NCBI GenBank assembly: GCA_017405805.1
Contig: JAFQZU010000026.1
Span: forward strand, 1-64,000
Origin: Lachnospiraceae bacterium
GTDB lineage: Bacteria > Bacillota > Clostridia > Lachnospirales > Lachnospiraceae
DNA: 64,000 nucleotides
Direction of reading: 5' to 3'
The notes beneath the pieces were generated by a model. That model made no database searches. It was not told where the DNA came from and saw only the letters and a program-made list of their open reading frames with translations. A program made the translations under genes and the position numbers. Below, one piece after another: positions 1 to 64,000 of the stretch (its first letter is position 1; each line of letters opens with the position of its first letter).

Positions 1-161
1 AGCCATGCGGCGAGATCCCGCAGACCTCTGGAGAAAGAGGAAAACCTCTTTTCCTTATATTCTGTCCGGCCGTTTGCATCCGTGAGTCCAATGCAGGCAA
101 AGATCCAGGTCTTGTGGACATCAAGGCCACAGCAGTTAAAACGAAAGATTTTAAAAGCCAA
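1..161 (-). mobile_element. IS110-family transposase, N-terminal fragment (runs off left edge)
   Basis: Only the first ~53 codons of a leftward gene are in the window; the rest lies beyond base 1. It opens with TTG at 161, 7 nt after an AGGAGG site. The protein starts with a hydrophobic/basic stretch followed by GLDVHKTWIFACIG, the typical beginning of the RuvC-like DEDD domain of IS110 recombinases, with the first catalytic Asp at about residue 14. These enzymes recombine DNA without terminal inverted repeats and are guided by a bridge RNA. Completeness cannot be judged. The structured, gene-free flank on its 5' side fits the IS110 group better than IS1111, whose RNA is downstream of the gene. 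Confidence 0.85.
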
Positions 162-171
162 TAAAACACCT

Positions 172-400
172 CCTGATATTTTGTAGTTGCAGGAGCGGCG
201 GTGACTGGTCATCCGGCGAAATCGAGACAACTTCGGAAGAGATAAGTTTACGGGCTACGAGATGCTCCATTCATTGATGCCTTAAGGATGACCGGCAACA
301 TATAGCTGTGCGAGGTAGGCCGCTATACCGCCCCGCCACTCACCTCCACGTGCTCTGTAGTGTGCCGACCCTGCAAGAAAAAGATATCAGGAATTGAGAA
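172..400 (-). ncRNA. Candidate IS110 bridge RNA / left-end non-coding region
   Basis: About 310 bases between the transposase start and the next gene hold no credible ORF. The stretch is rich in pairing: GGTCATCC (207-214) is the exact complement of GGATGACC (286-293), TATAGC (301-306) of GCTATA (322-327), and GAGGT (312-316) of ACCTC (342-346). In IS110-group elements the region 5' of the recombinase gene encodes the bridge (seek) RNA that specifies donor and target DNA, transcribed in the same direction as the gene. Position and structure fit. The exact RNA ends, guide loops and the element boundary (probably between 380 and 470) cannot be fixed by eye. Confidence 0.5.
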
Positions 401-474
401 TAGTAGAAAGAGCGAAAGCACCTCGGTTTTCATGACCCCATCGGTGCCTTTCGCCAGAAAGGCGGAAAATAGCT

Positions 475-825
475 ATGAAACTGCTTCATGTAACGATCAA
501 AACTGATAAGTTTGAAGAAGAGCTCCGCTTCTATAAAGAAGTCGCCGGCTTGCAAATCACGCGCGATATGCGTCCGCTCGGCAGGAACATGGTATTCCTT
601 GCAAACGCGGAAGGGGAAAGCGAGATCGAGATCATCGAAACGCCCGGTGCAGAGAATGCCGGGAATGAGAATCTCTCCATCGGCTTCCTGACGATGGATG
701 TTACGGCAAAACGTGAAGAACTGATCGCCGTCGGAATGGAAGTCACGCCGATGATCCGTCCCAATCCGCAGGTACAGTTCTTCTTTGTGAAGAATCCGGC
801 CGGTGTTAACGTGCAATTCATGTAA
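475..825 (+). CDS. VOC-superfamily (glyoxalase/bleomycin-resistance fold) protein
   Basis: A 116-residue protein with a single vicinal-oxygen-chelate module pattern: N-terminal beta-alpha unit (LLHVTIKTDKFEEELRFYKE), a central acidic strand, and the closing NPAGVNVQFM strand typical of glyoxalase-like proteins. Such small VOC proteins act as dimers, often metal-dependent, in detoxification or isomerase chemistry; the substrate cannot be assigned. The usual metal ligands are only partly recognisable (His5, and Glu residues in strand 4). It lies just beyond the presumed end of the IS110 element and has only a weak upstream purine run, so its promoter may have been changed by the insertion. Confidence 0.8.
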   Translation: MKLLHVTIKTDKFEEELRFYKEVAGLQITRDMRPLGRNMVFLANAEGESEIEIIETPGAENAGNENLSIGFLTMDVTAKREELIAVGMEVTPMIRPNPQVQFFFVKNPAGVNVQFM

Positions 826-842
826 CGTTATCTGCATTTTGA

Positions 843-1241
843 GAGGTAGTCTCCCTCCGCTATCTGAGCACTTGTATGCTTCTGATGACTCTTTTTGTGA
901 CGACCTGCGTACTGATCCCGATGGGAGGAGACCCGAAAACACTGCTGCTTTCCGGAAGCGGACTGTATCTGCACCTGCTCTGCCCGGTACTGGGAACTGC
1001 TTCCTATCTATTTGCAGAGAGTCATGCCGGCTGGGGCGTTTGGTTTCTTCCGGTCGCAGTCACACTGGTGTACGGTCTGACGATGATCCTCTTAAATGCG
1101 CTCCGCGTTTTCGACGGTCCGTACCCGTTCTTCCGCGTTCATAATCAGTCGATTGCCGCGACGGCTCTCTGGATCCTCGTGCTGATAGGGATGATCGGTG
1201 CTATTTCTGCTCTCGTGATTGTGATCTCGGGTGTGTTCTGA
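843..1241 (+). pseudogene. 5'-truncated integral membrane protein (Pr6Pr-like)
   Basis: The open frame begins directly after an in-frame TGA (840-842). It encodes VVSLRYLSTCMLLMTLF, then about 110 residues with three to four membrane segments. The text resembles the C-terminal half of ~220-residue Pr6Pr-type membrane proteins, including the GSGLYLHLLCPVL segment. Homology-like sequence starts upstream of the first ATG (876), and there is no ribosome binding site before that ATG, so the N-terminal half seems to have been lost, perhaps by a deletion joining the gene to the VOC gene 17 nt upstream. A short functional protein from ATG 876 (121 residues) cannot be excluded. Confidence 0.55.
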
Positions 1242-1262
1242 AAAAACAAGTCGAGGAGGGTT

Positions 1263-1838
1263 ATGACTCAGATTATTCATAATGCCATCATCTACATCGA
1301 GGACCTCTTCCGCGGCAACGCCGGCGGACATGACACCGCCCACTCACTTCGTGTCTACAAAAACGCGATGATGATCGCTGAGAATGAACCGGAAGCAGAT
1401 GAGGAAATCGTCGCTCTCGCAGCGCTTCTCCATGACGCGGACGATCACAAGCTATTCCATACCGAGAACAATGAAAATGCCCGGTCTTTTCTCGCGTGTA
1501 ACCACGTGCCGGAAGAAAAGACCGAGCAGATCTGTATTGCTATCAATTCCGTGTCATTCAGCCAGAACCGGGACAAAAGGCCCGACACTCTCGAAGGGCA
1601 GATCGTCCAGGACGCGGACCGCCTTGACGCTCTCGGCGCGATCGGCATTGCCCGTACGTTTGCATATGGCGGGGAGCACGGTCGCCCCTTGCAGGAATCC
1701 GTACAGCATTTCTACGACAAGCTGCTGCTCCTCAAGGATACTATGAATACGGAGACAGGCAGACAGCTTGCGGAGAAGCGGCACACGTTTCTGGAATCTT
1801 TCATGCGAGAGCTGCTGGATGAAACCAGGGATTGCTGA
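1263..1838 (+). CDS. HD-domain phosphohydrolase
   Basis: A 191-residue protein with the HD metal-binding signature: H27, then the H57-D58 pair in LAALLHDADD, and a distal Asp in QDADRLDALG near residue 117. The spacing and the QDADRLDALGAIGIARTF segment are typical of YedJ-like HD hydrolases, which act on phosphate esters or nucleotides in the cytoplasm; the substrate is unknown. The start follows a good site (GAGGAGG, about 5 nt before ATG). The gene ends 39 nt before the convergent gene at 1878-2606. Confidence 0.85.
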   Translation: MTQIIHNAIIYIEDLFRGNAGGHDTAHSLRVYKNAMMIAENEPEADEEIVALAALLHDADDHKLFHTENNENARSFLACNHVPEEKTEQICIAINSVSFSQNRDKRPDTLEGQIVQDADRLDALGAIGIARTFAYGGEHGRPLQESVQHFYDKLLLLKDTMNTETGRQLAEKRHTFLESFMRELLDETRDC

Positions 1839-1877
1839 CTAATACTATTGATCAGGACAAAGATACCTCTAATACCC

Positions 1878-2606
1878 TCAAGCCATGTTATGCAGATACG
1901 CCCTTACCTTCTCAAAATCATCTTCCTGCAGATCTTCCAACATATCGCTATCGTTTTTGCGGATGACCATGCAGCGGCTGAAGATCCGGAGATTCTCTTC
2001 GGGGATGATCACCATTGGTTTCTCATCATCCGAAGAAATCATTTCCTCATGCTGTTGGGCATTTTCGAGATGCCATTTTTCCTGATATTTGTTGTAAAGG
2101 ATGTACAGGTTCTCTGCGTGCGGAACAGGGATATAGGTCCTGTCAATTTCAATCTGACCGCAGACAGTCATGCTGGGCGCTTCGCTGAGCGCTATATCAA
2201 TGTCCATGTCTTCCAGTCTCTTGTTAACGTATTGTTCCTGGATTTTTCTAAAGCAGGGTTCAAGGATCATTACCTTTGAATTTCCCTTCTTCGGGTCGTG
2301 CTGCTCATTTAATTCCGCTGCGCGCATCTTTGTTTTTTTGTCGTTTTTTCTTCGAAAGACAGGGTCTATGCCGAAACGTTTGTTGAATCCGATCGGGCCC
2401 TCCGGATCACTGTAAACCTTGAAGATATCTCCTTCCCGCTCCACACCGTCGACAAACAGATCCTCTGTAAAAATATCCAGGCAATCCAGGCCGCCTGCCT
2501 GATACAGAATGCAATCCTTTTCAAGGATGACTACACCGAACTCTCCGTTTCTTGTCTCGATAATATCTCCTGTCTGAAGATCCTCTTTTGTAAAAGTCTT
2601 AGCCAT
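1878..2606 (-). CDS. Hypothetical cytoplasmic protein
   Basis: I do not recognise this 242-residue protein. The chosen start (MAKTFTKEDL) has GGAAGG about 10 nt upstream; an in-frame ATG ten codons earlier has no such site. The N-terminal ~80 residues look like a small beta-barrel (TGDIIETRNGEFGVVILEKD, then VFKVYSD-type strands). Residues ~95-120 are Lys-rich and probably flexible, and the C-terminal half is acidic. No signal peptide or membrane segment is visible. It diverges from the HTH gene pair at 2755-4334 across a 148-bp region that carries a good promoter for that pair. Confidence 0.6.
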   Translation of the reverse strand: MAKTFTKEDLQTGDIIETRNGEFGVVILEKDCILYQAGGLDCLDIFTEDLFVDGVEREGDIFKVYSDPEGPIGFNKRFGIDPVFRRKNDKKTKMRAAELNEQHDPKKGNSKVMILEPCFRKIQEQYVNKRLEDMDIDIALSEAPSMTVCGQIEIDRTYIPVPHAENLYILYNKYQEKWHLENAQQHEEMISSDDEKPMVIIPEENLRIFSRCMVIRKNDSDMLEDLQEDDFEKVRAYLHNMA

Positions 2607-2704
2607 ATTATTGGCCCCTTCCAAATGAGTGTGCATTGCTTTGTTCTGTCTCTATTGTAGGGGAGAACCGTCATTTCCTCTCCTACTGCCGGTAGCAGTT
2701 TTTG

Positions 2705-2733
2705 TTGATGAAAAAAAGGCGAAGGGGTATGAT
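2705..2733 (+). promoter_or_regulatory. Sigma-A-type promoter for the 2755-4334 gene pair
   Basis: TTGATG (2705-2710), a 17-nt spacer and TATGAT (2728-2733) lie 22 nt before the ATG at 2755, with AAAGGAGC between. A CTAC..GTAG dyad just upstream (2682-2694) could be an operator for the HTH protein encoded first in the transcript; that part is inference. Confidence 0.6.
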
Positions 2734-2754
2734 CAGAAAAGAAAGGAGCATACT

Positions 2755-3216
2755 ATGCAGAGAGAGACCTTCTACCGCAGCAACAAAAAGACTGTTTTGC
2801 TGGAATATGGTATCAGGGACTGTTCCTCTTTTGAGGATTTCGAAAAGCGCTTTCCCGATGAATTCCTCAACGAGGACAGCCGGATCGGAGATTACCTGAG
2901 GGAACTCCTTTATAAGCATGACAAAAAAGCTTCCGTAGTCTCTTTTGACGCGCACCTCAACCACTCCTATGTGGGAAATATCATCAACGGAAAGAAGAAC
3001 AATCCGTCCCGGGATGCGCTGATCTGCATCTGCTTGTCCCTGGGCGCCGACGAGGAGGAGACGCAATACCTTCTCAAGTATGGCGGCCACGCGCCTCTGT
3101 ATGTGAGAAGGAAAAGGGATGTGATCATCTGGTTCGGCCTGAAAAAGGGAGAGCGCATCGAAACCGTCAACGACAATCTGCTTGAGAGAGGACTGAAGCC
3201 GCTTTACAGGGAGTAA
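2755..3216 (+). CDS. XRE-like helix-turn-helix protein
   Basis: The start at 2755 (MQRETFYRSN) is set by AAAGGAGC 6 nt upstream; a longer open frame to 2629 lacks a ribosome binding site. The 153-residue protein has a Cro/C1-like HTH around residues 60-115 (DAHLNHSYVGNIINGKKNNP, then ALICICLSLGADEEETQYLL), the pattern of a phage-repressor-type DNA-binding domain. The C-terminal part (FGLKKGERIETVNDNLLERG) resembles the arm found in regulators that sense through a partner protein. The gene is 5 nt from the next one and surely cotranscribed. Likely a regulator of its own operon. Confidence 0.7.
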   Translation: MQRETFYRSNKKTVLLEYGIRDCSSFEDFEKRFPDEFLNEDSRIGDYLRELLYKHDKKASVVSFDAHLNHSYVGNIINGKKNNPSRDALICICLSLGADEEETQYLLKYGGHAPLYVRRKRDVIIWFGLKKGERIETVNDNLLERGLKPLYRE

Positions 3217-3221
3217 GGAAC

Positions 3222-4334
3222 ATGCGCGAAACCGCCATTTTCAACCATGCTTTGGAGATGTTGTCTCCGACGAATCCGTATAGTAAGCCGCTCGAGGAAT
3301 TTTACTATTACAACGGCAGCGCGTTCCATTCTTTGATTGAGATCCTCATGCGAAATGCAGATGCCATAAATGTGCCGGTCTCCCGGGATCCGCGCCAAAA
3401 TGATCAGCTCGCTTTTCAGCTGCTCTGCGGAAGCCTTGAGGAGTACCTGGACGATTATCCGGCCAGATATGCGGCAAAACAGCGGTTCCGGGAGAAATTC
3501 CTTTCATGGCTGAAGGAGATTGCGAAAAAATACGATATCGATGACCCCGTTTACCCGGAGAGCTTTTCGCAGCCGTGCGGCGATACCGCCATTGCCATGG
3601 TCCGCATGCTCCATCCCAGAGAAGGGGTCACCAAAGAAGACATGGCACAGTATCTCGGCATTTCTGAGCGGGCTGTTCTGAAGAACCTTGGAAAACTGGA
3701 CCACTCACTGGGGGATTCCAGACAATCCGCCGAGGTCCTTCGGATCGGAGGACAGCCTGTCCAGGTAAAGATCGGTACCATACGTGAACACGGGGAAAAG
3801 AAGAAACGATACTATACCCCCAACACGATGCATCCGATCGTCCTGCAGGAAAATGTACTGCAGGCAGGAACCCTGATCCAGTCACTCGCTCGCAATTATA
3901 CGGAACACACCAACGATATCAGCTACATCGTCGGCATGGAGATCTGGGGACAGCTTTCGGAATACGGAAGGGACAGAATACGGTCTGTCTTTTCTTTGGA
4001 AGATCCCGCAGTGGCGCAATTTATTGAAATCCTTGATGACGACTGTCCGGATAATACGATGGCGGACCACTTCTATACCGAGCGTGAGATGAGGGAAGAG
4101 ACCTCCCTGAGTGCGGATGAGATGCTGATCTATTGTCTGAAGGCCGGCCGGACCTGCCGCCTGACACTTTCTACGGAAAACGGGACCATAATCCTTGACC
4201 ATGCATTGATCCGGATGTCCCGGGATGAAAGCAGCAAAGTGCCATACGAGGGCAGCGAAGTGCGGTACACAGCAGTCCGGGAGGGGAAAGAAGCAATCCA
4301 TTTTACCAAAGAGCAGATCCTTTCTATTGAGTGA
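3222..4334 (+). CDS. Winged-helix / WYL-like regulatory partner protein
   Basis: A 370-residue cytoplasmic protein. Residues ~1-125 are helical with no recognised domain. Residues ~128-175 form a clear winged helix (GVTKEDMAQYLGISERAVLKNLGKL). A basic beta-rich stretch follows (KKKRYYTPNTMHPIVLQENV), then a helical segment and a C-terminal all-beta tail resembling the small barrel that follows the HTH in WYL-domain regulators. I see no catalytic motif. Pairing with an XRE-like protein suggests a two-component switch or a defence/toxin-type module, but neither is proven. A strong hairpin terminator follows at 4355. Confidence 0.55.
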   Translation: MRETAIFNHALEMLSPTNPYSKPLEEFYYYNGSAFHSLIEILMRNADAINVPVSRDPRQNDQLAFQLLCGSLEEYLDDYPARYAAKQRFREKFLSWLKEIAKKYDIDDPVYPESFSQPCGDTAIAMVRMLHPREGVTKEDMAQYLGISERAVLKNLGKLDHSLGDSRQSAEVLRIGGQPVQVKIGTIREHGEKKKRYYTPNTMHPIVLQENVLQAGTLIQSLARNYTEHTNDISYIVGMEIWGQLSEYGRDRIRSVFSLEDPAVAQFIEILDDDCPDNTMADHFYTEREMREETSLSADEMLIYCLKAGRTCRLTLSTENGTIILDHALIRMSRDESSKVPYEGSEVRYTAVREGKEAIHFTKEQILSIE

Positions 4335-4354
4335 AAGGGCGTGAACGCAATCCA

Positions 4355-4391
4355 GAGCGCAAGGTGGAACCATAAGTTCCAGCTTGCGTTC
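4355..4391 (+). terminator. Intrinsic terminator of the HTH gene pair
   Basis: A 16-bp stem with one mismatch (4355-4370 against 4376-4391, loop CATAA) sits 20 nt after the stop codon and is followed by a moderately T-rich stretch (CTTGATTTTGC). Confidence 0.65.
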
Positions 4392-4475
4392 CTTGATTTT
4401 GCTATGATTTTCTCATAAAGAAGAAGCGAATATCGCAGTTTTTATCGTTTGTCAAAAACATTAAGGAGACCAATT

Positions 4476-5756
4476 ATGAAGACAAAACAGATTTCCGATT
4501 ATGCAGCAGCCGTCGATACGATCAAAAATCTCTACCATGAAATGCTTGACACTTCCTTCTCAGATTCTGCGTACCGAAGCAAACTTGCCGCCGAACTGTT
4601 CCGCCTGCAGCGGGAAGATGGCTCCTGGAGCGCAATCGACGATGTCCATGCGCCGGCAGATATCCGTGTTGGGTTTGTGTTTTTCCCCACTTACTACGCG
4701 ACAGCCGCCCTGCTCTTCAGAATGAACCGGGACGGCCTTCCGGCGGAGAAGGAAATGACGTGCCTGAAGAAAGGTCTTCAGATTGCCATGCAGAGAAATC
4801 TTGCCGGTTCAGGCTTTACGGCAACGCGTGAACAGCTGGAAGCGCTCACGATTTACAAAGATGCCGGTCTCTACAGATGGATGCGCGCTTATGGAGAGCG
4901 GTTTCCTGCGTTCTCCGGCATGATTGAGGGACTCATCGCCGGCTTCCGGGACGCTTTAAGTACAGGGAGGACATTTTCAGACTGGGATGAAGACTTCAAA
5001 GAAGAATTCCAGAAAGAAGTTTCCGATTATGAAGAAGAGATGAATCCTGAAGTATGGTATGCGGCATACGGTTCCAATCTCTGCCTTGAACGCTTTATGA
5101 AGTACATTGACAAGTGCGCGGATAAGACTCCGCCTAAGGCCAGTGATACATACAAGTTTCCTTTCAACATTTTTTTTGCGGGAAGGAGCCGTACCTGGAA
5201 CGGCGGCGGAACAGCTTTTCTCGACGACAGCAGAGAGGGTTTCGCTTTCGGCCGGATCTATAAGATCTCTAGAGGCCAGCTTGATGACATACAGCAGATG
5301 GAAGGGGCGAATTACACAAGAAGACTTCTTCTCGGCGAAAAGGACGATCTGCCCATTTACACCTTCACTACGGAAAATCCGCACCTCACTCGGAATACAC
5401 CTTCCGCTGAATATCTTGCTGTTATCGAAAAGGGTCTGGCGGAAACATATCCCTGGCTGTCTGCTCTTTCCTTACAGGTCTATCTGTACAGCAGATCCAT
5501 TTTGGATGACAATGACCGGAAGATCCTTTCCTGTCTTCGCAGCAGCGAGCATGGCCTTTCTCTGCAGGAACTGACAGACCGGACAAGCTGTAACATTACA
5601 ACCGTAAGAGCATCCGTTAAAAAACTGAGAATGCTGTGTCTGATCAGGCAGGACGGCCGCAGTATACGGGCCGGCAGCAGAGCCTCCGACAGGGAAGCGG
5701 TGTTCTATACACAAAAAGATATGCGGGAGCTTATAGATATTCTCTTGGTCATCTGA
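4476..5756 (+). CDS. Three-part fusion: toroid-like N domain, GGCT-like domain, winged helix
   Basis: The start at 4476 (MKTKQISDYA) follows TAAGGAGACC; an upstream in-frame ATG lacks this. The 426-residue protein has three parts. Residues ~20-165 are helical with LQREDGSW (44-51), the Q-x-x-DGSW turn of alpha/alpha-toroid repeat proteins. Residues ~193-330 carry WYAAYGSNL (194-202) and DDIQQMEG, hallmarks of the gamma-glutamylcyclotransferase/AIG2-like fold. Residues ~341-400 form a winged helix (LSLQELTDRTSCNITTVRAS). GGCT-like enzymes cleave gamma-glutamyl amines to 5-oxoproline; fusion to a DNA-binding domain suggests regulation coupled to a metabolite. I know of no described protein with this order. 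Confidence 0.7.
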   Translation: MKTKQISDYAAAVDTIKNLYHEMLDTSFSDSAYRSKLAAELFRLQREDGSWSAIDDVHAPADIRVGFVFFPTYYATAALLFRMNRDGLPAEKEMTCLKKGLQIAMQRNLAGSGFTATREQLEALTIYKDAGLYRWMRAYGERFPAFSGMIEGLIAGFRDALSTGRTFSDWDEDFKEEFQKEVSDYEEEMNPEVWYAAYGSNLCLERFMKYIDKCADKTPPKASDTYKFPFNIFFAGRSRTWNGGGTAFLDDSREGFAFGRIYKISRGQLDDIQQMEGANYTRRLLLGEKDDLPIYTFTTENPHLTRNTPSAEYLAVIEKGLAETYPWLSALSLQVYLYSRSILDDNDRKILSCLRSSEHGLSLQELTDRTSCNITTVRASVKKLRMLCLIRQDGRSIRAGSRASDREAVFYTQKDMRELIDILLVI

Positions 5757-5759
5757 CAC

Positions 5760-5789
5760 AAAAAGGGCTCCCGGCATAACCGGGAGCCC
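5760..5789 (-). terminator. Intrinsic terminator downstream of tRNA-Pro
   Basis: Perfect 10-bp GC-rich stem (5765-5774 against 5780-5789) followed, reading leftwards, by TTTTT. It lies 13 nt past the tRNA 3' end and shields the convergent fusion gene, which ends at 5756. Confidence 0.85.
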
Positions 5790-5802
5790 CCCTAAATGTG
5801 CG

Positions 5803-5876
5803 TCGAGGCGACGGGATTCGAACCCACGACCTCTGCGTCCCGAACGCAGCGCTCTACCAAACTGAGCCACGCCTCG
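5803..5876 (-). tRNA. tRNA-Pro (CGG)
   Basis: Read leftwards the 74 bases fold into a full cloverleaf: acceptor CGAGGCG paired with CGCCTCG, D arm GGCTCAGTTTGGTAGAGC, anticodon stem CTGCG/CGCAG with loop TTCGGGA (anticodon CGG), and T arm GTGGGTTCGAATCCC. The discriminator is A; CCA is not encoded. The body matches bacterial tRNA-Pro. Confidence 0.95.
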
Positions 5877-5892
5877 CAACAACGCAACATTT

Positions 5893-5921
5893 ATAATACA
5901 TAAGGATCTCTATAAAGTCAA
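5893..5921 (-). promoter_or_regulatory. Promoter of tRNA-Pro
   Basis: Leftward TTGACT (5921-5916), 17-nt spacer, TATTAT (5898-5893), about 17 nt before the tRNA 5' end. Close to the consensus, as expected for a stable-RNA gene. Confidence 0.75.
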
Positions 5922-5937
5922 GGGGCTGATTCTATAT

Positions 5938-7368
5938 TTAATCCCTCGGGTTTTCCTTCGCGCAGTCAAACGTGACATAAGGCGGGTTCTCCCCTCTCTC
6001 CTTCGCGGGCAGGTACCGTTTCCAGAAGTCGTCGAAGAGGCGGAAGATTTCTTTGTGTTTTGCCGCGATGATGAAGATGGTGATCAGCACGTAAACGGCC
6101 GACAGCACATCCGTAAAGGCCCACAGAAGATCAGCCTCGATGTTGTAGAAGATGACGCAGGGAAGCATGTAATAGATCATGTAGATGGGCATCATCTTCC
6201 GGTTGTTCTCGGTGTCGCCAAAAGCATAGTTGACGGACTTCTCACAGGTGTAGTACATACCGATGATGGTCGTCCATGCAAAGACCGCGATCGCGATGGC
6301 CGTAAACTTTCCGCCGATGGCGCCGTAAGCGCTGGTGAAGGCGATCGTCGTCAGCGCCCCGCTCGTGGCGTCACTGGTGTAGTAGGAGCCGGTCATAATG
6401 ATGGTAAACGCCGTGATGGAGCAGATAATAAAAGTGTCGATGAAGACTTCGCCCCAGCCCCACAGGGACTGCCGCACCGGGTGATCCGTCTGCGCGGAGG
6501 CATGCGCGATCATGCCGTAGCCCGTGCCGGCGTCGTTGGAGTAGATGCCGCGCGCCACGCCGTACTGGATGGCGTCCCTTACCGTTGCTCCGGCAAAACC
6601 GCCCGCCGCCGCAGTCGGACTGAACGCGCTCTTAAAGATCAGCGCCACCACGCCGGGAATGTGCTGGAAGTTGAGAATGAGGACGCCAAGCCCCATGATG
6701 ATGTACAGGACTGCCATGATCGGCACCGCGCGGGACATGACGTCGGAAATTCTGCGAAGCCCGCCCCAGATCGTGACGAGGCACGTGATCCCGATCACGA
6801 TGACAGAGGCGAGATTGGGGATGCCAAAAGCCTCTCTCATGGAGCTGGTCACCGCCTCTGTCTGCACGCAGCAGGTCCAGGGCCCGAAAATAAAACAGAA
6901 TACCGCCAGGACGACGGCGCCCCTCTTCCAGCCGAAGGCATTTTTGAGGACGAAGGAGCGGTCGCAGACATACTCGTTCATCGACTTTTTGTAGTGCTCG
7001 CGGTAACGCTGCCCGATGATGATCTCACACGCCTTCGTGGACATGCCAAAAAAGGCCGACACCCACATCCAGACCAGCGCGCCGGGCCCGCCGCTGACGA
7101 TGGCCGTCGCCACGCCGCTGATATTGCCCGTTCCCACGGTGTTGGCGAGTGCCGTGCAGGCCGCCCTGAAGCCGGAGATGGTGCCTTCGCCTTCGCCTTT
7201 GGCGCCGATTTTGCCGTAGGTATTTTTAAAATTGAAGGCGATCTTTGTCTGGTAGCGGAAGGCGAACCGGATACTCAGGATGATGCCCACTGCCAGAAGC
7301 AGGATGGTCATCCAGGTCCCCCACATCAGATCGTCGAGCCAGTACATAAAATCTGTCAGTCCAGCCAT
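5938..7368 (-). CDS. Sodium:alanine symporter family (AGCS) amino-acid carrier
   Basis: A 476-residue inner-membrane protein of the usual AGCS length with about ten to eleven hydrophobic segments. Family hallmarks are GALVWMWVSAFFGMSTKACE and the early ANTVGTGNISGVATAIVSGGPGA stretch (split here for length), plus YGVARGIYSNDAGTGYG. These carriers import alanine, glycine or related amino acids with Na+ or H+. It lies 59 nt downstream of a homocysteine S-methyltransferase gene in the same direction, so it may carry a sulfur-containing amino acid such as methionine or S-methylmethionine; that is inference from context. Confidence 0.9.
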   Translation of the reverse strand: MAGLTDFMYWLDDLMWGTWMTILLLAVGIILSIRFAFRYQTKIAFNFKNTYGKIGAKGEGEGTISGFRAACTALANTVGTGNISGVATAIVSGGPGALVWMWVSAFFGMSTKACEIIIGQRYREHYKKSMNEYVCDRSFVLKNAFGWKRGAVVLAVFCFIFGPWTCCVQTEAVTSSMREAFGIPNLASVIVIGITCLVTIWGGLRRISDVMSRAVPIMAVLYIIMGLGVLILNFQHIPGVVALIFKSAFSPTAAAGGFAGATVRDAIQYGVARGIYSNDAGTGYGMIAHASAQTDHPVRQSLWGWGEVFIDTFIICSITAFTIIMTGSYYTSDATSGALTTIAFTSAYGAIGGKFTAIAIAVFAWTTIIGMYYTCEKSVNYAFGDTENNRKMMPIYMIYYMLPCVIFYNIEADLLWAFTDVLSAVYVLITIFIIAAKHKEIFRLFDDFWKRYLPAKERGENPPYVTFDCAKENPRD

Positions 7369-7427
7369 ATCATTTTCCCCCTATTGCTTTGTATTGCTGT
7401 TCACTTCGCGGTGTTTTGTCTTGCGAT

Positions 7428-8414
7428 TCACCTCACGGTGTGCATGCGCACCGGTTTCCCTTCCTTGATAAACTCTTCTCTTGCTGCCACGCACTGCAGG
7501 ACATGTTTTTCCACCGTCGTGCAGCAGCCGCCGACCGCCGAGGCGCCGCATTTCATATAGGCCAGCGCATAATCGCCAAAATCTCTCCCCTCCCCGTCAC
7601 CGCCGCCTGCCTTGTGCCAAGTCTTGGTCACGGCGTCATATTCCTCCCCGCTGTTGGGATACACGCCGATCGGCAGATCCGTCCCGGCACGCAGCTCCAG
7701 AATGAGGCTCTCAATGTACTCCGGCTTGGAGCAGTTGACGCCAATCATCCTGAGGTGCGGATGGCCCTGCGAAAAAGCCTTCGCGCAGTCGCAGATGAGG
7801 TCGCCTTCCCAGATATGCCTGCCGTCACAGCAGGAGAAGCTGATCCAATAGTCCGCCCCCAGCTCCTCGGCAATATCAGCCGCAAGGAGTGCCTCATGCA
7901 GAGAAGGCTGCGTCTCGATCAGCAGGATGTCCGCGCCTGCCTCGTGCAGGATCTCCATCCTTCTTCTGTGGAACTGATCCAGCACCTCGTCGGACACGCC
8001 GTACTTGCCCCGATACTCGGAACCGTCAGCGAGATAGGCGCCGTAAGGTCCGATCCCCGCAAGGCAAAGCGGCCATACTCTGCCCGCATCACGGCCTTCT
8101 TCTTCCCACCACTCTTCTCTTGCTTCCTTGAAGATCTTTACCGACCGTGCGATCAACGCTTCTGCCTCTTCTAAGGAAAAGCCGTTTTCCATCAGGCCCG
8201 GAATGGTCGCCTGATAGCTGCAGGTGATGCCGCAGTCCGCGCCTGCCCTGAAATAATTCAGATGGACCTGCTTTACCAGTTCCGGCGATCTTTCCAGCGC
8301 CCTGGCCGTCCACAGTTTTGAATTCAGATCCGCTCCGAGGTTCTCCAGTGCGGTCGACATGGAGCCGTCGATGATCATAATGCCGTTTGTGTCGATGATC
8401 TGCTGTATTGTCAT
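7428..8414 (-). CDS. mmuM: Homocysteine S-methyltransferase
   Basis: A 328-residue cytoplasmic zinc enzyme that moves a methyl group from S-methylmethionine (or a similar donor) to homocysteine, giving methionine. The zinc-binding cysteines are visible: IGVNCSKP near residue 228 and the C-terminal GGCCTT pair. The N-terminal IIDGSMSTALENLG and central ADILLIETQPSL are family signatures. The ribosome site AAGGGGGAA precedes the ATG. It forms an operon with the downstream symporter. Short direct repeats around 7398-7440 lie in its last codons and the gap to the symporter. Confidence 0.9.
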   Translation of the reverse strand: MTIQQIIDTNGIMIIDGSMSTALENLGADLNSKLWTARALERSPELVKQVHLNYFRAGADCGITCSYQATIPGLMENGFSLEEAEALIARSVKIFKEAREEWWEEEGRDAGRVWPLCLAGIGPYGAYLADGSEYRGKYGVSDEVLDQFHRRRMEILHEAGADILLIETQPSLHEALLAADIAEELGADYWISFSCCDGRHIWEGDLICDCAKAFSQGHPHLRMIGVNCSKPEYIESLILELRAGTDLPIGVYPNSGEEYDAVTKTWHKAGGGDGEGRDFGDYALAYMKCGASAVGGCCTTVEKHVLQCVAAREEFIKEGKPVRMHTVR

Positions 8415-8464
8415 TGTTCCCCCTTATTGTTTTCTTATCAGACAGCTTTTTTACTTGTCCATTT

Positions 8465-8494
8465 AGAATACCATACATCAGATGGCCGCCTCAA
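8465..8494 (-). promoter_or_regulatory. Promoter for mmuM-symporter operon
   Basis: Leftward TTGAGG (8494-8489), 18-nt spacer, TATTCT (8470-8465), 50 nt before the mmuM ATG. Pattern match only. Confidence 0.4.
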
Positions 8495-8504
8495 ATGCTT
8501 TGTA

Positions 8505-8513
8505 TGCTATAAT
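8505..8513 (+). promoter_or_regulatory. Extended -10 promoter for tcdA
   Basis: TGCTATAAT gives a perfect -10 hexamer (8508-8513) with the TGn extension and no good -35, about 68 nt before the tcdA start. Confidence 0.5.
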
Positions 8514-8581
8514 CTGCTAAAAGTGAACACTTTTACAGTTTTTGATTTTTACAGTTTTGAAATAAGGATGATCTGCCGACT

Positions 8582-9316
8582 ATGAACGATACATTTGCAA
8601 GAACAAGACTATTACTGGGTGAGGACGCCATGAAGCGGCTGGAAGAGGCGAGGGTGGCTGTTTTTGGCGTCGGCGGTGTGGGCGGCTATGTCGTGGAAGC
8701 GCTGGCGCGCAGCGGGATCGGCCATCTCGATCTCATCGACAATGACACGGTCGCGCTCTCTAACCTGAACCGGCAGATCATCGCCACCATGAACACGCTC
8801 GGCCGCCCGAAAGTCGACGTGATGCGGGAGCGGATCCTCTCCATCAATCCCTACGCGGAGGTGGTCGTGCACGAGTGTTTTTTCCTGCCGGAAAACGCGG
8901 ATCAGTTTGATTTCGGGCAATATTCCTATGTAGTGGACGCCGTAGACACCGTCACGGCCAAACTCGAGATCGTGCAGCGGGCGCAGGCCGCCGGCACGCC
9001 GGTCATCAGCAGCATGGGCACCGGCAACAAGCTTGACCCCTCCCGCTTCCGGGTCGCGGACATCTATCAGACCAGCGTGGACCCGCTGGCGCGGGTCATG
9101 CGGAGAGAGTTGAAAAAGCGTGGGGTCAAGTCGCTCAAGGTCGTTTATTCGACGGAGGAGCCGTTGAAGCCTGAGGCTTCGGGCAAGATTGCAGCGCCCG
9201 TCCCGGGCGGGAGCAGCAGGCGGAGCACGCCGGGAAGCACTGCTTTTGTGCCGCCGGCGGCGGGGCTTTTGATCGCGTCGGAGGTGGTGAAGGATTTGAT
9301 CAGATGCGTTAGATGA
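8582..9316 (+). CDS. tcdA: tRNA threonylcarbamoyladenosine dehydratase
   Basis: A 244-residue E1-like ATP-dependent enzyme (formerly CsdL/YgdL) that cyclises t6A at position 37 of ANN-reading tRNAs to ct6A. The adenylating Rossmann motif GVGGVGGYVVEALARSG is at about residues 29-45 with DNDTVALSNLNRQI next, the standard ThiF/E1 nucleotide-binding signature. The C-terminal PGSTAFVPPAAGLLIASEVV is typical of TcdA. It is monocistronic and convergent with pckA. The start at 8582 has AAGGAT about 11 nt upstream. Confidence 0.92.
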   Translation: MNDTFARTRLLLGEDAMKRLEEARVAVFGVGGVGGYVVEALARSGIGHLDLIDNDTVALSNLNRQIIATMNTLGRPKVDVMRERILSINPYAEVVVHECFFLPENADQFDFGQYSYVVDAVDTVTAKLEIVQRAQAAGTPVISSMGTGNKLDPSRFRVADIYQTSVDPLARVMRRELKKRGVKSLKVVYSTEEPLKPEASGKIAAPVPGGSSRRSTPGSTAFVPPAAGLLIASEVVKDLIRCVR

Positions 9317-9384
9317 GGATATTGTGCCTCTGGTCTCCTTCAAGCCCGGAACCCAATCCACAACCCCCATCCAGAAAAACAAGA

Positions 9385-9427
9385 GAAAAAAACCAGCCCG
9401 CCGCGACCCAAAGATCGCGGCGGGCTG
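9385..9427 (-). terminator. Intrinsic terminator of pckA
   Basis: Perfect 13-bp GC-rich stem (9394-9406 against 9415-9427, 8-nt loop) followed leftwards by a seven-T run (9392-9386), 25 nt past the pckA stop codon. Confidence 0.9.
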
Positions 9428-9452
9428 CCTCATGATCAAATCAATTCAATTA

Positions 9453-11066
<1,614 letters not shown>

Positions 11067-11144
11067 GTGTTCATACCTCCGTATCAATATATTCTATCAC
11101 TGTGCTGCAGACACTGATCTGACGAAAAATGCCCACATTTTCAC

Positions 11145-11172
11145 ATTATACATTAACTCCCTTAAAATGCAA
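11145..11172 (-). promoter_or_regulatory. Promoter of pckA
   Basis: Leftward TTGCAT (11172-11167), 16-nt spacer, perfect TATAAT (11150-11145). The resulting leader is about 75 nt. Confidence 0.65.
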
Positions 11173-11211
11173 GAAAGTACCGTGTTTATGCCAATTTATG
11201 CAATTTTATAT

Positions 11212-11676
11212 TCAAATGATCAGGTTGACAATGCAGGCGACGATCACGCCGAGCAGACCTCCCGCGAGCACCTGCATGGGCGTGTGCCCCACAAACTCTT
11301 TGAGCGTCTCCTCCGGGGTCATGTCCGAGTTTCCCAGTTCCACGAACCACTCGACCATGTTGTTGATGACGACTGCCTGTTTGCCGGTCTCCCGCCGGAC
11401 GCCTCTGGCGTCATGCATGACGATGATGGCCATAAAGAGGGCGATGGCAAATTCCGGCGAACCGAGTCCGCAGTGGATCCCCGTGGCCGTCGCGACAGAA
11501 GCCACCGTCGCAGAGTGGCTGCTGGGCATACCGCCGTCGCCCATCAGTCTCTCCATAACGATCTTGTGATTGACGACCAGATGGATGATGGTCTTGAGGA
11601 TCTGGGAGATGATCCAGGACACGACGCCCGTGATCAGTATTTTGTTGCCTAATATTTCCATTAAATAAGTATTCAT
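11212..11676 (-). CDS. Divergent PAP2-family membrane protein (DUF212, YuiD-like)
   Basis: A ~154-residue membrane protein with four hydrophobic segments. It carries the family's PSSHSATVASVA motif (a PAP2-like phosphatase core), HDARGVRRETGKQA and LKEFVGHTPMQVLAGG. Members may act on lipid or undecaprenyl phosphates, but activity is unproven for most. The ribosome binding site is poor and the start could be the ATG at 11676 or a GTG at 11682. It is the last gene of a leftward set with the lysozyme-like and aminotransferase genes. Confidence 0.85.
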   Translation of the reverse strand: MNTYLMEILGNKILITGVVSWIISQILKTIIHLVVNHKIVMERLMGDGGMPSSHSATVASVATATGIHCGLGSPEFAIALFMAIIVMHDARGVRRETGKQAVVINNMVEWFVELGNSDMTPEETLKEFVGHTPMQVLAGGLLGVIVACIVNLII

Positions 11677-11730
11677 GATCACTATTCAGTATATCCTGTC
11701 GCGACGTAAAAGGAAAGTTTGTTTTGGCTT

Positions 11731-12423
11731 TTAGAGGTCCGGCTCGTATCCGTCCGGCAGATACTGTCTGACCAGCGCCTCATAAAACATGTTTCCGTAG
11801 GTATACCGCCAGCCGCCGTTGTAGTCCTGCGCAATCGCGTTGTCGTAGGAAACCGTACTGCCGCCCGATCTCGACGCGGCAAAAGACTCCGCCAGCTCCA
11901 TCGTATGCCTGCCCCCCTGCTCCGCGACGAACCGGAGGTAGTCCGGCCCGAAATTATAGGCCTGAATCACCGCTCCCAGGTCACACCCCCGCTCCCGCGC
12001 GATCTCGACGAGCTCGGCAAAATAAACACACGCCTGTTCAATGGATGCCTCAGGCCCCAGCGTCCCCGGCGCGTGGCCGCCGGAAGCGCTGGACTGCATG
12101 ACGTCCTGTGAGCCGTACCCCTTGGTCTCCACTTCCATGATCGCCATCAGGATGGGCACATATGCGCTGATCCCCTCTTCCTCCGCATACGTTTCGACCA
12201 GGTCCCGGTAAGCTACGACGTCCTCTGTGAGCAGCGCGTCCTGCGGGTCCGCCGCTTCCTCTGCCTTATCTCCTCGTCCGGCCGATACCGCTGCCGCGAT
12301 CCGCCAGATCACGATCACCGCAAGGAGGACCAGCGCCGCGCCGCACAGCACCAGATTTCGTTTCAGTTCCTTCTCTCTTGCCTCTTTGAGCGCTCTCCTG
12401 CGCTCTTTTCTGTCAGGCGCCAT
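11731..12423 (-). CDS. Membrane-anchored lysozyme-like (CwlT-type) muramidase
   Basis: A 230-residue protein with a basic N terminus, one membrane anchor (about residues 24-41) and an extracellular lysozyme-like domain. The domain shows YVPILMAIMEVETKGYG, with the likely catalytic Glu, then DVMQSSAS and AYNFGPDYLRF, matching the bacteriophage T4-type lysozyme_like family of cell-wall hydrolases. The start MAPDRKERRR overlaps the aminotransferase stop by 11 bp. It probably cleaves peptidoglycan during growth; no NlpC/P60 domain is present, unlike conjugative CwlT proteins. Confidence 0.8.
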   Translation of the reverse strand: MAPDRKERRRALKEAREKELKRNLVLCGAALVLLAVIVIWRIAAAVSAGRGDKAEEAADPQDALLTEDVVAYRDLVETYAEEEGISAYVPILMAIMEVETKGYGSQDVMQSSASGGHAPGTLGPEASIEQACVYFAELVEIARERGCDLGAVIQAYNFGPDYLRFVAEQGGRHTMELAESFAASRSGGSTVSYDNAIAQDYNGGWRYTYGNMFYEALVRQYLPDGYEPDL

Positions 12424-13600
12424 AGCTCTCGGCCAGTCTTTTGAAGACGGGGAGGGACGCGAGTACTTTTTCCGTGGGCACGCAGTAGGCGATCCGGAAA
12501 TGGCCGGGACAGCCAAAATTATCTCCCGGCACCAGCATCAGGTCCATTTCCATGGCCCGCCTGCAGAAGGCCTCCGCATCCTCTTCGAGCGCCCGGGGGA
12601 ACATATAGAAGGACCCGCCCGGCTCCACGCAGTGATAGCCGTATTCCCGAAGGGCTGCGAGCAGGATGTCCTTGTTTTTTTCGTAGACGGACAGATCCGC
12701 CGTCAGATGGCAGGTGCGGGCCGCCACCCGCTGCCAGAGGGCCGGCGCGCCGTTGTGCCCGGTCGTGCGCGACACCTGTGCCATAACGGAAATCACCAGA
12801 TCGGCGTTCTCCGCCGCGGGATTGACCGCCGCATAGCCGATGCGCTCGCCGGGGAGCGACAGCGATTTGCTGAAGGAGTAACAGGTGATCGTATCTGCAT
12901 AATAGGAAGCGATATATGGGCTGTCCGTCCCGGAAAACAGGAGCTCCCTGTAGGGCTCGTCGGAGATCAGCCAGATCCTGTGCCCATATTCCGCGCTTTT
13001 CCTCTCCAGAAGGTCCGCGAGGGCCTGGACCGTCTGCGTCGAGCAGACGATCCCCGATGGGTTGTTAGGAGAATTGAGAATGACGGCCTGCACGTCCGGC
13101 GTGAGCATCTTCTCCGCCGCCTCCATGTTGATCTGGAAGGATTCCGTGTCGGCAGGCACTGTCTTCAGGACGCACCCCGCCCCTTCCGCATAGGGCGCAT
13201 ACTCGGGAAAACAAGGTGCGAACGCCAGAATCGCCGCCCCCGGCTCCGTCACCGCCCGCATGGCGTGCGCCAGCGCCGCCGCTGCGCCGCAGGTCATGAA
13301 GATATGCTTCCCCTCATAGGAGATGCCGCAGCGCCGGTTCAGGTCCTTTGCGATGGCCTCGCGCACCTGGGGAATGCCGCCGGCGGGACTGTATCCGTGA
13401 AGGGAGAGCGGGTCGGTGCCCTCAGTGATCTCCCGGACCGCCGCCGCGACCTCGGGCGGCGCGGGCACCGAGGGATTGCCGAGGCTGAAATCATAGACAT
13501 TATCCGGCCCCACTTCCGCGCGTCTTGCGTTGGCATAGCCGAATATCTCGAAGATGATGTCTTTTTTGCCGAGCATATCGATATATTGTTTCCTGATCAT
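12413..13600 (-). CDS. Class I/II PLP-dependent aminotransferase
   Basis: A 395-residue fold-type I aminotransferase. The pyridoxal lysine lies in CYSFSKSLSLPGERIG, with NSPNNPSG and SDEPYRELLF upstream as usual; the N terminus has DFSLGNPSVPAPP. Proteins of this kind transfer amino groups from aspartate or aromatic amino acids, and the substrate cannot be told by eye. The start MIRKQYID follows GGAG; a longer frame to 13648 lacks a site. It diverges from the Fe-dependent dehydrogenase gene and overlaps the lysozyme-like gene downstream. Confidence 0.85.
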   Translation of the reverse strand: MIRKQYIDMLGKKDIIFEIFGYANARRAEVGPDNVYDFSLGNPSVPAPPEVAAAVREITEGTDPLSLHGYSPAGGIPQVREAIAKDLNRRCGISYEGKHIFMTCGAAAALAHAMRAVTEPGAAILAFAPCFPEYAPYAEGAGCVLKTVPADTESFQINMEAAEKMLTPDVQAVILNSPNNPSGIVCSTQTVQALADLLERKSAEYGHRIWLISDEPYRELLFSGTDSPYIASYYADTITCYSFSKSLSLPGERIGYAAVNPAAENADLVISVMAQVSRTTGHNGAPALWQRVAARTCHLTADLSVYEKNKDILLAALREYGYHCVEPGGSFYMFPRALEEDAEAFCRRAMEMDLMLVPGDNFGCPGHFRIAYCVPTEKVLASLPVFKRLAESYGA

Positions 13601-13654
13601 GATATTCTCCGTCCCTGTCCCCTCATATGGCCGATTATTCGTGTACAATATATT

Positions 13655-13683
13655 TTACAATATATTCTCTGAGATGGTATGAT
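13655..13683 (+). promoter_or_regulatory. Promoter for the Fe-dependent dehydrogenase gene
   Basis: TTACAA (13655-13660), 17-nt spacer, TATGAT (13678-13683), 43 nt before the chosen ATG. The AT-rich segment 13641-13667 is shared with the divergent aminotransferase gene. Confidence 0.55.
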
Positions 13684-13726
13684 TTTCGTTAGGAAATTCG
13701 TTAAGAAAGGACAAAAGAACAAACAT

Positions 13727-14815
13727 ATGAGAGAGACGATCGGCACAGATTACAGCATACAGATTCCTTCTTACACCGTGGGACCGGATGCCTACAGGAT
13801 GATCCCAAAATACTGCAGCCTCTACGGCCAAAAAGCCGTCGTCATCGGCGGACACAAGGCCATGGCGGCCGCAAGGGAGAAGCTTCTTGCCGCCACGGAG
13901 CACTCCTCCATCACCATTACCGGTTTCCTCCACTACGGCGACGAGGCCACCTATGAAGCCTCCGAGGTCCTGCAGAAGGACCCCCTGGTCCAGGATGCCG
14001 ATATGATCTTTGCAGTGGGCGGCGGAAAGGCTGTGGACACAAGCAAAGTCACCGCGCTGGCGCTGGGCAAGCCTTTCTTTACCTTCCCGACGATCGCCTC
14101 CAACTGTGCGGCTGCCTCCTCCGTTGCCATCATGTATAATCCGGACGGTTCCTTCCGGGAATTCCGCCACTATCTGGACACGGAAAAACACGTCTTCATC
14201 GACACCGACATCATCGCCAACGCCCCCTGGGAATATCTCTGGGCCGGGATCGGCGATACCTATGCCAAATACTACGAGGTGAGCGCTTCCTCCAGGGGCG
14301 AGCAGCTCCCCCACTTTCTTGCCACCGGCGTCACGCTCAGCCGCATGTGCATGGAAACCCTCCTGCGCTTCGGAAAGCAGGCCATCGATGACAACAAGGC
14401 CGGCATCGTCAGCGAGGCGCTCACCGAGTGCGCGCTGACCATCATCATGACCACCGGCTGGGTGTCCATGCTGGTTGCGCGCCAGCACACCATGGACTAC
14501 AACGGAGGCGTCGCCCACGCCCTCTTCTACAGTCTCTGTGAGCTGCCCGGTTTTGACGAGACCCACATTCACGGGGTCGTCGTGGGTTTTGGCGTGCTGC
14601 TGCAGCTTCTTATCTTCGGAGAAACAGAAGAATTTGAAAAGCTCCGCGATTTCAACCGCCAGATCGGCCTGCCGGTCAGCTTCTCGGAGATCGGCGTCAC
14701 GCTGGACCAGGTGCGGCAGATCGCGCCGCGCATGACGAGGGATGAGGATGTGGAGCATTTTCCTTTCAAGCTTACGGTGGAGCAGGTTATGGAGGCGGCT
14801 GGGAAGCTTCGATAG
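13727..14815 (+). CDS. Iron-containing alcohol dehydrogenase family (glycerol-dehydrogenase-like)
   Basis: A 362-residue NAD(P)-linked group III dehydrogenase. The nucleotide site is FAVGGGKAVDTSK near residue 90, and metal ligands are visible in GIGDTYAKYYE (Asp), GGVAHALFYSL (His) and THIHGVVVGFG (His). It resembles GldA-type glycerol dehydrogenases more than AdhE-type enzymes; the substrate is probably a small polyol or hydroxy ketone. The start MRETIGTDYS was chosen because protein similarity begins there and AAAGGA lies upstream; an extra 16 codons are open. Confidence 0.8.
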   Translation: MRETIGTDYSIQIPSYTVGPDAYRMIPKYCSLYGQKAVVIGGHKAMAAAREKLLAATEHSSITITGFLHYGDEATYEASEVLQKDPLVQDADMIFAVGGGKAVDTSKVTALALGKPFFTFPTIASNCAAASSVAIMYNPDGSFREFRHYLDTEKHVFIDTDIIANAPWEYLWAGIGDTYAKYYEVSASSRGEQLPHFLATGVTLSRMCMETLLRFGKQAIDDNKAGIVSEALTECALTIIMTTGWVSMLVARQHTMDYNGGVAHALFYSLCELPGFDETHIHGVVVGFGVLLQLLIFGETEEFEKLRDFNRQIGLPVSFSEIGVTLDQVRQIAPRMTRDEDVEHFPFKLTVEQVMEAAGKLR

Positions 14816-14836
14816 AAAAAGAGGTGGGGTGCTGCC

Positions 14837-15069
14837 AAGGCCATATCGGGGAGAACCCGCTTTTGAGCGGACGTATAGTCGATCTTAGGCCATTTCCGCA
14901 CGCAGGGAAGGTCGAGGGCGCGCGGCTCCCGCGCGCCCGAGTGGCCGGATGTTTGAAAAAGGCGCTCATCAGAGCGCCTTTTGAGTTCCGGCCTTGCCTT
15001 CCCGCAGTAAGGAAAGGGCCTTAGAGAGACTTACGCCCGCGGCTAGCGGGTTCTCCCCGATATGGCCTT
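14837..15069. repeat. 233-bp imperfect inverted-repeat element with internal hairpins
   Basis: A 25-bp arm (14837-14861) is repeated as its exact complement at 15045-15069, and the match continues inward in patches to about 14920 and 14990. Inside are a GC hairpin (around 14924-14940) and a perfect AAAAGGCGCTC / GAGCGCCTTTT stem (14957-14967 against 14972-14982, loop ATCA) that works as a bidirectional terminator. It lies between two convergent genes and has no ORF. It could be a MITE-like non-autonomous element or a species-specific intergenic repeat; copies elsewhere would decide. This fills the 284-bp gap between the genes. Confidence 0.75.
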
Positions 15070-15099
15070 ATATCTTATCTCATATTACTCAGCAAATGA

Positions 15100-15885
15100 T
15101 TACTCAGCAAAATACCTCTCCAAAAACTGCCTCGTCCTCTCCTCCTTCGGATTCTCGAAGACCTCCTGCGGCGACCCGCTCTCCACGACGACGCCCTGGT
15201 CCATGAAGAGGACCTTGTCAGAGACGTCGCGCGCGAATTTCATTTCGTGCGTGACGATGACCATGGTCGTGTTGCGGTCCGCGAGGCCGCGGATGACCTT
15301 GAGCACTTCGCCGGTCAGCTCCGGGTCCAGGGCCGAAGTCGGCTCGTCAAAACACAGGATATCCGGTTCCAGCATAAGCGCCCGCGCGATGGCCACGCGC
15401 TGCGGCGGGCCGCCGGAGAGCTGGTGCGGATAGTAGTCCAGCTTGTCGCTCAGGCCGACCGTCCCCAGAAGCTCCGCGCCTCTTTCATGGATCCTTTCCA
15501 TTACAGCTTTCTTGTTCTGCTTGTATTCCGCCGTGTCCTTCTCCAGAAGCTCCTGTGCCAGCGTCACGTTCTGCAGGGCCGTGTACTGGGGGAACAGGTT
15601 GAACTGCTGGAAGACCATGCCGAAATGGAGCCGGTTGTGCCGGATCTCCTTTTCGGAGAGCATGGCGGGGTTCGACGCGTCAAAAATGACCTGCCCGTTT
15701 ACGAGGATCTGCCCTTCTGTGGGCACTTCCAGAAAGTTGAGGCAGCGGAGGAGGGTTGTTTTGCCGCTCCCGGATACGCCGATGAGGGCCAGTGCCTCGC
15801 CTTTTTCCAGTGAAAAATCAATTCCTTTGAGGACTTCCAGGCTGTCAAAGCGCTTTTTGAGTCCTTTTACTTCGAGTATTGCCAT
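15100..15885 (-). CDS. Polar amino-acid ABC transporter, ATP-binding protein
   Basis: A 261-residue ATPase of the GlnQ/HisP type. Walker A is GVSGSGKTT, the Q-loop is in MVFQQFNLFPQ, Walker B is [13 protein letters not shown], and the switch His follows in IVTHEM. The ABC signature reads LSGGPPQR instead of LSGGQQQR, an unusual double proline. It powers uptake with the permease (43 nt upstream) and lipoprotein (16715-17737). The start MAILEVKG has GGAGGTTAC upstream; longer frames are unlikely. Confidence 0.9.
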   Translation of the reverse strand: MAILEVKGLKKRFDSLEVLKGIDFSLEKGEALALIGVSGSGKTTLLRCLNFLEVPTEGQILVNGQVIFDASNPAMLSEKEIRHNRLHFGMVFQQFNLFPQYTALQNVTLAQELLEKDTAEYKQNKKAVMERIHERGAELLGTVGLSDKLDYYPHQLSGGPPQRVAIARALMLEPDILCFDEPTSALDPELTGEVLKVIRGLADRNTTMVIVTHEMKFARDVSDKVLFMDQGVVVESGSPQEVFENPKEERTRQFLERYFAE

Positions 15886-15928
15886 GTCCAGTAACCTCCT
15901 GATCCTGTCTTTGGAAGGGCTTCGCAAC

Positions 15929-16576
15929 TCAGACCTTAAAGTAATCCATCTTCTTTTCGAGCCGTCCCAGAAGGATCGTAAGAGCTCCGTTCATCGCCAG
16001 GAAATATAGTCCGGTGGCGAACAGGGGACCGATCAGTCCCTTCTTGGTAAAGCGGTCCGCCGACATGATGATCTCGGGAATGCCGATGACGCGAGCCAGG
16101 GAAGTATCCTTGGTCAGCGTGATGACTTCGTTGCCCATGGACGGTGTGATGCGCTTGATGACCTGCAGCAGGATGACCTTGAAGAAGATCTGCACCTTGG
16201 TCATGCCGAGCACCTGGCCCGCCTCGTACTGCCCCTTCGGGATGCTCTCGATCCCGCCGCGGTAAATCTCGGAAAAATAAGCCGCATAGTTGATGACGAA
16301 CGCGATCACCGCCGCCGTGAAACGGCTTTTCATGGGCATTCCGAAAAGAAGGCCCGGTCCGTACAGCACGACAAAAAGCTGCAGCATCAGCGGCGTTCCC
16401 CTTATGATCCACACGAAGGTGCGCGTGAGGGCGCGGAGCGGTTTGATCTTCGACATGGAGCCGAGCGTGATGACAAGGCCCAGCGGCGCCGAAAGAAGGA
16501 GCGTGATGAAAAACAGCTTCAGATTTTCCAGAAGACCGGCGTTGAGGGAAGCAATAATGGACGATAAGCTAATCAT
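15929..16576 (-). CDS. Polar amino-acid ABC transporter, permease
   Basis: A 215-residue membrane protein with about five hydrophobic segments and the HisM/GlnP-type EAA loop (YEAGQVLGMTKVQIFFKVIL). The N-terminal RTFVWIIRGTPLMLQLF is the typical family motif. It works as a homodimer with the ATPase encoded downstream and the binding lipoprotein encoded upstream. A hairpin between this gene and the lipoprotein gene probably lowers its expression relative to the binding protein. Confidence 0.9.
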   Translation of the reverse strand: MISLSSIIASLNAGLLENLKLFFITLLLSAPLGLVITLGSMSKIKPLRALTRTFVWIIRGTPLMLQLFVVLYGPGLLFGMPMKSRFTAAVIAFVINYAAYFSEIYRGGIESIPKGQYEAGQVLGMTKVQIFFKVILLQVIKRITPSMGNEVITLTKDTSLARVIGIPEIIMSADRFTKKGLIGPLFATGLYFLAMNGALTILLGRLEKKMDYFKV

Positions 16577-16623
16577 AGGACTTCAGATTACTCCTTGCGC
16601 ATATACAGCAATTGACAGCATAA

Positions 16624-16668
16624 GGTGTCCCTCCGCAATGGGCCTGCGCCGCATTGTGTCGGGACACC
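16624..16668 (-). promoter_or_regulatory. Intercistronic hairpin between binding protein and permease genes
   Basis: GGTGTCCC (16624-16631) pairs with GGGACACC (16661-16668), with a nested CAATG/CATTG pairing inside. Not followed by a T run leftwards. It likely protects the upstream mRNA end or partly terminates transcription. Confidence 0.6.
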
Positions 16669-16714
16669 CTTTTGGACTGTTTAAAGATTAAAAGCGGTCA
16701 CTTTGTTCTACCGA

Positions 16715-17737
16715 TCATTTGATCAGAGCATCGCTCAGGCCGTACTTCTCGGCGATCGCTGCGACAGTTCCGTCTGCGTAGAGCTCTGCCAGTGCTTCAT
16801 TGACCTTCGCTGCGGTGTCGCTGCCCTTGCGGAACGCAATGCCGTACTCCTGCAGGCCGAAGTTGTTGTCCATGTTGACTGTCAGATCGCTGAAATCGGA
16901 GTCGGGGCGAACCGAACCCAGTGCCATGACGCTGTCGACCACTGCTGCGTCCACCGTGCCGGCCTTGACTTCTTCAAGGGCCTTCGCCTGGGAATCCACA
17001 GCCGTGTACTCGACGTTCTTGAAGAACTCGGCGGGGGAGACAACGACGGTCTCGTCATCCGGGATCACGTTGTCGGCTGTTTTGCCGATCTTTCCTTCGC
17101 CGGTGGAGCCTGCCTCAGCGCAGATGCTGATGCCTTCGCCGCCGTTTGCAAACGCGTCCATGATCTCCTGTGCGCGCTCAGTCTTCATAACGATGGACTG
17201 GGTGTTGTACAGGTAGGGATCGGAGATCTCCATGGTCTGCTTGCGCTCCTCGGTGATGCACATGCCGTTCCAGATGCAGTCGATGTTCTTGGAGTTGAGC
17301 TCGATCTCCTTGGAGTTCCAGTCGATCTCCACGAATTCGGGGGTGACGCCGATCTTCTCGCAGACCGCGTTGGTCAGCTCCGTGTCAAAACCGATCAGGT
17401 CGCCGGTCGCGTCGTCATAGTAGTTGATGGGAGCAAACAGGGTGATGCCGACCTTCATGGTGCCGTTGCCCTGGATATAAGCGAAATCGGAATCGCCGGC
17501 AGCAGCTTCATCCGCGGGAGCGGTCTCCTCGGTGGCAGCTTCCTCAGTGGCTTCTCCCTCGGCGGGAGCCTCAGCGGTCTCCTCCTCTGCAGCTTCTTCC
17601 TCTGCAGCTTCCTCTTCAGCAGCCTCTTCTTCGGCAGCGCTGTCCTGTGTGGAAGCGGTGCTTCCGGAACCGCCGCATGCAGCCAGAGAGACGGCGCACA
17701 TCGTCATAGCCATGAGCATAGCAAGTTTCTTTTTCAT
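16715..17737 (-). CDS. Amino-acid ABC transporter substrate-binding lipoprotein
   Basis: A 340-residue family 3 solute-binding protein. The signal peptide ends in SLAAC (Cys21), giving a lipoprotein on the outer face of the membrane. Residues ~30-82 are an acidic Glu/Ala-rich linker with AEEEA repeats; the binding domain follows, with GTMKVGITLFAPINYYDD, LIGFDTELTNAVCEKIG and MCITEERKQTMEISDPY. Ligand is probably a polar amino acid. GGAGG lies 8 nt before the ATG. It is the first gene of the three-gene transporter operon. Confidence 0.92.
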   Translation of the reverse strand: MKKKLAMLMAMTMCAVSLAACGGSGSTASTQDSAAEEEAAEEEAAEEEAAEEETAEAPAEGEATEEAATEETAPADEAAAGDSDFAYIQGNGTMKVGITLFAPINYYDDATGDLIGFDTELTNAVCEKIGVTPEFVEIDWNSKEIELNSKNIDCIWNGMCITEERKQTMEISDPYLYNTQSIVMKTERAQEIMDAFANGGEGISICAEAGSTGEGKIGKTADNVIPDDETVVVSPAEFFKNVEYTAVDSQAKALEEVKAGTVDAAVVDSVMALGSVRPDSDFSDLTVNMDNNFGLQEYGIAFRKGSDTAAKVNEALAELYADGTVAAIAEKYGLSDALIK

Positions 17738-17770
17738 AAGTATCCTCCATTCTGTGGCACTTCTTTAATT

Positions 17771-17788
17771 TATCACAGTGCAGTGATA
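17771..17788. promoter_or_regulatory. Dyad operator candidate upstream of the binding protein gene
   Basis: TATCAC and GTGATA form an interrupted dyad of 18 bp just downstream of the -10 hexamer, a position where a repressor would block initiation. No regulator is assigned. Confidence 0.35.
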
Positions 17789-17816
17789 TTATACTAAACA
17801 ACCTTCCACAGCACAA
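17788..17816 (-). promoter_or_regulatory. Promoter of the amino-acid ABC transporter operon
   Basis: Leftward TTGTGC (17816-17811), 17-nt spacer, perfect TATAAT (17793-17788), about 50 nt before the lipoprotein ATG. Confidence 0.65.
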
Positions 17817-17827
17817 GAGGCTATTTT

Positions 17828-18535
17828 TTATTTGGTGATTTCCTGCAGCTCGACGGAATTGGCACCTTGAATGTCCCGAAGCTTTGCCAGAAGTGTGTCC
17901 TCGTCGACCAAACCGGCGCTCCTGAGGGATATGTCGGCAGTAAAGACGGCTTCATCGTCTCCCTCTCCCTCTGTCCCCGTGAGCCGAAGCCCCATGACGG
18001 CGAGCTCCATGTCATTGCAGATGCGCAGTATCTGGTCGAGCGCATCCTTTCTGCCGTACTGCACGATCACTTTAAAGGGCGGCGTGCGGCGCAGGCCGTG
18101 CACGAAGCGGAACAGAACGATCTCCACGATCAGGATGATCGCGGTCGTCAGTATGCCGCCCTCGTAAAAACCCGAGCCGATGGCGAGCCCGGCTATTCCG
18201 GAGGTCCACAGGCCGGCAGCTGTCGTCAGGCCCTTGATCGCCTCTTTTTGCGTGACGATGATGGTCCCGGCGCCGATAAAACCGAGTCCGGCGACGACCT
18301 GTGCCCCGATCCTGGTCATGTCAGCGGGAAGCTGCAGGACCAGATAGATGAAATGTCCGGAGAGAGACGCCATGGTCGCGCCCAGGCAGACCAGGATATG
18401 GGTCCGGATGCCGGCAGAGCGGTTCTTGGAGGAGCGCTCGAGGCCCGCCGCGAGGCCGCAGACAAAGGACAGGAGCATCCGGAACAGGACGGAGGCAAAG
18501 GTTATATCCCGCAGGGGATCCAGAAAATGAAGCAT
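17828..18535 (-). CDS. MgtC/SapB-family membrane protein (copy 1)
   Basis: A 235-residue protein with four to five membrane helices in the first 145 residues (GLAAGLERSSKNRSAGIRTH, then QVVAGLGFIGAGTIIV and GLTTAAGLWTSGIAGLAIG), the canonical MgtC core. The C-terminal ~85 residues form a cytoplasmic ACT-like domain. MgtC proteins help survival at low Mg2+ or low pH by acting on the F-type ATPase or ion balance. AGGAGA precedes the ATG. The gene is 17 nt downstream of a divergent paralogue in the same operon. Confidence 0.9.
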   Translation of the reverse strand: MLHFLDPLRDITFASVLFRMLLSFVCGLAAGLERSSKNRSAGIRTHILVCLGATMASLSGHFIYLVLQLPADMTRIGAQVVAGLGFIGAGTIIVTQKEAIKGLTTAAGLWTSGIAGLAIGSGFYEGGILTTAIILIVEIVLFRFVHGLRRTPPFKVIVQYGRKDALDQILRICNDMELAVMGLRLTGTEGEGDDEAVFTADISLRSAGLVDEDTLLAKLRDIQGANSVELQEITK

Positions 18536-18552
18536 AATGATCTTCTCCTATC

Positions 18553-19287
18553 TCATCCGACCACTTCGTAGATACTGACGACGCAGGGCATCTGTGCGAT
18601 GGCGGAGAGCATGCCCGAATGGGAGCTCATCTCCTGCGACATCTGGATATGGATGACGGCGCCCGGAAACTTGTTTCCCTCTCTGACATGCTGCTCGATC
18701 TCGATGTCGTGAAGGGACGCGCCGCGCCCCGTTACGGTCCTGCAGATCTCGTCAAAATCCTCCGGGTGCTCATACTCCACGAACAGGGTTATATTGCGGA
18801 TCCTGCGCTTGAAGCCGCCCTCGAGGGGGTAAAGGCCCTCCAGTGTCACCTGAATCAGGATCGCACCGATCACGACCAGTTCGTAAAAGCCCGCTCCGGC
18901 GGCGATTCCCATGCATACCGTCGCGAACAGGCCGGTCGCCGTAGTCAGTCCGGACACACGCTGGTGGCTGGCCGCAAGGATCGAGCCGGACGCCAGAAAC
19001 CCCATCCCGCTGATGGCCTGGGCGGCGTAGCGGGAGCCGTCGAACTTCATGCCGACTTCCGCGACGATGGGCGCCCACTGTCCCGAGAGCATCTCATACT
19101 CATAGGCGGCGATGAGCACCGTGAGGGCGGCGCCGACGCAGGTCAGGATATAGGTCCGGATGCCGGCCGGGCGTTTTTTGACGGCTCTGCCGTACCCGAT
19201 GATCCCGCCGGCAAACGCGGCCGCGGCGAGGCGGACTGCTACAGATAAAAAAGAGAATTCTCGAAGCGGATCAAGTGCGGAAATCAT
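18553..19287 (-). CDS. MgtC/SapB-family membrane protein (copy 2, divergent)
   Basis: A 244-residue paralogue of the following gene, starting similarly (ALDPLREFSFLSVAVRL). The core keeps KKRPAGIRTYILTCVGAAL and VSGLTTATGLFATVCMG, but the usual GFIGAG motif reads GFLASG, and an extra ~13-residue loop (EMLSGQWAPIVAEVGMKF) follows the third segment. The C-terminal cytoplasmic domain again looks ACT-like. The start MISALDPL is preceded by GGGAGAT; a longer frame to 19335 is unsupported. The pair may form a hetero-oligomer. Confidence 0.85.
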   Translation of the reverse strand: MISALDPLREFSFLSVAVRLAAAAFAGGIIGYGRAVKKRPAGIRTYILTCVGAALTVLIAAYEYEMLSGQWAPIVAEVGMKFDGSRYAAQAISGMGFLASGSILAASHQRVSGLTTATGLFATVCMGIAAGAGFYELVVIGAILIQVTLEGLYPLEGGFKRRIRNITLFVEYEHPEDFDEICRTVTGRGASLHDIEIEQHVREGNKFPGAVIHIQMSQEMSSHSGMLSAIAQMPCVVSIYEVVG

Positions 19288-19338
19288 ATTACATCTCCCG
19301 GCTGTCTCTGTGCCAAAATGGATTTTCAGACGCAAAAA

Positions 19339-19347
19339 TGCTATGAT
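19339..19347 (+). promoter_or_regulatory. Extended -10 promoter for the DUF2232 genes
   Basis: TGCTATGAT (TGn extension at 19339-19341, hexamer 19342-19347), 26 nt before the ATG at 19374, with GAGGAA as the ribosome site. Confidence 0.45.
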
Positions 19348-19373
19348 GTTTCACAAAAGAGAGGAATTTGGAA

Positions 19374-19988
19374 ATGGAATCCGGTACAAATACATACACA
19401 CAAAAGATCACATACGGCGCCATGGTCACGGCCATCTTTGCGCTGATGCTCCTCATAAACAGGCAGACGGGAAACATCATGGAAGAGGTCTTCCTCTACC
19501 TGTTCCCCGTCCCGATGGTGGCCTTCAGCGCCCGCTACGGCGCCCGCGCCAGCATTCCCGTCCTGGTCAGCATGGCCCTGATCTCATTTCTGTTCGGGGC
19601 CTTTACCACTATCTTCTATGCCGTGAGCAGCGCCTTCACGGGCCTGGTACTCGGCGCCAGGATCTATCACAAGCGGGATATGACGCGCACGCTCATCCTT
19701 GTCATGGCGATTTCCGCCGCCTGCAACCTGCTGAGCACCTATGTCCTGGCTTCCTTTATGGGCTACGACTTAAACGCGGACCTGACCGAGATGCAGACCA
19801 TGATGAACACCATGATGGAGCAGGCCGGCATGGGCGCTGCCGCGTCCCTGTTTACGCCCGATTATATTCGGAGACTCTTTCTCGTCTCCATGACCTTCAT
19901 GGGCCTCGTCCAGGGATTTCTGGTCTATCAGATCAGCCTCCTTCTTCTGAGAAGGCTGCGCTATCCCATCGAAAACCCCGCCCCGTGA
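19374..19988 (+). CDS. DUF2232 (YybS-like) membrane protein, N-terminal part
   Basis: A 204-residue protein with about five membrane segments. It covers the N-terminal two thirds of the ~310-residue DUF2232/YybS family: MVTAIFALMLLINR, then FPVPMVAFSARYGAR and the LGARIYHKRD loop. The family's last ~110 residues are encoded by the next ORF, shifted by -1, whose GTG start overlaps this stop codon (GTGA). The heptamer A AAC CCC at 19973-19979, in the correct phase for a -1 slip, lies just before the stop. Either the gene is split into coupled halves, or it is read through by frameshifting, or it carries a recent mutation. Confidence 0.75.
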   Translation: MESGTNTYTQKITYGAMVTAIFALMLLINRQTGNIMEEVFLYLFPVPMVAFSARYGARASIPVLVSMALISFLFGAFTTIFYAVSSAFTGLVLGARIYHKRDMTRTLILVMAISAACNLLSTYVLASFMGYDLNADLTEMQTMMNTMMEQAGMGAAASLFTPDYIRRLFLVSMTFMGLVQGFLVYQISLLLLRRLRYPIENPAP

Positions 19989-20326
19989 CGGAATTCTATC
20001 CGCCCCGGTGGACCGGTTTTGCCGCTTTTTTACTCACGCTCTTTTTCAGCGGGACACAGCTACGGCCCATCTCCCCTGAGATCCTGCAGAATATCCTGCA
20101 GGCGGCCGGCATGTTCGGCGTCATCTACCTGGCCGTATTCGGCATACTCGGGATCCTTTTGATCCAGCGGGCCTATCTGCCGGGCATGAAGATCCTTGCG
20201 CCGATCCTGTCGATCGCGGTCTTTGCGGTATTTCCTCCGGCCCTTCTCCTCATCGGTTTCTTCTACATCTCCGGAAACCTGCACCGGGATCTGGAAGAAC
20301 GGATCCGGTCGCTGCAAAAACCCTGA
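19985..20326 (+). CDS. DUF2232 (YybS-like) membrane protein, C-terminal part
   Basis: A 113-residue ORF from a GTG that overlaps the upstream stop by GTGA. It holds two to three membrane segments (GMFGVIYLAVFGILGILLI and ISIAVFAVFPPALLLIGFF-like) and ends in SGNLHRDLEERI, matching the C-terminal end of DUF2232 proteins. A -1 slip at 19973-19979 would join both parts into a ~317-residue protein, the normal family length, reading through KPRPVTEFYPPRWT. The GTG has only a distant GAGAAGG as a possible ribosome site. Confidence 0.65.
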   Translation: MTEFYPPRWTGFAAFLLTLFFSGTQLRPISPEILQNILQAAGMFGVIYLAVFGILGILLIQRAYLPGMKILAPILSIAVFAVFPPALLLIGFFYISGNLHRDLEERIRSLQKP

Positions 20327-20335
20327 AACGGAGGG

Positions 20336-21415
20336 TCAGTCGAGCTTCATATCGCCGTCCTTGATCCAGCCCATCCTGCGCAGCACCTGCGCAAAAATAG
20401 GGGTCAGCACCGCCGGCAGCACAAAACTGATCAGGATCAGTCCCGCCCAGTCCATGGCGGTGATGGAGGCCTTGGCGCCGCTCGCGACGTCAGCCACCCA
20501 ACCGGCGTAGACGCCGATCTGTCCGACGAAACCGCAGGTGCCCATACCGGACGCCACCGCGCTGGCGGGATCATTCATCTGCAGCCTGAAAATACATGTC
20601 GCAATGGGGCCCGTGATGGCGCTGGTCAGGATCGGCGGGATCCAGATCCGGGGGTTGCGCACGATGTTGCCCATCTGCAGCATGGACGTACCGATGCCCT
20701 GCGAGATGAGGCCGCCCCACTTGTTTTCCTTAAAGGACATGACCGCAAAGCCCACCATCTGCGCGCAGCAGCCGGCGACCGCCGCGCCGCCCGCGATTCC
20801 GGTCAGGCCAAGGGCCGCGCAGATCGCTGCGGAGGAGATCGGCAGCGTCAGCGCAATTCCGATCACAACGGAGACCACGATTCCCATCAGGAAAGGCTGC
20901 AGCTCCGTCGCCCACATGATGATGGCGCCCAGAGAAGAAGCCGCGGTGCCGATGGCCGGCGCGATCAGGGCCGACAGGCCCACGCCGCTGATGATGGTCA
21001 CAAGGGGCGTCACCAGAATGTCGACTTTGGTCTCCTTGGAGACGAGTTTTCCCAGCTCCGCCGCCACAATGGCGATCAGGAGCACTGCCAAAGGGCCGCC
21101 GGCGCCTTTGCCGCCGTCCAGCGTGGTGCTGCCCAGCATGTTGGCCGCGTAGCCCACCGTCACCAGAGAAAAGAGCACGAGCGGAGGCGCCTGCAGGGCA
21201 AAGCCGATGGCCACCGCCATGGCAGCGCCGCTCATGGAGGACGCATAGCCGCCGATCTCCGTCAGAAACCCGAGTCCGAGCTGGGTCCCCAGTGTATTTA
21301 AAATAGTACCGATCAGAAGCGACGCAAAAAGACCCTGCGCCATGGCGCCCAGAGCATCGATGCCGTACCGCTTCGCCGAAATCACCACATTCTTCTTCTC
21401 AAGAAACTCTTTCAC
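20336..21415 (-). CDS. PfoR-type PTS EIIC-like membrane permease
   Basis: A 359-residue very hydrophobic Gly/Ala-rich protein of the PTS_EIIC_2/PfoR family: IDALGAMAQGLFASLLIGTI near the N terminus, then several GG-rich helices and FRLQMNDPASAVASGMGTCGFVGQ. These proteins look like sugar-PTS membrane units but have no EIIA/EIIB partner here, and their transport role is unclear (PfoR was first linked to perfringolysin expression). The start is GTG with AGGAGG 9 nt upstream. It stands alone, convergent with the DUF2232 genes. Confidence 0.85.
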   Translation of the reverse strand: MKEFLEKKNVVISAKRYGIDALGAMAQGLFASLLIGTILNTLGTQLGLGFLTEIGGYASSMSGAAMAVAIGFALQAPPLVLFSLVTVGYAANMLGSTTLDGGKGAGGPLAVLLIAIVAAELGKLVSKETKVDILVTPLVTIISGVGLSALIAPAIGTAASSLGAIIMWATELQPFLMGIVVSVVIGIALTLPISSAAICAALGLTGIAGGAAVAGCCAQMVGFAVMSFKENKWGGLISQGIGTSMLQMGNIVRNPRIWIPPILTSAITGPIATCIFRLQMNDPASAVASGMGTCGFVGQIGVYAGWVADVASGAKASITAMDWAGLILISFVLPAVLTPIFAQVLRRMGWIKDGDMKLD

Positions 21416-21573
21416 GAGATCTTTCCTCCTGTTTCATATGCTATTCATATGTCACACACTTTGGCTGAAGCTTTCAAACCCCCGCAAATGCGCTGTTTTC
21501 TATCCTCAGCCCTGCTTTCAGAAGGTAGTTTCTCACACAAGCGAAAAAAATGCAATAAAACCTTTCGGCTCTT

Positions 21574-23346
21574 TCACCTGATCTTCACGTTTTTTACGTA
21601 TAAGGCCCCGGCGGGATCTGCCGGCACGCCGTAATCCAGCCTGTCGTTGACGATCACTTTCACCGTGGGGCAGCACAGGGGGATCAGCGGGACCTCCTCT
21701 GCGGCGATGTCCATGGCGTCCGCCATATACTGCGCCCTCTCTTCGGGATCCGTGCTGCTCTTCTGGTCCGCAAGCAGCTGGTCCACTTCTTTATTCTTAT
21801 AGCGGGAGACATTGGACCCGCCCTCTCCGATCTGATCAGAGCTAAAGAGCGCTTCCAGCGTAGCCGCCGGATCCGGATAATCCGCCTCCCAGAGCATGAG
21901 GAGCATATCGTAGTCGCGGTCGATCCCCGTCTGGTAGCCGCTCATCTGCGGCCCGCCGAGCTTTTCCACTTCCACTTCGATCCCGATCTCTTCGAGATCC
22001 TGCGCGACCTTGTCCGCGCAGGCGCTGCGCACCGGCGTATCTTTTACCGCGAGCCTGCAGGAAAAGCCGTCGGGCCTGGACGATTCCTCCAGAACGGAAG
22101 CCGCTTCCTCCGGATCGCCCTTGGGATCGTAGGCCTCTTCCCGATATGAATCCCAGAACGACGTCTGTCCGCCGTACTGTACCTGGCCGAAGGGCATCGC
22201 ACACACAGCCTTCTGTCCCGTTCCCGCCAGGATCTCATCGAACATGCCGTCCCGGTCTATCGCATACGCGATCGCCCTGCGCACCTCCGGATCGGAGAGG
22301 TCTTCCCCGCTGCAGTTCATCACAAGACACAGGCAGGAGGAGGACGCCGCCTCTTCCACATGAAGTCCGGCGGTTCCCTCCAGAGACTGCAGGACTTCCT
22401 GGGTCGGTCCGATGCACAGATCCGCCTGCCCGCTCTTAAGCTGCGAAGTCAGGGCTGCCTCGTCCCGAAAGCTCTTAAAGACGATCTTCTGAATGGGAAG
22501 CGGCGCCTCGCTGTCCGGATAATCCGTCCTCGCCGCCAGCACGATCTCGTCCGGGCTCTCCCATTTTTCTATGACATAGGGCCCGGTCCCGATCACGCCC
22601 GTTCCCGGCAGGCCGAATTCATCCTCGTCCTCCCAGTAGGCCTCTTGCACGACCGCCGCGGCGGGCGTTGCCGCCGTATACTGCCACGAGGGGTCCGGGT
22701 CGGAAAGATGCACCGTCAGTTCCCATTCATCCGTCTGCTCCACGCTCTTTACATGCGCATACCGCTCCGCGTACACAGAGCCGGTATCGTCATCCATATG
22801 CCGCTCGAGCGAAAAAACAACGTCCTCCATAGAAAGCGGCTCGCCGTCTGAGAAGGTCACATCATCCCGGATCTGATAGACATAGGTCAGCGAATCCTCT
22901 GCCTCCCAGGAGGAAGCCAGAAGGGGCTGAAGTTCTCCGTTTTCTCCCTTTTGCAGGAGCGGCTCGCAGATCTGGGAGATGACCTGGACGGCCGCGTCTC
23001 CCTGCACGGCAGCGGGATCGAGGTCTGTCACTTCCTGCTGCAGGGCGACCGTCAGTGTGCCGCTGTCCGCGGCCGATGCGGCAGACGCGGCGGCAGACTG
23101 CTGCGCGGATGTCCCGGTTTCTGCGTCGGCTCCTGTTTCTGCCTCGGCTCCTGCTTCTGCCCCAGTTCCTGCTTCTGCCTCAGCTCCGGCTTCCGCTTCC
23201 GTGCTTTCCTGCGCCTGCGTGTCCATCTGTTCCTGTTCCTGTGTGGTCTGCTGCGCCTGCGGCACGGCTGCAGCGTTTGCGCATCCCGCCGCGGCGAGGG
23301 CTGCCGTCATCAAAGCCGCAAGGATTCTTCCAGAATTTCGCATCAT
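21574..23346 (-). CDS. Peptide/nickel-type ABC substrate-binding lipoprotein (orphan)
   Basis: A 590-residue family 5 solute-binding protein. Signal peptide ends LAAAGC (Cys22). Residues ~38-90 form a linker of EAEAGAEAE-type repeats. The binding domain has LQQEVTDLDPAAVQGDAAVQ, DGEPLSMEDVVFSLERH, GTGPYVIEKWE, DPEVRRAIAYAIDRDG and LMLWEADYPDPAATLE. Such proteins bind oligopeptides or metal chelates. No permease or ATPase gene is adjacent, so it must use a transporter encoded elsewhere or act as a sensor. GGAGG lies 7 nt before the first ATG. Confidence 0.88.
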   Translation of the reverse strand: MMRNSGRILAALMTAALAAAGCANAAAVPQAQQTTQEQEQMDTQAQESTEAEAGAEAEAGTGAEAGAEAETGADAETGTSAQQSAAASAASAADSGTLTVALQQEVTDLDPAAVQGDAAVQVISQICEPLLQKGENGELQPLLASSWEAEDSLTYVYQIRDDVTFSDGEPLSMEDVVFSLERHMDDDTGSVYAERYAHVKSVEQTDEWELTVHLSDPDPSWQYTAATPAAAVVQEAYWEDEDEFGLPGTGVIGTGPYVIEKWESPDEIVLAARTDYPDSEAPLPIQKIVFKSFRDEAALTSQLKSGQADLCIGPTQEVLQSLEGTAGLHVEEAASSSCLCLVMNCSGEDLSDPEVRRAIAYAIDRDGMFDEILAGTGQKAVCAMPFGQVQYGGQTSFWDSYREEAYDPKGDPEEAASVLEESSRPDGFSCRLAVKDTPVRSACADKVAQDLEEIGIEVEVEKLGGPQMSGYQTGIDRDYDMLLMLWEADYPDPAATLEALFSSDQIGEGGSNVSRYKNKEVDQLLADQKSSTDPEERAQYMADAMDIAAEEVPLIPLCCPTVKVIVNDRLDYGVPADPAGALYVKNVKIR

Positions 23347-23391
23347 ACGAAGTCCTCCGAGTTTTCTCGTGTTCTTTACATTTATATTTCA

Positions 23392-23400
23392 AATATTATA
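23392..23400 (-). promoter_or_regulatory. Extended -10 promoter of the orphan binding-protein gene
   Basis: Leftward TATAAT (23400-23395) preceded by TGT; no clear -35. About 50 nt before the ATG. Confidence 0.4.
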
Positions 23401-23447
23401 ACACATTTTAACACGCATGCGAACGGTACGACAGTGCGCCGGGCTTC

Positions 23448-23476
23448 TTGACTTTTTCCCCCTCTACCGTTAACAT
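23448..23476 (+). promoter_or_regulatory. Promoter of azlCD
   Basis: TTGACT (23448-23453), 17-nt spacer, TAACAT (23471-23476), 54 nt before the azlC ATG. Confidence 0.5.
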
Positions 23477-23530
23477 TCAAACTACTTACCATCTCTTTCG
23501 CGGGATGAGAAAAAATGAACGGAGAACGCC

Positions 23531-24289
23531 ATGGAACGGTCTGCAGCAACGAATGCAGGGAGCCTCACAAGGGGCCAGTGGATCACGAAAGGGTTACGGG
23601 ACGGCTTTCCCATCTGTATGGGGTATTTTGCCGTGTCCTTTGCGCTGGGCATAGCCGCGCGCGCGATCGGCATGAATGCGCTGCAGGCGGGACTGATGTC
23701 CGCCGGCATGGTGGCCAGCGCCGGTGAATTTGCCGCCCTCGTGCTGATCTCATCGGGTGCCGGCGTCATCGAGATGATCACGACCTGCATCGTCGTCAAT
23801 CTCCGCTATTTTCTCATGAGCTGCTCGCTTTCGCAGAAGCTCCACCCGGATCTTCCCCTGCGGCACAGGTTCTTTCTGGCCTACTGCATCACGGATGAGA
23901 TCTTCGGTCTCTCGGCCGCCGTCGACGGGTGGCTGGAACCTTTCTATACGTATGCGATCACCCTGGTCTCCGTCTTCGGGTGGACGACCGGGACCGTTCT
24001 CGGCGTCCTCGTGGGAAACATCCTTCCCGCCTGGGCCGTAAACGCTTTGAGCGTCGCACTTTACGGCATGTTCCTGGCCATCATCATTCCTCCCGCCAAA
24101 AAAGACCCCTTCATCGCCGGTCTCGTCGCGGTATCCATGCTGGCCAGCGGCCTGTTCAGCGTGCTGCCTCTTCTGAGGGAGATCTCGTCCGGCTTCCGCG
24201 TCATCATCCTGACGCTGGCCATCGCGGGCGCTGCCGCATTCATCCATCCCGTGGACCTGTCCGAAGACAACAAGGAGAGTGCCTCATGA
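23531..24289 (+). CDS. azlC: AzlC-family branched-chain amino-acid exporter, large subunit
   Basis: A 252-residue membrane protein with seven or so hydrophobic segments and AzlC motifs: ITKGLRDGFPICMGYFAVSF, SAGEFAALVLI and VVNLRYFLMSCSLSQ. With the small AzlD partner encoded next (ATGA overlap) it exports branched-chain amino acids or analogues, as shown for AzlCD in Bacillus and BrnFE in Corynebacterium. CGGAGAAC lies 6 nt before the ATG. Confidence 0.9.
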   Translation: MERSAATNAGSLTRGQWITKGLRDGFPICMGYFAVSFALGIAARAIGMNALQAGLMSAGMVASAGEFAALVLISSGAGVIEMITTCIVVNLRYFLMSCSLSQKLHPDLPLRHRFFLAYCITDEIFGLSAAVDGWLEPFYTYAITLVSVFGWTTGTVLGVLVGNILPAWAVNALSVALYGMFLAIIIPPAKKDPFIAGLVAVSMLASGLFSVLPLLREISSGFRVIILTLAIAGAAAFIHPVDLSEDNKESAS

Positions 24290-24588
24290 AAAACGTCTAC
24301 CTCTCTCTACTGATCATGTGCCTGACCGTCTACGCGATCCGGCTCCTGCCCTTTTTGATCTTCCGCAAGGAGATCACGAACCGGTGGGTGCGTTCCTTCC
24401 TTTATTATGTACCCTATGTGACGCTCGCCGTCATGACCTTCCCGGCCATCCTCACGGCAACCGGCTCCGTCGCCTGCGGCGCGGCGGCCCTCATAGCGGG
24501 ACTCATAGCGGCAGTGGTCAGCGGCGATCTGTTCATCGTAGCCATCACCTGCTGCGCGGCGGTCTTCCTCACGGGACTGGTTTTATAG
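24286..24588 (+). CDS. azlD: AzlD-family branched-chain amino-acid exporter, small subunit
   Basis: A 100-residue protein with three to four membrane helices (MCLTVYAIRLLPFLIF, YYVPYVTLAVMTFPAIL, C-terminal Ala/Val-rich helix), the standard size and pattern of AzlD/BrnE. Its ATG overlaps the azlC stop codon as ATGA, and AAGGAG precedes it, so the two subunits are translationally coupled. Confidence 0.9.
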   Translation: MKNVYLSLLIMCLTVYAIRLLPFLIFRKEITNRWVRSFLYYVPYVTLAVMTFPAILTATGSVACGAAALIAGLIAAVVSGDLFIVAITCCAAVFLTGLVL

Positions 24589-24610
24589 CGCCTGTCTTTT
24601 TTATAATTCT

Positions 24611-24662
24611 TTAACAATTTTGGTCCTTGCAAAAGCCTGCGCACATTCTACAATATTGTTAA
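24611..24662. promoter_or_regulatory. Promoter flanked by an inverted repeat, upstream of 24687
   Basis: TTGCAA (24627-24632), 16-nt spacer and TACAAT (24649-24654) form a rightward promoter. It is bracketed by TTAACAAT (24611-24618) and its complement ATTGTTAA (24655-24662), which could be paired operator half-sites. Confidence 0.55.
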
Positions 24663-24686
24663 GGACGTACTCAGGAGGCAGCATCG

Positions 24687-25094
24687 ATGATGGACAATCT
24701 CAGGTATAAGCTCACAAAGTTCATGCAGGGAAGATACGGCGTGGATAACCTCTCCCGTTTCCTTCTCTGGATTCTTATTGCCCTCATCATCTTTACCACT
24801 TTTGTACGTTTTCCCCTGGGCCGCATTCTTGAGGTGGTCCTTCTTATCGTTCTGTACTACCGTATTTTTTCGAAAAACATCAGCAAGCGCTACCGCGAGA
24901 ACGAGCAGTTTCTGCGGCTTCAGAGCAGATTCCTGAGTTTCTTTAAGAATTTTCGCAGCAACATGTCCCAGCTCAGGGATTACCACATTTATAAGTGCCC
25001 GCACTGCAACCAGAGGATCCGTATTCCCAGAGGCAAGGGGCATATTATGGTGCGCTGCCCCAGCTGCGGCTATGAATTTCATAAAAAGAGCTGA
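24687..25094 (+). CDS. Small membrane protein with C-terminal zinc ribbon
   Basis: A 135-residue protein. Two membrane segments (about residues 24-42 and 46-60) are followed by a basic helical stretch and a C-terminal zinc ribbon with two C-x2-C knuckles (CPHCNQR and CPSCGYE) facing the cytoplasm by the positive-inside pattern. AGGAGG lies 8 nt before the ATG. It starts an operon with the DUF5685 and J-domain genes, so it may anchor or present substrates to the chaperone part; that role is inferred only. Confidence 0.8.
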   Translation: MMDNLRYKLTKFMQGRYGVDNLSRFLLWILIALIIFTTFVRFPLGRILEVVLLIVLYYRIFSKNISKRYRENEQFLRLQSRFLSFFKNFRSNMSQLRDYHIYKCPHCNQRIRIPRGKGHIMVRCPSCGYEFHKKS

Positions 25095-25111
25095 CGGAAG
25101 GCGGTTTCTCC

Positions 25112-25954
25112 ATGTTTGGCTATATCACCGTCAATGAACCGGACCTGCGGATCCGTGAGTACAACCTGTACCGCGCCTATTACTGCGGCGTATGCAGGGA
25201 TCTGCACAGCTGCTACGGCCGCGCCGGTCAGATGACTCTCTCCTACGACACCACATTTCTTGCGCTGCTTTTGACCAGCCTTTACGAACCCGAAGAGACG
25301 CGTACCAATGCGCGATGCATCGTACATCCTCTGTCAAAACATCCGGCAAGGCAGAATGCTTTCACCCGCTACGCGGCGGACGTGAATGTCATCCTGTCTT
25401 ATTATTCGTGTCTGGATAACTGGGAGGACGAGCATCAGTGGCGCAGCCGCATCATGGCGCTCATTCTCTCCGGGGCTAGCCGGCGCGCCGGCGCCCTGCA
25501 TGAGGAAAAGGCAGCCGTGATCCTGGACAGTCTTGAAAAGCTGCGGAAAATGGAGCAGTCCGGGGAAAAAGATCTGGACAGTGTGAGCGGGTGTTTTGGC
25601 GCGCTGATGGCGGAGATCCTGGACTGCAAAGGCGACCACTGGTCCCCGGCATTGCGGCAGATGGGCTTTTACCTGGGCAAGTTCATCTATCTGATGGACG
25701 CGTACGACGATCTGGAAAAGGATCTGAAGTCCGGGAGCTATAACCCGCTGGCCAGTCTGAAGGACCGCCCTGATTTTGACGAGTACTGCAGGGATATCCT
25801 CACCATGATGATGGCCGAAAGCTGTCGGGCCTTCGAGATGCTCCCCATCGTAGAAAATGTTGATATCCTGCGCAATATCATGTATTCTGGAGTCTGGACA
25901 AAGTTTGAAGAAGTGTGCGAAAAGCGCAAAGAGGCAGGCAAGATAAATGAGTGA
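25112..25954 (+). CDS. DUF5685-family protein
   Basis: A 280-residue protein with the family opening [20 protein letters not shown] followed by [15 protein letters not shown], a Cys/His cluster that may bind metal. The middle is helical and basic; the motif [21 protein letters not shown] (shown in part) is strongly reminiscent of the Asp-rich helices of polyprenyl synthase-type folds, as in other DUF5685 members. No function has been established to my knowledge. It overlaps the next gene by 8 bp. Confidence 0.8.
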
Positions 25955-26726
25955 TCCTTACAAGGTTCTCGGCGTCTCGCGGGACGCCACGGACGATGAG
26001 GTGAAAAAAGCATACAGAACCCTCAGCAAGAAATATCACCCTGACGCCAATGTAAACAATCCCAACCGCGAGAAGGCGGAGGAGATGTTCAAGCTGGTAC
26101 AGGAAGCGTATCAGCAGATCATGTACGAGCGGCAGCACCCCTATGCCTCTGCCGGCGGCCCGGGCGGGTACGGCAGCGGTACGCAGGGCGGATACGGCGG
26201 ACAGCAGGGATACGGCGGCCCGCAGTACGCCAACGATCCGGAGGAATTCTTCAATCAGTTCTTCAGCGGCGCGTTCGGCGGCGCCTATTACGGCGGACAG
26301 CAGGGCGGCCATGGCTACGGACAGCAGACCCAGCGCCAGGAGAGCGAAGAATCCATGCATCTGCGCGCGGCGGCCAACTATATCCGCAGCGGGCACTATC
26401 GCGAAGCCCTCAACGTCCTTTCCGGCATACAGGACCACAGCTCCATGTGGTACTACTACAGCGCCATCGCCAATTCCGGGCTCGGGAACAACGTCGCGGC
26501 TCTGGATCACGCGAAAATGGCCTTGCAGATGGAGCCCGACAACTACATGTACCAGAACCTGGTCAACCGGCTGCAGTCCGGAAGCCAGTGGTATCAGCGC
26601 CAGAGCAGCCCCTATCAGGTCCGCAACACCGGCGGGGAGTGGTGCATGCGCATGATCCTGCTCAATCTCTTCCTCAACTTCTGCTGCGGGGGCGGCGGGC
26701 TTTGCTGCGGGCGGTATCCCTACTAA
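25947..26726 (+). CDS. J-domain (DnaJ-like) protein with TPR-like region
   Basis: A 259-residue co-chaperone. Residues 1-65 are a J domain with the HPD tripeptide at 31-33 ([10 protein letters not shown]). A Gly/Tyr/Gln-rich linker follows (about 70-135). Residues ~140-205 resemble tetratricopeptide helices ([36 protein letters not shown]). A Cys/Gly-rich hydrophobic C terminus ([12 protein letters not shown]) may contact the membrane or be acylated. There is no zinc domain, so it is a class III J protein. It would recruit an Hsp70, not encoded in the window. Confidence 0.88.
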
Positions 26727-26740
26727 CTACATGAATTAAA

Positions 26741-26765
26741 GGGACTGCCGCGGCAGTCCCTTTTT
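26741..26765 (+). terminator. Intrinsic terminator of the zinc-ribbon/DUF5685/J-domain operon
   Basis: Perfect 20-bp palindrome (26741-26760) followed by TTTTT, 14 nt past the stop codon. Confidence 0.9.
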
Positions 26766-26783
26766 CAATCATATTTCCTTTGT

Positions 26784-26842
26784 GGCATACATAAGCGCCG
26801 CAGGGTTTTAAGTGGTCACGGCCCAAGGCGCTTATGTATGCC
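26784..26842. repeat. 16-bp inverted repeat
   Basis: GGCATACATAAGCGCC (26784-26799) and its exact complement (26827-26842) enclose a 27-nt loop. It lies between convergent genes, 7 nt beyond the SEC-C gene stop. No T run follows, so it is not a classical terminator; it may stabilise or end the leftward transcript. Confidence 0.7.
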
Positions 26843-26849
26843 GCCCATA

Positions 26850-27356
26850 TTATTTATTCCGCCCATGACACTTCTTATACTTCTTCCCGCTCCCGCAAGG
26901 GCACGGATCATTGGGATAGATCTTCGCTTCCTTGATCACCGTACCGGACTTCTTCTGTTCCGTATACAGCTCTTTCCTCTTGGCCTCGTCAAAAATCTCC
27001 TCCCACTCGGGCAGGCCGTACAGCCAGTCCGCGCCGGCGCCTACCATGTTCTTGTAAAGGAGCTCCTTGTCAAAGCCGAGGTTGACCTCCGTATCCTCCT
27101 CCATCTCCTCGATGGGGTTGGGATTCTTCAAAGAATCGTTGATGCCATCCAGAAAACCGGTCATCGTCATGATGTCGATGCCGTACTTCTCCGCAAGGCC
27201 CTTGACCGTTCCTGTCACCACATCGTCCGGCGTTTTAAGGAGTTCCGCGTAGATATTCTTTTCCTTTTCGAAATAGTCCTTCCACAGGCGCTGAAGATCT
27301 CCCTTGTTTGCCTTCTCGTCATAAGCCTTTGCACGCCACTGTTCCAGTAATGCCAT
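26850..27356 (-). CDS. SEC-C motif protein
   Basis: A 168-residue acidic, helical protein ending in a SEC-C zinc motif ([20 protein letters not shown]), the same metal-binding tail as at the end of SecA. The rest has no recognised domain. Such proteins are common single genes in Clostridia, and some associate with ribosomes or SecB-like factors; the role here is unknown. The start [10 protein letters not shown] has AGGCGGAGAAA upstream. It is transcribed alone from a likely promoter with a -10 at 27448-27453. Confidence 0.85.
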
Positions 27357-27475
27357 AATATGTTTCTCCGCCTTTCGTCATTTGTTTTTTCTAAATAACG
27401 CTGCCGTCACATTCCGTCGACAGGGGCCTCTTTCAGGGCCAATCTGTAGTATATCATATCTTACGGCTTTTCGCT

Positions 27476-28693
27476 TCACATTTTTGCGATCCTGCGCATG
27501 GCTTCCACCGAGTTCTCGTAGGAGCCGAAGGCCGTGAGCCGGAAATAGTGCTCTCCCGCAGGGCCGAAACCGCTTCCGGGCGTCCCCACCACATTCGCGT
27601 CGGCAAGAAGATGGTCGAAAAACGCCCAGCTGGTCATATCTCCCGGGGTCCGAAGCCAGATGTAAGGCGAGTTGACGCCGCCGTATACTTCATAGCCCAT
27701 CTCCGCAAGGCTTTCCCTTATAAAACGGGCATTTTTCATATATCCTTCGATGATCTGCCTGACCTGTGCCTTCCCTTCCGGACTGTACACCGCCTCCCCG
27801 GCCCGCTGTACGATATAGGGCGCGCCGTTGTATTTGGTTCCGTGCCGCCTAGCCCAGAGCGGGTGCAGGGCGTGCCCGCTGCGGTCGCAGAGGTCCTTTG
27901 GAATGACCGTGGTCCCAAGGCGCAGGCCCGTAAATCCCGCGTTCTTGGAAAAAGAGCGCAGCTCGATCGCGCAGGTCCTCGCCCCCTCGCACTCATAGAT
28001 GGTGTGCGGGATATTCTCCTCGGAGATATAGGCCTCGTAAGCGCTGTCATAGAGGATGACTGCCCCGACCCGGTTGGCGTAATCCACCCAGGCCTGCAGA
28101 CTGTCCCTCGACATGGCCGCACCGGTCGGATTGTTGGGCGAGCACAGATAGATCATATCCGGCGTCTCATCGGGAAAGTCCGGCGTGAACCCGTTCTGCG
28201 CCGTGCAGGGCATATAGATCACATTGCTCCAGCTCTGCGTGTCGGGATCGTAGGTGCCCGTGCGCCCCGCCATGACGTTGGAATCCACATAGACCGGATA
28301 GACCGGATCACAGACCGCGATTTTGCACTCCGGGGCAAAGATTTCCTGGATATTTGCGGAATCGCTTTTGGCGCCGTCGGAGATAAAGATCTCATCCGCT
28401 CCGATGTCACAGCCCCTCGCGGCGTAATCCTCCTTCGCCATGATCTCCCGCAGGAAACTGTATCCCAGATCCGGCGCGTACCCGCGGAAGGTCTCCGCAT
28501 GGGCCTGCTCCTCCACTGCCTTGTGCAGGGCATCGATGACGGCGCCGGGCAGCGGCTGCGTCACGTCTCCGATCCCGAGCCGTATGATAGAGGCCTCGGG
28601 ATGGGCGTCTGTATACGCCTTTGTTTTCTTTGCGATCGTAGAAAACAGATAACTCCCGGGCAGTTTCAGGTACTCCTCATTTGCCTTGAACAT
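27476..28693 (-). CDS. dapL: LL-diaminopimelate aminotransferase
   Basis: A 405-residue PLP enzyme converting tetrahydrodipicolinate directly to LL-diaminopimelate with glutamate as amino donor, bypassing acyl-blocked intermediates of lysine and peptidoglycan synthesis. Motifs: KLPGSYLFSTIAKK, RLGIGDVTQPLP, the CSPNNPTGAAMS loop, and the PLP lysine in RSFSKNAGFTGLRLG. The start MFKANEEYL follows GGGAGAG and overlaps the dapF stop by 17 bp. Together with dapF it makes meso-DAP. Confidence 0.95.
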   Translation of the reverse strand: MFKANEEYLKLPGSYLFSTIAKKTKAYTDAHPEASIIRLGIGDVTQPLPGAVIDALHKAVEEQAHAETFRGYAPDLGYSFLREIMAKEDYAARGCDIGADEIFISDGAKSDSANIQEIFAPECKIAVCDPVYPVYVDSNVMAGRTGTYDPDTQSWSNVIYMPCTAQNGFTPDFPDETPDMIYLCSPNNPTGAAMSRDSLQAWVDYANRVGAVILYDSAYEAYISEENIPHTIYECEGARTCAIELRSFSKNAGFTGLRLGTTVIPKDLCDRSGHALHPLWARRHGTKYNGAPYIVQRAGEAVYSPEGKAQVRQIIEGYMKNARFIRESLAEMGYEVYGGVNSPYIWLRTPGDMTSWAFFDHLLADANVVGTPGSGFGPAGEHYFRLTAFGSYENSVEAMRRIAKM

Positions 28694-29564
28694 ATTCGAT
28701 CTCTCCCTCAAAGACCGTTGATGCTGGCCCTGTCATCCAGATGATATTCTGCTGTCTGTCCCAGTAAATCTCGAGTTCTCCTCCAAGAACTTCCACCGTC
28801 ACGCGCTCCTGTGTGCGCCCGTTCAGAACACATGCGGCCGCTGTGGCGCAGCACCCGGTTCCGCAGGCGAGCGTCTCGCCGCTCCCTCTCTCCCAGACGC
28901 GCATTTTCACGCGGTCCCGGGAGAGGACCTGTACGAATTCCGTGTTGATCCTGGCCGGAAATGCGGGATGGTTTTCAAAGTGCGGCCCGATCTCCTCAAG
29001 CGGGAAGGAGGCCGTATCGTCCACGAAGACGACAGCGTGGGGATTGCCCATGGACACGCAGGTCACGTCCCATTTTCTTCCTGCCGCTTCCATCGGCGCG
29101 GCGATCAGCATGTCCTCCTCTGCCGCCGTGCCTTTCCCGATGAACCGGGCCGGGTCGGCCGGCACCAGCTCCGCCTTCAGGATGGGCGCCCCCATATCCA
29201 CGCGGACGCGAAAATCATCCGGCGCCGTCGATTCCAGGGTGATGTGGTGTACGACCCCGAAGCTCTCGATGGCAATCTCCCGGTTCTTCGTCAGCCCGTG
29301 CTCATAGACGAAGCGGGCGACGCACCGGATGCCGTTCCCGCACATCTCTCCGCGGGAACCGTCAGCGTTGTACATTTCCATCTCAAAATCGGCCTTTTCA
29401 GAGGGGTTGACAAAGATCACGCCGTCCCCGCCGATCCCGAAATGTCTGTCGCTGAACCGGCGCACCAGCGCGGGCTTTTCCTCCTGCGGCACAGCGTTGG
29501 TAAATCCGCTGATATAGACGTAGTCGTTTCCGCAGCCTTCCATTTTGGTAAATGTGATGCGCAT
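28677..29564 (-). CDS. dapF: Diaminopimelate epimerase
   Basis: A 295-residue cofactor-free epimerase turning LL-DAP into meso-DAP for lysine and peptidoglycan. Both catalytic cysteines are present: Cys75 in GEMCGNGIRC and the second in ETLACGTGCCA near residue 236. The N-terminal FTKMEGCGNDYVYI is the family signature. It overlaps dapL downstream and follows a methyltransferase gene by 12 nt in the same leftward operon. Confidence 0.95.
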   Translation of the reverse strand: MRITFTKMEGCGNDYVYISGFTNAVPQEEKPALVRRFSDRHFGIGGDGVIFVNPSEKADFEMEMYNADGSRGEMCGNGIRCVARFVYEHGLTKNREIAIESFGVVHHITLESTAPDDFRVRVDMGAPILKAELVPADPARFIGKGTAAEEDMLIAAPMEAAGRKWDVTCVSMGNPHAVVFVDDTASFPLEEIGPHFENHPAFPARINTEFVQVLSRDRVKMRVWERGSGETLACGTGCCATAAACVLNGRTQERVTVEVLGGELEIYWDRQQNIIWMTGPASTVFEGEIEYVQGK

Positions 29565-29576
29565 GGATCCAGCCTC

Positions 29577-30386
29577 CTATTTTCGCACGACCGCACGGAT
29601 CCTCTGTGTGCTCTTCGTCACTCTCCTGTGCGTGTCGCTGTCTTTTGCCTCCAGCCATGTCAGTCCCGCTTCCTCGGCAGTCGCGCGGACCTCCTCCAGG
29701 GTCAGGCCCCTCTGTCTGTGGACCTCTTCGTACTTTCTGTAAAGGCGGTTCTTCTCGTCCTCCAGCACAAAGACGGACAGATCGTACTCATTGATGCCCG
29801 TCTCTTCATCGAAGTGATTGTACCAGATGAAGGAGCAGTCCTCCCGGTCCTCGGCGATGGTGTTTTCCCCGATGATATCCCTGTATAAATGAAGCGTCTT
29901 GAAGTCAAAAATGAAGATGCCGCCGGGGTACAGGAATGTGCGGATCCTGTCAAACAGCGCCTTGAGGTCGCCGGGCTCCGTCAGGTAGTTGATGCTGTCG
30001 CCCGTGCTCAGAAAGGTCCCCGCCGTGCCGTAGAGCTCGAATTCCCTCATATCCTGGCACAGATACAGGGTCCTGTGTCCCATTTTGTCGCGGCGCTCGA
30101 GAGCCAGCGAGAGCATCTCCTCCGACAGGTCGATCCCCATCATGTCGTAGCCCCTGTCCACCATCAGCTCGGTCAGTCTGCCCGTACCGCACCCCAGGTC
30201 CACCACAAGGTTTCTCTCCGAGGCAAGCAGGACGTCCTCCTCCGAGACCGGTTTCTTCCCGGGTCCGCCCACGCCGTATTTCCTGATCAGCGCGTCCGCC
30301 TGCTCCGCCCAGTCCTCGTAGTCCAGATCATCCATGAATGTGTCATACACACTGGCAAAGCCTCTGTAGCTCTCGTAATTATCCAT
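29577..30386 (-). CDS. Class I SAM-dependent methyltransferase
   Basis: A 269-residue cytoplasmic protein with SAM motif I VVDLGCGTGRLTELM, motif II region YDMMGIDLSEEML and FLSTGDSINYLTEPGDL. This YbaJ/UbiE-like type methylates small molecules or unknown acceptors; the substrate is not predictable. An unusual ~25-residue insert (GGPGKKPVSEEDVLLASERN) precedes motif I. It sits in the dap operon. Confidence 0.85.
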   Translation of the reverse strand: MDNYESYRGFASVYDTFMDDLDYEDWAEQADALIRKYGVGGPGKKPVSEEDVLLASERNLVVDLGCGTGRLTELMVDRGYDMMGIDLSEEMLSLALERRDKMGHRTLYLCQDMREFELYGTAGTFLSTGDSINYLTEPGDLKALFDRIRTFLYPGGIFIFDFKTLHLYRDIIGENTIAEDREDCSFIWYNHFDEETGINEYDLSVFVLEDEKNRLYRKYEEVHRQRGLTLEEVRATAEEAGLTWLEAKDSDTHRRVTKSTQRIRAVVRK

Positions 30387-30402
30387 TGTTTCCTCACATG
30401 CC

Positions 30403-30900
30403 TCAGACCAGTCTCGCGAGCAGTCCGTAGGACAGGATCGACATGATCACCGTCGCCATCAGGACGCCCAAAAAGATCGCCAGCAGCGCTTTTTTAAATT
30501 CCACCTGCATGAGCTTGGCCAGAAGAGAGCCGGTCCAGCCTCCCGTCCCGGGAAGCGGGATGCCCACAAAGAGCATGAGTCCCAAAAACTCTCCGTTCTC
30601 CAGCGCCTGGCTCCGGTTCAGGGCCCGCGCCTCCATGCGCTCGACGAACCCTCTCGTCAGCTTGTATCTTCTCATCAGGTTAAATATTTTGTCGATGAAA
30701 AGAAGCAGGAAGGGGATCGGCAGAAGATTTCCGATCACACACAGCGGAATGGCCTGTACGATGTCCACGTTCAGGAGGGCCGAGACGATCAGGCCGCCCC
30801 TGCACTCCAGGATCGGCATCATGGAAACGATGAAGACGACGGCCTTGGCCGAGATATATTTACCCAGATTTTCAGCAAACCATATTGCAAGTGATTCCAT
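30403..30900 (-). CDS. Small multidrug-export-type membrane protein (COG2426)
   Basis: A 165-residue protein with four or five membrane segments and the family motifs MMPILECRGGLIVSALL and VGIPLPGTGGWTGSLLAKLM. The family is annotated as small multidrug export proteins but little is known experimentally. The start MESLAIWF was chosen over a longer frame because AGGAAAG lies upstream. It lies between hisC and the methyltransferase gene. Confidence 0.85.
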   Translation of the reverse strand: MESLAIWFAENLGKYISAKAVVFIVSMMPILECRGGLIVSALLNVDIVQAIPLCVIGNLLPIPFLLLFIDKIFNLMRRYKLTRGFVERMEARALNRSQALENGEFLGLMLFVGIPLPGTGGWTGSLLAKLMQVEFKKALLAIFLGVLMATVIMSILSYGLLARLV

Positions 30901-30936
30901 AAGTTGTGTTTCTTTCCTGTAGATGTAACAAATCAA

Positions 30937-32022
30937 TCAGAGGATTTCCTCCAGCACGCGCACCACTTCCTTCATCTGTTCCGGCCGCCCTATGGTGATC
31001 CGCAGATAGTCGCTGATGCCCGGCTGTGCGAAATGGCGCACCAGGATGCCGTTTGCGCGCAGTTTCTGCAGGAGCTCCTCCCCCGTGTGTGCGGGGTGCT
31101 TTGCAAAGACGAAATTGGCGCGTGACTGCGGGTGGACAAATCCCAGTCTGTCCAGCTCTCCCGAAAACCACTCCCTCGTCTTTGCGATCTTCTCCGTAGT
31201 TTCCCTGAAATAGACTTCGTCCTTTACGGACGCCGTCCCCATCAGGATCGAGGGTCTTCCCAGCGTATAGGAGTTGAAGGAGAACTTCACGTCCTTGAGA
31301 AAACCAATCAGTTTCTCGTTTCCCACCGCGTAGCCGATCCGCAGCCCCGCCATGGAGCGGGATTTGGAGAAGGTCTGCACGATGAGCAGGTTGTCATATT
31401 TTTCCAGAAGCGGGAGCGCGCTTTCCGCGCCAAAATCGACGTAGGCCTCGTCCACGATCACCACGCAGGCCGGATTGGCCTGCAGGATTGCCTCGATGTC
31501 CGCTTGGGGCGCCTCCACGCCGGTCGGCGCATTGGGGTTGGGCAGGATAATGCCCGCGAGTTCCCCGTCCTCCGGCCCGGCTTTAAAAGCGGCCGGATCG
31601 ATCCGCATGTCCTGTGTGAGGGGGACCGTCCTGTAGGGAATGCGGTACAGGGAGGCCCACACCTTGTAGAAGGAATAGGTGATATCCGGGAAAAGGAGCG
31701 TGCCGCCGCCGCAGAAAAACGTCATAAAGGAAAGCGCCAGGACGTCGTCCGAGCCGACCCCGACAAAAATGCGGCTGCTGTCCACGTGCAGGTACTGCGC
31801 CAGCGCATCCACGAGCGCTGTGGCGTCCATGTCGGGATAGAGCCTGAGCAGGTCTGCCTCCTCCGCAAGCTGCTCCATTGCCTCCCGCACCTTCTCCGAG
31901 GGCGGATAGGGATTCTCATTGGTATTGAGCTTGATGATATTGGCGTCTTTAGGCTGCTCGCCCGCCACGTAGGGCACGACTTTTCTGACCTTATCTTCCC
32001 ATGTTCTGTTCTTAGCTGCCAT
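30937..32022 (-). CDS. hisC: Histidinol-phosphate aminotransferase
   Basis: A 361-residue PLP enzyme of the HisC family: NENPYPPSEKV near the N terminus, NPNAPTGVEAP, VDEAYVDFG and the PLP lysine in TFSKSRSMAGLRIG. It transaminates imidazole acetol phosphate in histidine synthesis and may also serve aromatic amino acids. Other his genes are not nearby. The start has only a weak ribosome site. It follows the ABC transporter genes by 35 nt in the same direction. Confidence 0.9.
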   Translation of the reverse strand: MAAKNRTWEDKVRKVVPYVAGEQPKDANIIKLNTNENPYPPSEKVREAMEQLAEEADLLRLYPDMDATALVDALAQYLHVDSSRIFVGVGSDDVLALSFMTFFCGGGTLLFPDITYSFYKVWASLYRIPYRTVPLTQDMRIDPAAFKAGPEDGELAGIILPNPNAPTGVEAPQADIEAILQANPACVVIVDEAYVDFGAESALPLLEKYDNLLIVQTFSKSRSMAGLRIGYAVGNEKLIGFLKDVKFSFNSYTLGRPSILMGTASVKDEVYFRETTEKIAKTREWFSGELDRLGFVHPQSRANFVFAKHPAHTGEELLQKLRANGILVRHFAQPGISDYLRITIGRPEQMKEVVRVLEEIL

Positions 32023-32057
32023 AGCTTATGCACCACTTCTGAAATTAAATGACTCTT

Positions 32058-32780
32058 TTACAGCACTTTGGACAGGAAGTCCTGGAGCCTGGGATCCTTC
32101 GGATTGGAGAAGAATTCCTGCGGCTCGTTCTCCTCTTTGATCACGCCCTCGTCCATGAAGAGGACCTTGGTCGCCACTTCTCTCGCGAAGCCCATCTCGT
32201 GGGTGACGACCACCATGGTCATCCCCTCTTCGGCCAGCTCCTTCATGACCTCCAGCACCTCCCCGACCATCTCGGGATCCAGCGCCGACGTCGGCTCGTC
32301 AAAAAGCATCACTTCCGGATTCATGGCCAGCGAGCGCACGATCGCGATCCTCTGTTTCTGTCCGCCGGAGAGCTGGGCGGGATAGCTGTCCGCCTTGTCC
32401 TCCAGGCCCACGCGCTTTAAGAGCGCAAAGGCCTTCTCCTTCGCCTGTTCCGGCGTCATGAGCCCGAGCTTTGTGGGCGCCAGCGTGATGTTCTCCAGAA
32501 TGGTCAGGTTCGCGAACAGGTTGAAGTGCTGGAACACCATGCCCATTCTCTGCCTGAGCTTGTCTATGTTTACCTTGGGGTCCGTGACGCAGTCATTGTC
32601 CAGCCAGATCTCGCCTTCCGTGGGCACCTCCAGAAGGTTGAGGCAGCGCAGGAAAGTGGATTTGCCCGACCCGGAGGGGCCGATCACGACGATCTTCTCT
32701 CCCTTGTCGATCTCGTAGTTGATCCCGCGCAGGACGTGGTTATCTCCAAATTTCTTGTGAAGGTTCTTAACGGTTATCAC
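32058..32780 (-). CDS. Amino-acid ABC transporter, ATP-binding protein
   Basis: A 240-residue GlnQ-type ATPase: Walker [11 protein letters not shown]-loop MVFQHFNLF, signature [15 protein letters not shown], Walker [14 protein letters not shown] and switch His in VVTHEMG. Unlike the ATPase at 15100-15885, the signature is canonical. It overlaps the permease gene by 14 bp. It is the last gene of the operon begun by the lipoprotein at 33580-34452. Confidence 0.93.
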
Positions 32781-33456
32781 TTTGACGCAGCCTCCTCTCC
32801 AGTCTTCCGCACAGGATCGTCAGAACTTTGATGATGACAAAATAGATCACGGCGGCACCGATCAGGGGCATGAAGGCCTCATAGGTGGCCGAAGAGATCT
32901 GATTGGCCGTACGGGTCAGGTCCGAGAGTCCCACGTAACCCACGATAGCCGTCTCCTTGAGCAGCGTAATGAACTCGTTGCACAGGGGCGGCAGCGCATT
33001 TTTGGCTGCCTGGGGCAGAATGATGTAGCGCATGGTGAGAAATCTGGAAAGCCCCAGCGAGCGGCCCGCTTCCATCTGGCCGCTGTCGACGGCGAGAATG
33101 CCGGCGCGGATGATCTCCGCCACGTACGCGCCGCTGTTGATCCCGAAGGAAAGACTGGCGACGAGAATGCCGTTTTTGACGCTCTTTAAGATGATGAACC
33201 ACATGATCATCAGCTGCAGCACGGAGGGCGTGCCGCGGATGATGTCAATGTAGATGTCCGCGATGACGCCGGAAATCCTCTTTTTCCCGTCGCGTCCGGT
33301 ATTGAGCTTCATGAGGGCGACGATGGTCCCCAGGATCACGCCGATGACCGCGGCGAAGACCGCAACCGTGATCGTGACGCCCACACCCTTAAAATACAGC
33401 TGCCAGCGGTCCTTTTCCAGGAACGCGATTGTGAACAGTCTCTTGATATCTCCCAT
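32767..33456 (-). CDS. Amino-acid ABC transporter, permease
   Basis: A 229-residue membrane protein with about five segments; motifs [18 protein letters not shown] and the EAA loop [21 protein letters not shown] are typical of the polar amino-acid family. It forms the channel with the ATPase whose gene overlaps downstream. Confidence 0.92.
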
Positions 33457-33482
33457 TTTGATTATCCGTTTTCCCTTTTAAA

Positions 33483-33529
33483 CTTGTATATACAAGCACT
33501 GCCAGGACGGAAGCGCACCGCCCTGGCAG
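33483..33529 (-). promoter_or_regulatory. Intercistronic hairpin and palindrome between binding protein and permease genes
   Basis: CTGCCAGG (33499-33506) pairs with CCTGGCAG (33522-33529), and the perfect 14-bp palindrome CTTGTATATACAAG (33483-33496) lies right beside it. Placement matches the hairpin at 16624-16668 in the first transporter operon, probably favouring expression of the binding protein. Confidence 0.55.
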
Positions 33530-33579
33530 CGATCGTGATGCGGACTGTTATACAGGCCTCTTGTTTCTTTCGATCGGAC

Positions 33580-34452
33580 TTACTCGTTGATGTATTCTTC
33601 GACCAGCTTGTCGAAAGTGCCGTCAGCCTTGAGCTCGGCCAGTGCACCGTTGATGGCGTCCGCAAGAGCGGTGTCGCCCTTGGGCATCGCGATGGCGTAC
33701 AGCTCGGTCTCAAAGCCGAAATCTTCGCCGGAGATGATCTTCAGATCATCGGGATACTGTGCCTGGAAGACGGCTGCGGGATTTCTGTCGATGATGACTG
33801 CTTCCACCTTGTCATTGAGCAGGTCGTTGACCGCGTCCACGCCTCTGTCGTACTGGTGGTTCTCAGCGCCCTCGATGTCCTGGATGATGAAGTCACCGGT
33901 CGTGCCGAGCTGGCAGCCCAGGCTCTTGCCCTTGAGATCATCCGCGGATGCGATGGCGGAGTCCTTCTTGACGATGACGGACTGGATCGCCTCATAGTAG
34001 GAGTCGGAGAAGTCCACGGCCTGTTTGCGCTCTTCGGTGACGGTCATGCCGGCGATGGAGACATCGATCTTGGAGCCGATTGATTCGACCAGAGAATTGA
34101 AGTTATAGCTCTCGACCACAACGTCCACGCCCAGCTTCTCGCCGATCGCGTTGATCAGGGCAATGTCAAAGCCGTCGGGGTTGCCGTCGTCGCCCATGTA
34201 CTCGAAGGGAGGGAACTCGGGGTTGGTTCCGACTGTCAGGACGCCGTCCGCAAGATACTCGCTGACTGCGCCGGCTTCTGCCGTCGGCTCCTCAGCCGCT
34301 GCCTCTTCGGTCGCCGCTTCTTCCTCCGCTGCTTCCTCGGTCTTCTCCTCTGCAGCACTGTCAGTCGAAGCCGCGCCGGAATTGCCGCCGCACGCCGCGA
34401 GAGACGCAGCGATCACACCTGCCATGATCAGTGCCATGATTTTCTTTTTCAT
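33580..34452 (-). CDS. Amino-acid ABC transporter substrate-binding lipoprotein
   Basis: A 290-residue family 3 binding protein. Lipobox SLAAC puts the lipid on Cys21; a short Glu/Ala-rich linker follows to about residue 62. Binding-domain motifs are GVLTVGTNPEFPPFEYMGDD, GFDIALINAIGEKLG, IAGMTVTEERKQAVDFSDSY and LADAINGALAELKADG. It delivers a polar amino acid to the downstream permease and ATPase. CGGAGGAAAG precedes the ATG. Confidence 0.93.
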   Translation of the reverse strand: MKKKIMALIMAGVIAASLAACGGNSGAASTDSAAEEKTEEAAEEEAATEEAAAEEPTAEAGAVSEYLADGVLTVGTNPEFPPFEYMGDDGNPDGFDIALINAIGEKLGVDVVVESYNFNSLVESIGSKIDVSIAGMTVTEERKQAVDFSDSYYEAIQSVIVKKDSAIASADDLKGKSLGCQLGTTGDFIIQDIEGAENHQYDRGVDAVNDLLNDKVEAVIIDRNPAAVFQAQYPDDLKIISGEDFGFETELYAIAMPKGDTALADAINGALAELKADGTFDKLVEEYINE

Positions 34453-34508
34453 ATTACTTTCCTCCGTGTAAATAGATCAGTTTTGTTTCGGTGAACATAA
34501 CTTCCCAT

Positions 34509-34537
34509 ATTATATGTATTTTTATGCATTATTTCAA
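34509..34537 (-). promoter_or_regulatory. Promoter of the second amino-acid ABC transporter operon
   Basis: Leftward TTGAAA (34537-34532), 17-nt spacer, TATAAT (34514-34509), about 57 nt before the lipoprotein ATG. Near-consensus. Confidence 0.7.
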
Positions 34538-34584
34538 GGCATATTAAGGCCCGCGGCGTCAAAAAAGTACCGCCCCGCCCCTGC

Positions 34585-35949
34585 TCAGACCATTTCCTCG
34601 GGGTGGAAGACCTCGTCAAAACGCTCCGCCGTAAGGAAGCCCAAAGAGACGCAGGCCTCCTTCAGGGAGATATTCTCCTTGTGGGCCTTTTTGGCGGTCT
34701 TCGCCGCGTTCTCGTACCCGATATAGGGATTGAGGGCCGTCACCAGCATCAGGGAGTTGTGCAGGTTCTGATGCATTTTCCCGCGGTTGGGCCGGATGCC
34801 CTCCACACAGTTGATCCTGAAGGAGCGCAGCGCGTCTGAAAGGAGCACCGCGGACTGCAGGTAATTGTAGATGATCACGGGCATGAAGACGTTGAGCTCA
34901 AAGTTGCCCTGGGATGCGGCAAAACCCACTGCCGCGTCATTTCCCATCACCTGCACCGCCACCATGGTGACCGCCTCGCACTGCGTGGGGTTCACCTTGC
35001 CGGGCATGATGGAGCTCCCGGGCTCGTTCTCGGGAATAAAGATCTCGCCCAGGCCGCACCGGGGACCGCTGGAGAGCCAGCGCACGTCGTTGGCGATCTT
35101 CATCATGTCCGCCGCCAGCGCCTTGAGGGCGCCGTGGGAGAAGGCGACGGCATCCTTGGCCGTCAGGGCGTGGAATTTGTTCTCTTCCGACACGAAGGGG
35201 CGGCCCGTCAGCTGCGCGACTTCCTTTGCCACCTCCTCCGCAAAGCCTGCGGGCGCGTTGAGGCCGGTTCCCACGGCGGTCCCGCCCAGGGCGAGCCTGT
35301 AGAGTCCTTCCAGGGAGGCGAGGATCATCCTGCGGGATGCCTCCAGCATGCCGCGCCATCCGCTGATCTCCTGGGAAAAGGCGATCGGCACCGCGTCCTG
35401 CAGGTGGGTCCTTCCGCTCTTGACGATCCCTTCGTTTTCCGCTTCCAGCCTCAAGAGGACCGCGATCATCTCGTCGATCTGCGGTATGAGCCTGTCCTCC
35501 ACCGTCATGACCGCCGCGATATGCATGGCCGTCGGGAAGGTGTCGTTGGAGCTCTGGGACATGTTCACCGTGTCGTTGGGGTGCAGGAGCTTTTCCTCCG
35601 CGATCTCGTTCCCCCGTCCGGCGATGACCTCATTCACGTTCATGTTGGACTGGGTGCCGCTCCCCGTCTGCCACACCGCAAGCGGAAAGTGTCCGTCCAG
35701 TTTTCCTTCGAGGATCTCATCGCATACCTGAGAGATCAGCTGCATCCTGCGCTCGTCCAGCTTTCCCAGCGTCCGGTTGGCCCTCGCCGCAGCCTTTTTG
35801 AGCACGGCAAAAGCGCGGATCACCTCCCGCGGCATTTTTTCCGTCCCGATCTCGAAATTCTGGAAGCTCCGCTGCGTCTGCGCGCCCCAGTAGCGGTCCG
35901 CCGGGACCTTCATCTCTCCCATGGAGTCCTTTTCGATGCGATATTCCAT
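34585..35949 (-). CDS. fumC: Fumarate hydratase, class II
   Basis: A ~454-residue oxygen-stable fumarase interconverting fumarate and malate as a tetramer. [16 protein letters not shown] is the fumarase form of the superfamily signature (aspartases have ...NPVIPEV). Other motifs are [25 protein letters not shown] and [10 protein letters not shown]. The start [10 protein letters not shown] has AGGCAGGAA upstream; an in-frame ATG four codons earlier overlaps the preceding hydE remnant's stop as ATGA. It is therefore the last gene of the NifH/Hyp/Hyd cluster transcript. Confidence 0.93.
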
Positions 35950-35957
35950 TTCCTGCC

Positions 35958-36571
35958 TCATCCTTCCCTGCTGATTTCTCTTCCTATATCTGCCTGCCCT
36001 CTGTGATCCCCCCTGGAGACGACCGCCCGGTATCCGGTGCTGTCAATGCGCCGTATGAGATCCGCAACGCCCTCGTCCGGGGTCAGCGCAGTGCCGACCT
36101 TGCCGTCGTACAGAAGGTATTTGTCCCTTGTCACCTGCGGGGAGATATTGGGCATGACCACGTTGGCGCCGGCCATGAGCCCCAGTTCTCTTCCCCTGGG
36201 ATGGATGGATCCCAGCGCAGTCGTAGCGGGCAGAAGCACCTCCGGTATCATGAGCCTGACCACCGCCAGAAGGCGCAGCGTCTGCTCCAGCGTGCCCGCG
36301 GGCTCGTTTCTGAACCTGGTCGCCGTGTGCGGCACAAAGGGGCCGACCCCGACCATATGCGGCCCGAACTCCTGCATATAATACAGGTCTTCCACGATAT
36401 TGTCCAGCGTCTGTCCGGGCGATCCCGCCCTGCAGCACGAAGGTCCGAAAGCCCAGGCGATACCCTTCCCCGCAGCACTGCAGGATCTCCTCCTGCGTCA
36501 GTCTGTAGCGGGCGAGCGTCCGGTTACCGCGCCGGATCCCGCAGGACTTCGATCCTCTCCAGATTGTCCAC
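35958..36571 (-). pseudogene. hydE: Disrupted [FeFe]-hydrogenase maturase HydE
   Basis: HydE is a ~350-residue radical-SAM enzyme. Here only ~614 bp remain, in three pieces in different frames. Piece A from GTG 36571 (VDNLERIEVLR) has GAGGT upstream and hits a stop after 15 codons. Piece B starts in the last Cys of the CX3CX2C motif (CGIRRGNRTLARYRLT to FRTFVLQGG). Piece C runs from GSPGQTLDN to the C terminus (GPHMVGVGPFVPH, LLPATTALGSIHPRGRE, AGANVVMPNISP). About 50 and 105 residues are missing at the two joints, each at 4-6 bp of microhomology. The SAM cluster site is lost, so no HydE activity is possible from this copy. An assembly collapse is the alternative. Confidence 0.85.
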
Positions 36572-36596
36572 GTTACCTCTTTTCCGCCCGCGGCAC

Positions 36597-37799
36597 TCAC
36601 TTGGTCAGGAGCCCGGGCACGTCGGTCGCTCTTTGCAGAATCCCGTTCATATGGGCAATGGCCGTCCCGTAATTGGTCATGGGCACGCCCGCCGCCTCCG
36701 CGGCCCGCATCCTGTACCGGACCTCCCTCTCTCCCAGCATGCAGGCGCCGCAGTGGATGATCAGGGAAAAGGTGGAAAGATCGTCCGGAAAATCGGGGCC
36801 GGAGGAGGTCTCGATGACAAAATGTTTTCCCGTATGTCTCGTCAAAAGGGCGGGGATCTTCACCGTTCCGATATCCCCGCACTGCCTGTGGTGCGTGCAG
36901 CCCTCCGACACAAGGATCCTGGCCCCCTCCTGCAGGCGGTCGATGACCCCGGCGCCGCGCACGGCCTGGTCCAGGAACCCTTTGTAGCGCGCCATCAGAA
37001 TGGAGAAGGAAGTGAGCGGCACGTCCCCGGGAACCTGTGCGGAGACAGATGAAAAGACCTGGCTGTCCGTGATCACAAGGGAAGGCTTTATCCCGGGGAT
37101 CTCCAGCACTTCCTTCAGCCGGTCCTCCTTGACGCAAACCGGGATCCCGTCCGCATCCAGGATCCCGCGGAGCATCATCTGCTGCGGCAGGATCAGCCGG
37201 CCCTTGGGCGCCGCCTTGTCGATGGGGATCACAAGGACGACCCTGTCGGAGGGCCTGACCAGGTCCGCGATCAGAGGCCTCCTGCCCTTCTGGTCCGAAA
37301 GCTCCATATGCGCCAGCTTCTCCTTGAGCTGCGTGATCCCTTCTTTCAGCAGGGCGCTCGTATAGATGGCGCCCTCCTCCGCCGCCTGCTCTCCGGAAGC
37401 TTCGATCAGATCGGCCTTGTTGAAGACCGTGACATAAGGGATCCCGAACTGTCTGAAGCAGCGCACCAGCTCCCTGTCGCAGTCCGTCAAGCCCCTTCGC
37501 GCGTCCGCCACCAGCACCGCAATATCCGTCCTTCTTAAGATCCTGCGCGCCGCCCGCACGCGGAGGGCCCCCAGTTCTCCCTCGTCGTCGTATCCGGGGG
37601 TATCCTGCAGAAGGACCGGCCCCATGGGCAGAAGCTCCATGGCCTTTGTCACCGGGTCCGTCGTGGTGCCGGGCGTATCGGAGACCACCGATACCTCCTG
37701 CCCCGCGACCGCGTTGATCAGACTCGATTTTCCCGCGTTGCGCCGGCCGAAAAACCCTATGTAGACCCGCTCGGCGTTCGGTGTATCCTGAAGACTCAT
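36597..37799 (-). CDS. hydF: [FeFe]-hydrogenase H-cluster maturation GTPase HydF
   Basis: A 400-residue scaffold protein on which the 2Fe subcluster of [FeFe]-hydrogenase is finished. The N-terminal GTPase has GRRNAGKSS (18-26), VSDTPGTTTDP and VFNKADLIE. The C-terminal cluster domain shows CTHHRQCGDIGTVKIP and HCGACML, the Cys/His ligands of its [4Fe-4S] cluster. The start MSLQDTPN overlaps the preceding stop as ATGA with GGAGG 9 nt upstream. It follows a nitrogenase-like gene rather than hydG, which is unusual; no hydG or hydrogenase gene is in the window. Confidence 0.93.
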   Translation of the reverse strand: MSLQDTPNAERVYIGFFGRRNAGKSSLINAVAGQEVSVVSDTPGTTTDPVTKAMELLPMGPVLLQDTPGYDDEGELGALRVRAARRILRRTDIAVLVADARRGLTDCDRELVRCFRQFGIPYVTVFNKADLIEASGEQAAEEGAIYTSALLKEGITQLKEKLAHMELSDQKGRRPLIADLVRPSDRVVLVIPIDKAAPKGRLILPQQMMLRGILDADGIPVCVKEDRLKEVLEIPGIKPSLVITDSQVFSSVSAQVPGDVPLTSFSILMARYKGFLDQAVRGAGVIDRLQEGARILVSEGCTHHRQCGDIGTVKIPALLTRHTGKHFVIETSSGPDFPDDLSTFSLIIHCGACMLGEREVRYRMRAAEAAGVPMTNYGTAIAHMNGILQRATDVPGLLTK

Positions 37800-39022
37800 A
37801 TCCATTTTCCTCCCATGATCGACGCGCAGTCCCCCTCGAACAGATCCGGCATCCTGTCCAGAAAGATCCGGCCGGAAAAGGCCAGATGCGGGACGGGAAA
37901 CAGCTCTGCGCCCTCCGGGCAGACCGGCCTGTAAAGGGGATCCGCCGCCACGGCGATCCTCTCTCCCCTGCTGTCCGCTTCCCGCGCCAGGACCCGGAGC
38001 CTTTTCGCGAGCTCCTCCTCCCCGAAGAAGGAGAAATCGCGGTCTTTTCTGATAAAAGGCGCGCTGTTTTCCGTCGCGGCCGCCACGACCGTCTTTGTGC
38101 TGCCGCCGCTCTCCATCCGCAGCGCCGCCGCAAGGCTCCCCATGACGACCGGTTCCCCGATCAGGATCACGGTCCTTCGCGCGGCTGCGTTTTCCGGCAC
38201 TTCCAAAAACGGGACCGTAAACTGCCCGGGCCGGTCTCCCGCTGCTTTTTCCGTCTCTCTTAACAGTCTTTCCGAGAAGGCCCCGCAGGGGACGCCGAAG
38301 ACCGCCGGCGTTCCAAAGCGCTCCCGCAGCACCTGCGCTGCCCCTTCCCCCGAGGAGGAGACGGCCAGATTGACGTCTGCCCGGGCAGAAGATCCGATCG
38401 ACTGCACGCCCCTTCCCATGCCCCAGCAGGCATGCAGGCGCAGAGAGGCCTTCTCCAGCTTATCTTCCAGCGCCTCCGCCGCCCCCGGGGCGGCGAAATC
38501 CAGCGGTGTCATTCCCAGCACATTCACTTTGAGAGGGCCTCCTGCAAAAGAAGTGCTTTCCGCCGTCACAGCCTCCTCCACGAGCACGGTCTCCGCCAGC
38601 TGCGCAAACGCCTGCGAAACACCCTGTACATAGTCATGCATCCCGTTGGTCCTGACATGGAAGACCGGCACGCCGGTCCTCTTCTCCAGTACCCTGCACA
38701 CGCCGGCAAAATCCGTCCCGTTCAGATAGGGAATCGGGGAATTGCACAGCGCGATAAAGCGCGGGCGGTAGAGCGCTGCGGCCTGCGCCGTGTCCTCGAT
38801 GAGCTTCTTATCATTCCCGAGCATGGCGTCCCGCTCCGTAAATCCCGTCAGGAAGATCAGGCTGTCCGTGTCGTACCATCGCGTCTCGTCGTGGGTGTCG
38901 TAGGTGGAATAGCAGCCCGAAGGATCGTGGATCACCACCATGCCGCCCATCTCGAACAGGGCCGAGCAGGCCCCGGAGACGTCGCCGCTGTAAACCGGCA
39001 GGATCCGGTTGGTCTGTCTCAT
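37796..39022 (-). CDS. Nitrogenase component-1-like protein (NifK-like half)
   Basis: A 408-residue protein with the three-Cys pattern of P-cluster-type component 1 proteins: Cys19 in SGACSALFEMGG, Cys37 in IHDPSGCYSTY and Cys93 in IALCNSPIPYLNGTD. Lines up with NifK Cys70, Cys95 and Cys153. The following text (FRVRTNGMHDYV, then VNVLGMTPLDF) also follows the NifD/K fold. It is clearly related to the C-terminal half of the 805-residue fusion at 45181-47598. Its ATG overlaps the stop of its 475-residue neighbour, so the two should form a heterodimer. Substrate unknown. Confidence 0.75.
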   Translation of the reverse strand: MRQTNRILPVYSGDVSGACSALFEMGGMVVIHDPSGCYSTYDTHDETRWYDTDSLIFLTGFTERDAMLGNDKKLIEDTAQAAALYRPRFIALCNSPIPYLNGTDFAGVCRVLEKRTGVPVFHVRTNGMHDYVQGVSQAFAQLAETVLVEEAVTAESTSFAGGPLKVNVLGMTPLDFAAPGAAEALEDKLEKASLRLHACWGMGRGVQSIGSSARADVNLAVSSSGEGAAQVLRERFGTPAVFGVPCGAFSERLLRETEKAAGDRPGQFTVPFLEVPENAAARRTVILIGEPVVMGSLAAALRMESGGSTKTVVAAATENSAPFIRKDRDFSFFGEEELAKRLRVLAREADSRGERIAVAADPLYRPVCPEGAELFPVPHLAFSGRIFLDRMPDLFEGDCASIMGGKWI

Positions 39023-40446
39023 ATCCTTGTCCTTTCCGCCGCGCCCGGCAGGATGCAGGTGCAGCCGAGGCCCTTTCGCTGCACGATCTCTTTCGTATCC
39101 TTTTTGACAAGGCAGGCCTCTTCCATAAGCTGCGCCATCCGCCGGATCCCGTAATAGCCCCAGAGTCCGCCGTATTCCACCATGTTCACGAACCACGGGG
39201 TGTCCTCATACCAGGCGGCTTTGGGACCGATGGCAAGGACTTCCTCCCCGCCCGCGGCGCGCTCTTCCTCTCTGCAAAGGCGCCCGCCGTGCAGGACTCT
39301 TCCCCCGATATGCACCGTCTTATGCAGATACAGGTCCGGAAAGGATTCCTGCAGGAAGAGGAAATCCTTCTCCTCCTCCGGATGGATCATGTCCAGATAG
39401 ACGGTCTTTACGGCAAAACCATGCTCCAAAAGAAGGCGCGCCCATCCCAGCGGTCTCTGGACGGCCGCAGCGTCGATGGCGATCTGCCTCGTTCCGACCG
39501 TTGCCTTCGCCCCGGCCAGCGCCGCCTCGCAGGCCTCGATCTCCTCATTTTGGCGATGATTAAAAAGTGCTGTGTCCGGCTGCAGTCCCAGCGCCCCGGC
39601 GAGCTGCCCCCGCATCCTTCGGATCTCCTCATAGCCGTAGGCGTTGGGGAGATACAGGCCGGGCTTCCCCAGCCTTTTGGCCGCGCGCCGCATGCCCGGC
39701 GCCGCCAGGGGGCTCCTCGCGATAAAAAGGTCGCTCCCTGCCATCTGCCGGTACGCAGCGAAAGTGCCGCAGTCCTGGATCCTGTGGAGCCGGGCGCCGG
39801 CCTCTGAGACAAGGCGCGCGATATCGCTGTCCTCTTCCAGCGGGAGATTGTCCCCGATCACCGATACGTGGAAGCCTCCCTCCGGATAGGGCTGCGCCGA
39901 GCCGGCCGTGAGAAGATCCGCCATGGCGGTGCGCAGCTTTTCATCGGGCGTGGGGCCGGTCTTCTGCATGACCGGGTCCATCCAGGCGCGCACGAAAACA
40001 ACGTCGGGAAATCGCTTTTCCAGTTCCGCGTAGACATACTGCAGATCGCAGCCCATAAAGTGATGCAGGCAGACGGGGAACACGATGACCGCGGGCGGCA
40101 GTGCGGGAAGCTTGTGCAGGACGTCCGTCACGCCCTCCAGCGTGATGCTCTCGAGGTTGTCCCTGTAGAGGTCGCTCTCCGTGATCAGGACGCAGGAAAA
40201 ACGCTCCAGCGCGTCCATCTCCGCCGCCGTCATCACCACGCCCCGCATGCAGTTCTCCGCGCAGACATAGATCTGGTGCGCCTGCGGCAGAAGCATCCCG
40301 ATATGGACGATATTCCAGGTCTCGTGGACGGGCGGGTTGAATTCGAGTTCCCTCTTCCAGGGGTTCGGGAAAACCGCTTCCCCGATCCGCACCCGGACTT
40401 CTTCGGGCGTGATCCCGCGCGCCCCGGGCGTCACTCTGGTCAGCAT
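39019..40446 (-). CDS. Nitrogenase component-1-like protein (NifD-like half)
   Basis: A 475-residue protein resembling component 1 subunits, related to the N-terminal half of the 805-residue fusion. Cys62 and Cys66 (YVCAENCMRG) and Cys126 and Cys133 (FPVCLHHFMGCD) are candidate cluster ligands; more Cys occur near the C terminus (KGLGCTCILPG). FNPPVHETWNIVHIGMLLPQ opens the fold. No true NifD FeMo-cofactor His/Cys pair is recognisable by eye. It ends in ATGA with the NifK-like gene, and lies 42 nt after hypE. Confidence 0.7.
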   Translation of the reverse strand: MLTRVTPGARGITPEEVRVRIGEAVFPNPWKRELEFNPPVHETWNIVHIGMLLPQAHQIYVCAENCMRGVVMTAAEMDALERFSCVLITESDLYRDNLESITLEGVTDVLHKLPALPPAVIVFPVCLHHFMGCDLQYVYAELEKRFPDVVFVRAWMDPVMQKTGPTPDEKLRTAMADLLTAGSAQPYPEGGFHVSVIGDNLPLEEDSDIARLVSEAGARLHRIQDCGTFAAYRQMAGSDLFIARSPLAAPGMRRAAKRLGKPGLYLPNAYGYEEIRRMRGQLAGALGLQPDTALFNHRQNEEIEACEAALAGAKATVGTRQIAIDAAAVQRPLGWARLLLEHGFAVKTVYLDMIHPEEEKDFLFLQESFPDLYLHKTVHIGGRVLHGGRLCREEERAAGGEEVLAIGPKAAWYEDTPWFVNMVEYGGLWGYYGIRRMAQLMEEACLVKKDTKEIVQRKGLGCTCILPGAAERTRI

Positions 40447-40488
40447 GGCGCCTCCTTTCTCTTTCGCTTATCTGATCCGGCTGTCTCT

Positions 40489-41496
40489 TCAGCAGATCCT
40501 GGGCAGGAGCTCTCCCCCCGGGGGCGGCAGGAGCGTCAGCGCGCCGATCCTGGTGCGCATCACAACTCTTCCGGCCTCCTCTTTCGTGATCTTTCCGATC
40601 GCGCGGGCCCCTTGCGTGTGCGGGCTCCCGTGCAGGATGTCCAGGATCCTGTCCGCCTTATCCCCGGGCGCGATCATGACCATGGTGCCCTCACAGGCCA
40701 GATAGAGGGGCTCAAGCCCCAGCATGCCGCAGACGCCGCGCACGGCGGGATCGACGGGAACCGCCTCCGAATTCAGCTCACATCCGACGCCGCTCTGTCC
40801 GGCGATCTCATAGAGCACAGTGCCCACGCCGCCGCGGGTCGCGTCCCGGATGACATGTACGTCCGGCACCTCCAGCAGGACCGAACGGACTGCCTTCCAA
40901 AGCGGCGCGCAGTCGCTCTTTATGTCCGCTTCGATGCCGAAATCCTCTCTCTCAAGAAGGATGGTGCACCCGTGCCGTCCCACGTCTCCCGTCACGATGA
41001 TCACGTCCCCGGGCCTGGCCAGCGCCCCGGAGGTCCGGATCCCGTCCATGATTCTCCCGATCCCGGTCGTGTTGATAAAGACGCCGTCCGCCTGTCCCTT
41101 CCCTACGACTTTCGTGTCGCCGGCTACGAGCAGTACGCCTGCCTCCCGGGCCGTCTGCGACATGGCCTCGGCGACTTTTTTGAGTTTTTCCAGGGGGAAT
41201 CCTTCCTCGATGATAAAACCGCAGGTCATATACAGCGGTTCCGCCCCCATGCAGGCCAGATCATTCACCGTGCCGCAGATGGAGAGCTTTCCGATATTGC
41301 CGCCCGGAAAGAAGGCGGGCGATACGATAAAACTGTCGGTCGTCATGGCCAGCTCCCCCTGCGGCACGCGCAGCACCGCCGCGTCATCCGCGGTAAAATA
41401 AGGGTTTTCAAAGGCCGCCCTGAAGACCGTTTCAATGAGCTGGGCCGTCTTTTTTCCGCCTGCCCCGTGTGCCAGCGTTACATATTCTTCCTTCAT
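40489..41496 (-). CDS. hypE: Hydrogenase maturation protein HypE
   Basis: A 335-residue PurM-like ATP enzyme. HypE receives carbamoyl from HypF on its C-terminal Cys and dehydrates it to thiocyanate, the cyanide source of the Fe(CN)2CO unit. The C terminus reads LLPRIC, with the catalytic Cys as last residue, exactly as needed. Other motifs: LAHGAGGKKTAQLI, DDAAVLRVP, GTVNDLACMGAEP, VAGDTKVV and RDATRGGVGTVLYE. It is the last of four hyp genes in the cluster. Confidence 0.95.
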   Translation of the reverse strand: MKEEYVTLAHGAGGKKTAQLIETVFRAAFENPYFTADDAAVLRVPQGELAMTTDSFIVSPAFFPGGNIGKLSICGTVNDLACMGAEPLYMTCGFIIEEGFPLEKLKKVAEAMSQTAREAGVLLVAGDTKVVGKGQADGVFINTTGIGRIMDGIRTSGALARPGDVIIVTGDVGRHGCTILLEREDFGIEADIKSDCAPLWKAVRSVLLEVPDVHVIRDATRGGVGTVLYEIAGQSGVGCELNSEAVPVDPAVRGVCGMLGLEPLYLACEGTMVMIAPGDKADRILDILHGSPHTQGARAIGKITKEEAGRVVMRTRIGALTLLPPPGGELLPRIC

Positions 41497-41533
41497 ATTC
41501 TCCTCCCTGGGAGCGGATCACGGGATCCGCCCC

Positions 41534-42562
41534 TCATCCATACAGATAAAAAGCCGAGCAGGCCCCCTCGCCGGAGACCATACAGGCGCCGACGGGGTGC
41601 TCCGGCGTACAGACTTTGCCAAACAGGCTGCAGTCCCGGGGAAGACATTTCCCCTGCAGCACTTCCCCGCAGCGGCAGGCCGGATTGCTCCTTCCGTGCA
41701 TGGGCGGGAGCGAAAACTTCCGCCTCGCGTCATACCGGGCGTATTTGTCCCGCAGTTTCATGCCCGACATGGGCAGGACGCCGATCCCTCGCCACTCGCT
41801 GTCACAGGGCTCCATGATGCGCTCCACGAGCCTGCGGGCAGCCGGCGAGCCCTCTCTTTTGACCACTCTCGGGTAGCAGTTGACGAAGAAAGGCTCGCCC
41901 TTTTCGAACCGGGTCACCGCCACAGCCAGCGCCGTCAGAAGCTCGGACGCCGTAAAGCCGGCGCAGACGCCGCTCACGCCTTCCTCCGCCAGCTTTTCGC
42001 AGATGCCGGTCCCGGTGATCGCGTGCACGTGTCCCGGATACAGGAACAGGTCCGTGCTGTGCCGCATGGCGTCATAGGCGGCCGGCATGGTCTTGCCGGC
42101 CGTAAGAAGGCTGAAATTGTCGAGTGCGGCGGCTTTCTCCACAGCGATGCAGGATGCGGGCGTCGTCGTCTCAAACCCGACGGAGAGAAAGACCACCTGC
42201 TCTTCCGGGTGTCCCGCCGCGTATTCCGCCGCGTCCGCCGGCGCGTACACCACACGCACTTTTGCGCCCTGCCCCCTTGCGTCCGCGAGACTCATGCTTG
42301 TTCCGGGCACCCGCACCAGATCGCCGAAAGTGCAGATGGTGCACCCGTGCTCCAGGGCCAGGGATACCGTCTCGTCGATAAAGCCTGCCGGCGTCACGCA
42401 GACGGGGCAGCCGGGACCGGAGATCAGCGTGATCTTCGCGGGCAGGATGCGGCGTATGCCCTGCCGGAAGATCTCGTGCGTATGGGTCCCGCACACCTCC
42501 ATGATCCGCACCGGCGGTCCGTCGTATTTTTGAAGGATCTGTGCCGCTTTCATTTCCGCCAT
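41534..42562 (-). CDS. hypD: Hydrogenase maturation protein HypD
   Basis: A 342-residue [4Fe-4S] redox protein that, with HypC, holds the iron receiving CO and CN. Family motifs are intact: MEVCGTHTHE, SGPGCPVCVTP, and the C-terminal Cys-rich part (ACRCGEVLQGKCLPRDCSLF, CTPEHPVGACMVSGEGAC). It lies 3 nt after hypC. The start could be the first ATG or the one three codons later (MKAAQILQKY). Confidence 0.95.
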   Translation of the reverse strand: MAEMKAAQILQKYDGPPVRIMEVCGTHTHEIFRQGIRRILPAKITLISGPGCPVCVTPAGFIDETVSLALEHGCTICTFGDLVRVPGTSMSLADARGQGAKVRVVYAPADAAEYAAGHPEEQVVFLSVGFETTTPASCIAVEKAAALDNFSLLTAGKTMPAAYDAMRHSTDLFLYPGHVHAITGTGICEKLAEEGVSGVCAGFTASELLTALAVAVTRFEKGEPFFVNCYPRVVKREGSPAARRLVERIMEPCDSEWRGIGVLPMSGMKLRDKYARYDARRKFSLPPMHGRSNPACRCGEVLQGKCLPRDCSLFGKVCTPEHPVGACMVSGEGACSAFYLYG

Positions 42563-42565
42563 GAT

Positions 42566-42781
42566 CTATAAGCCCTCCGTCTGCAGGAGACGTTCGCTCT
42601 CCTCTTCGTCATCCTCCGTGATCCTGGCGATCGCCGCGCCGGCGTGGACCATCACATATTCACCCGGCTCCAGATCCTCCAAAAGGGCCGCGCTCACCTC
42701 TCTGCGCGCGCCGGAGGCATCCACCAGCGCCGTGCCGTCTTCCCTGATCCTGACCACTCTGGCCGCAAGTCCTACACACAT
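42566..42781 (-). CDS. hypC: Hydrogenase maturation chaperone HypC
   Basis: A 71-residue HypC/HybG-type protein. The essential Cys2 is present (MCVGLAARVV), exposed after Met removal, which ligates the Fe(CN)2CO precursor with HypD. The rest is the small barrel (EDLEPGEYVMVHAGAAIARI). It is 1 nt from hypF and 3 nt from hypD. Confidence 0.95.
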   Translation of the reverse strand: MCVGLAARVVRIREDGTALVDASGARREVSAALLEDLEPGEYVMVHAGAAIARITEDDEEESERLLQTEGL

Positions 42782-42782
42782 A

Positions 42783-45194
42783 TCAAGCTCTCCCTTCCGA
42801 ATTCTTCGTTTTTGTTCTCACACGCAGTCTTTCCATGGCCGCCACGGCCTGCCCCAGCGCGATCCCCCCGTCACTCGGCGGGATCATACTGTGGACCAGG
42901 ACCTCCATTCCACGGCCCGCAAGGCGCTCCTGCACCATCTGCAGAAGCATTTTATTCTGGAAGCACCCGCCGCTGAGGGCCGCCGTCCCGATCCCCGTCC
43001 TTTCGCAGGCGCGCAGGCAGGCTTCCGCGACCAGATCCGCCAGTCCCGCATGAAAGCGGTACGCCAGTTCGTCCGCCGGATCTCCCCGGAGACGCCCGCA
43101 CAGGACCTGCCTGAAAAGCCTGTCCGTCTCCATGACCATAAAACCGTCCTCCCGCTCTGTGAGGCCTGTTTCGGCAAAGGGCCCCGGCAGCGCTGTCCCG
43201 TTTCGGACCGCTGTATCCCGGAAGCGCTCTGCGGCAAATTCCAGATCCATGGCCGCCTCCCCCTCGAAGGAAGAGGCGGTGCAGATCCCCAGGACAGCGC
43301 TCACCGCGTCAAAAAGCCTCCCGGCGCTGGTGGACCGCACGGCTCCCATGCCGCTCCGCTTCATCCGCATCAGCACCCGCGCCTGCAGCTCGGAACACAG
43401 CCCGATCTCTGCGGCCAGTTCTTCGGGGCTCTCCCCGGATCCCGCGGGGGACAGATCGTCCAGCATGGCGGCGGCGATGCGCCATCCTTCTTTGGCGGAC
43501 AGATCTCCGCCCACCTGCAAAAACGGCGCGATGCTCCCGAGCCGAGCAAAGCCCGTCGCATCCGCGATCAGGATCTCACCGCCCCAGATCGTGCCGTCCG
43601 TCCCGTATCCCGTCCCGTCCAGGGCCGCGCCGATCACCCGGTCCATCCGGTCGTTCTCTGCCATGCAGGACAGAATGTGGGCGTAATGGTGCTGTACTGT
43701 GATCAGCTCCGCACCGTATTCCTGCGCCAGAACCTTGGCCGCGCCCGCGGAGTTGTACTGCGGGTGAAGATCACAGGCGATCACTTCGGGATGCAATTCG
43801 AGGAGCTTCGCGTAGCGGCACACAGTTTCCTCCAGGGCCTTTACGCTCCGCAGATCCCCCAGATCCCCGATGTGCGAGGAGGGATAGAACAGATTTCCCG
43901 TCCCGAGACAGAACGTATTCTTGAGCTCTCCGCCGATGCCCAGCACGGCGCCCGTTTTTTGACGGCCCTCCCGCGCCGGAAAACCGGAGAGCATGCAGGG
44001 CACCGGCGCATAGCCCCTCGACCGCCGGATCATATACGGCTTTCCCCGGTAGAAATCCATGACGGAATCGTCCGCCCGGATGCGGATCTTTCTGTCGTGG
44101 GACAGGATGCAGTCGCACAGGCCGCTCAGCTCGCGCAGCGCCTCCCCGTCGTTTCTGCAGATGGGGGCGCCCGCCACATTTCCGCTCGTCATGACGAGGG
44201 CGTCCGGCATCCGCTCGTCGAGCCCGTCGGGATAGGAAAAGAGCAGCATCTGGACCGGCGCGTACGGGAGCATCACGCCCAGCGTCGGATTGCCCGGTGC
44301 CACCGCCTCGCAGATCTTTCCGCCGGGTTTGCGCACAAGGAGCAGGATCGGTTTCTGGTGCCCCGTCAGGATCTCCTGCTGCGCACGGCTCACCTCGCAT
44401 TCCCGCTGCGCGGTCTCCGGATCCCTCACCATCACGGCAAACGGTTTGCGGGGCCGGGTCTTGCGCGCGCGCAGAAGGTTTACCGCCTCTTCGGACAGGG
44501 CGTCGCAGCACAGATGAAAGCCGCCGACCCCCTTCACGGCAAGGATCCCTCCCTCCGCCAGGACTTTGCGCGCCTTTCTGATGGCGCTGTCTCCCTGCTC
44601 CCGGATCCCGTCCCGGTCCACGACATACACGCTGGGACCGCACTTATTGCAGCAGACCGGCTGCGCGTCGTACCGTCTGCTGGACGGCATGACATACTCC
44701 GCGCGGCACTTTCTGCACATGGGAAACATCTTCATGCTGGTGCGCTCCCTGTCATAGGGCAGCGATTCCAGTATGGTCAGGCGGGGGCCGCAGTTCGTAC
44801 AGTTGATGAAGGGATGCAGGTACCGCCTGTCCGCGGGATCGTAGAGTTCCTTCCTGCAGGTGTCGCAGGTGGCGATATCCGGGGAGATAAAGATCTCCCC
44901 GCTTGTTTTTTCGCTCTCCACGATGGAGAAGCCGTCAAAATGCGGCGCCGCGATCTGCGCCGACTCCACGCCCAGGATCACTGCCCTGGCCGGCGGCTTA
45001 CTCTGCAGCAGCGAACGGAACCGGTCGATCTGCGCCGGGGTTCCCTGGGCTATGATATCGACGCAGGAGCCCCTGTTGCAGACGGTTCCCCGTATGCCTG
45101 CGGTCCGGGCGTGGCGGTCTGCCGTCGGCCTGAACCCGACTCCCTGCACGATGCCGTATACCCTTATTCTTCTGGTGATCTCATCTGCGCTCAC
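42783..45194 (-). CDS. hypF: Carbamoyltransferase HypF
   Basis: An 803-residue enzyme converting carbamoyl phosphate to carbamoyl-adenylate and loading HypE. Domains in order: acylphosphatase (~1-90, RVYGIVQGVGFRP), two zinc fingers (CDTC, CTNC, CRKC, CNKC knuckles, ~105-190), a YrdC-like part (~200-390) and a Kae1/carbamoyltransferase part (LDGTGYGTDGTIWGGE). The GTG start at 45194 overlaps the stop of the upstream fusion gene and has GGAAAGGA upstream. Full family length, apparently intact. Confidence 0.95.
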   Translation of the reverse strand: MSADEITRRIRVYGIVQGVGFRPTADRHARTAGIRGTVCNRGSCVDIIAQGTPAQIDRFRSLLQSKPPARAVILGVESAQIAAPHFDGFSIVESEKTSGEIFISPDIATCDTCRKELYDPADRRYLHPFINCTNCGPRLTILESLPYDRERTSMKMFPMCRKCRAEYVMPSSRRYDAQPVCCNKCGPSVYVVDRDGIREQGDSAIRKARKVLAEGGILAVKGVGGFHLCCDALSEEAVNLLRARKTRPRKPFAVMVRDPETAQRECEVSRAQQEILTGHQKPILLLVRKPGGKICEAVAPGNPTLGVMLPYAPVQMLLFSYPDGLDERMPDALVMTSGNVAGAPICRNDGEALRELSGLCDCILSHDRKIRIRADDSVMDFYRGKPYMIRRSRGYAPVPCMLSGFPAREGRQKTGAVLGIGGELKNTFCLGTGNLFYPSSHIGDLGDLRSVKALEETVCRYAKLLELHPEVIACDLHPQYNSAGAAKVLAQEYGAELITVQHHYAHILSCMAENDRMDRVIGAALDGTGYGTDGTIWGGEILIADATGFARLGSIAPFLQVGGDLSAKEGWRIAAAMLDDLSPAGSGESPEELAAEIGLCSELQARVLMRMKRSGMGAVRSTSAGRLFDAVSAVLGICTASSFEGEAAMDLEFAAERFRDTAVRNGTALPGPFAETGLTEREDGFMVMETDRLFRQVLCGRLRGDPADELAYRFHAGLADLVAEACLRACERTGIGTAALSGGCFQNKMLLQMVQERLAGRGMEVLVHSMIPPSDGGIALGQAVAAMERLRVRTKTKNSEGRA

Positions 45195-47598
45195 TGCCTG
45201 TCCTTTCCCTCTCTTCCTCCGTGTGTCCGGAAACGGCAAAATGTACCAGCGGGATCCACGCCCCTTCAAAGGCCGGCACCATCTCCCTGCACACGGGATC
45301 TGCCGCGATCACGTCGTAGCTGCCCCTTCGGACGGCGGACGCAAAGGCCGCGGCGTCCGAAAAAGCGAGGTCTCCCTCCTTCATCAGGTCCTTCTTCATC
45401 ATGAAAAAGCTTCCTGCCGTCACGGAGGCCGCCCCCTCTTCCACAAGCACGTCCCGTATGGAATTTGCCGTGATCTGCTCGTGTACCACAAGGACCTTTT
45501 TGCCCTTCCAGTCCGCGTTCCAGCCGCGCGCGGCACGCGCCGCAAGGGGATTTTCACAGGTAAAGGGCGTCCCGAAGCGGTCCCGGAGGACCTTTGCGGC
45601 CTCATAGGCCGAGACGGATACCACCAGGTTGGCGGCGGCGCTGCCCGCCTCTTTGAATCGGTCCAGCCCGTCCCCCATGCCGCAGCAGACAGGCTCGCGC
45701 CACCCCTCCTCAAGGAGGAGTTCCTTGAGCCGCATGCCGCTGTCCGGATCTCCCAGATCCATGGGCGTGGCGCCGAGGATCCCAAGGCGCCCCTGCCGCA
45801 CTGTCACCTCCCCCGCCGGGCAGAAGGTGTCCGCCAGCGCCAGCCAGGCTTTTTCCGCACCGGCGTCATAGTACGCCATTCCGGTCGTCGGGATGGCCAG
45901 CACCGGAAGACCGGTCTTCTTTTTGACCATGCGCGATATGGCCTGCAGATCAGTCCCGATCACGGCGGGGACCGGCGTGCCGATGACTGCGGCAAAAGCG
46001 TATTCGTCCTCCTGCGCCGCCTCCGCGAGCTTGCGGACGAGGTCCCTGTCCCGGCCCATAATGGCGTCCATATCCCGCAGTCCCGCGCTGAACAGGGCGC
46101 TTTTGCGGGTGAGCCATCTCGGCTCGTCAAAACCGCATATATTTCCCGTACAGCCTCCCGCATCGCAGATGACCGTTATGCCGCCCAGGCCAAAGAGCAC
46201 CGATACCGCCCCCGACTGATCCGGCGCAAAGGGCGTCACGCTCAGTGAGGATCCCCTGAGCTGAACGGAAGGGGCGTACGCGGCCGCGGCCGCTCCGGCA
46301 TCGGTCCCGCCCTCCGCCAGCCGGGTGAGCGCCTCGTAAAAGCGCTTTGCGCCCCTGTAGCCGAAGGGCTGAACGTCACTGCTCCACTGCAGGCACGGAA
46401 GATCCCTGTGATAATAGCCGGCGTCCCTTCCCACGCAAAGGGTGACCGCCGGGTCCGCCTCATAGTGGATCATGGAGGGGTGCAGGCTGGAGTAGACCCG
46501 CGTGTCCGGGCTGACCGCCGCGATCCTGCGCAGATAGGGGTAGGACGCCTCCGTCACGGTCCCGAAGATCTCCGCCACGGCAAAGCCGCTCCGGACCAGC
46601 GCCAGCGCCAGCTCAAAGGGATCTCCGTTGAGGGCCTCTCCCACTGAAAAGACGGCGTCCGCATGGCGCTTCCGAAAGGCCTCCAGGACCGCCTCTGCTT
46701 CCTTCCTGTACGCCTCGTCGTCAAAACGCACGCCCAGCACCGACCCCAGCGCGGCATACTGCTGCGCGATCCTGTCGATCTGATAGAGTCTGGTCAGTTC
46801 GACGGCGGGAATGCCCAGCCGCTCCTCCAGATCCAGGGCGGCGGGCCGGGCCTCCGGATGGAGGACCAGGTTGAAATTGGCCTCCGCCATCTCCAAAAAG
46901 GCGTCGTAATCCGCCGCGGTCGGAAGCGAGCGTATGGCCTTTACGCCGGCCTGTCCAAGGAGCGCAGGCAGTTCGCAGTCCTCCTCAAGCGGCGCAAAAT
47001 ATCCCAGTATATTCACGCTGGTGCGCTTTCTGGGCCTTTTTTCCAAAAGCGCATACAGGGACTGCCTCACATGCACCATGGGCGGTCTGCGCCCTTCCCT
47101 GGTCAGCGCGTACATGTAGCAGGGGCGGACCCGCACGCCGGTCTTTTCCTGCGCTTTGCGGCAGACCCGCTCCATATCGGTGCCGAGCAGCGCGTCCACG
47201 CAGGTGATGCAGATCATGACGACCGAAGGCTTCCTGCCCAGCTCCCCGCAGATCTTCTCCACGGCCGCCGGGATCTTCTTCAGGTGCCGTCCGGTCACCA
47301 GGTCCGTCTCATTCATGGTCAGATAAAAGAAGCGGTTCTCATAGCCCGGCATGGCGCTGATGGAGGAGGTATTTCTCGCGCAGCACCCCGGGGACACGAC
47401 CAGCATCACGGAGCCGGGGATGGAGAGGCCTGCTCTTTTGACGCCGAATCCTTCCGCGCCGGGCGAGTGGAAGGCCAGTGTTGCCGGGGAGCTGTAAAGC
47501 AGGGTTTCCGTTGTTTTGAAAGGCCTTGGAATCTCCCGGGCCCCCGCCCGGACCAGTTCTCCCACAGTATAAAAAAGCGCACCGCTCCGGTCTCTCAT
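45181..47598 (-). CDS. Fused double nitrogenase component-1-like protein
   Basis: An 805-residue protein whose halves are both component-1-like. Residues ~30-410 resemble the separate 475-residue protein: VVSPGCCARNTSS (Cys72/73) and ICITCVDALLGTD (Cys130/133). Residues ~460-800 resemble the separate 408-residue protein: SVLFGLGGITVICDAGGC followed by DEPRW and IGTPVPAVIGTDL. In this half two of the three cluster cysteines kept in the 408-residue protein are replaced (Ala and Gly positions), so the sites differ. Fusion fixes the two halves 1:1, as in NifEN-type scaffolds. The ATG overlaps the NifH-like gene's stop as ATGA. Enzyme or scaffold cannot be told. Confidence 0.75.
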   Translation of the reverse strand: MRDRSGALFYTVGELVRAGAREIPRPFKTTETLLYSSPATLAFHSPGAEGFGVKRAGLSIPGSVMLVVSPGCCARNTSSISAMPGYENRFFYLTMNETDLVTGRHLKKIPAAVEKICGELGRKPSVVMICITCVDALLGTDMERVCRKAQEKTGVRVRPCYMYALTREGRRPPMVHVRQSLYALLEKRPRKRTSVNILGYFAPLEEDCELPALLGQAGVKAIRSLPTAADYDAFLEMAEANFNLVLHPEARPAALDLEERLGIPAVELTRLYQIDRIAQQYAALGSVLGVRFDDEAYRKEAEAVLEAFRKRHADAVFSVGEALNGDPFELALALVRSGFAVAEIFGTVTEASYPYLRRIAAVSPDTRVYSSLHPSMIHYEADPAVTLCVGRDAGYYHRDLPCLQWSSDVQPFGYRGAKRFYEALTRLAEGGTDAGAAAAAYAPSVQLRGSSLSVTPFAPDQSGAVSVLFGLGGITVICDAGGCTGNICGFDEPRWLTRKSALFSAGLRDMDAIMGRDRDLVRKLAEAAQEDEYAFAAVIGTPVPAVIGTDLQAISRMVKKKTGLPVLAIPTTGMAYYDAGAEKAWLALADTFCPAGEVTVRQGRLGILGATPMDLGDPDSGMRLKELLLEEGWREPVCCGMGDGLDRFKEAGSAAANLVVSVSAYEAAKVLRDRFGTPFTCENPLAARAARGWNADWKGKKVLVVHEQITANSIRDVLVEEGAASVTAGSFFMMKKDLMKEGDLAFSDAAAFASAVRRGSYDVIAADPVCREMVPAFEGAWIPLVHFAVSGHTEEERERTGSERR

Positions 47599-48359
47599 GT
47601 GCCGCCTTCCTCCTCTTCGATCAGTTTCTGCGCCAGTTCCAGAAAGCAGCGGCTTACAGGGAGCGACGGATCCCGTTCGACCGTCGTCATGCCCTTCTCC
47701 TCACACTGCTGGATCTCCCTGCTCCTGGGGACGAAGGCGATGACGGGGATTCCCTGTCCGTCGGCAAAATCCTGCACCTTCTCCCTCTCCTTCTCTACAT
47801 TCCGCTCGTTGCAGATCACGCCGTACACGCCGGCGTATCCCCTGTCCTCGAAATTGCGCACGGCGGTACAGATATTGCCGGCCGCATATAGGGCCATCTT
47901 CTCGCCGGAAGTCACAATGATGACTTTGCGCGCATATCCCTCCCGGATGGGGGCGGCAAAACCGCCGCACACCACGTCGCCGAGCACGTCGTACAAAACC
48001 ACGTCCGGCCGGAAAGTCTCAAAGAGCCTGAGATCCTCCAGGATCTGGAAAGTGGCAAGGATCCCTCTCCCGGCACACCCCAGACCGGGGGTCGGCCCTC
48101 CCGTCTCGATGCAAAGGACATTTCCGTAGCCCGACGCGGAGATCTCCTCCACGCTCTGAGGATCCTCGTCGTGATCTCTCAGGTAATCCATGACGGGCGT
48201 TACGCGCCGTCCTCCCAGGAGATTCATGGTGGAATCCGCCTTGGGATCGCAGCCGATCTGGATGACCCGCTTTCCCAGCTTCGCGAACGCCGCCGACAAG
48301 TGGGAGGTCATGGTGGACTTCCCGATTCCGCCTTTACCGTAAACCGCAATTCTGATCAT
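47595..48359 (-). CDS. NifH-like iron protein (nitrogenase-type reductase)
   Basis: A 254-residue ATP-driven electron donor. P-loop GKGGIGKST is at 8-16, GCDPKADST follows, and both [4Fe-4S] ligands are present: Cys95 in GCAGRGI and Cys131 in LGDVVCGGFA. It is slightly shorter than true NifH (about 290), matching nitrogenase-like reductases rather than N2-fixing ones. MIRIAVYGKG is the start, with AAGGAGCGAT upstream. It heads the cluster and should reduce the component-1-like partners encoded next. Confidence 0.92.
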   Translation of the reverse strand: MIRIAVYGKGGIGKSTMTSHLSAAFAKLGKRVIQIGCDPKADSTMNLLGGRRVTPVMDYLRDHDEDPQSVEEISASGYGNVLCIETGGPTPGLGCAGRGILATFQILEDLRLFETFRPDVVLYDVLGDVVCGGFAAPIREGYARKVIIVTSGEKMALYAAGNICTAVRNFEDRGYAGVYGVICNERNVEKEREKVQDFADGQGIPVIAFVPRSREIQQCEEKGMTTVERDPSLPVSRCFLELAQKLIEEEEGGT

Positions 48360-48389
48360 ATCGCTCCTTCGTCCCGGTTTTTCCGGAAC

Positions 48390-48422
48390 AAAAAAGGCCC
48401 CTTCGCGTTCTGCGAAAGAGCC
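48390..48422 (-). terminator. Intrinsic terminator in the leader of the NifH-like gene
   Basis: An 11-bp stem with two G-U pairs (48422-48412 against 48406-48396) followed leftwards by TTTTTT, only 31 nt before the NifH-like ATG and far beyond the upstream gene's end. This position indicates attenuation of the cluster transcript rather than simple termination of the previous gene. Confidence 0.75.
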
Positions 48423-48549
48423 GGTGTACACAAAGAAAACCGCCGCGGCGCCGGGCCGCTTCGGAGGGTCTTTGGTCTGTGGTCATGCCTGCTCTTCCGG
48501 GTCGAGTCGAAGTCTTCCCGTCAGTTGTCAAACCATTGCTATTGTATCA
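48423..48549 (-). promoter_or_regulatory. Promoter and structured leader of the NifH/Hyp/Hyd cluster
   Basis: Leftward TGATACAAT (48549-48541) is an extended -10. The ~110-nt leader before the terminator contains a GCGGC/GCCGC hairpin (48449-48435) and complementary tracts near 48455-48485 that could form an anti-terminator. An ATG-initiated leader ORF (48486 leftwards) also crosses the terminator. I do not recognise a known riboswitch class; a small-molecule, RNA-binding-protein or leader-peptide mechanism are all possible. Confidence 0.45.
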
Positions 48550-48575
48550 CGTATTCATCATTCCTGCGTCGACGG

Positions 48576-49496
48576 TCAGTTTACACAGTAGATGATCTGA
48601 CTGACGCCGTACACGCTGTCGCCGAGAAACTCCAGATAGTACTCCCTGTTTTCATACATACAGTCGAAACCGGTGCTGGCCCCCGAGAAGGTAGGCTCTC
48701 CGTAAGCGGCGATGATCTCGTCTTCCGAACTGCCCCACGTGATGCCGGAGGGAAGCTCCAGCGCGGGCAGCTGGGGAAGCGTCTGTTCTTCGGCTGCCGT
48801 CTCTGTCTGTCCTTCGGCCGCCGCCTCTGTCTGTTCCGTTTCCGGAGCAGAGGGTATGACCGCGCCTTCCTTGGCGGTCATATACAGGGAAATGAGCGGA
48901 CAGTCACGCAAGAGGACAGCTTCCTTCGTGAGATTTCCGAACTCGGCCGTGACCACAACTGCCTTTTCGAAGCCGGTAAGGGACATCTCAGCGTTGATCA
49001 CGGCGCCGGGCGTCATTTTGAAGGCGTCCACGTTCTCCGTGTTCTCAAAGCGGATGGTCCATCCCGCCTCCGTCAGCGCCTGCTGGCTCACGGGAAGCTG
49101 GTAGGCCGTGCCGTTCAGGCTGAAAGCTCCGTCAATATATCCCAGGGGAATACTCTCCTCCTCCGAGGGGTCGGGCTCCATCACTGCCGTATCCTGCGCA
49201 GCGGTAGGCTCCTCCTGCTGTCCGGCCGGCGCGGGCTTATCGGGCACCTTTCCGGCTGCCTGCGGAGCAGGCTTCGCCTCCTCCTTCTCTTCGGGCGCCG
49301 CCTCTTCGGAAGCTGCCTGCGGCTCTGCTTCACCGGAAGGCGTCTCCTCAGCGGCTTCCTCCTGGGTCTCCTCCGCTTCCTGCACGGTCTCTGTCTCCTG
49401 CGCCTCCTCCTTTTCGGAGCCCCCGCAGGCCGCCGTCGAAACGGCCGCAAGCGCGGCGCAAAGGATCAGGGCAAGTTTTTTTCTAAATCTCTTCAT
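48576..49496 (-). CDS. Hypothetical lipoprotein with long acidic linker
   Basis: A 306-residue exported protein. Signal peptide ends STAAC (lipid Cys24). Residues ~28-108 are Glu/Ala/Pro-rich and presumably unfolded; residues ~110-200 form a beta-rich domain (LPVSQQALTEAGWTIRFEN), followed by a second Glu/Thr-rich segment and a C-terminal domain (WGSSEDEIIAAYGEPTFSG) resembling SmpA/BamE-like or DUF-type repeats that recur in Lachnospiraceae lipoproteins. Function unknown. It precedes the cluster promoter by 29 nt and follows the sugar transferase gene. Confidence 0.7.
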   Translation of the reverse strand: MKRFRKKLALILCAALAAVSTAACGGSEKEEAQETETVQEAEETQEEAAEETPSGEAEPQAASEEAAPEEKEEAKPAPQAAGKVPDKPAPAGQQEEPTAAQDTAVMEPDPSEEESIPLGYIDGAFSLNGTAYQLPVSQQALTEAGWTIRFENTENVDAFKMTPGAVINAEMSLTGFEKAVVVTAEFGNLTKEAVLLRDCPLISLYMTAKEGAVIPSAPETEQTEAAAEGQTETAAEEQTLPQLPALELPSGITWGSSEDEIIAAYGEPTFSGASTGFDCMYENREYYLEFLGDSVYGVSQIIYCVN

Positions 49497-49514
49497 TTTT
49501 TCGTTTCCCTCTTG

Positions 49515-50972
49515 TCACTCAGCTCCCTCGTGCCGCAGGACGACGCCTATGGTCTTGAGGATGATACGGATATCTCCGGAAAAACTCCAGTTCTCAATAT
49601 ATTCGCTGTCCAGCCGGACCACTTCTTCGAAGTCGGTGATGTCGCTGCGTCCGCTGATCTGCCAAAGTCCCGTGATCCCGGGCTTGATGCTCATCCTGAT
49701 CCGGTGATGGGGGTCGTACTGCTCCCACTCGTCTACCGTCGGCGGCCTTGTGCCGACAAGGGACATATCCCCCTTGAGCACGTTCCAAAACTGCGGGAAT
49801 TCGTCCAGAGAGGTGCGACGGATGAAGTTTCCAATCCCCATCGGCCTCCCGTTCTTGTCCTTCTTCTCGCTCCCGATGATGCGCGGATCGTCGTCCATCT
49901 TGAACATCATACCGCTCATCTTGTTCTGTTCCATCAGCGCCTTCTTGCGCTTCTCCGCATCCATGTACATGCTGCGGAACTTATACATATAGAATTTTTT
50001 CCCGTTCTGCCCGATCCGGATCTGCTTGAAGAAGATGGGGCCGGGCGACTGGATATAGATGGCGGGCGCGATAAAGATGAAAATGATCCCCGTCAGTATA
50101 CATCCGACTATGCCGCCGCAGATATCCAGGAGCCGTTTGAGGATCGTCTGTCTGGCCGACACGATTCGCAGGCTGCTGGTGAGCACGCGAAAATTTCCCA
50201 CCTTGCCCACTTCCTGCATGGCCATGCGCTTTCTTCCGAGCGTGGTCAGGTTGTAGTGGACCGTAATGCCCATAAAGAGCAGTTCGTCAGACAGTTCCGT
50301 CGGATAGGCTGTCCCCTCCGACAGACAGATCAGCACGTCATCCACCCAGTGCCGGCCGACGTACAAAAGGATGTCCTCCTCCAGGCCGACGCACGGGACG
50401 CCCCGTATCGTCTCGCCCTCTTTGGCCTGTCTGTCCAGAAGGATCACCGCCGTGATCTTGTAATCGGAGACCGCGTTTCCCGTCAGGTCCCGGAGCGCTT
50501 CCTCCGCGACCTTGTCCTCCGAAATGAGGATCAGGGACTTGCGCCCGCGGTTTCCGAGCTTGGAGCTCCTGATCCTGCGCTTGTTCAGGACCCTGAACAG
50601 GTAGGAAACAAACAGGTTCATGACCACCATAATGCCCGTAAACATACGGGAGATCAGCATGATCTGATGGATCATGAACAGGATCAGGATATCCAGGAGC
50701 ATAAAGCTCACTTCGAAGCGAAAGGTCGCGTAGAATTCCTGATACTTGTTCCTTCGGATAATGTTTTTGTAGCAGTTCGTAAAGAGCATGACGACCAGCT
50801 GGCAGAAGACCAGCAGGATCGCCTGGAACCTGTACAGTACTACCGCGTAAGGATTGGCGATGCCTTCCCACCATATCCAGAAGCTCAAAATAAAACTAAG
50901 CTGAAGGCTGATGATATCCAGCACCATAAAGTCCAAATGCTTCATCCAGCCCTTCGATTCTTTTCTATGCAT
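49515..50972 (-). CDS. Polyprenyl-phosphate glycosyl-1-phosphate transferase (EPS sugar transferase)
   Basis: A 485-residue membrane enzyme starting exopolysaccharide repeat units by moving a sugar-1-phosphate onto undecaprenyl phosphate. Four N-terminal membrane segments are followed by a Rossmann-like regulatory domain and, after a fifth segment, the catalytic WbaP-type domain: SPGPIFFKQIRIGQNGKKFY, then KFRSMYMDAE and RRTSLDEFPQFWNVLKGDMS, KPGITGLWQISGRS. Conserved Asp-Glu (LDEFPQ) is present. The gene lies in a surface-polysaccharide group with glmS and a glycosyltransferase. Confidence 0.9.
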   Translation of the reverse strand: MHRKESKGWMKHLDFMVLDIISLQLSFILSFWIWWEGIANPYAVVLYRFQAILLVFCQLVVMLFTNCYKNIIRRNKYQEFYATFRFEVSFMLLDILILFMIHQIMLISRMFTGIMVVMNLFVSYLFRVLNKRRIRSSKLGNRGRKSLILISEDKVAEEALRDLTGNAVSDYKITAVILLDRQAKEGETIRGVPCVGLEEDILLYVGRHWVDDVLICLSEGTAYPTELSDELLFMGITVHYNLTTLGRKRMAMQEVGKVGNFRVLTSSLRIVSARQTILKRLLDICGGIVGCILTGIIFIFIAPAIYIQSPGPIFFKQIRIGQNGKKFYMYKFRSMYMDAEKRKKALMEQNKMSGMMFKMDDDPRIIGSEKKDKNGRPMGIGNFIRRTSLDEFPQFWNVLKGDMSLVGTRPPTVDEWEQYDPHHRIRMSIKPGITGLWQISGRSDITDFEEVVRLDSEYIENWSFSGDIRIILKTIGVVLRHEGAE

Positions 50973-51002
50973 GGTAAATGCTCCACCCCTGTTTCAAGAG
51001 TT

Positions 51003-52841
51003 TTATTCGACGGTCACGCTCTTTGCCAGGTTTCTCGGCTTGTCCACGTCCAGGCCGCGCGCCACGCTGATATAGTACGCCATCAGCTGAAGCGGGATGA
51101 TCGAGAGACTGGCCGCGAAGTGTTCGTCGATCCTCGGTACATAGACGGTAAAATTGGCTGTATTTTCCACGTTGTAATTGCCGTATGTGGTAAGACCCAT
51201 GAGATACGCGCCTCGGCTCTTCGTCTCCAGCATGTTGCTCATCGTCTTTTCCAGGAGCGCCGGCTGCGTGAGGATCCCTATCACCAGCGTGCCGTCCTCC
51301 ACGAGGCTGATAGTGCCGTGCTTGAGTTCGCCCGCCGCGTAGGCTTCGGAGTGAATGTAGCTGATCTCTTTGACCTTCAGGCTCCCCTCCAGGCAGATGG
51401 CGTAGTCAAGCCCCCTCCCTATGAGGAAAATGTCGCGGGCAGCGGATCTTTGCGCCGCAAACCACTGGATCCTCTCCTTGTCTTCCAGCGTGCGCTCGAT
51501 CTTCGCGGGTATGGAAGCGATCTCCTGAAGGTATCTGTCGCACTGCTCCCCGCTCACAAAGCCTCTGGCCATGCCGAAACGGATCGCGAGAAGGTATCCC
51601 GCCACCAGCTGGGCACTGTAGCCCTTGGTGGTGGCCACTGCGATCTCGGGACCCGCCAGTGTATAGAAGACGTCGTCGGATTCCCGGGCGATGGAGGAGC
51701 CCATAACGTTGACGATGGCGAGCGTCCTCGCGCCTTTGTCCTTCGCCTCGCGCACCGCTGCCAGCGTATCGGCGGTCTCACCGGACTGGCTTATGGCGAC
51801 CACGAGGGTCTCCGGCGTCAGAAGAGGATTCCTGTAGCGGAATTCGGAAGCCAGTTCCACGCGGACAGGGATCCTGGCCAGATCCTCAAAAATATACTGC
51901 AGCGTCACGCCGACATGGTAGGCGCTGCCGCAGGCGGTGATCACGATGGACGTGATCCCGCGAATGATGTCATCGTCCAGGGACATGCCTGACAGATCGA
52001 TCTTTCCGTCCCTGACGACGGATTCGATCGTGTCGCGGACCGCTTTGGGCTGCTCGTGGATCTCTTTGAGCATGAAATGCTCGTATCCGCCCTTCTCCGC
52101 GGATTCCGCGTCCCACTCGATCTCTTTGCTCTGTTTCTGGATCTCGTCGCCGTCCAGGTTGTAGAAGGTCACGTGGTCGCGGGTCAGGCGGCCCAATTCC
52201 ATGTTGCCGATGTAGTAGACCCGGTTGGTGTGGCCCAGGATCGCGGGCACGTCGGAGGCGACGAACATCTCGCCGTTTCCCTCTCCTATGATCATCGGAC
52301 TGTCCTTGCGGGCGACCCAGATCTCCCCCGGATACTCCGCGAACATCAGGCAGAGCGCATAGGAGCCGCGCACGCGGACCAGCGTCTTGTTGATGGCGTC
52401 TACGGGGCCTATTCTGTACTTTTTATAGTAATAATCCACAAGCTTGATGACGACTTCGGTGTCCGTCTCGGAATGAAACCGGTAGTTCTTTCTCTCGAGC
52501 TTGTTCTTCAGTTCCTGGTAATTCTCGATGATGCCGTTATGGACGCCCACTACGTTCAGGTCGTCGCTGGCGTGGGGATGGGCGTTGATCTCGGAAGGCT
52601 CGCCGTGCGTGGCCCACCTGGTGTGTCCGATCCCGCAGGTGCCCGGAATCGCCCTGCCGCCGTCCGTCTTTTCGGCAAGTTTTCGCAGACGTCCCTTGGC
52701 CCGGACGATCTCCGGTTTGTTGTCGCCGTCCCGGACCGCTATTCCGGTACTGTCATACCCTCTGTACTCCAGCTTCGCAAGTCCCTCCAGAAGAATGGGG
52801 GCTGCCTGCTTTGCTCCCACATATCCAACAATGCCGCACAT
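51003..52841 (-). CDS. glmS: Glutamine--fructose-6-phosphate aminotransferase
   Basis: A 612-residue enzyme making glucosamine-6-phosphate, the entry to UDP-GlcNAc and cell wall. Cys2 (MCGIVGYVG) is the glutaminase nucleophile; glutaminase motifs GHTRWATHGEPSEINAHPH (in part) follow. Two SIS isomerase domains occupy ~280-600 (SQSGETADTLAAVREAKD, GRGLDYAICLEGSLKVKEISY) and the C terminus is KPRNLAKSVTVE. GGAGG lies before the ATG. No glmS ribozyme is visible in the 114-bp upstream gap. Confidence 0.97.
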   Translation of the reverse strand: MCGIVGYVGAKQAAPILLEGLAKLEYRGYDSTGIAVRDGDNKPEIVRAKGRLRKLAEKTDGGRAIPGTCGIGHTRWATHGEPSEINAHPHASDDLNVVGVHNGIIENYQELKNKLERKNYRFHSETDTEVVIKLVDYYYKKYRIGPVDAINKTLVRVRGSYALCLMFAEYPGEIWVARKDSPMIIGEGNGEMFVASDVPAILGHTNRVYYIGNMELGRLTRDHVTFYNLDGDEIQKQSKEIEWDAESAEKGGYEHFMLKEIHEQPKAVRDTIESVVRDGKIDLSGMSLDDDIIRGITSIVITACGSAYHVGVTLQYIFEDLARIPVRVELASEFRYRNPLLTPETLVVAISQSGETADTLAAVREAKDKGARTLAIVNVMGSSIARESDDVFYTLAGPEIAVATTKGYSAQLVAGYLLAIRFGMARGFVSGEQCDRYLQEIASIPAKIERTLEDKERIQWFAAQRSAARDIFLIGRGLDYAICLEGSLKVKEISYIHSEAYAAGELKHGTISLVEDGTLVIGILTQPALLEKTMSNMLETKSRGAYLMGLTTYGNYNVENTANFTVYVPRIDEHFAASLSIIPLQLMAYYISVARGLDVDKPRNLAKSVTVE

Positions 52842-52900
52842 AAACTTCCCTCCAAGTCTATTACTGTGTATTCAAGCCTTACCCGGATGCGCAATACCAT

Positions 52901-52948
52901 ATTTTAGAATGAAAGGCACTGTCTGCGCAATGCGTTTCATTCTTTTTT
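52901..52948 (+). promoter_or_regulatory. Hairpin upstream of glmS, overlapping its likely promoter
   Basis: AGAATGAAA (52906-52914) and TTTCATTCT (52935-52943) form a stem; rightwards it is followed by TTTTTT, the form of an intrinsic terminator, though no rightward gene is near. Leftwards TTGCGC (52930-52925), 18 nt and TAAAAT (52906-52901) could be the glmS promoter, so the stem covers the -10/-35 region. It may end an antisense transcript or bind a regulator. Confidence 0.45.
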
Positions 52949-52955
52949 CATAAAT

Positions 52956-53993
52956 TCAATTGAAATTAAAGATCCTTCTGGCCGCCTTGTACAGACCCAT
53001 CGTGATCTTTCTTCCGCCCTCGCCGGGAAGATGCATGACCGTGCCGAGCATTCCGTGGCGCATCCGTGCGAAGAGTTTTCCGTCCCGCTCCTTCAGATAG
53101 TCCCAGACCTCCTTTTTGAGGGCGAGGTGCTCCGCCTTGCCCGAGCAGATGGCCAGGACCGACGTGATCGTCATGATGATCTCCAGATAGTTGTACATGT
53201 AGCGGTACAGGGCCTTGTCCCTGCCGATCAGGCGCCGGACGGAAGGGTCGGTGAAATAGTCGATCATGATCCGGTTGACGCGGGCCTGCTGGTCGAGCCT
53301 GCCGATCATGATCTCCTCGTTTACGGACTGATCGCTCCTCCCGATATAATAGTAGTAGAAATTCACATCCAGATAATACATCCGGTTCACGTAAGGGAGC
53401 GGATGAAAGACATAGATGTTGTCCACGTAGAAAGTGTGCTCCGGAAGTTTCAGTCCGCAGTCCCTGAGAAGCTCCGTCCGGTAGATGGCGGAGTGCATCA
53501 GGATGTAATGACCCTTGCGGAAACGCCTGGCTTCGTTCCAGGAAATGACCTTGTCGCGGGGGAGTTCCCGCCTGTACTGCATGACTTTGTGACGGTGCTC
53601 GCCCTCCTTGTTGTAGACGAAATTGCTGACGAGGAGATCGAGCGGCTCCTGCCCTTCCCCGCCGCTGAACTGCCTGAGCGTATGCAGGACCGATTTGTAA
53701 GCGCCGGCTCCTACCTTGTCGTCGCTGTCAACGACCTTGAAATACAGGCCGCTCGCGTTTTCGATCCCGGTATTCACCGCACCGCCGTGTCCCTTGTTGG
53801 GCTGATGAATGGCCCGGACGATCCCGGGATGCTGCGCCTCCAGGCGGTCCGCGATCAGGGCGGTGTCATCCTTTGATCCGTCGTCAACGATCAGGATCTC
53901 CACTTCCTCTCCTCCCGGAAGGAGCGACTGTATGCATTTTTCCATGTAGGCCGCCGAGTTGTAGCAGGGTACGGCAATCGTCAGTAATTTCAT
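52956..53993 (-). CDS. Family 2 glycosyltransferase
   Basis: A 345-residue GT-A enzyme: LTIAVPCYNSAAYMEKCI, VDDGSKDDT, PNKGHGGAVNTGIENASG and the DSD metal motif in FKVVDSDDKVG. The C-terminal half (~200-345) is helical and basic. It adds sugars to a surface polymer, using an NDP-sugar; the donor is unknown. MKLLTIAV is the likely start (GAGGAAAATC upstream). It follows mutY and precedes glmS. Confidence 0.88.
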   Translation of the reverse strand: MKLLTIAVPCYNSAAYMEKCIQSLLPGGEEVEILIVDDGSKDDTALIADRLEAQHPGIVRAIHQPNKGHGGAVNTGIENASGLYFKVVDSDDKVGAGAYKSVLHTLRQFSGGEGQEPLDLLVSNFVYNKEGEHRHKVMQYRRELPRDKVISWNEARRFRKGHYILMHSAIYRTELLRDCGLKLPEHTFYVDNIYVFHPLPYVNRMYYLDVNFYYYYIGRSDQSVNEEIMIGRLDQQARVNRIMIDYFTDPSVRRLIGRDKALYRYMYNYLEIIMTITSVLAICSGKAEHLALKKEVWDYLKERDGKLFARMRHGMLGTVMHLPGEGGRKITMGLYKAARRIFNFN

Positions 53994-54011
53994 GATTTTC
54001 CTCATTCACTT

Positions 54012-55051
<1,040 letters not shown>

Positions 55052-55055
<4 letters not shown>

Positions 55056-56143
55056 CGAGGCCGCTCCCGGCCGGCGGCGCCTTTGTTTTCGCTGCCGCCC
55101 GGCCTCTCCGCCAGCCTGACGAGGAGGAGCTCCACCGCCGCGCCTGCGTCGATCCTGCCGCTCTTGCTGCTGCGGTCCGCCTTCACGCAGTCCTCCAGCG
55201 CATCCACCAGTTCCTCCCGGGTATAGCCCTTGAGCGCAGGCTTATACCGCCTGCCGATCACGAAATAGGGGAGCCGCATCGCGGAGGCGATCTCCTTGTC
55301 GCTGTGCGTCCCCAGCATCTCCTGCACCTGGATCAGCTGCGAGAACTGCCGCATCATGAGCGTCAGGATGATCTGCGGCGGCGTCTGCAGCGCCAGAAGG
55401 TCGGCGTAGATGGTCAGAGCGCGCTGCCGGTCACGCAGGGCCACGGCTTCCACCATCTCGAAGATCCGGTCCTTGACCCGCGGTGCGACGACCTTTTTCA
55501 CATCCTCTCTCCGGATCACCGTACCCTTGGCGGCATGCCCTCCCTGCATGCTATAGCAGACGAGTTTTTCCGCCTCCGAGGCGATATTCTGCATATCCTC
55601 CCCGGTCCGGTCCAGAAAAAGCGCCAGCGCCGCCCCCTCGATGCGGATCCCCTCCCTGCTGAACAAAGAGCCCGCCCAGGTGCGGAGCGTCGTCTCGTCC
55701 GGCGTGTCGCATTCCAGGACCGTCCCGTACTTGCTGATCGCCTTGAACAGCTTCTTGCGCCGGTCCGCGGCCTCCTCCACGAAGACCACCGCCGCGGTAT
55801 CCGGGATCCCGGATATCATCTCCGCCATGGCGTCCGACTCGGCACTGGCTTTCTTATCGAACCAGCCGCAGTTCTCCACGAAGATCACTCTCCGGTCGGC
55901 AAAAAAAGGCAGCGTCTGTGCCTGTTCCAGCACATCAGCCGCCTGCACATCCTGCCCCGAGCAGCGGCTCAGGTTCATCTCATCTCCGTCCCCCAGGAGC
56001 GCCTTTCTCAGCCTCTCCTTGTTCTGCAGACGCAGGTAAGACTGGTCCCCGAAAATAAGGTATACCGTCCGGAACCGCCCCGCCTCAAGATCATCATTCA
56101 GTTGTTTCTGACGCTGTATAAAATCCGCCTTGGGAGCTGCCAT
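55052..56143 (-). CDS. holA: DNA polymerase III subunit delta
   Basis: A 363-residue clamp-loader subunit opening the beta clamp. Motifs: FRTVYLIFGDQSYLRLQNKE near the start, LPFFADRRVIFVENCGWF, VVFVEEAADRRKKLFKAI, and LLALQTPPQIILTLMMRQF with LRLPYFVIGRRY in the helical C-terminal collar. Family length is normal. Its ATG overlaps the next gene's start region by 4 bp, and it lies downstream of comEC, a frequent arrangement in Firmicutes. Confidence 0.95.
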
Positions 56144-56214
56144 AGATTCCTATCCTCCGGCGCGGCAAATGACTGCCGCACTGTTGTCCTCTGATTATAC
56201 CACAGAACTCCCCT

Positions 56215-58536
56215 TTAGGGGAAAGAAGCTTGCGCGGCGCCCTCCTCCCTGAGGAAGGTCCGGAGCAGGACCCGCTCCCCGTCTGTCCGAAAGAGGATCT
56301 CTCCGCACAGGCGTGTATCCAGCACCCTCATCCCGTCCTGCCGGAGCCGCTCCACCGTCTCCGCCGCCGGGTGGCCGTATATATTGCCGCGCCCGCAGGA
56401 GATCACGGCCCACCGCGCATCCGTCTTTTCCAGAAAAGCGCTGCCCGAAGCGCCTGCCGCGCCGTGATGGGCCGCCTTGAGGACCGTCACTTTCAGGGGC
56501 GTCTCCATGCTCTTTATAAGGCGCTCCTCCCCGTCCTTTTCCACGTCGCCCGTCAAAAGGGCCGAGAAATTCCTAAAGCGCAGCAAAAAGACGCCGGATC
56601 CCGCATTGCTGTCGGAATAGGATCCCAAAGGCTCCGGGTGAAGACAGGCCAGCGCCGTGCGCCCCGCTTCGATCCGGTCTCCTCTCGCGTAGTAGCGGAC
56701 CGGGATCCCGGCGGATGCCGCGAGCGCCTCCATCCGCCTGTACCGCCCGCCCCGGGAAGCCTCTGCGATCCGGGGCAGGAGCAGCGCCCCGATCCCGATG
56801 CCGCCGGGTTTACCCGCATGCTCCAAAAGGGCGGCCGCACCGCTGCAGTGGTCGCTGTCCTCATGGGTGATCAGGATAAAATCCAGCCGCCTCACGCCCC
56901 TGCACTTCAAAAAAGGCTCCAGCACATCCTCCCCCAGATCCTGTCTGGAGCTGCTTCCCCCGTCTACGAGAAAGCAAAGATCCGGAGATTCCGCATAGAT
57001 CCCGTCCCCCTGCCCCACATCGAGAAAACACAGCTCCATCCCGCGGGGCGCCCGCACCGTCAGGAGGAGGACGGCGAGGGGAAGGACGGCGGGAACCGGC
57101 CAGGCCCTGACCGCCTCCGCAGCCCTGCCGGCAGCGCGAAATAATCCGCTCCTGTAAAATCTGCTTTTTTCCGTCTTCTCCCGGGCCCTGTGCGCAGCCG
57201 CGGCCGCGGTGCCCAGAAGGACCGCGTAGTAGACCGCCACGCGGATCCCGGCCGGTCTGCCGGTGATCACCGTGCTGAAAGGGAGCTTCAGCGCCGTGCC
57301 GGCCAGTATGCCGTACAGGCGCAGAATCAGAGCGGCCGGCACGCCCGCCATCCTTCCAGCCGGCACGGACCACAGTCCCAGGACCGCGGCCGCGCCTCCG
57401 CTGATCACCAGCGCGGGCATAAGGGGCACCACGAGAAGATTCAGGGCTATGCCGCAAACGGGATACTCATAGTAGAACCACAGATGGACGGGCAGCGTCA
57501 TCGCGAACACGGCGGCAAAAGACAGCCGTCCCGGAAAGGCGTCCGAGAGAAGCGCAATCCCCGCGACCGCACCGAAGGAAAACAGAAATCCGCTCTGCAA
57601 AAGAAGGAGCGGGCTGAAAGCCGCAAGCAAAAGGCCTGCCAGCGCTATGGCCGTGACCGCGTCATAGGTCCGGCCCGCAGCGCCTGCCGCGAGCCGGAGC
57701 GAAAACATAACCAGCGCGCGCACTGTACTGCTCCCCATTCCCGTGAGCATCCCGTAAAAGATCATGGCGGCCGTGCAGGCCGCCGTCCGCGGAATCGCCG
57801 GCAGACCGGCTCTTCTGAGGATCTTTTCCAGTCCCATTCCAAGGAGGGAGATGTGCATTCCGGATATGACCAGTATGTGGGCGATCCCGCTGTCCCGGAA
57901 CAGTTCCTTCTGCTCCTCTTCCATCATCAGACGCTCTCCCAGAAGGACCGCGCGAAGCGGTCCCGCCGCCGCCGTGCCGCAGCAGGCATCCAGGCAGCCG
58001 CCCAGCTTGATCCGCAGCCGGAACAGAAGGCGGGGGATCAGCCAGACCAGGCGCCTCCCCTCCTCGATCCGGACCGTTTCTCCTTCATTCACGGAAAAAA
58101 CATATCCGGCCGCCCTGTAATACAGGGCGCTGTCAAATTCCCCCTCATTCGTCGGCTCCCTGAACAGGCGGCAGTTCCCCGCAAGAAACACACGGTCCCC
58201 GGGCTGCGGCAGTAAAGAGAGGACGCCCGCCGGATAGCACAGGACCTTCCCGGCGATCCTCTGCCCGGTCTTTTCAAAGCGCGCCTCCTCCAGCGTAAGC
58301 CTGTATGTGACCGGCCTAAAAGACGCCGCTCCTGTCCCCTCCCGCTGCGGACCGGCCTCCCCGGCCTCAGCGGGCATAGTCTCGAGCGCTGTCACAACGC
58401 CTCCGATCACTGCGTGATATCCCTGCAGAGAATCTGCCGCGGCGGGATCGTAAAACGGACCCGCCGCCATGATCTTCGCGAACCATCCTATGAGCATCAG
58501 GGCCGCAAGACAGAAAAAACACAGCGGTCTGCGCAA
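56215..58536 (-). CDS. comEC: ComEC/Rec2-family DNA uptake channel
   Basis: A 773-residue membrane protein importing single-stranded DNA in natural competence. Order: N-terminal DUF4131 region (~20-215), the multi-helix competence domain (~220-500, DSGIAHILVISGMHISLLG), and a C-terminal metallo-beta-lactamase domain (~500-770) with FLDVGQGDGIYAES, TLITHEDSDHCSGAA-like HxDxDH (ITHEDSDHCSG) and LKAAHHGAAGAS. The lactamase part probably degrades one strand. With comEA at 62304-62951 it suggests competence machinery, possibly incomplete. Confidence 0.95.
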   Translation of the reverse strand: MRRPLCFFCLAALMLIGWFAKIMAAGPFYDPAAADSLQGYHAVIGGVVTALETMPAEAGEAGPQREGTGAASFRPVTYRLTLEEARFEKTGQRIAGKVLCYPAGVLSLLPQPGDRVFLAGNCRLFREPTNEGEFDSALYYRAAGYVFSVNEGETVRIEEGRRLVWLIPRLLFRLRIKLGGCLDACCGTAAAGPLRAVLLGERLMMEEEQKELFRDSGIAHILVISGMHISLLGMGLEKILRRAGLPAIPRTAACTAAMIFYGMLTGMGSSTVRALVMFSLRLAAGAAGRTYDAVTAIALAGLLLAAFSPLLLLQSGFLFSFGAVAGIALLSDAFPGRLSFAAVFAMTLPVHLWFYYEYPVCGIALNLLVVPLMPALVISGGAAAVLGLWSVPAGRMAGVPAALILRLYGILAGTALKLPFSTVITGRPAGIRVAVYYAVLLGTAAAAAHRAREKTEKSRFYRSGLFRAAGRAAEAVRAWPVPAVLPLAVLLLTVRAPRGMELCFLDVGQGDGIYAESPDLCFLVDGGSSSRQDLGEDVLEPFLKCRGVRRLDFILITHEDSDHCSGAAALLEHAGKPGGIGIGALLLPRIAEASRGGRYRRMEALAASAGIPVRYYARGDRIEAGRTALACLHPEPLGSYSDSNAGSGVFLLRFRNFSALLTGDVEKDGEERLIKSMETPLKVTVLKAAHHGAAGASGSAFLEKTDARWAVISCGRGNIYGHPAAETVERLRQDGMRVLDTRLCGEILFRTDGERVLLRTFLREEGAAQASFP

Positions 58537-58572
58537 TCAGCAAACACTTCCTTTCGCAGCGGACGGCACAAC

Positions 58573-58627
58573 AAAAAGCTCCCGGCAGCCCGCGCGGCTT
58601 GTCCGCGCAAAAAAGGCTGTCAGGAGC
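58573..58627 (-). terminator. Terminator of the response-regulator/kinase/GerMN operon
   Basis: A 13-bp stem with one mismatch (58627-58615 against 58590-58578) enclosing a GCGCGG/CCGCGC hairpin, followed leftwards by TTTTT (58577-58573). Confidence 0.8.
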
Positions 58628-58676
58628 AGTATAACATAAAATACGTTTAAACGGACTGATTCTTAAAACAGAAATC

Positions 58677-59624
58677 TCACTCGTCGCGGCCGAAGGTCCC
58701 GCCGCCCAGGATCAGAGACTCATTCCTGCTGAAGGAAGCGCTCAGGGAAAGCGATTCCATGAACACGGCGTCTGCCTGTCCGTCCACGGAGATCTGCACG
58801 TTTTCCACCCCGTCAAGTTCCGTGAGGGAGTTGACCAGGGAATAGATCGCCGTCTCCGGCGTCACGTGGTAGGGCTCCGACTGGAAATTGCTGTCCAGAT
58901 TCACATAGCAGATCCTGTCACGCGTCGTGACGCTGATCACCTTGGTCTCCGGATTGAGCGTCGGATAGGCGAAGCTGCTCTCCGTCCCCTTGAGGACCTG
59001 CTCCACCACGAGCCTCTCCAGCGACATGTTGCTGTTGTAGACGACGTTCCGGTACGTATCCACCAGCCTGTCCCCGCTCTCATTGGCAAAGTACAGGTGC
59101 AGACGCACTTTTTCATAATTGCGCATCTCGGTGTCCGCGTTGTATATGAACTGGGCCGGCGTCATCTGTCCGGGCTCTTCTCCCTCGGCGTCCGTCAGGG
59201 GCTCCCCCTCCACGGTAAAGCCCACGCTTGTCACCTCCGAATAGCTGCACAGCGTATGGACGATGGCTGTTCTGGTCAGGATCTCGCTCACGACCGGGAG
59301 GTCGTGGTACGCACTGCTGAAGTCCAGGCTGAGCGCGCCGTCCTTGTAAGCGGAGGATTCCAGAGAAAAACCGCTGATGGGCGCCTGCAGGGCCGGATCC
59401 TCGGGCGGGCCGGTCAGCCTGCCCAGAAGCTCGTCGATGATCTCTTCCGTCTCGTCCGCTTTGGGCGTATACGCCCTGTCCTCCAGGGAGGAACCGTCTT
59501 TATTCAGATAATAGATCTTGATCCCGCTCTTGTCGCTCCCTCCCTTTTTGCAGGAGACCGTTCCCATTGCCGCAGCCAGAAGCAGTATGAGGAGCGCGGG
59601 ATACAGCATGATTTTTTTCTTCAT
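58677..59624 (-). CDS. GerMN-domain lipoprotein
   Basis: A 315-residue exported protein. Signal peptide ends GTVSC (lipid Cys25). Two GerMN modules follow: ~45-165 (KIYYLNKDGSSLEDRAYTPK, ALSLDFSSAYHDLPVV) and ~175-300 (VRLHLYFANESGDRLVDTYR, ICYVNLDSNFQSEPYHVTPE). GerM was found in spore formation, but GerMN proteins also lie beside Wal-type kinases, as here. It overlaps the kinase gene by 4 bp and is probably an outside partner of that kinase. Whether the host forms spores is not shown. Confidence 0.85.
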   Translation of the reverse strand: MKKKIMLYPALLILLLAAAMGTVSCKKGGSDKSGIKIYYLNKDGSSLEDRAYTPKADETEEIIDELLGRLTGPPEDPALQAPISGFSLESSAYKDGALSLDFSSAYHDLPVVSEILTRTAIVHTLCSYSEVTSVGFTVEGEPLTDAEGEEPGQMTPAQFIYNADTEMRNYEKVRLHLYFANESGDRLVDTYRNVVYNSNMSLERLVVEQVLKGTESSFAYPTLNPETKVISVTTRDRICYVNLDSNFQSEPYHVTPETAIYSLVNSLTELDGVENVQISVDGQADAVFMESLSLSASFSRNESLILGGGTFGRDE

Positions 59625-61528
59625 GGATTCGTCCCTGCCTTCTGCCGTGCGGAAGCGGCTTTTTTCTGCGCGGATGCGGAGGCAGCTTTTTTTTGCGCAG
59701 GAGCAGTCTTTTTCTGCGCGGCGCCGGTCCTGCGCTGTGCGGAAGGTCTCTGCTGTGCGGATGTCCTCTGCTGCCCGGCAGGTCTCTGCTGCCCGGCAGG
59801 TCTCTGCTGCCCGGCAGGTCTCTGCTGCCCGGCAGGTCTCTGCTGCGCGGCTGTTTTCTGCTGCCCGGCAGGCCCTTGCTGCGCGGAGGCCTTTTTCTGC
59901 CCGGAACGCGCCTGGGCTTTTCTGGCTGCCTGTTTCTGCGGATCCCTGCGCGTATCCGCGGCAGCCTGCCTGCGGGGCTGGCCGGCGGCGCTCTGTTCCT
60001 TGATGCGGCGTCTGCGCGCCTGGCCGGGATGCGCTATATAGTTGAGCGGAACGTGCATGGTAAACTGGGATCCCTCGCCCAGGATACTGCGCACTTCGAT
60101 CGACCCGTGATGCTGCAGAATGATGCTCTTGGTGATGGAAAGGCCCAGTCCGGTGCCGCCCACGTCGCGCGAGCGGGACTTGTCGACCCTGTAAAAGCGC
60201 TCGTAGATACGGTCCAGCGACTCCTGGGGAATGCCGACGCCCGTATCCTCCACGCGCACAATGAACTCGCGGTGGTCGGCGTTGACCGTCACGCGCACCT
60301 TGCCGTGATCCCGGTTGTACTTGACCGCATTCTCCACGAGGTTGGTGATGACCATGGACATCTTGACTTCATCGATCTCCGCCACCACTTCACGCTCACT
60401 CACCATGGTGAGCTCGATATCCCTCTTCTGGGCCAGGGGCCGGACACGGCGAAGGACCCCTTCCACGATCCGGTTTACGTTGACCGCAGCGACATTCATC
60501 TTGGAGTCTTTGCGGTCCATGCGGACCAGTGTCAGGAGTTCTGTGATGATCTGGTTTTCACGGTCGATCTCGTTTTTGATATCGATCATGAATTCTCTGT
60601 ACATCTCCACGGGCACATTGTCCTGTGCGACCAGAGAATCCGCCAGCACCTTCATGGAGGTCATGGGCGTTTTCAATTCATGCGATACGTTGGAGACAAA
60701 TTCCTGCCTGGAGGCGTCCAGCGCGTTCATCCGCCCCAGGACCTGGTTGAAGGCCTCCGCGATGTGCTCGGTTTCGATAAAAGCCGGTGCGCTGATCGGA
60801 TCGGTGGAATAGCCGGCGCGCACCGCGGCGATCTCGGCGGAAAGCCTCTCGAAGGGCTTCATCAAAAACCAGGAAAAGGCGAGCGAAATGATGAAGACCA
60901 CCAGGATCAGGATCATTTCAAGAAGCATGGCTTTTCTGCTGAGAATACTCAGTGTGTTCCGGATCGTGGCTGTAGACACACTGGCAAGAAGGACCCCCTG
61001 TACGACGACACCGTCCTGAGGGGTCCCTGTTTCACTGCTAAGATCCGGGCTGTCAGCGGAACTGCTGGATATGATCGGCCTGACGATCTCGATAAATCCG
61101 TCCCTCTTATCAAACATGGAGGCACTGCCTGCGTTGCCTTTGAGCAGGCAGTTCACCACTTCCGGGGAGACGATCGTCTTGCCGTCCGACATGGAATATG
61201 TGTCCTTGATGACACGGAGATTCTCGTTGATCACGAGAAGGCGCCCGTCGTAGAGGGCCGAGAACTCCGTAAGTTCGGCATTGATCAGCTCTGAGGACTG
61301 ATCGCTGAGATAGTCGTAGCTGATCAGATGGTTGGCCAGGGCACGCAGCTGCGTATCCACTTCCTCCGTCCTCACCTCCACGGCTCTCGACTCATAGTTG
61401 TTCAGGATCCCGTAGTGTAATAGCGCACAGGGGATCATGCCAACCAGAAAGATAACCAGGAAGAGCCTCATCCGGAGACTCCGGACAACTGAGAATCTCC
61501 GGATATACTCTCTGAATTTCTTCTTCAT
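59621..61528 (-). CDS. Sensor histidine kinase (WalK/VicK-like) with repetitive basic tail
   Basis: A 635-residue membrane kinase. Segment 1 (~21-40), an extracellular sensor domain (~45-200), segment 2 (~203-223), HAMP (~224-275), phospho-acceptor His283 in VSNVSHELKTPMTS and an HATPase domain with NLVENAVKYN, VEDTGVGIPQESL and GGTGLGLSITKSI. No PAS domain. After about residue 510 comes a Lys/Arg/Gln-rich tail with GQQRPA hexapeptide repeats encoded by 18-nt tandem units at 59766-59837. The tail may bind the membrane, DNA or RNA, and can vary in length. It phosphorylates the regulator encoded 19 nt upstream. Confidence 0.9.
   Translation of the reverse strand: MKKKFREYIRRFSVVRSLRMRLFLVIFLVGMIPCALLHYGILNNYESRAVEVRTEEVDTQLRALANHLISYDYLSDQSSELINAELTEFSALYDGRLLVINENLRVIKDTYSMSDGKTIVSPEVVNCLLKGNAGSASMFDKRDGFIEIVRPIISSSSADSPDLSSETGTPQDGVVVQGVLLASVSTATIRNTLSILSRKAMLLEMILILVVFIISLAFSWFLMKPFERLSAEIAAVRAGYSTDPISAPAFIETEHIAEAFNQVLGRMNALDASRQEFVSNVSHELKTPMTSMKVLADSLVAQDNVPVEMYREFMIDIKNEIDRENQIITELLTLVRMDRKDSKMNVAAVNVNRIVEGVLRRVRPLAQKRDIELTMVSEREVVAEIDEVKMSMVITNLVENAVKYNRDHGKVRVTVNADHREFIVRVEDTGVGIPQESLDRIYERFYRVDKSRSRDVGGTGLGLSITKSIILQHHGSIEVRSILGEGSQFTMHVPLNYIAHPGQARRRRIKEQSAAGQPRRQAAADTRRDPQKQAARKAQARSGQKKASAQQGPAGQQKTAAQQRPAGQQRPAGQQRPAGQQRPAGQQRTSAQQRPSAQRRTGAAQKKTAPAQKKAASASAQKKAASARQKAGTNP
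59766..59873. repeat. 18-bp tandem repeat inside the histidine kinase gene
   Basis: Four identical 18-nt units (CTCTGCTGCCCGGCAGGT on the + strand) at 59766-59837, then two degenerate ones to 59873. Units are in frame, adding GQQRPA, so slippage would change tail length without frameshift. Confidence 0.9.
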
Positions 61529-61547
61529 CGTTTGCTATGAACCGCTG

Positions 61548-62252
61548 TCACTTCTCGTTCTGACGGAAATAATATCCTACGCCCCATTTGGTCTGCACGT
61601 AGATGGGCTCGGAGGCATTGGGCTCAATCTTCTCGCGAAGACGCCTGATATGGACGTCCACCGTGCGCACGTCGCCGGGGTAATCCTTGCCCCAGACGGT
61701 CTCCAGCAGCATGGACCTGCTGTACACCTTGCCGGGATGCTTGGCAAGAAGCTCCAGGAGCTCGAATTCCTTGGAGGTCAGATTGATCTCCTTGCCGGAG
61801 ACATTGACTCTGCGATTGTCGAAATCCATGCGCAGATCGCCGTTCTCAAGGATCCTCGCGTCCTGCTCCTCCTGCTCCTTGCGGCCCACCGCCACGCGGC
61901 GGTAGATAGCCTTGATCCTGGCCTTGACCTCAAGGATATTGAAAGGCTTTGTGATATAGTCGTCCGCGCCGTAATCCAGGCCCAGGATCTTGTCCATGTC
62001 CTCGCCCTTGGCCGTAAGCATGATCACGGGCACCTGAGAGAACTCACGGACCTGCTGGAGCACTTCCATTCCGGAGAGCTTGGGCAGCATCACATCCAGC
62101 AGGATGATGTCATAATTGCCTGCCTGGATCTTTGCCAGCGCTTCCTCTCCGTCGTAAGCGGTGTCCACCTCATAGCCGTCCTGCAGAAGGCTGAAGCGAA
62201 TTCCCTTTACAATATTCTTCTCATCGTCGACTACCAAAACTTTTGTTGCCAT
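61548..62252 (-). CDS. OmpR-family response regulator (WalR/VicR-like)
   Basis: A 234-residue regulator. Receiver domain 1-120 with DDEKN, phospho-Asp in IILLDVMLPKLSG, the Thr in MLTAKGED and Lys in ITKPFNILEV. Winged-helix DNA-binding domain ~135-230 with LTSKEFELLELLAKHPGKVY, VDVHIRRLREKIE and TKWGVGYYF. It resembles WalR/VicR, the essential cell-wall regulators of Firmicutes, and its kinase gene follows immediately. GGAGAGG precedes the ATG. Confidence 0.93.
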   Translation of the reverse strand: MATKVLVVDDEKNIVKGIRFSLLQDGYEVDTAYDGEEALAKIQAGNYDIILLDVMLPKLSGMEVLQQVREFSQVPVIMLTAKGEDMDKILGLDYGADDYITKPFNILEVKARIKAIYRRVAVGRKEQEEQDARILENGDLRMDFDNRRVNVSGKEINLTSKEFELLELLAKHPGKVYSRSMLLETVWGKDYPGDVRTVDVHIRRLREKIEPNASEPIYVQTKWGVGYYFRQNEK

Positions 62253-62303
62253 ATCTGCCTGTGTACCCTCTCCTTCCCGACGGCGCCCGAGGCTGTCCGG
62301 CGA

Positions 62304-62951
62304 TCACGGACCGCCGACCGTGATGTAATCCTTCATCCTCTCGAATGCGGCGCTGCCGATTCCGTTCACATTTCTGATTTCTTCAATACGGGTAAAGTCC
62401 CCGTTCTCTTCTCTGTAAGCAATGATCCGGCCGGCCTTTACCCTGCCGACGCCCGGAATCTCCTGCAGGGTCTCCTCCCCCGCGAGGTTAATATTGATCC
62501 GCCCCTGCGCGTCGATCGCGCCTGCGCCGTCCTGCGCGACGTCCTGCTGCAGATCTCCCTGTGTCTGCGCGGCGGTCTCCTCCCTGGTCGGGACTCTGAC
62601 CTTCTGCGCGTCCTGTACAAGATCCGCCAGATTGAGCCATTCGGTATCGGCATCCTCGCCAAAACCGCCCGCAGCCTCCACCGCGTCCGCGATCCTGGAG
62701 CCGTCCGGCAGCCGGTAAACGCCTTCCTTTTCCACCGCGCCGCAGACAAAGACGACCACTTCCAGTGGGCGCTCCGCGGCGGACGCATCGCTCTCCGCTT
62801 CTGCCTCGGGGGCTTCCTCCTCCCCCTCGCTGAGCAGCACGGTGCCGCCTCGTCCGGAACAGGCCGACAGGGCGGACAGGCCCGTCAATATGCACAAGAT
62901 TATTACAACATTGGGACGTTTTTTTAATTTATTACATTGCAACAGCCGCAT
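62304..62951 (-). CDS. comEA: ComEA-like DNA-binding protein (SLBB + helix-hairpin-helix)
   Basis: A 215-residue protein. The N terminus is a lipoprotein-type signal (GLSALSAC, Cys31) in place of the usual plain membrane anchor. An SLBB/soluble-ligand-binding beta-grasp domain follows (~60-120, VFVCGAVEKEGVYRLPDG), then a charged linker and two helix-hairpin-helix motifs (INLAGEETLQEIPGVGRVKA, FTRIEEIRNVNGIGSAAFE). ComEA binds double-stranded DNA outside the membrane for uptake through ComEC. The start follows AAAGGAG; longer frames lack a site. Confidence 0.9.
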   Translation of the reverse strand: MRLLQCNKLKKRPNVVIILCILTGLSALSACSGRGGTVLLSEGEEEAPEAEAESDASAAERPLEVVVFVCGAVEKEGVYRLPDGSRIADAVEAAGGFGEDADTEWLNLADLVQDAQKVRVPTREETAAQTQGDLQQDVAQDGAGAIDAQGRININLAGEETLQEIPGVGRVKAGRIIAYREENGDFTRIEEIRNVNGIGSAAFERMKDYITVGGP

Positions 62952-62995
62952 AGGGAATCTCCTTTCTGAAAAAGATCCGCCATGCGACACTATTA

Positions 62996-63023
62996 TTTTA
63001 AACACAATCGTAACATTTGACAA
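62996..63023 (-). promoter_or_regulatory. Promoter of comEA
   Basis: Leftward TTGTCA (63023-63018), 16-nt spacer, TAAAAT (63001-62996), 45 nt before the comEA start. Confidence 0.55.
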
Positions 63024-63044
63024 CAAAAAGATGAGAAATAAATA

Positions 63045-63071
63045 GAGCTCCGGCTTTTTGCTCCGAAGCTC
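63045..63071 (-). terminator. Weak terminator-like hairpin after the MogA-MoaE gene
   Basis: GAGCTTCGG (63071-63063 leftwards) pairs with CCGGAGCTC (63053-63045), one G-U pair. Followed by TATTTATTTC, only moderately T-rich. Confidence 0.5.
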
Positions 63072-63099
63072 TTATCCTGTGTTCTTACCACAAATGTGA

Positions 63100-64000
63100 T
63101 CACAATTCTTTTTCGCTTACGCATTCATTCTTGATTCGGCCCACCAGGTGTTCCAGTGCGCTGATAACATGCGGGCGGATGTCTCCGCCTACCAGGACGC
63201 GCATGATATCGTTCCCGACCCGCAGTCTGCCCTCATTCAGCCAGACTCTTATATAGTAAATGCCCTCGAGGCCTTTCGCTTCTTCAATCACAGTCTGCAG
63301 TTTTTCAGCATCATAGGAAAAAAGCATTCCTTGGACAGCGGGAGCATTGTCATCGCCCCGGCGAACCTTTGCCCGGGCGGTTTCACGGACCACGCCGCAA
63401 TGGGTCAGGTACATCCCGATCTTTGAAGCGTCCGGGTCCTCTTTTGCCTCACGTATCCAGTCATCCATAGAAGGGGCTTTGTGTCCTTCGTCATGGCGAT
63501 GCACCCCGTCATCATGCCCGTGGACGCCGTCGGATGAGCCTTCGGAAAACAGCATTTCCAACCCATGACGGATCGGCTTCAGGACGGCTGCCAGGTTCTC
63601 GGTGGAAGCCTTTTTGCTGCCGGGGAGGTTGATGATCAGGGTCCTGCCCCGAATGCCGGCCGTTTCTCTCGAGAGGCAGCCATGCGGCGTGATCTTCATA
63701 CTCTCCGCCCGCATCGCTTCGGGGATGCCCGGCGTCAGACGTTCCACCGCGGACAATGTTGCCTCCGGAGTGATGTCCCGCGGAGAAAAACCGGTGCCGC
63801 CTGTCGTCAGGACCAGTGAAAACTGCATCTCGTCCGCACAGTATAATAATTCCTGCCGGATCTGTTCTTTTTCATCCGGTACAATCTTTGTATAGCATAC
63901 CTCATAGCCGGCTTCTTCCAGCATTTTGCAAAGTGCCGGTCCGCTGGTGTCTTCCCGTTCTCCCCTGAAGCCCTTGTCGCTTACCGTAATCACCGCTGCT
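63100..64000 (-). CDS. MogA/MoaB-MoaE-like fusion protein of molybdenum-cofactor synthesis (5' end outside window)
   Basis: A protein of at least 299 residues, open to the right edge; the first codons seen read AVITVSDKGFRGEREDTSGP, so its start lies beyond base 64000. The N-terminal ~150 residues are a MogA/MoaB molybdopterin adenylyltransferase (LVLTTGGTGFSPRDITPEAT, INLPGSKKASTENL). A His-rich linker (HGHDDGVHRHDEGH) follows. The last ~125 residues resemble MoaE, the molybdopterin synthase catalytic subunit (THCGVVRETARAKVRRG, GRLRVGNDIMRVLVGGDIRP), though divergent. It could insert or sort Mo; relation to the NifH-like cluster is unknown. Confidence 0.75.
   Translation of the reverse strand, partial: AAVITVSDKGFRGEREDTSGPALCKMLEEAGYEVCYTKIVPDEKEQIRQELLYCADEMQFSLVLTTGGTGFSPRDITPEATLSAVERLTPGIPEAMRAESMKITPHGCLSRETAGIRGRTLIINLPGSKKASTENLAAVLKPIRHGLEMLFSEGSSDGVHGHDDGVHRHDEGHKAPSMDDWIREAKEDPDASKIGMYLTHCGVVRETARAKVRRGDDNAPAVQGMLFSYDAEKLQTVIEEAKGLEGIYYIRVWLNEGRLRVGNDIMRVLVGGDIRPHVISALEHLVGRIKNECVSEKEL

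Follow-up and report, generated by a model that had tools for sequence, protein, structure and literature searches.

A conserved operon of nitrogenase-like, hyp and hyd genes as a probable HydG-free route to the H-cluster of [FeFe]-hydrogenase

The window analysed here, 64,000 nt of contig JAFQZU010000026.1 from a Lachnospiraceae bacterium, contains ten features on the minus strand (35958..48359) that form a single operon. Family models and coordinates bore out the order given by the first-pass annotation, with ten genes in one direction: a NifH-like gene, a fused component-1 pair (C1f), hypF, hypC, hypD and hypE, a separate component-1 pair (C1A and C1B), hydF and a broken hydE. NifH1, a NifH-like ATP-dependent reductase (47595..48359), matches PF00142 (Fer4_NifH) at 293 bits; its ATG start is our choice, the open reading frame (ORF) list beginning at GTG 48431. 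C1f (45181..47598; 805 aa) is a NifE-like fusion of component-1-like alpha and beta subunits, with PF00148 (Oxidored_nitro) matching in two stretches. The HypF carbamoyltransferase (42783..45194) has its full domain set, as judged from Pfam domains and TIGR00143 (705 bits, cut-off 466), and probably starts at GTG 45194, 14 nt within C1f, as the sequence reads. It is followed by HypC (42566..42781; 71 aa; TIGR00074, 57 bits, cut-off 48), the HypD scaffold (41534..42562; TIGR00075, 359 bits, cut-off 193) and HypE (40489..41496; TIGR02124, 418 bits, cut-off 252). The second component-1-like alpha and beta subunits, C1A (39019..40446) and C1B (37796..39022), were assigned from PF00148 and alignments of relatives, and the Pfam family model matches the three component-1-like ORFs at 179 (C1f), 42.7 (C1A) and 103.9 bits (C1B). 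HydF, the [FeFe]-hydrogenase maturation GTPase (36597..37805), and the hydE remnant (35958..36596) complete the operon. Measured from ORF ends, the distances are -4 nt for NifH1/C1f, 1 for HypF-HypC, 3 for HypC-HypD, 37 for HypD-HypE, 42 for HypE-C1A and -10 for C1B-HydF, while C1A and C1B share an ATGA overlap. The window has no gene for TM1266 or NifH2 in the interval from HypE to C1A. At the gathering threshold, Rfam models identified a single tRNA in the window.

The motifs of NifH1 are intact (P-loop GKGGIGKS, GCAGRG and VLGDVVCGGF). Its assignment to the nitrogenase, CfbCD and DPOR/COR families was rejected in each case, as it scored 303 bits against a cut-off of 394 for nitrogenase NifH, 305 against 402 for CfbC of the F430 pathway and, for the DPOR/COR reductases, 200 against 345 for BchL and 190 against 331 for BchX. 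No model for subunits specific to methylthio-alkane reductase appeared among the family-model matches. Across 16 aligned relatives of C1f, Cys72, 73, 130 and 133 are invariant in the alpha half, as are C43 and C48 in the beta half, and in the PDB the two halves come closest to a nitrogenase alpha chain and NifE. C1B has a single invariant cysteine in its alignment of relatives, C37, which aligns in a weak match with a cysteine in the NifN portion of a NifEN fusion. The proteins thus resemble the NifH-NifEN cofactor assembly system in combining a NifH-like reductase with two-subunit NifE/NifN-like proteins that retain some cysteines, which we take to be cluster ligands. Unlike that system, the window proteins fall below the nifH, nifD, nifE and nifN cut-offs, and in the C1f profile alignment the CHRSINY segment of 9p1x_A, whose cysteine is presumably the alpha-chain cofactor ligand, is an unpartnered insertion. 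In the NifH tree, H2 sequences form one clade and H1 and H3 have two changes each; the component-1 trees, of which the alpha tree was made by a quick method, separate the types more cleanly. A third NifH-C1-C1 type exists, with no HydEF neighbours in the loci read.

All four Hyp proteins score over their curated cut-offs and carry catalytic motifs. HypD retains CGTH, GPGCPVC and its C-terminal cysteines, HypE ends in PRIC, with the cyanide-carrying cysteine, and HypC begins MCVGLAA, with the N-terminal MC and the start signature of the module. The PRIC terminus was found in 86 of 88 HypE proteins. In established Hyp chemistry, cyanide is derived from carbamoyl phosphate by HypF and HypE and transferred to an iron by HypC-HypD.

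The HydF of the window (TIGR03918, 517 bits against a cut-off of 326) is the sole HydF match in the genome assembly. HydE is represented by its C-terminal part only, with TIGR03956 matching at 35958-36395 (179 bits, cut-off 255). A tblastn search with an intact HydE recovered two homologous pieces in separate frames, and the remnant has lost most of the radical-SAM cysteine cluster and about residues 111-215. HydE is intact in relatives (567 bits in L047, for example). As hydE is broken here, the pathway of this genome may be decaying, or the assembly may be wrong at this point. The best HydG match in the genome reached 171 bits against a cut-off of 312 and covered profile positions 45-375 of 470. 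A HydA of this genome (L001) carries the H-cluster motifs TSCCPGW, MPCTAKKAE and EVMACPGGCSGGG, and a second PF02906 locus (L002) has none of the three. Compared with HydEFG maturation, the system shares HydF, HydE (in relatives), the TM1266 regulator (in relatives) and a canonical HydA, but HydG is missing and Hyp and nitrogenase-like genes occupy its place.

The gene order is not unique to this genome. We found 399 relatives, and the same order is seen in named members of Bacillota and Actinomycetota, where hyp and nif-like genes co-occur, supporting the conserved system of NifH-like, component-1-like, HypCDEF and HydEF genes that had been proposed. Among the best 80 of the 399, examined as named loci, NifH lies ahead of C1f in 76 of the 79 cases that could be tested, C1f is followed by HypF in 74/74, and HypE is followed by TM1266, NifH2 or C1A in 55/59. 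Since this order is kept, the association is not due to chance. HydE, HydF or TM1266 is linked in 55 of these 80 loci (41/49 of those at least 19 kb long), and HydG is in none of the 80. Bacteria in which the module is retained and HydG is not seen include Blautia species, Roseburia faecis, Coprococcus comes, Anaerobutyricum hallii, Eubacterium ramulus and Coriobacteria.

We then compared the presence of HydG, counted only at or above 312 bits, between HydF-positive genomes with and without module 1. In two genome sets, all module 1 carriers have HydF (19/19 and 11/11) and none has HydG (0/19 and 0/11). HydG was also found in 0 of 50 named genomes, which were drawn from the best 80 of 399 and included 15 isolates as well as 21 Actinomycetota, of which one was an isolate; the contigs of two loci (L102 and L128) end before HypF. 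PF02906 ([FeFe]-hydrogenase) is present in 19/19 carriers, 18 of them at E<1e-80 and G083 at only 2e-57. HydF-positive genomes without module 1, by comparison, have HydG in 25 of 32 cases; the 80-genome set consisted of all 49 search matches, G267 and 30 non-matches hand-picked, non-randomly, from low handles. In the class set the figure is 233 of 250 (Fisher p 2.8e-12, which ignores kinship), where 260 of 261 HydF matches are over the cut-off and one is under it, sub-cut-off HydG matches in G371, G428, G503 and G609 are scored as no HydG, and hypC-D-E are visible in 10 of the 11 genomes with the module, HypF being followed by another ORF in the stretch of G602. The G371 match may be a HydG fragment. 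Matches to the HydG profile of 157-205 bits, present in many genomes, were rejected as HydG, as they end at profile positions 372-399 of 470 and also occur in HydG-positive genomes; they look like ThiH-type proteins. The co-absence of HydG is partly inherited across carriers.

HydG is also below the cut-off in 17 of the 250 HydF-positive genomes of the class set without module 1. Ten of these are at least 95% complete, and nine of their HydF loci were read: two carry NifH2-C1A-C1B with an importer, and the other seven have no nitrogenase-like gene at the locus. Because such loci exist, loss of HydG alone is not proof of the replacement. Seven further HydF-positive, HydG-negative genomes, in the family set, have no HypD, so Hyp is not required in every HydG-free genome. 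In five of them NifH2-C1A-C1B is present together with an ABC importer; a sixth has genes resembling C1A/C1B where a contig ends, and the seventh has only the third NifH-C1-C1 type.

Because HydG is absent, HydE, HydF and TM1266 are linked to the operon, and the only HydF match of the genome lies within it, we consider it likely that the operon is an alternative H-cluster assembly line for an ordinary [FeFe]-hydrogenase, replacing HydG, and not a new catalytic enzyme. It probably makes the CO and CN ligands by a non-HydG route in many gut bacteria without HydG, judging from gene content. The first-pass annotation had instead taken the component-1-like proteins to carry or build an iron site with CO/CN ligands as part of a candidate new metalloenzyme system. 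Iron-CO/CN chemistry is indeed implied by the system, but the metalloenzyme part, in the form proposed, is not supported by the evidence just given. That HypCDEF build a catalytic Fe-CO/CN site which the component-1-like proteins themselves carry, with HydEF as neighbours doing a separate job, is in our view unlikely: two component-1 pairs beside NifH proteins with intact motifs could be a catalytic pair and a scaffold pair as in NifDK/NifEN, and the third type does without HydEF neighbours, but the lack of HydG in all carriers tested, TM1266 and HydF within the operon, and HydA genes that need CO/CN would be left unexplained.

To our knowledge, HypCDEF belong solely to [NiFe]-hydrogenase maturation, which would favour a role of the hyp genes in maturing a [NiFe]-hydrogenase, or some further enzyme with Fe(CN)2CO, that has gone unrecognised, with the nitrogenase-like genes as an unrelated reductase nearby. 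The four proteins do resemble that branch in their scores and catalytic motifs. However, PF00374 ([NiFe]-hydrogenase) has no match in the window's own genome (84% complete) and is missing from 17 of 19 module carriers, each of the two positive carriers having a further HypD at its PF00374 locus, whereas all nine other HypD genomes contain it. HypA matches are confined to two [NiFe] loci, with none in module loci. HypC starts with MCVGL[SPA] in 82 of 85 module proteins and with MCVA in seven of eight from [NiFe] genomes. In a tree that included 45 of 94 module sequences, module HypDs form one clade (support 100/98) separate from 11 HypDs of [NiFe] genomes, one of which (G010) has PF00374 on another contig. 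Service to a [NiFe]-hydrogenase, which the annotation had named as grounds for abandoning its proposal, was thus rejected, and this whole explanation appears very improbable. Alternatively, HydE and HydF alone might mature HydA in the carriers with stray CO and CN of the cell, the operon doing another job. This is consistent with about 1% activation by HydE and HydF in vitro (cited in PMC9431212), with the seven HydF loci without nitrogenase-like neighbours, and with the low H2:methyl viologen activity of Blautia luti (14-644 mU/mg under six conditions; PMC12773636). The roughly 23,000 mU/mg reported there for B. schinkii is not residual, and a fixed operon across two phyla would go unexplained, which makes stray ligands a rather remote prospect. 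Neither species has HydG in the genomes searched; the strains with published activity may differ from those genomes.

In the assembly line that we propose, HypF and HypE would supply cyanide and HypC-HypD would load the iron. NifH1 and C1f would form a low-potential reductase that is driven by ATP and partners HypCD; most likely it would provide the CO ligand(s), for instance through reduction of CO2 to CO. C1A-C1B would be a NifEN-like scaffold, served either by a NifH2 of its own or, in the window, by NifH1, and would reshape or pair Fe-CO-CN units and pass them to HydE/HydF. HydF, whose known role is to deliver the product to HydA, would do so here. A more specific version is tentative and somewhat doubtful: NifH1-C1f would be a dedicated CO2-to-CO reductase that supplies HypC-HypD and so provides Hyp chemistry with the anaerobic CO source it has been missing, and a second, NifEN-like scaffold coupled to it would turn mononuclear Fe-CO-CN into a diiron H-cluster precursor. 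The stoichiometries of the Hyp product, Fe(CN)2CO, and the HydE substrate, Fe(CO)2CN, do not match.

The link between NifHEN-like and hydrogenase maturation genes was already remarked upon in 2012, when such genes, very likely the same as those of the window, were noted in Coprococcus catus and were suggested to help assemble 'the active site metallocluster' (Dos Santos 2012, PMC3464626). The remark is one sentence in the portion of that paper available to us, which does not mention the absence of HydG, the Hyp/Hyd combination, the two modules or the importer form. We found no report of a HydG replacement in the open-licence PMC literature. Among clostridial acetogens, five of eight have HydE and HydF without a recognised hydG and five of eight have HypCDEF without HypA/B, four species being in both groups, which is left unexplained there (PMC9431212). 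That paper also offers an atypical radical-SAM protein as a possible HydG and has 'nitrogenase' only in a reference title; the operon could explain these hydG-free acetogens. HydG is regarded as the source of the H-cluster CO and CN (PMC11736057), with which the HydG-free gut bacteria and Coriobacteria carrying the module contrast, and the finding bears on which gut bacteria make H2. Finally, 80 loci have hyp, nine have a FecBCD-type importer, none has both and one has neither; the second-scaffold genomes without hyp, which have the importer instead, may take up an Fe-CO-CN precursor that neighbours produce.

The operon proposed in the first-pass annotation was borne out on the window's minus strand, running in one direction from genes for a NifH-like protein (48359-47595) and C1f, a fused, NifE-like component-1-like alpha and beta pair (47598-45181), through HypF (45194-42783), HypC (42781-42566), HypD (42562-41534) and HypE (41496-40489) to a second component-1-like pair, C1A (40446-39019) and C1B (39022-37796), HydF (37805-36597) and a broken hydE in two pieces (35958-36596). 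The Hyp proteins and HydF scored above their curated cut-offs. None of the nitrogenase, F430 or chlorophyll cut-offs shown was reached by the NifH-like protein, C1f or C1B, and for C1A the NCBIfam models gave no match at E up to 0.001. By profile, C1A-C1B resemble NifE-type and DPOR subunits, C1A weakly. The hydE remnant lacks the middle and most of the radical-SAM Cys cluster; the rest of the operon is otherwise intact. At 2.05 Mb and 84% completeness, the window genome gave no match to PF00374, the [NiFe]-hydrogenase marker, and two to PF02906, the [FeFe]-hydrogenase HydA marker, with the three H-cluster motifs in one locus (L001) and none in the other (L002). Its single HydF match is the one in this operon. 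By ORF reading, a class II fumarate hydratase-like gene (34585-35961), also on the minus strand, comes after the hydE remnant.

C1f matches at E up to 1e-10 were retrieved from 49 out of 299 same-family genomes, including the window genome, and three arrangements were read in their loci. Module 1, NifH1-C1f-HypF-C-D-E, is present in 19 genomes. Module 2 combines NifH2, a second NifH-like protein, with C1A-C1B, often alongside HydE, HydF and a TM1266 regulator (TIGR03959). A third type, NifH-C1-C1, is without Hyp or Hyd neighbours in the loci read, and it adjoins FecBCD-type genes or a substrate-binding protein in the four loci examined for importer genes (L061, L172, L173 and L174). A contig scan with the C1f alpha half yielded 399 relatives; the best 80 of them, retained here, belong to Lachnospiraceae, Oscillospiraceae and Ruminococcaceae MAGs, Pseudoramibacter and Actinomycetota such as Olsenella massiliensis. 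In this neighbourhood survey, which the first-pass annotation had called for, the gene order recurs as NifH1-C1f-HypF-C-D-E-[TM1266]-[NifH2]-C1A-C1B-[HydF]. Across these best 80 loci, C1f is one fused protein in 37/80, preceded by NifH in 76/79 and followed by HypF in 74/74, while HypE follows HypD in 60/65, TM1266, NifH2 or C1A follows HypE in 55/59, and HydF or HydE follows C1B in 17/34. The system is real and widespread. In one locus (L169), a HydA gene with all three H-cluster motifs (6450-8186) is the immediate upstream neighbour of NifH1 and co-directional with it.

We examined what the hyp genes serve in set 1, composed of 80 genomes, 49 with a C1f match and 31 without. HypD was found in 28 of them, namely the 19 with module 1 and nine others. 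PF00374 was present in 9/9 of the latter, compared with 2/19 module-1 genomes (G069 and G230), each of which carries a second HypD in its PF00374 locus. In the HypD tree, where long branches call for care, the module HypDs (45 of 94 used) formed one clade (100/98) separate from 11 sequences of [NiFe] genomes, a split that holds for both genomes with both HypD kinds and was recovered in 200/200 bootstrap trees. Among the loci, HypA was matched only at two [NiFe] loci. Judging from their motifs, the Hyp proteins and NifH1 of the module appear functional: HypE has a terminal PRIC in 86/88, HypD keeps CGTH and GPGCPVC in 93/93, and all three motifs are kept in 95/101 NifH1-labelled proteins.

HydG is described as the enzyme that makes the H-cluster's CO and CN ligands (PMC11736057). 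In set 1, HydF was detected in 51/80 genomes and HydG over cut-off in 25/80, every one with HydF. All 19 module-1 genomes have HydF and none has HydG (0/19). HydF was present in 17/30 C1f-matched genomes without module 1, with HydG in 10/17 of those, and in 15/31 genomes without a C1f match, with HydG in 15/15. In set 2, comprising 391 genomes of the class picked regardless of the module, the 11 module-1 genomes have HydF (11/11) and no HydG over cut-off (0/11), compared with HydG in 233/250 HydF genomes without module 1 (Fisher p 2.8e-12, kinship not corrected). Set 3 covered 50 of the best 80 named genomes: 15 isolates, including the actinomycete Olsenella massiliensis, 20 Actinomycetota MAGs, 10 other Clostridia and 5 Lachnospiraceae MAGs; HydG was found in 0/50 at E up to 1e-65. 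Sets 1 and 3 share three genomes, and the window genome was counted in both set 1 and set 2; with overlaps removed, 76 assemblies have module 1 and no HydG.

The leading reading is that the module replaces HydG in H-cluster assembly. One point against it is that hydE is not intact in the window genome itself; the HydG-profile search, an indirect test only, retrieved no other HydE-like radical-SAM match there. HydG loss can also occur without module 1, as indicated by 17 HydF-positive set 2 genomes lacking both, 7 of them below 90% complete. HydF loci were obtained for nine of the ten remaining (G366 was left out): two read HydE-NifH2-C1A-C1B-importer-HydF (G521 and G666), three HydE-HydF-TM1266 and nothing more of the system (G454, G575 and G623), and four have no HydE close by (G436, G572, G656 and G658). 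In set 1, seven HydF-positive genomes have neither HydG nor HypD (G048, G117, G134, G226, G227, G245 and G281), and 5/7 carry NifH2-C1A-C1B and an importer. G224 has both NifH2-C1A-C1B and HydG, and module 2 is therefore compatible with HydG.

It is possible that hyp-free genomes import a precursor through a FecBCD-type importer. In 80 of 90 C1A-bearing loci, hyp genes lie no more than eight genes away, a number inflated because most loci were retrieved via their C1f; nine have the importer, none both and one neither, the hyp module of this last genome being on another contig. The importer thus occurs in 0/80 loci with hyp versus 9/10 without. However, similar transporters also occur at the third type and in a HydG-positive hydEFG cluster (L180 of G072: TM1266-HydE-HydG, FecCD-type permease and ATPase genes, then HydF). 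Two loci from other families of the class (L155 and L161) show the hyp-free form HydE-NifH2-C1A-C1B-substrate-binding protein-HydF with importer genes.

PF02906 is present in 19/19 module-1 genomes of set 1. Blautia luti, whose two hydrogenases are HydABC and HydM, had an H2:methyl viologen activity of 14 to 644 mU/mg across six growth conditions, graded "relatively low" by the authors of that study; the figure for B. schinkii was about 23,000 mU/mg (PMC12773636). Both genomes (L118 and L114) have module 1 and lack HydG; that of B. schinkii (G263) has HydF and no PF00374. Given this activity, the H-cluster is very probably formed without HydG in both species, and the module 1 genes are the obvious CN source.

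The observations made here cover gene content, gene order, co-occurrence and motifs. By established knowledge, HypEF make cyanide, HypCD form the iron scaffold and HydF acts in delivery. NifH1-C1f would supply low-potential electrons to the Hyp scaffold, CO production being the simplest purpose; a dedicated CO generator would be explained by the greater CO need of the H-cluster compared with the [NiFe] site. C1A-C1B, being linked to HydEF, might pair or reshape Fe-CO-CN units, although this is a guess. The CO source in anaerobic Hyp chemistry is described as unresolved (PMC12134894), CO2 reduction on HypCD has been argued to require ATP coupling in the style of the nitrogenase iron protein (PMC6886295), and iron proteins are reported to convert CO2 to CO (PMC9571451). 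Labelling in C. necator, according to a cited review, excluded exogenous CO2 there as the direct CO source, which counts against the simplest form of a CO2-derived proposal. If the inference holds, the chemistry is unusual.

A 2022 survey of Clostridium acetogen genomes described hydG as missing and HypCDEF as present without HypAB, suggesting that an atypical HydG or a yet unknown route to the ligands might account for this (PMC9431212). Maturation terms had no match in a 2025 study of group B [FeFe]-hydrogenases from the gut (PMC12578642). Our open-access literature search found no report of HydG replacement and, as far as it shows, the system is unstudied; it is best classed as H-cluster maturation in a variant form without HydG.

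Nine same-family genomes (G003, G008, G017, G019, G022, G032, G042, G050 and G198) match PF02906 at E<1e-90, the canonical HydA score range, yet gave neither a HydF match at E up to 1e-50 nor a HydG match above the cut-off, and so carry HydA-like genes without known maturases. A congener of the window genome (G267, locus L182), in which HydF, HydG and C1f were all unmatched, encodes HypD and HypE next to a PF00374 match, indicating that hydrogenase equipment varies within one genus.
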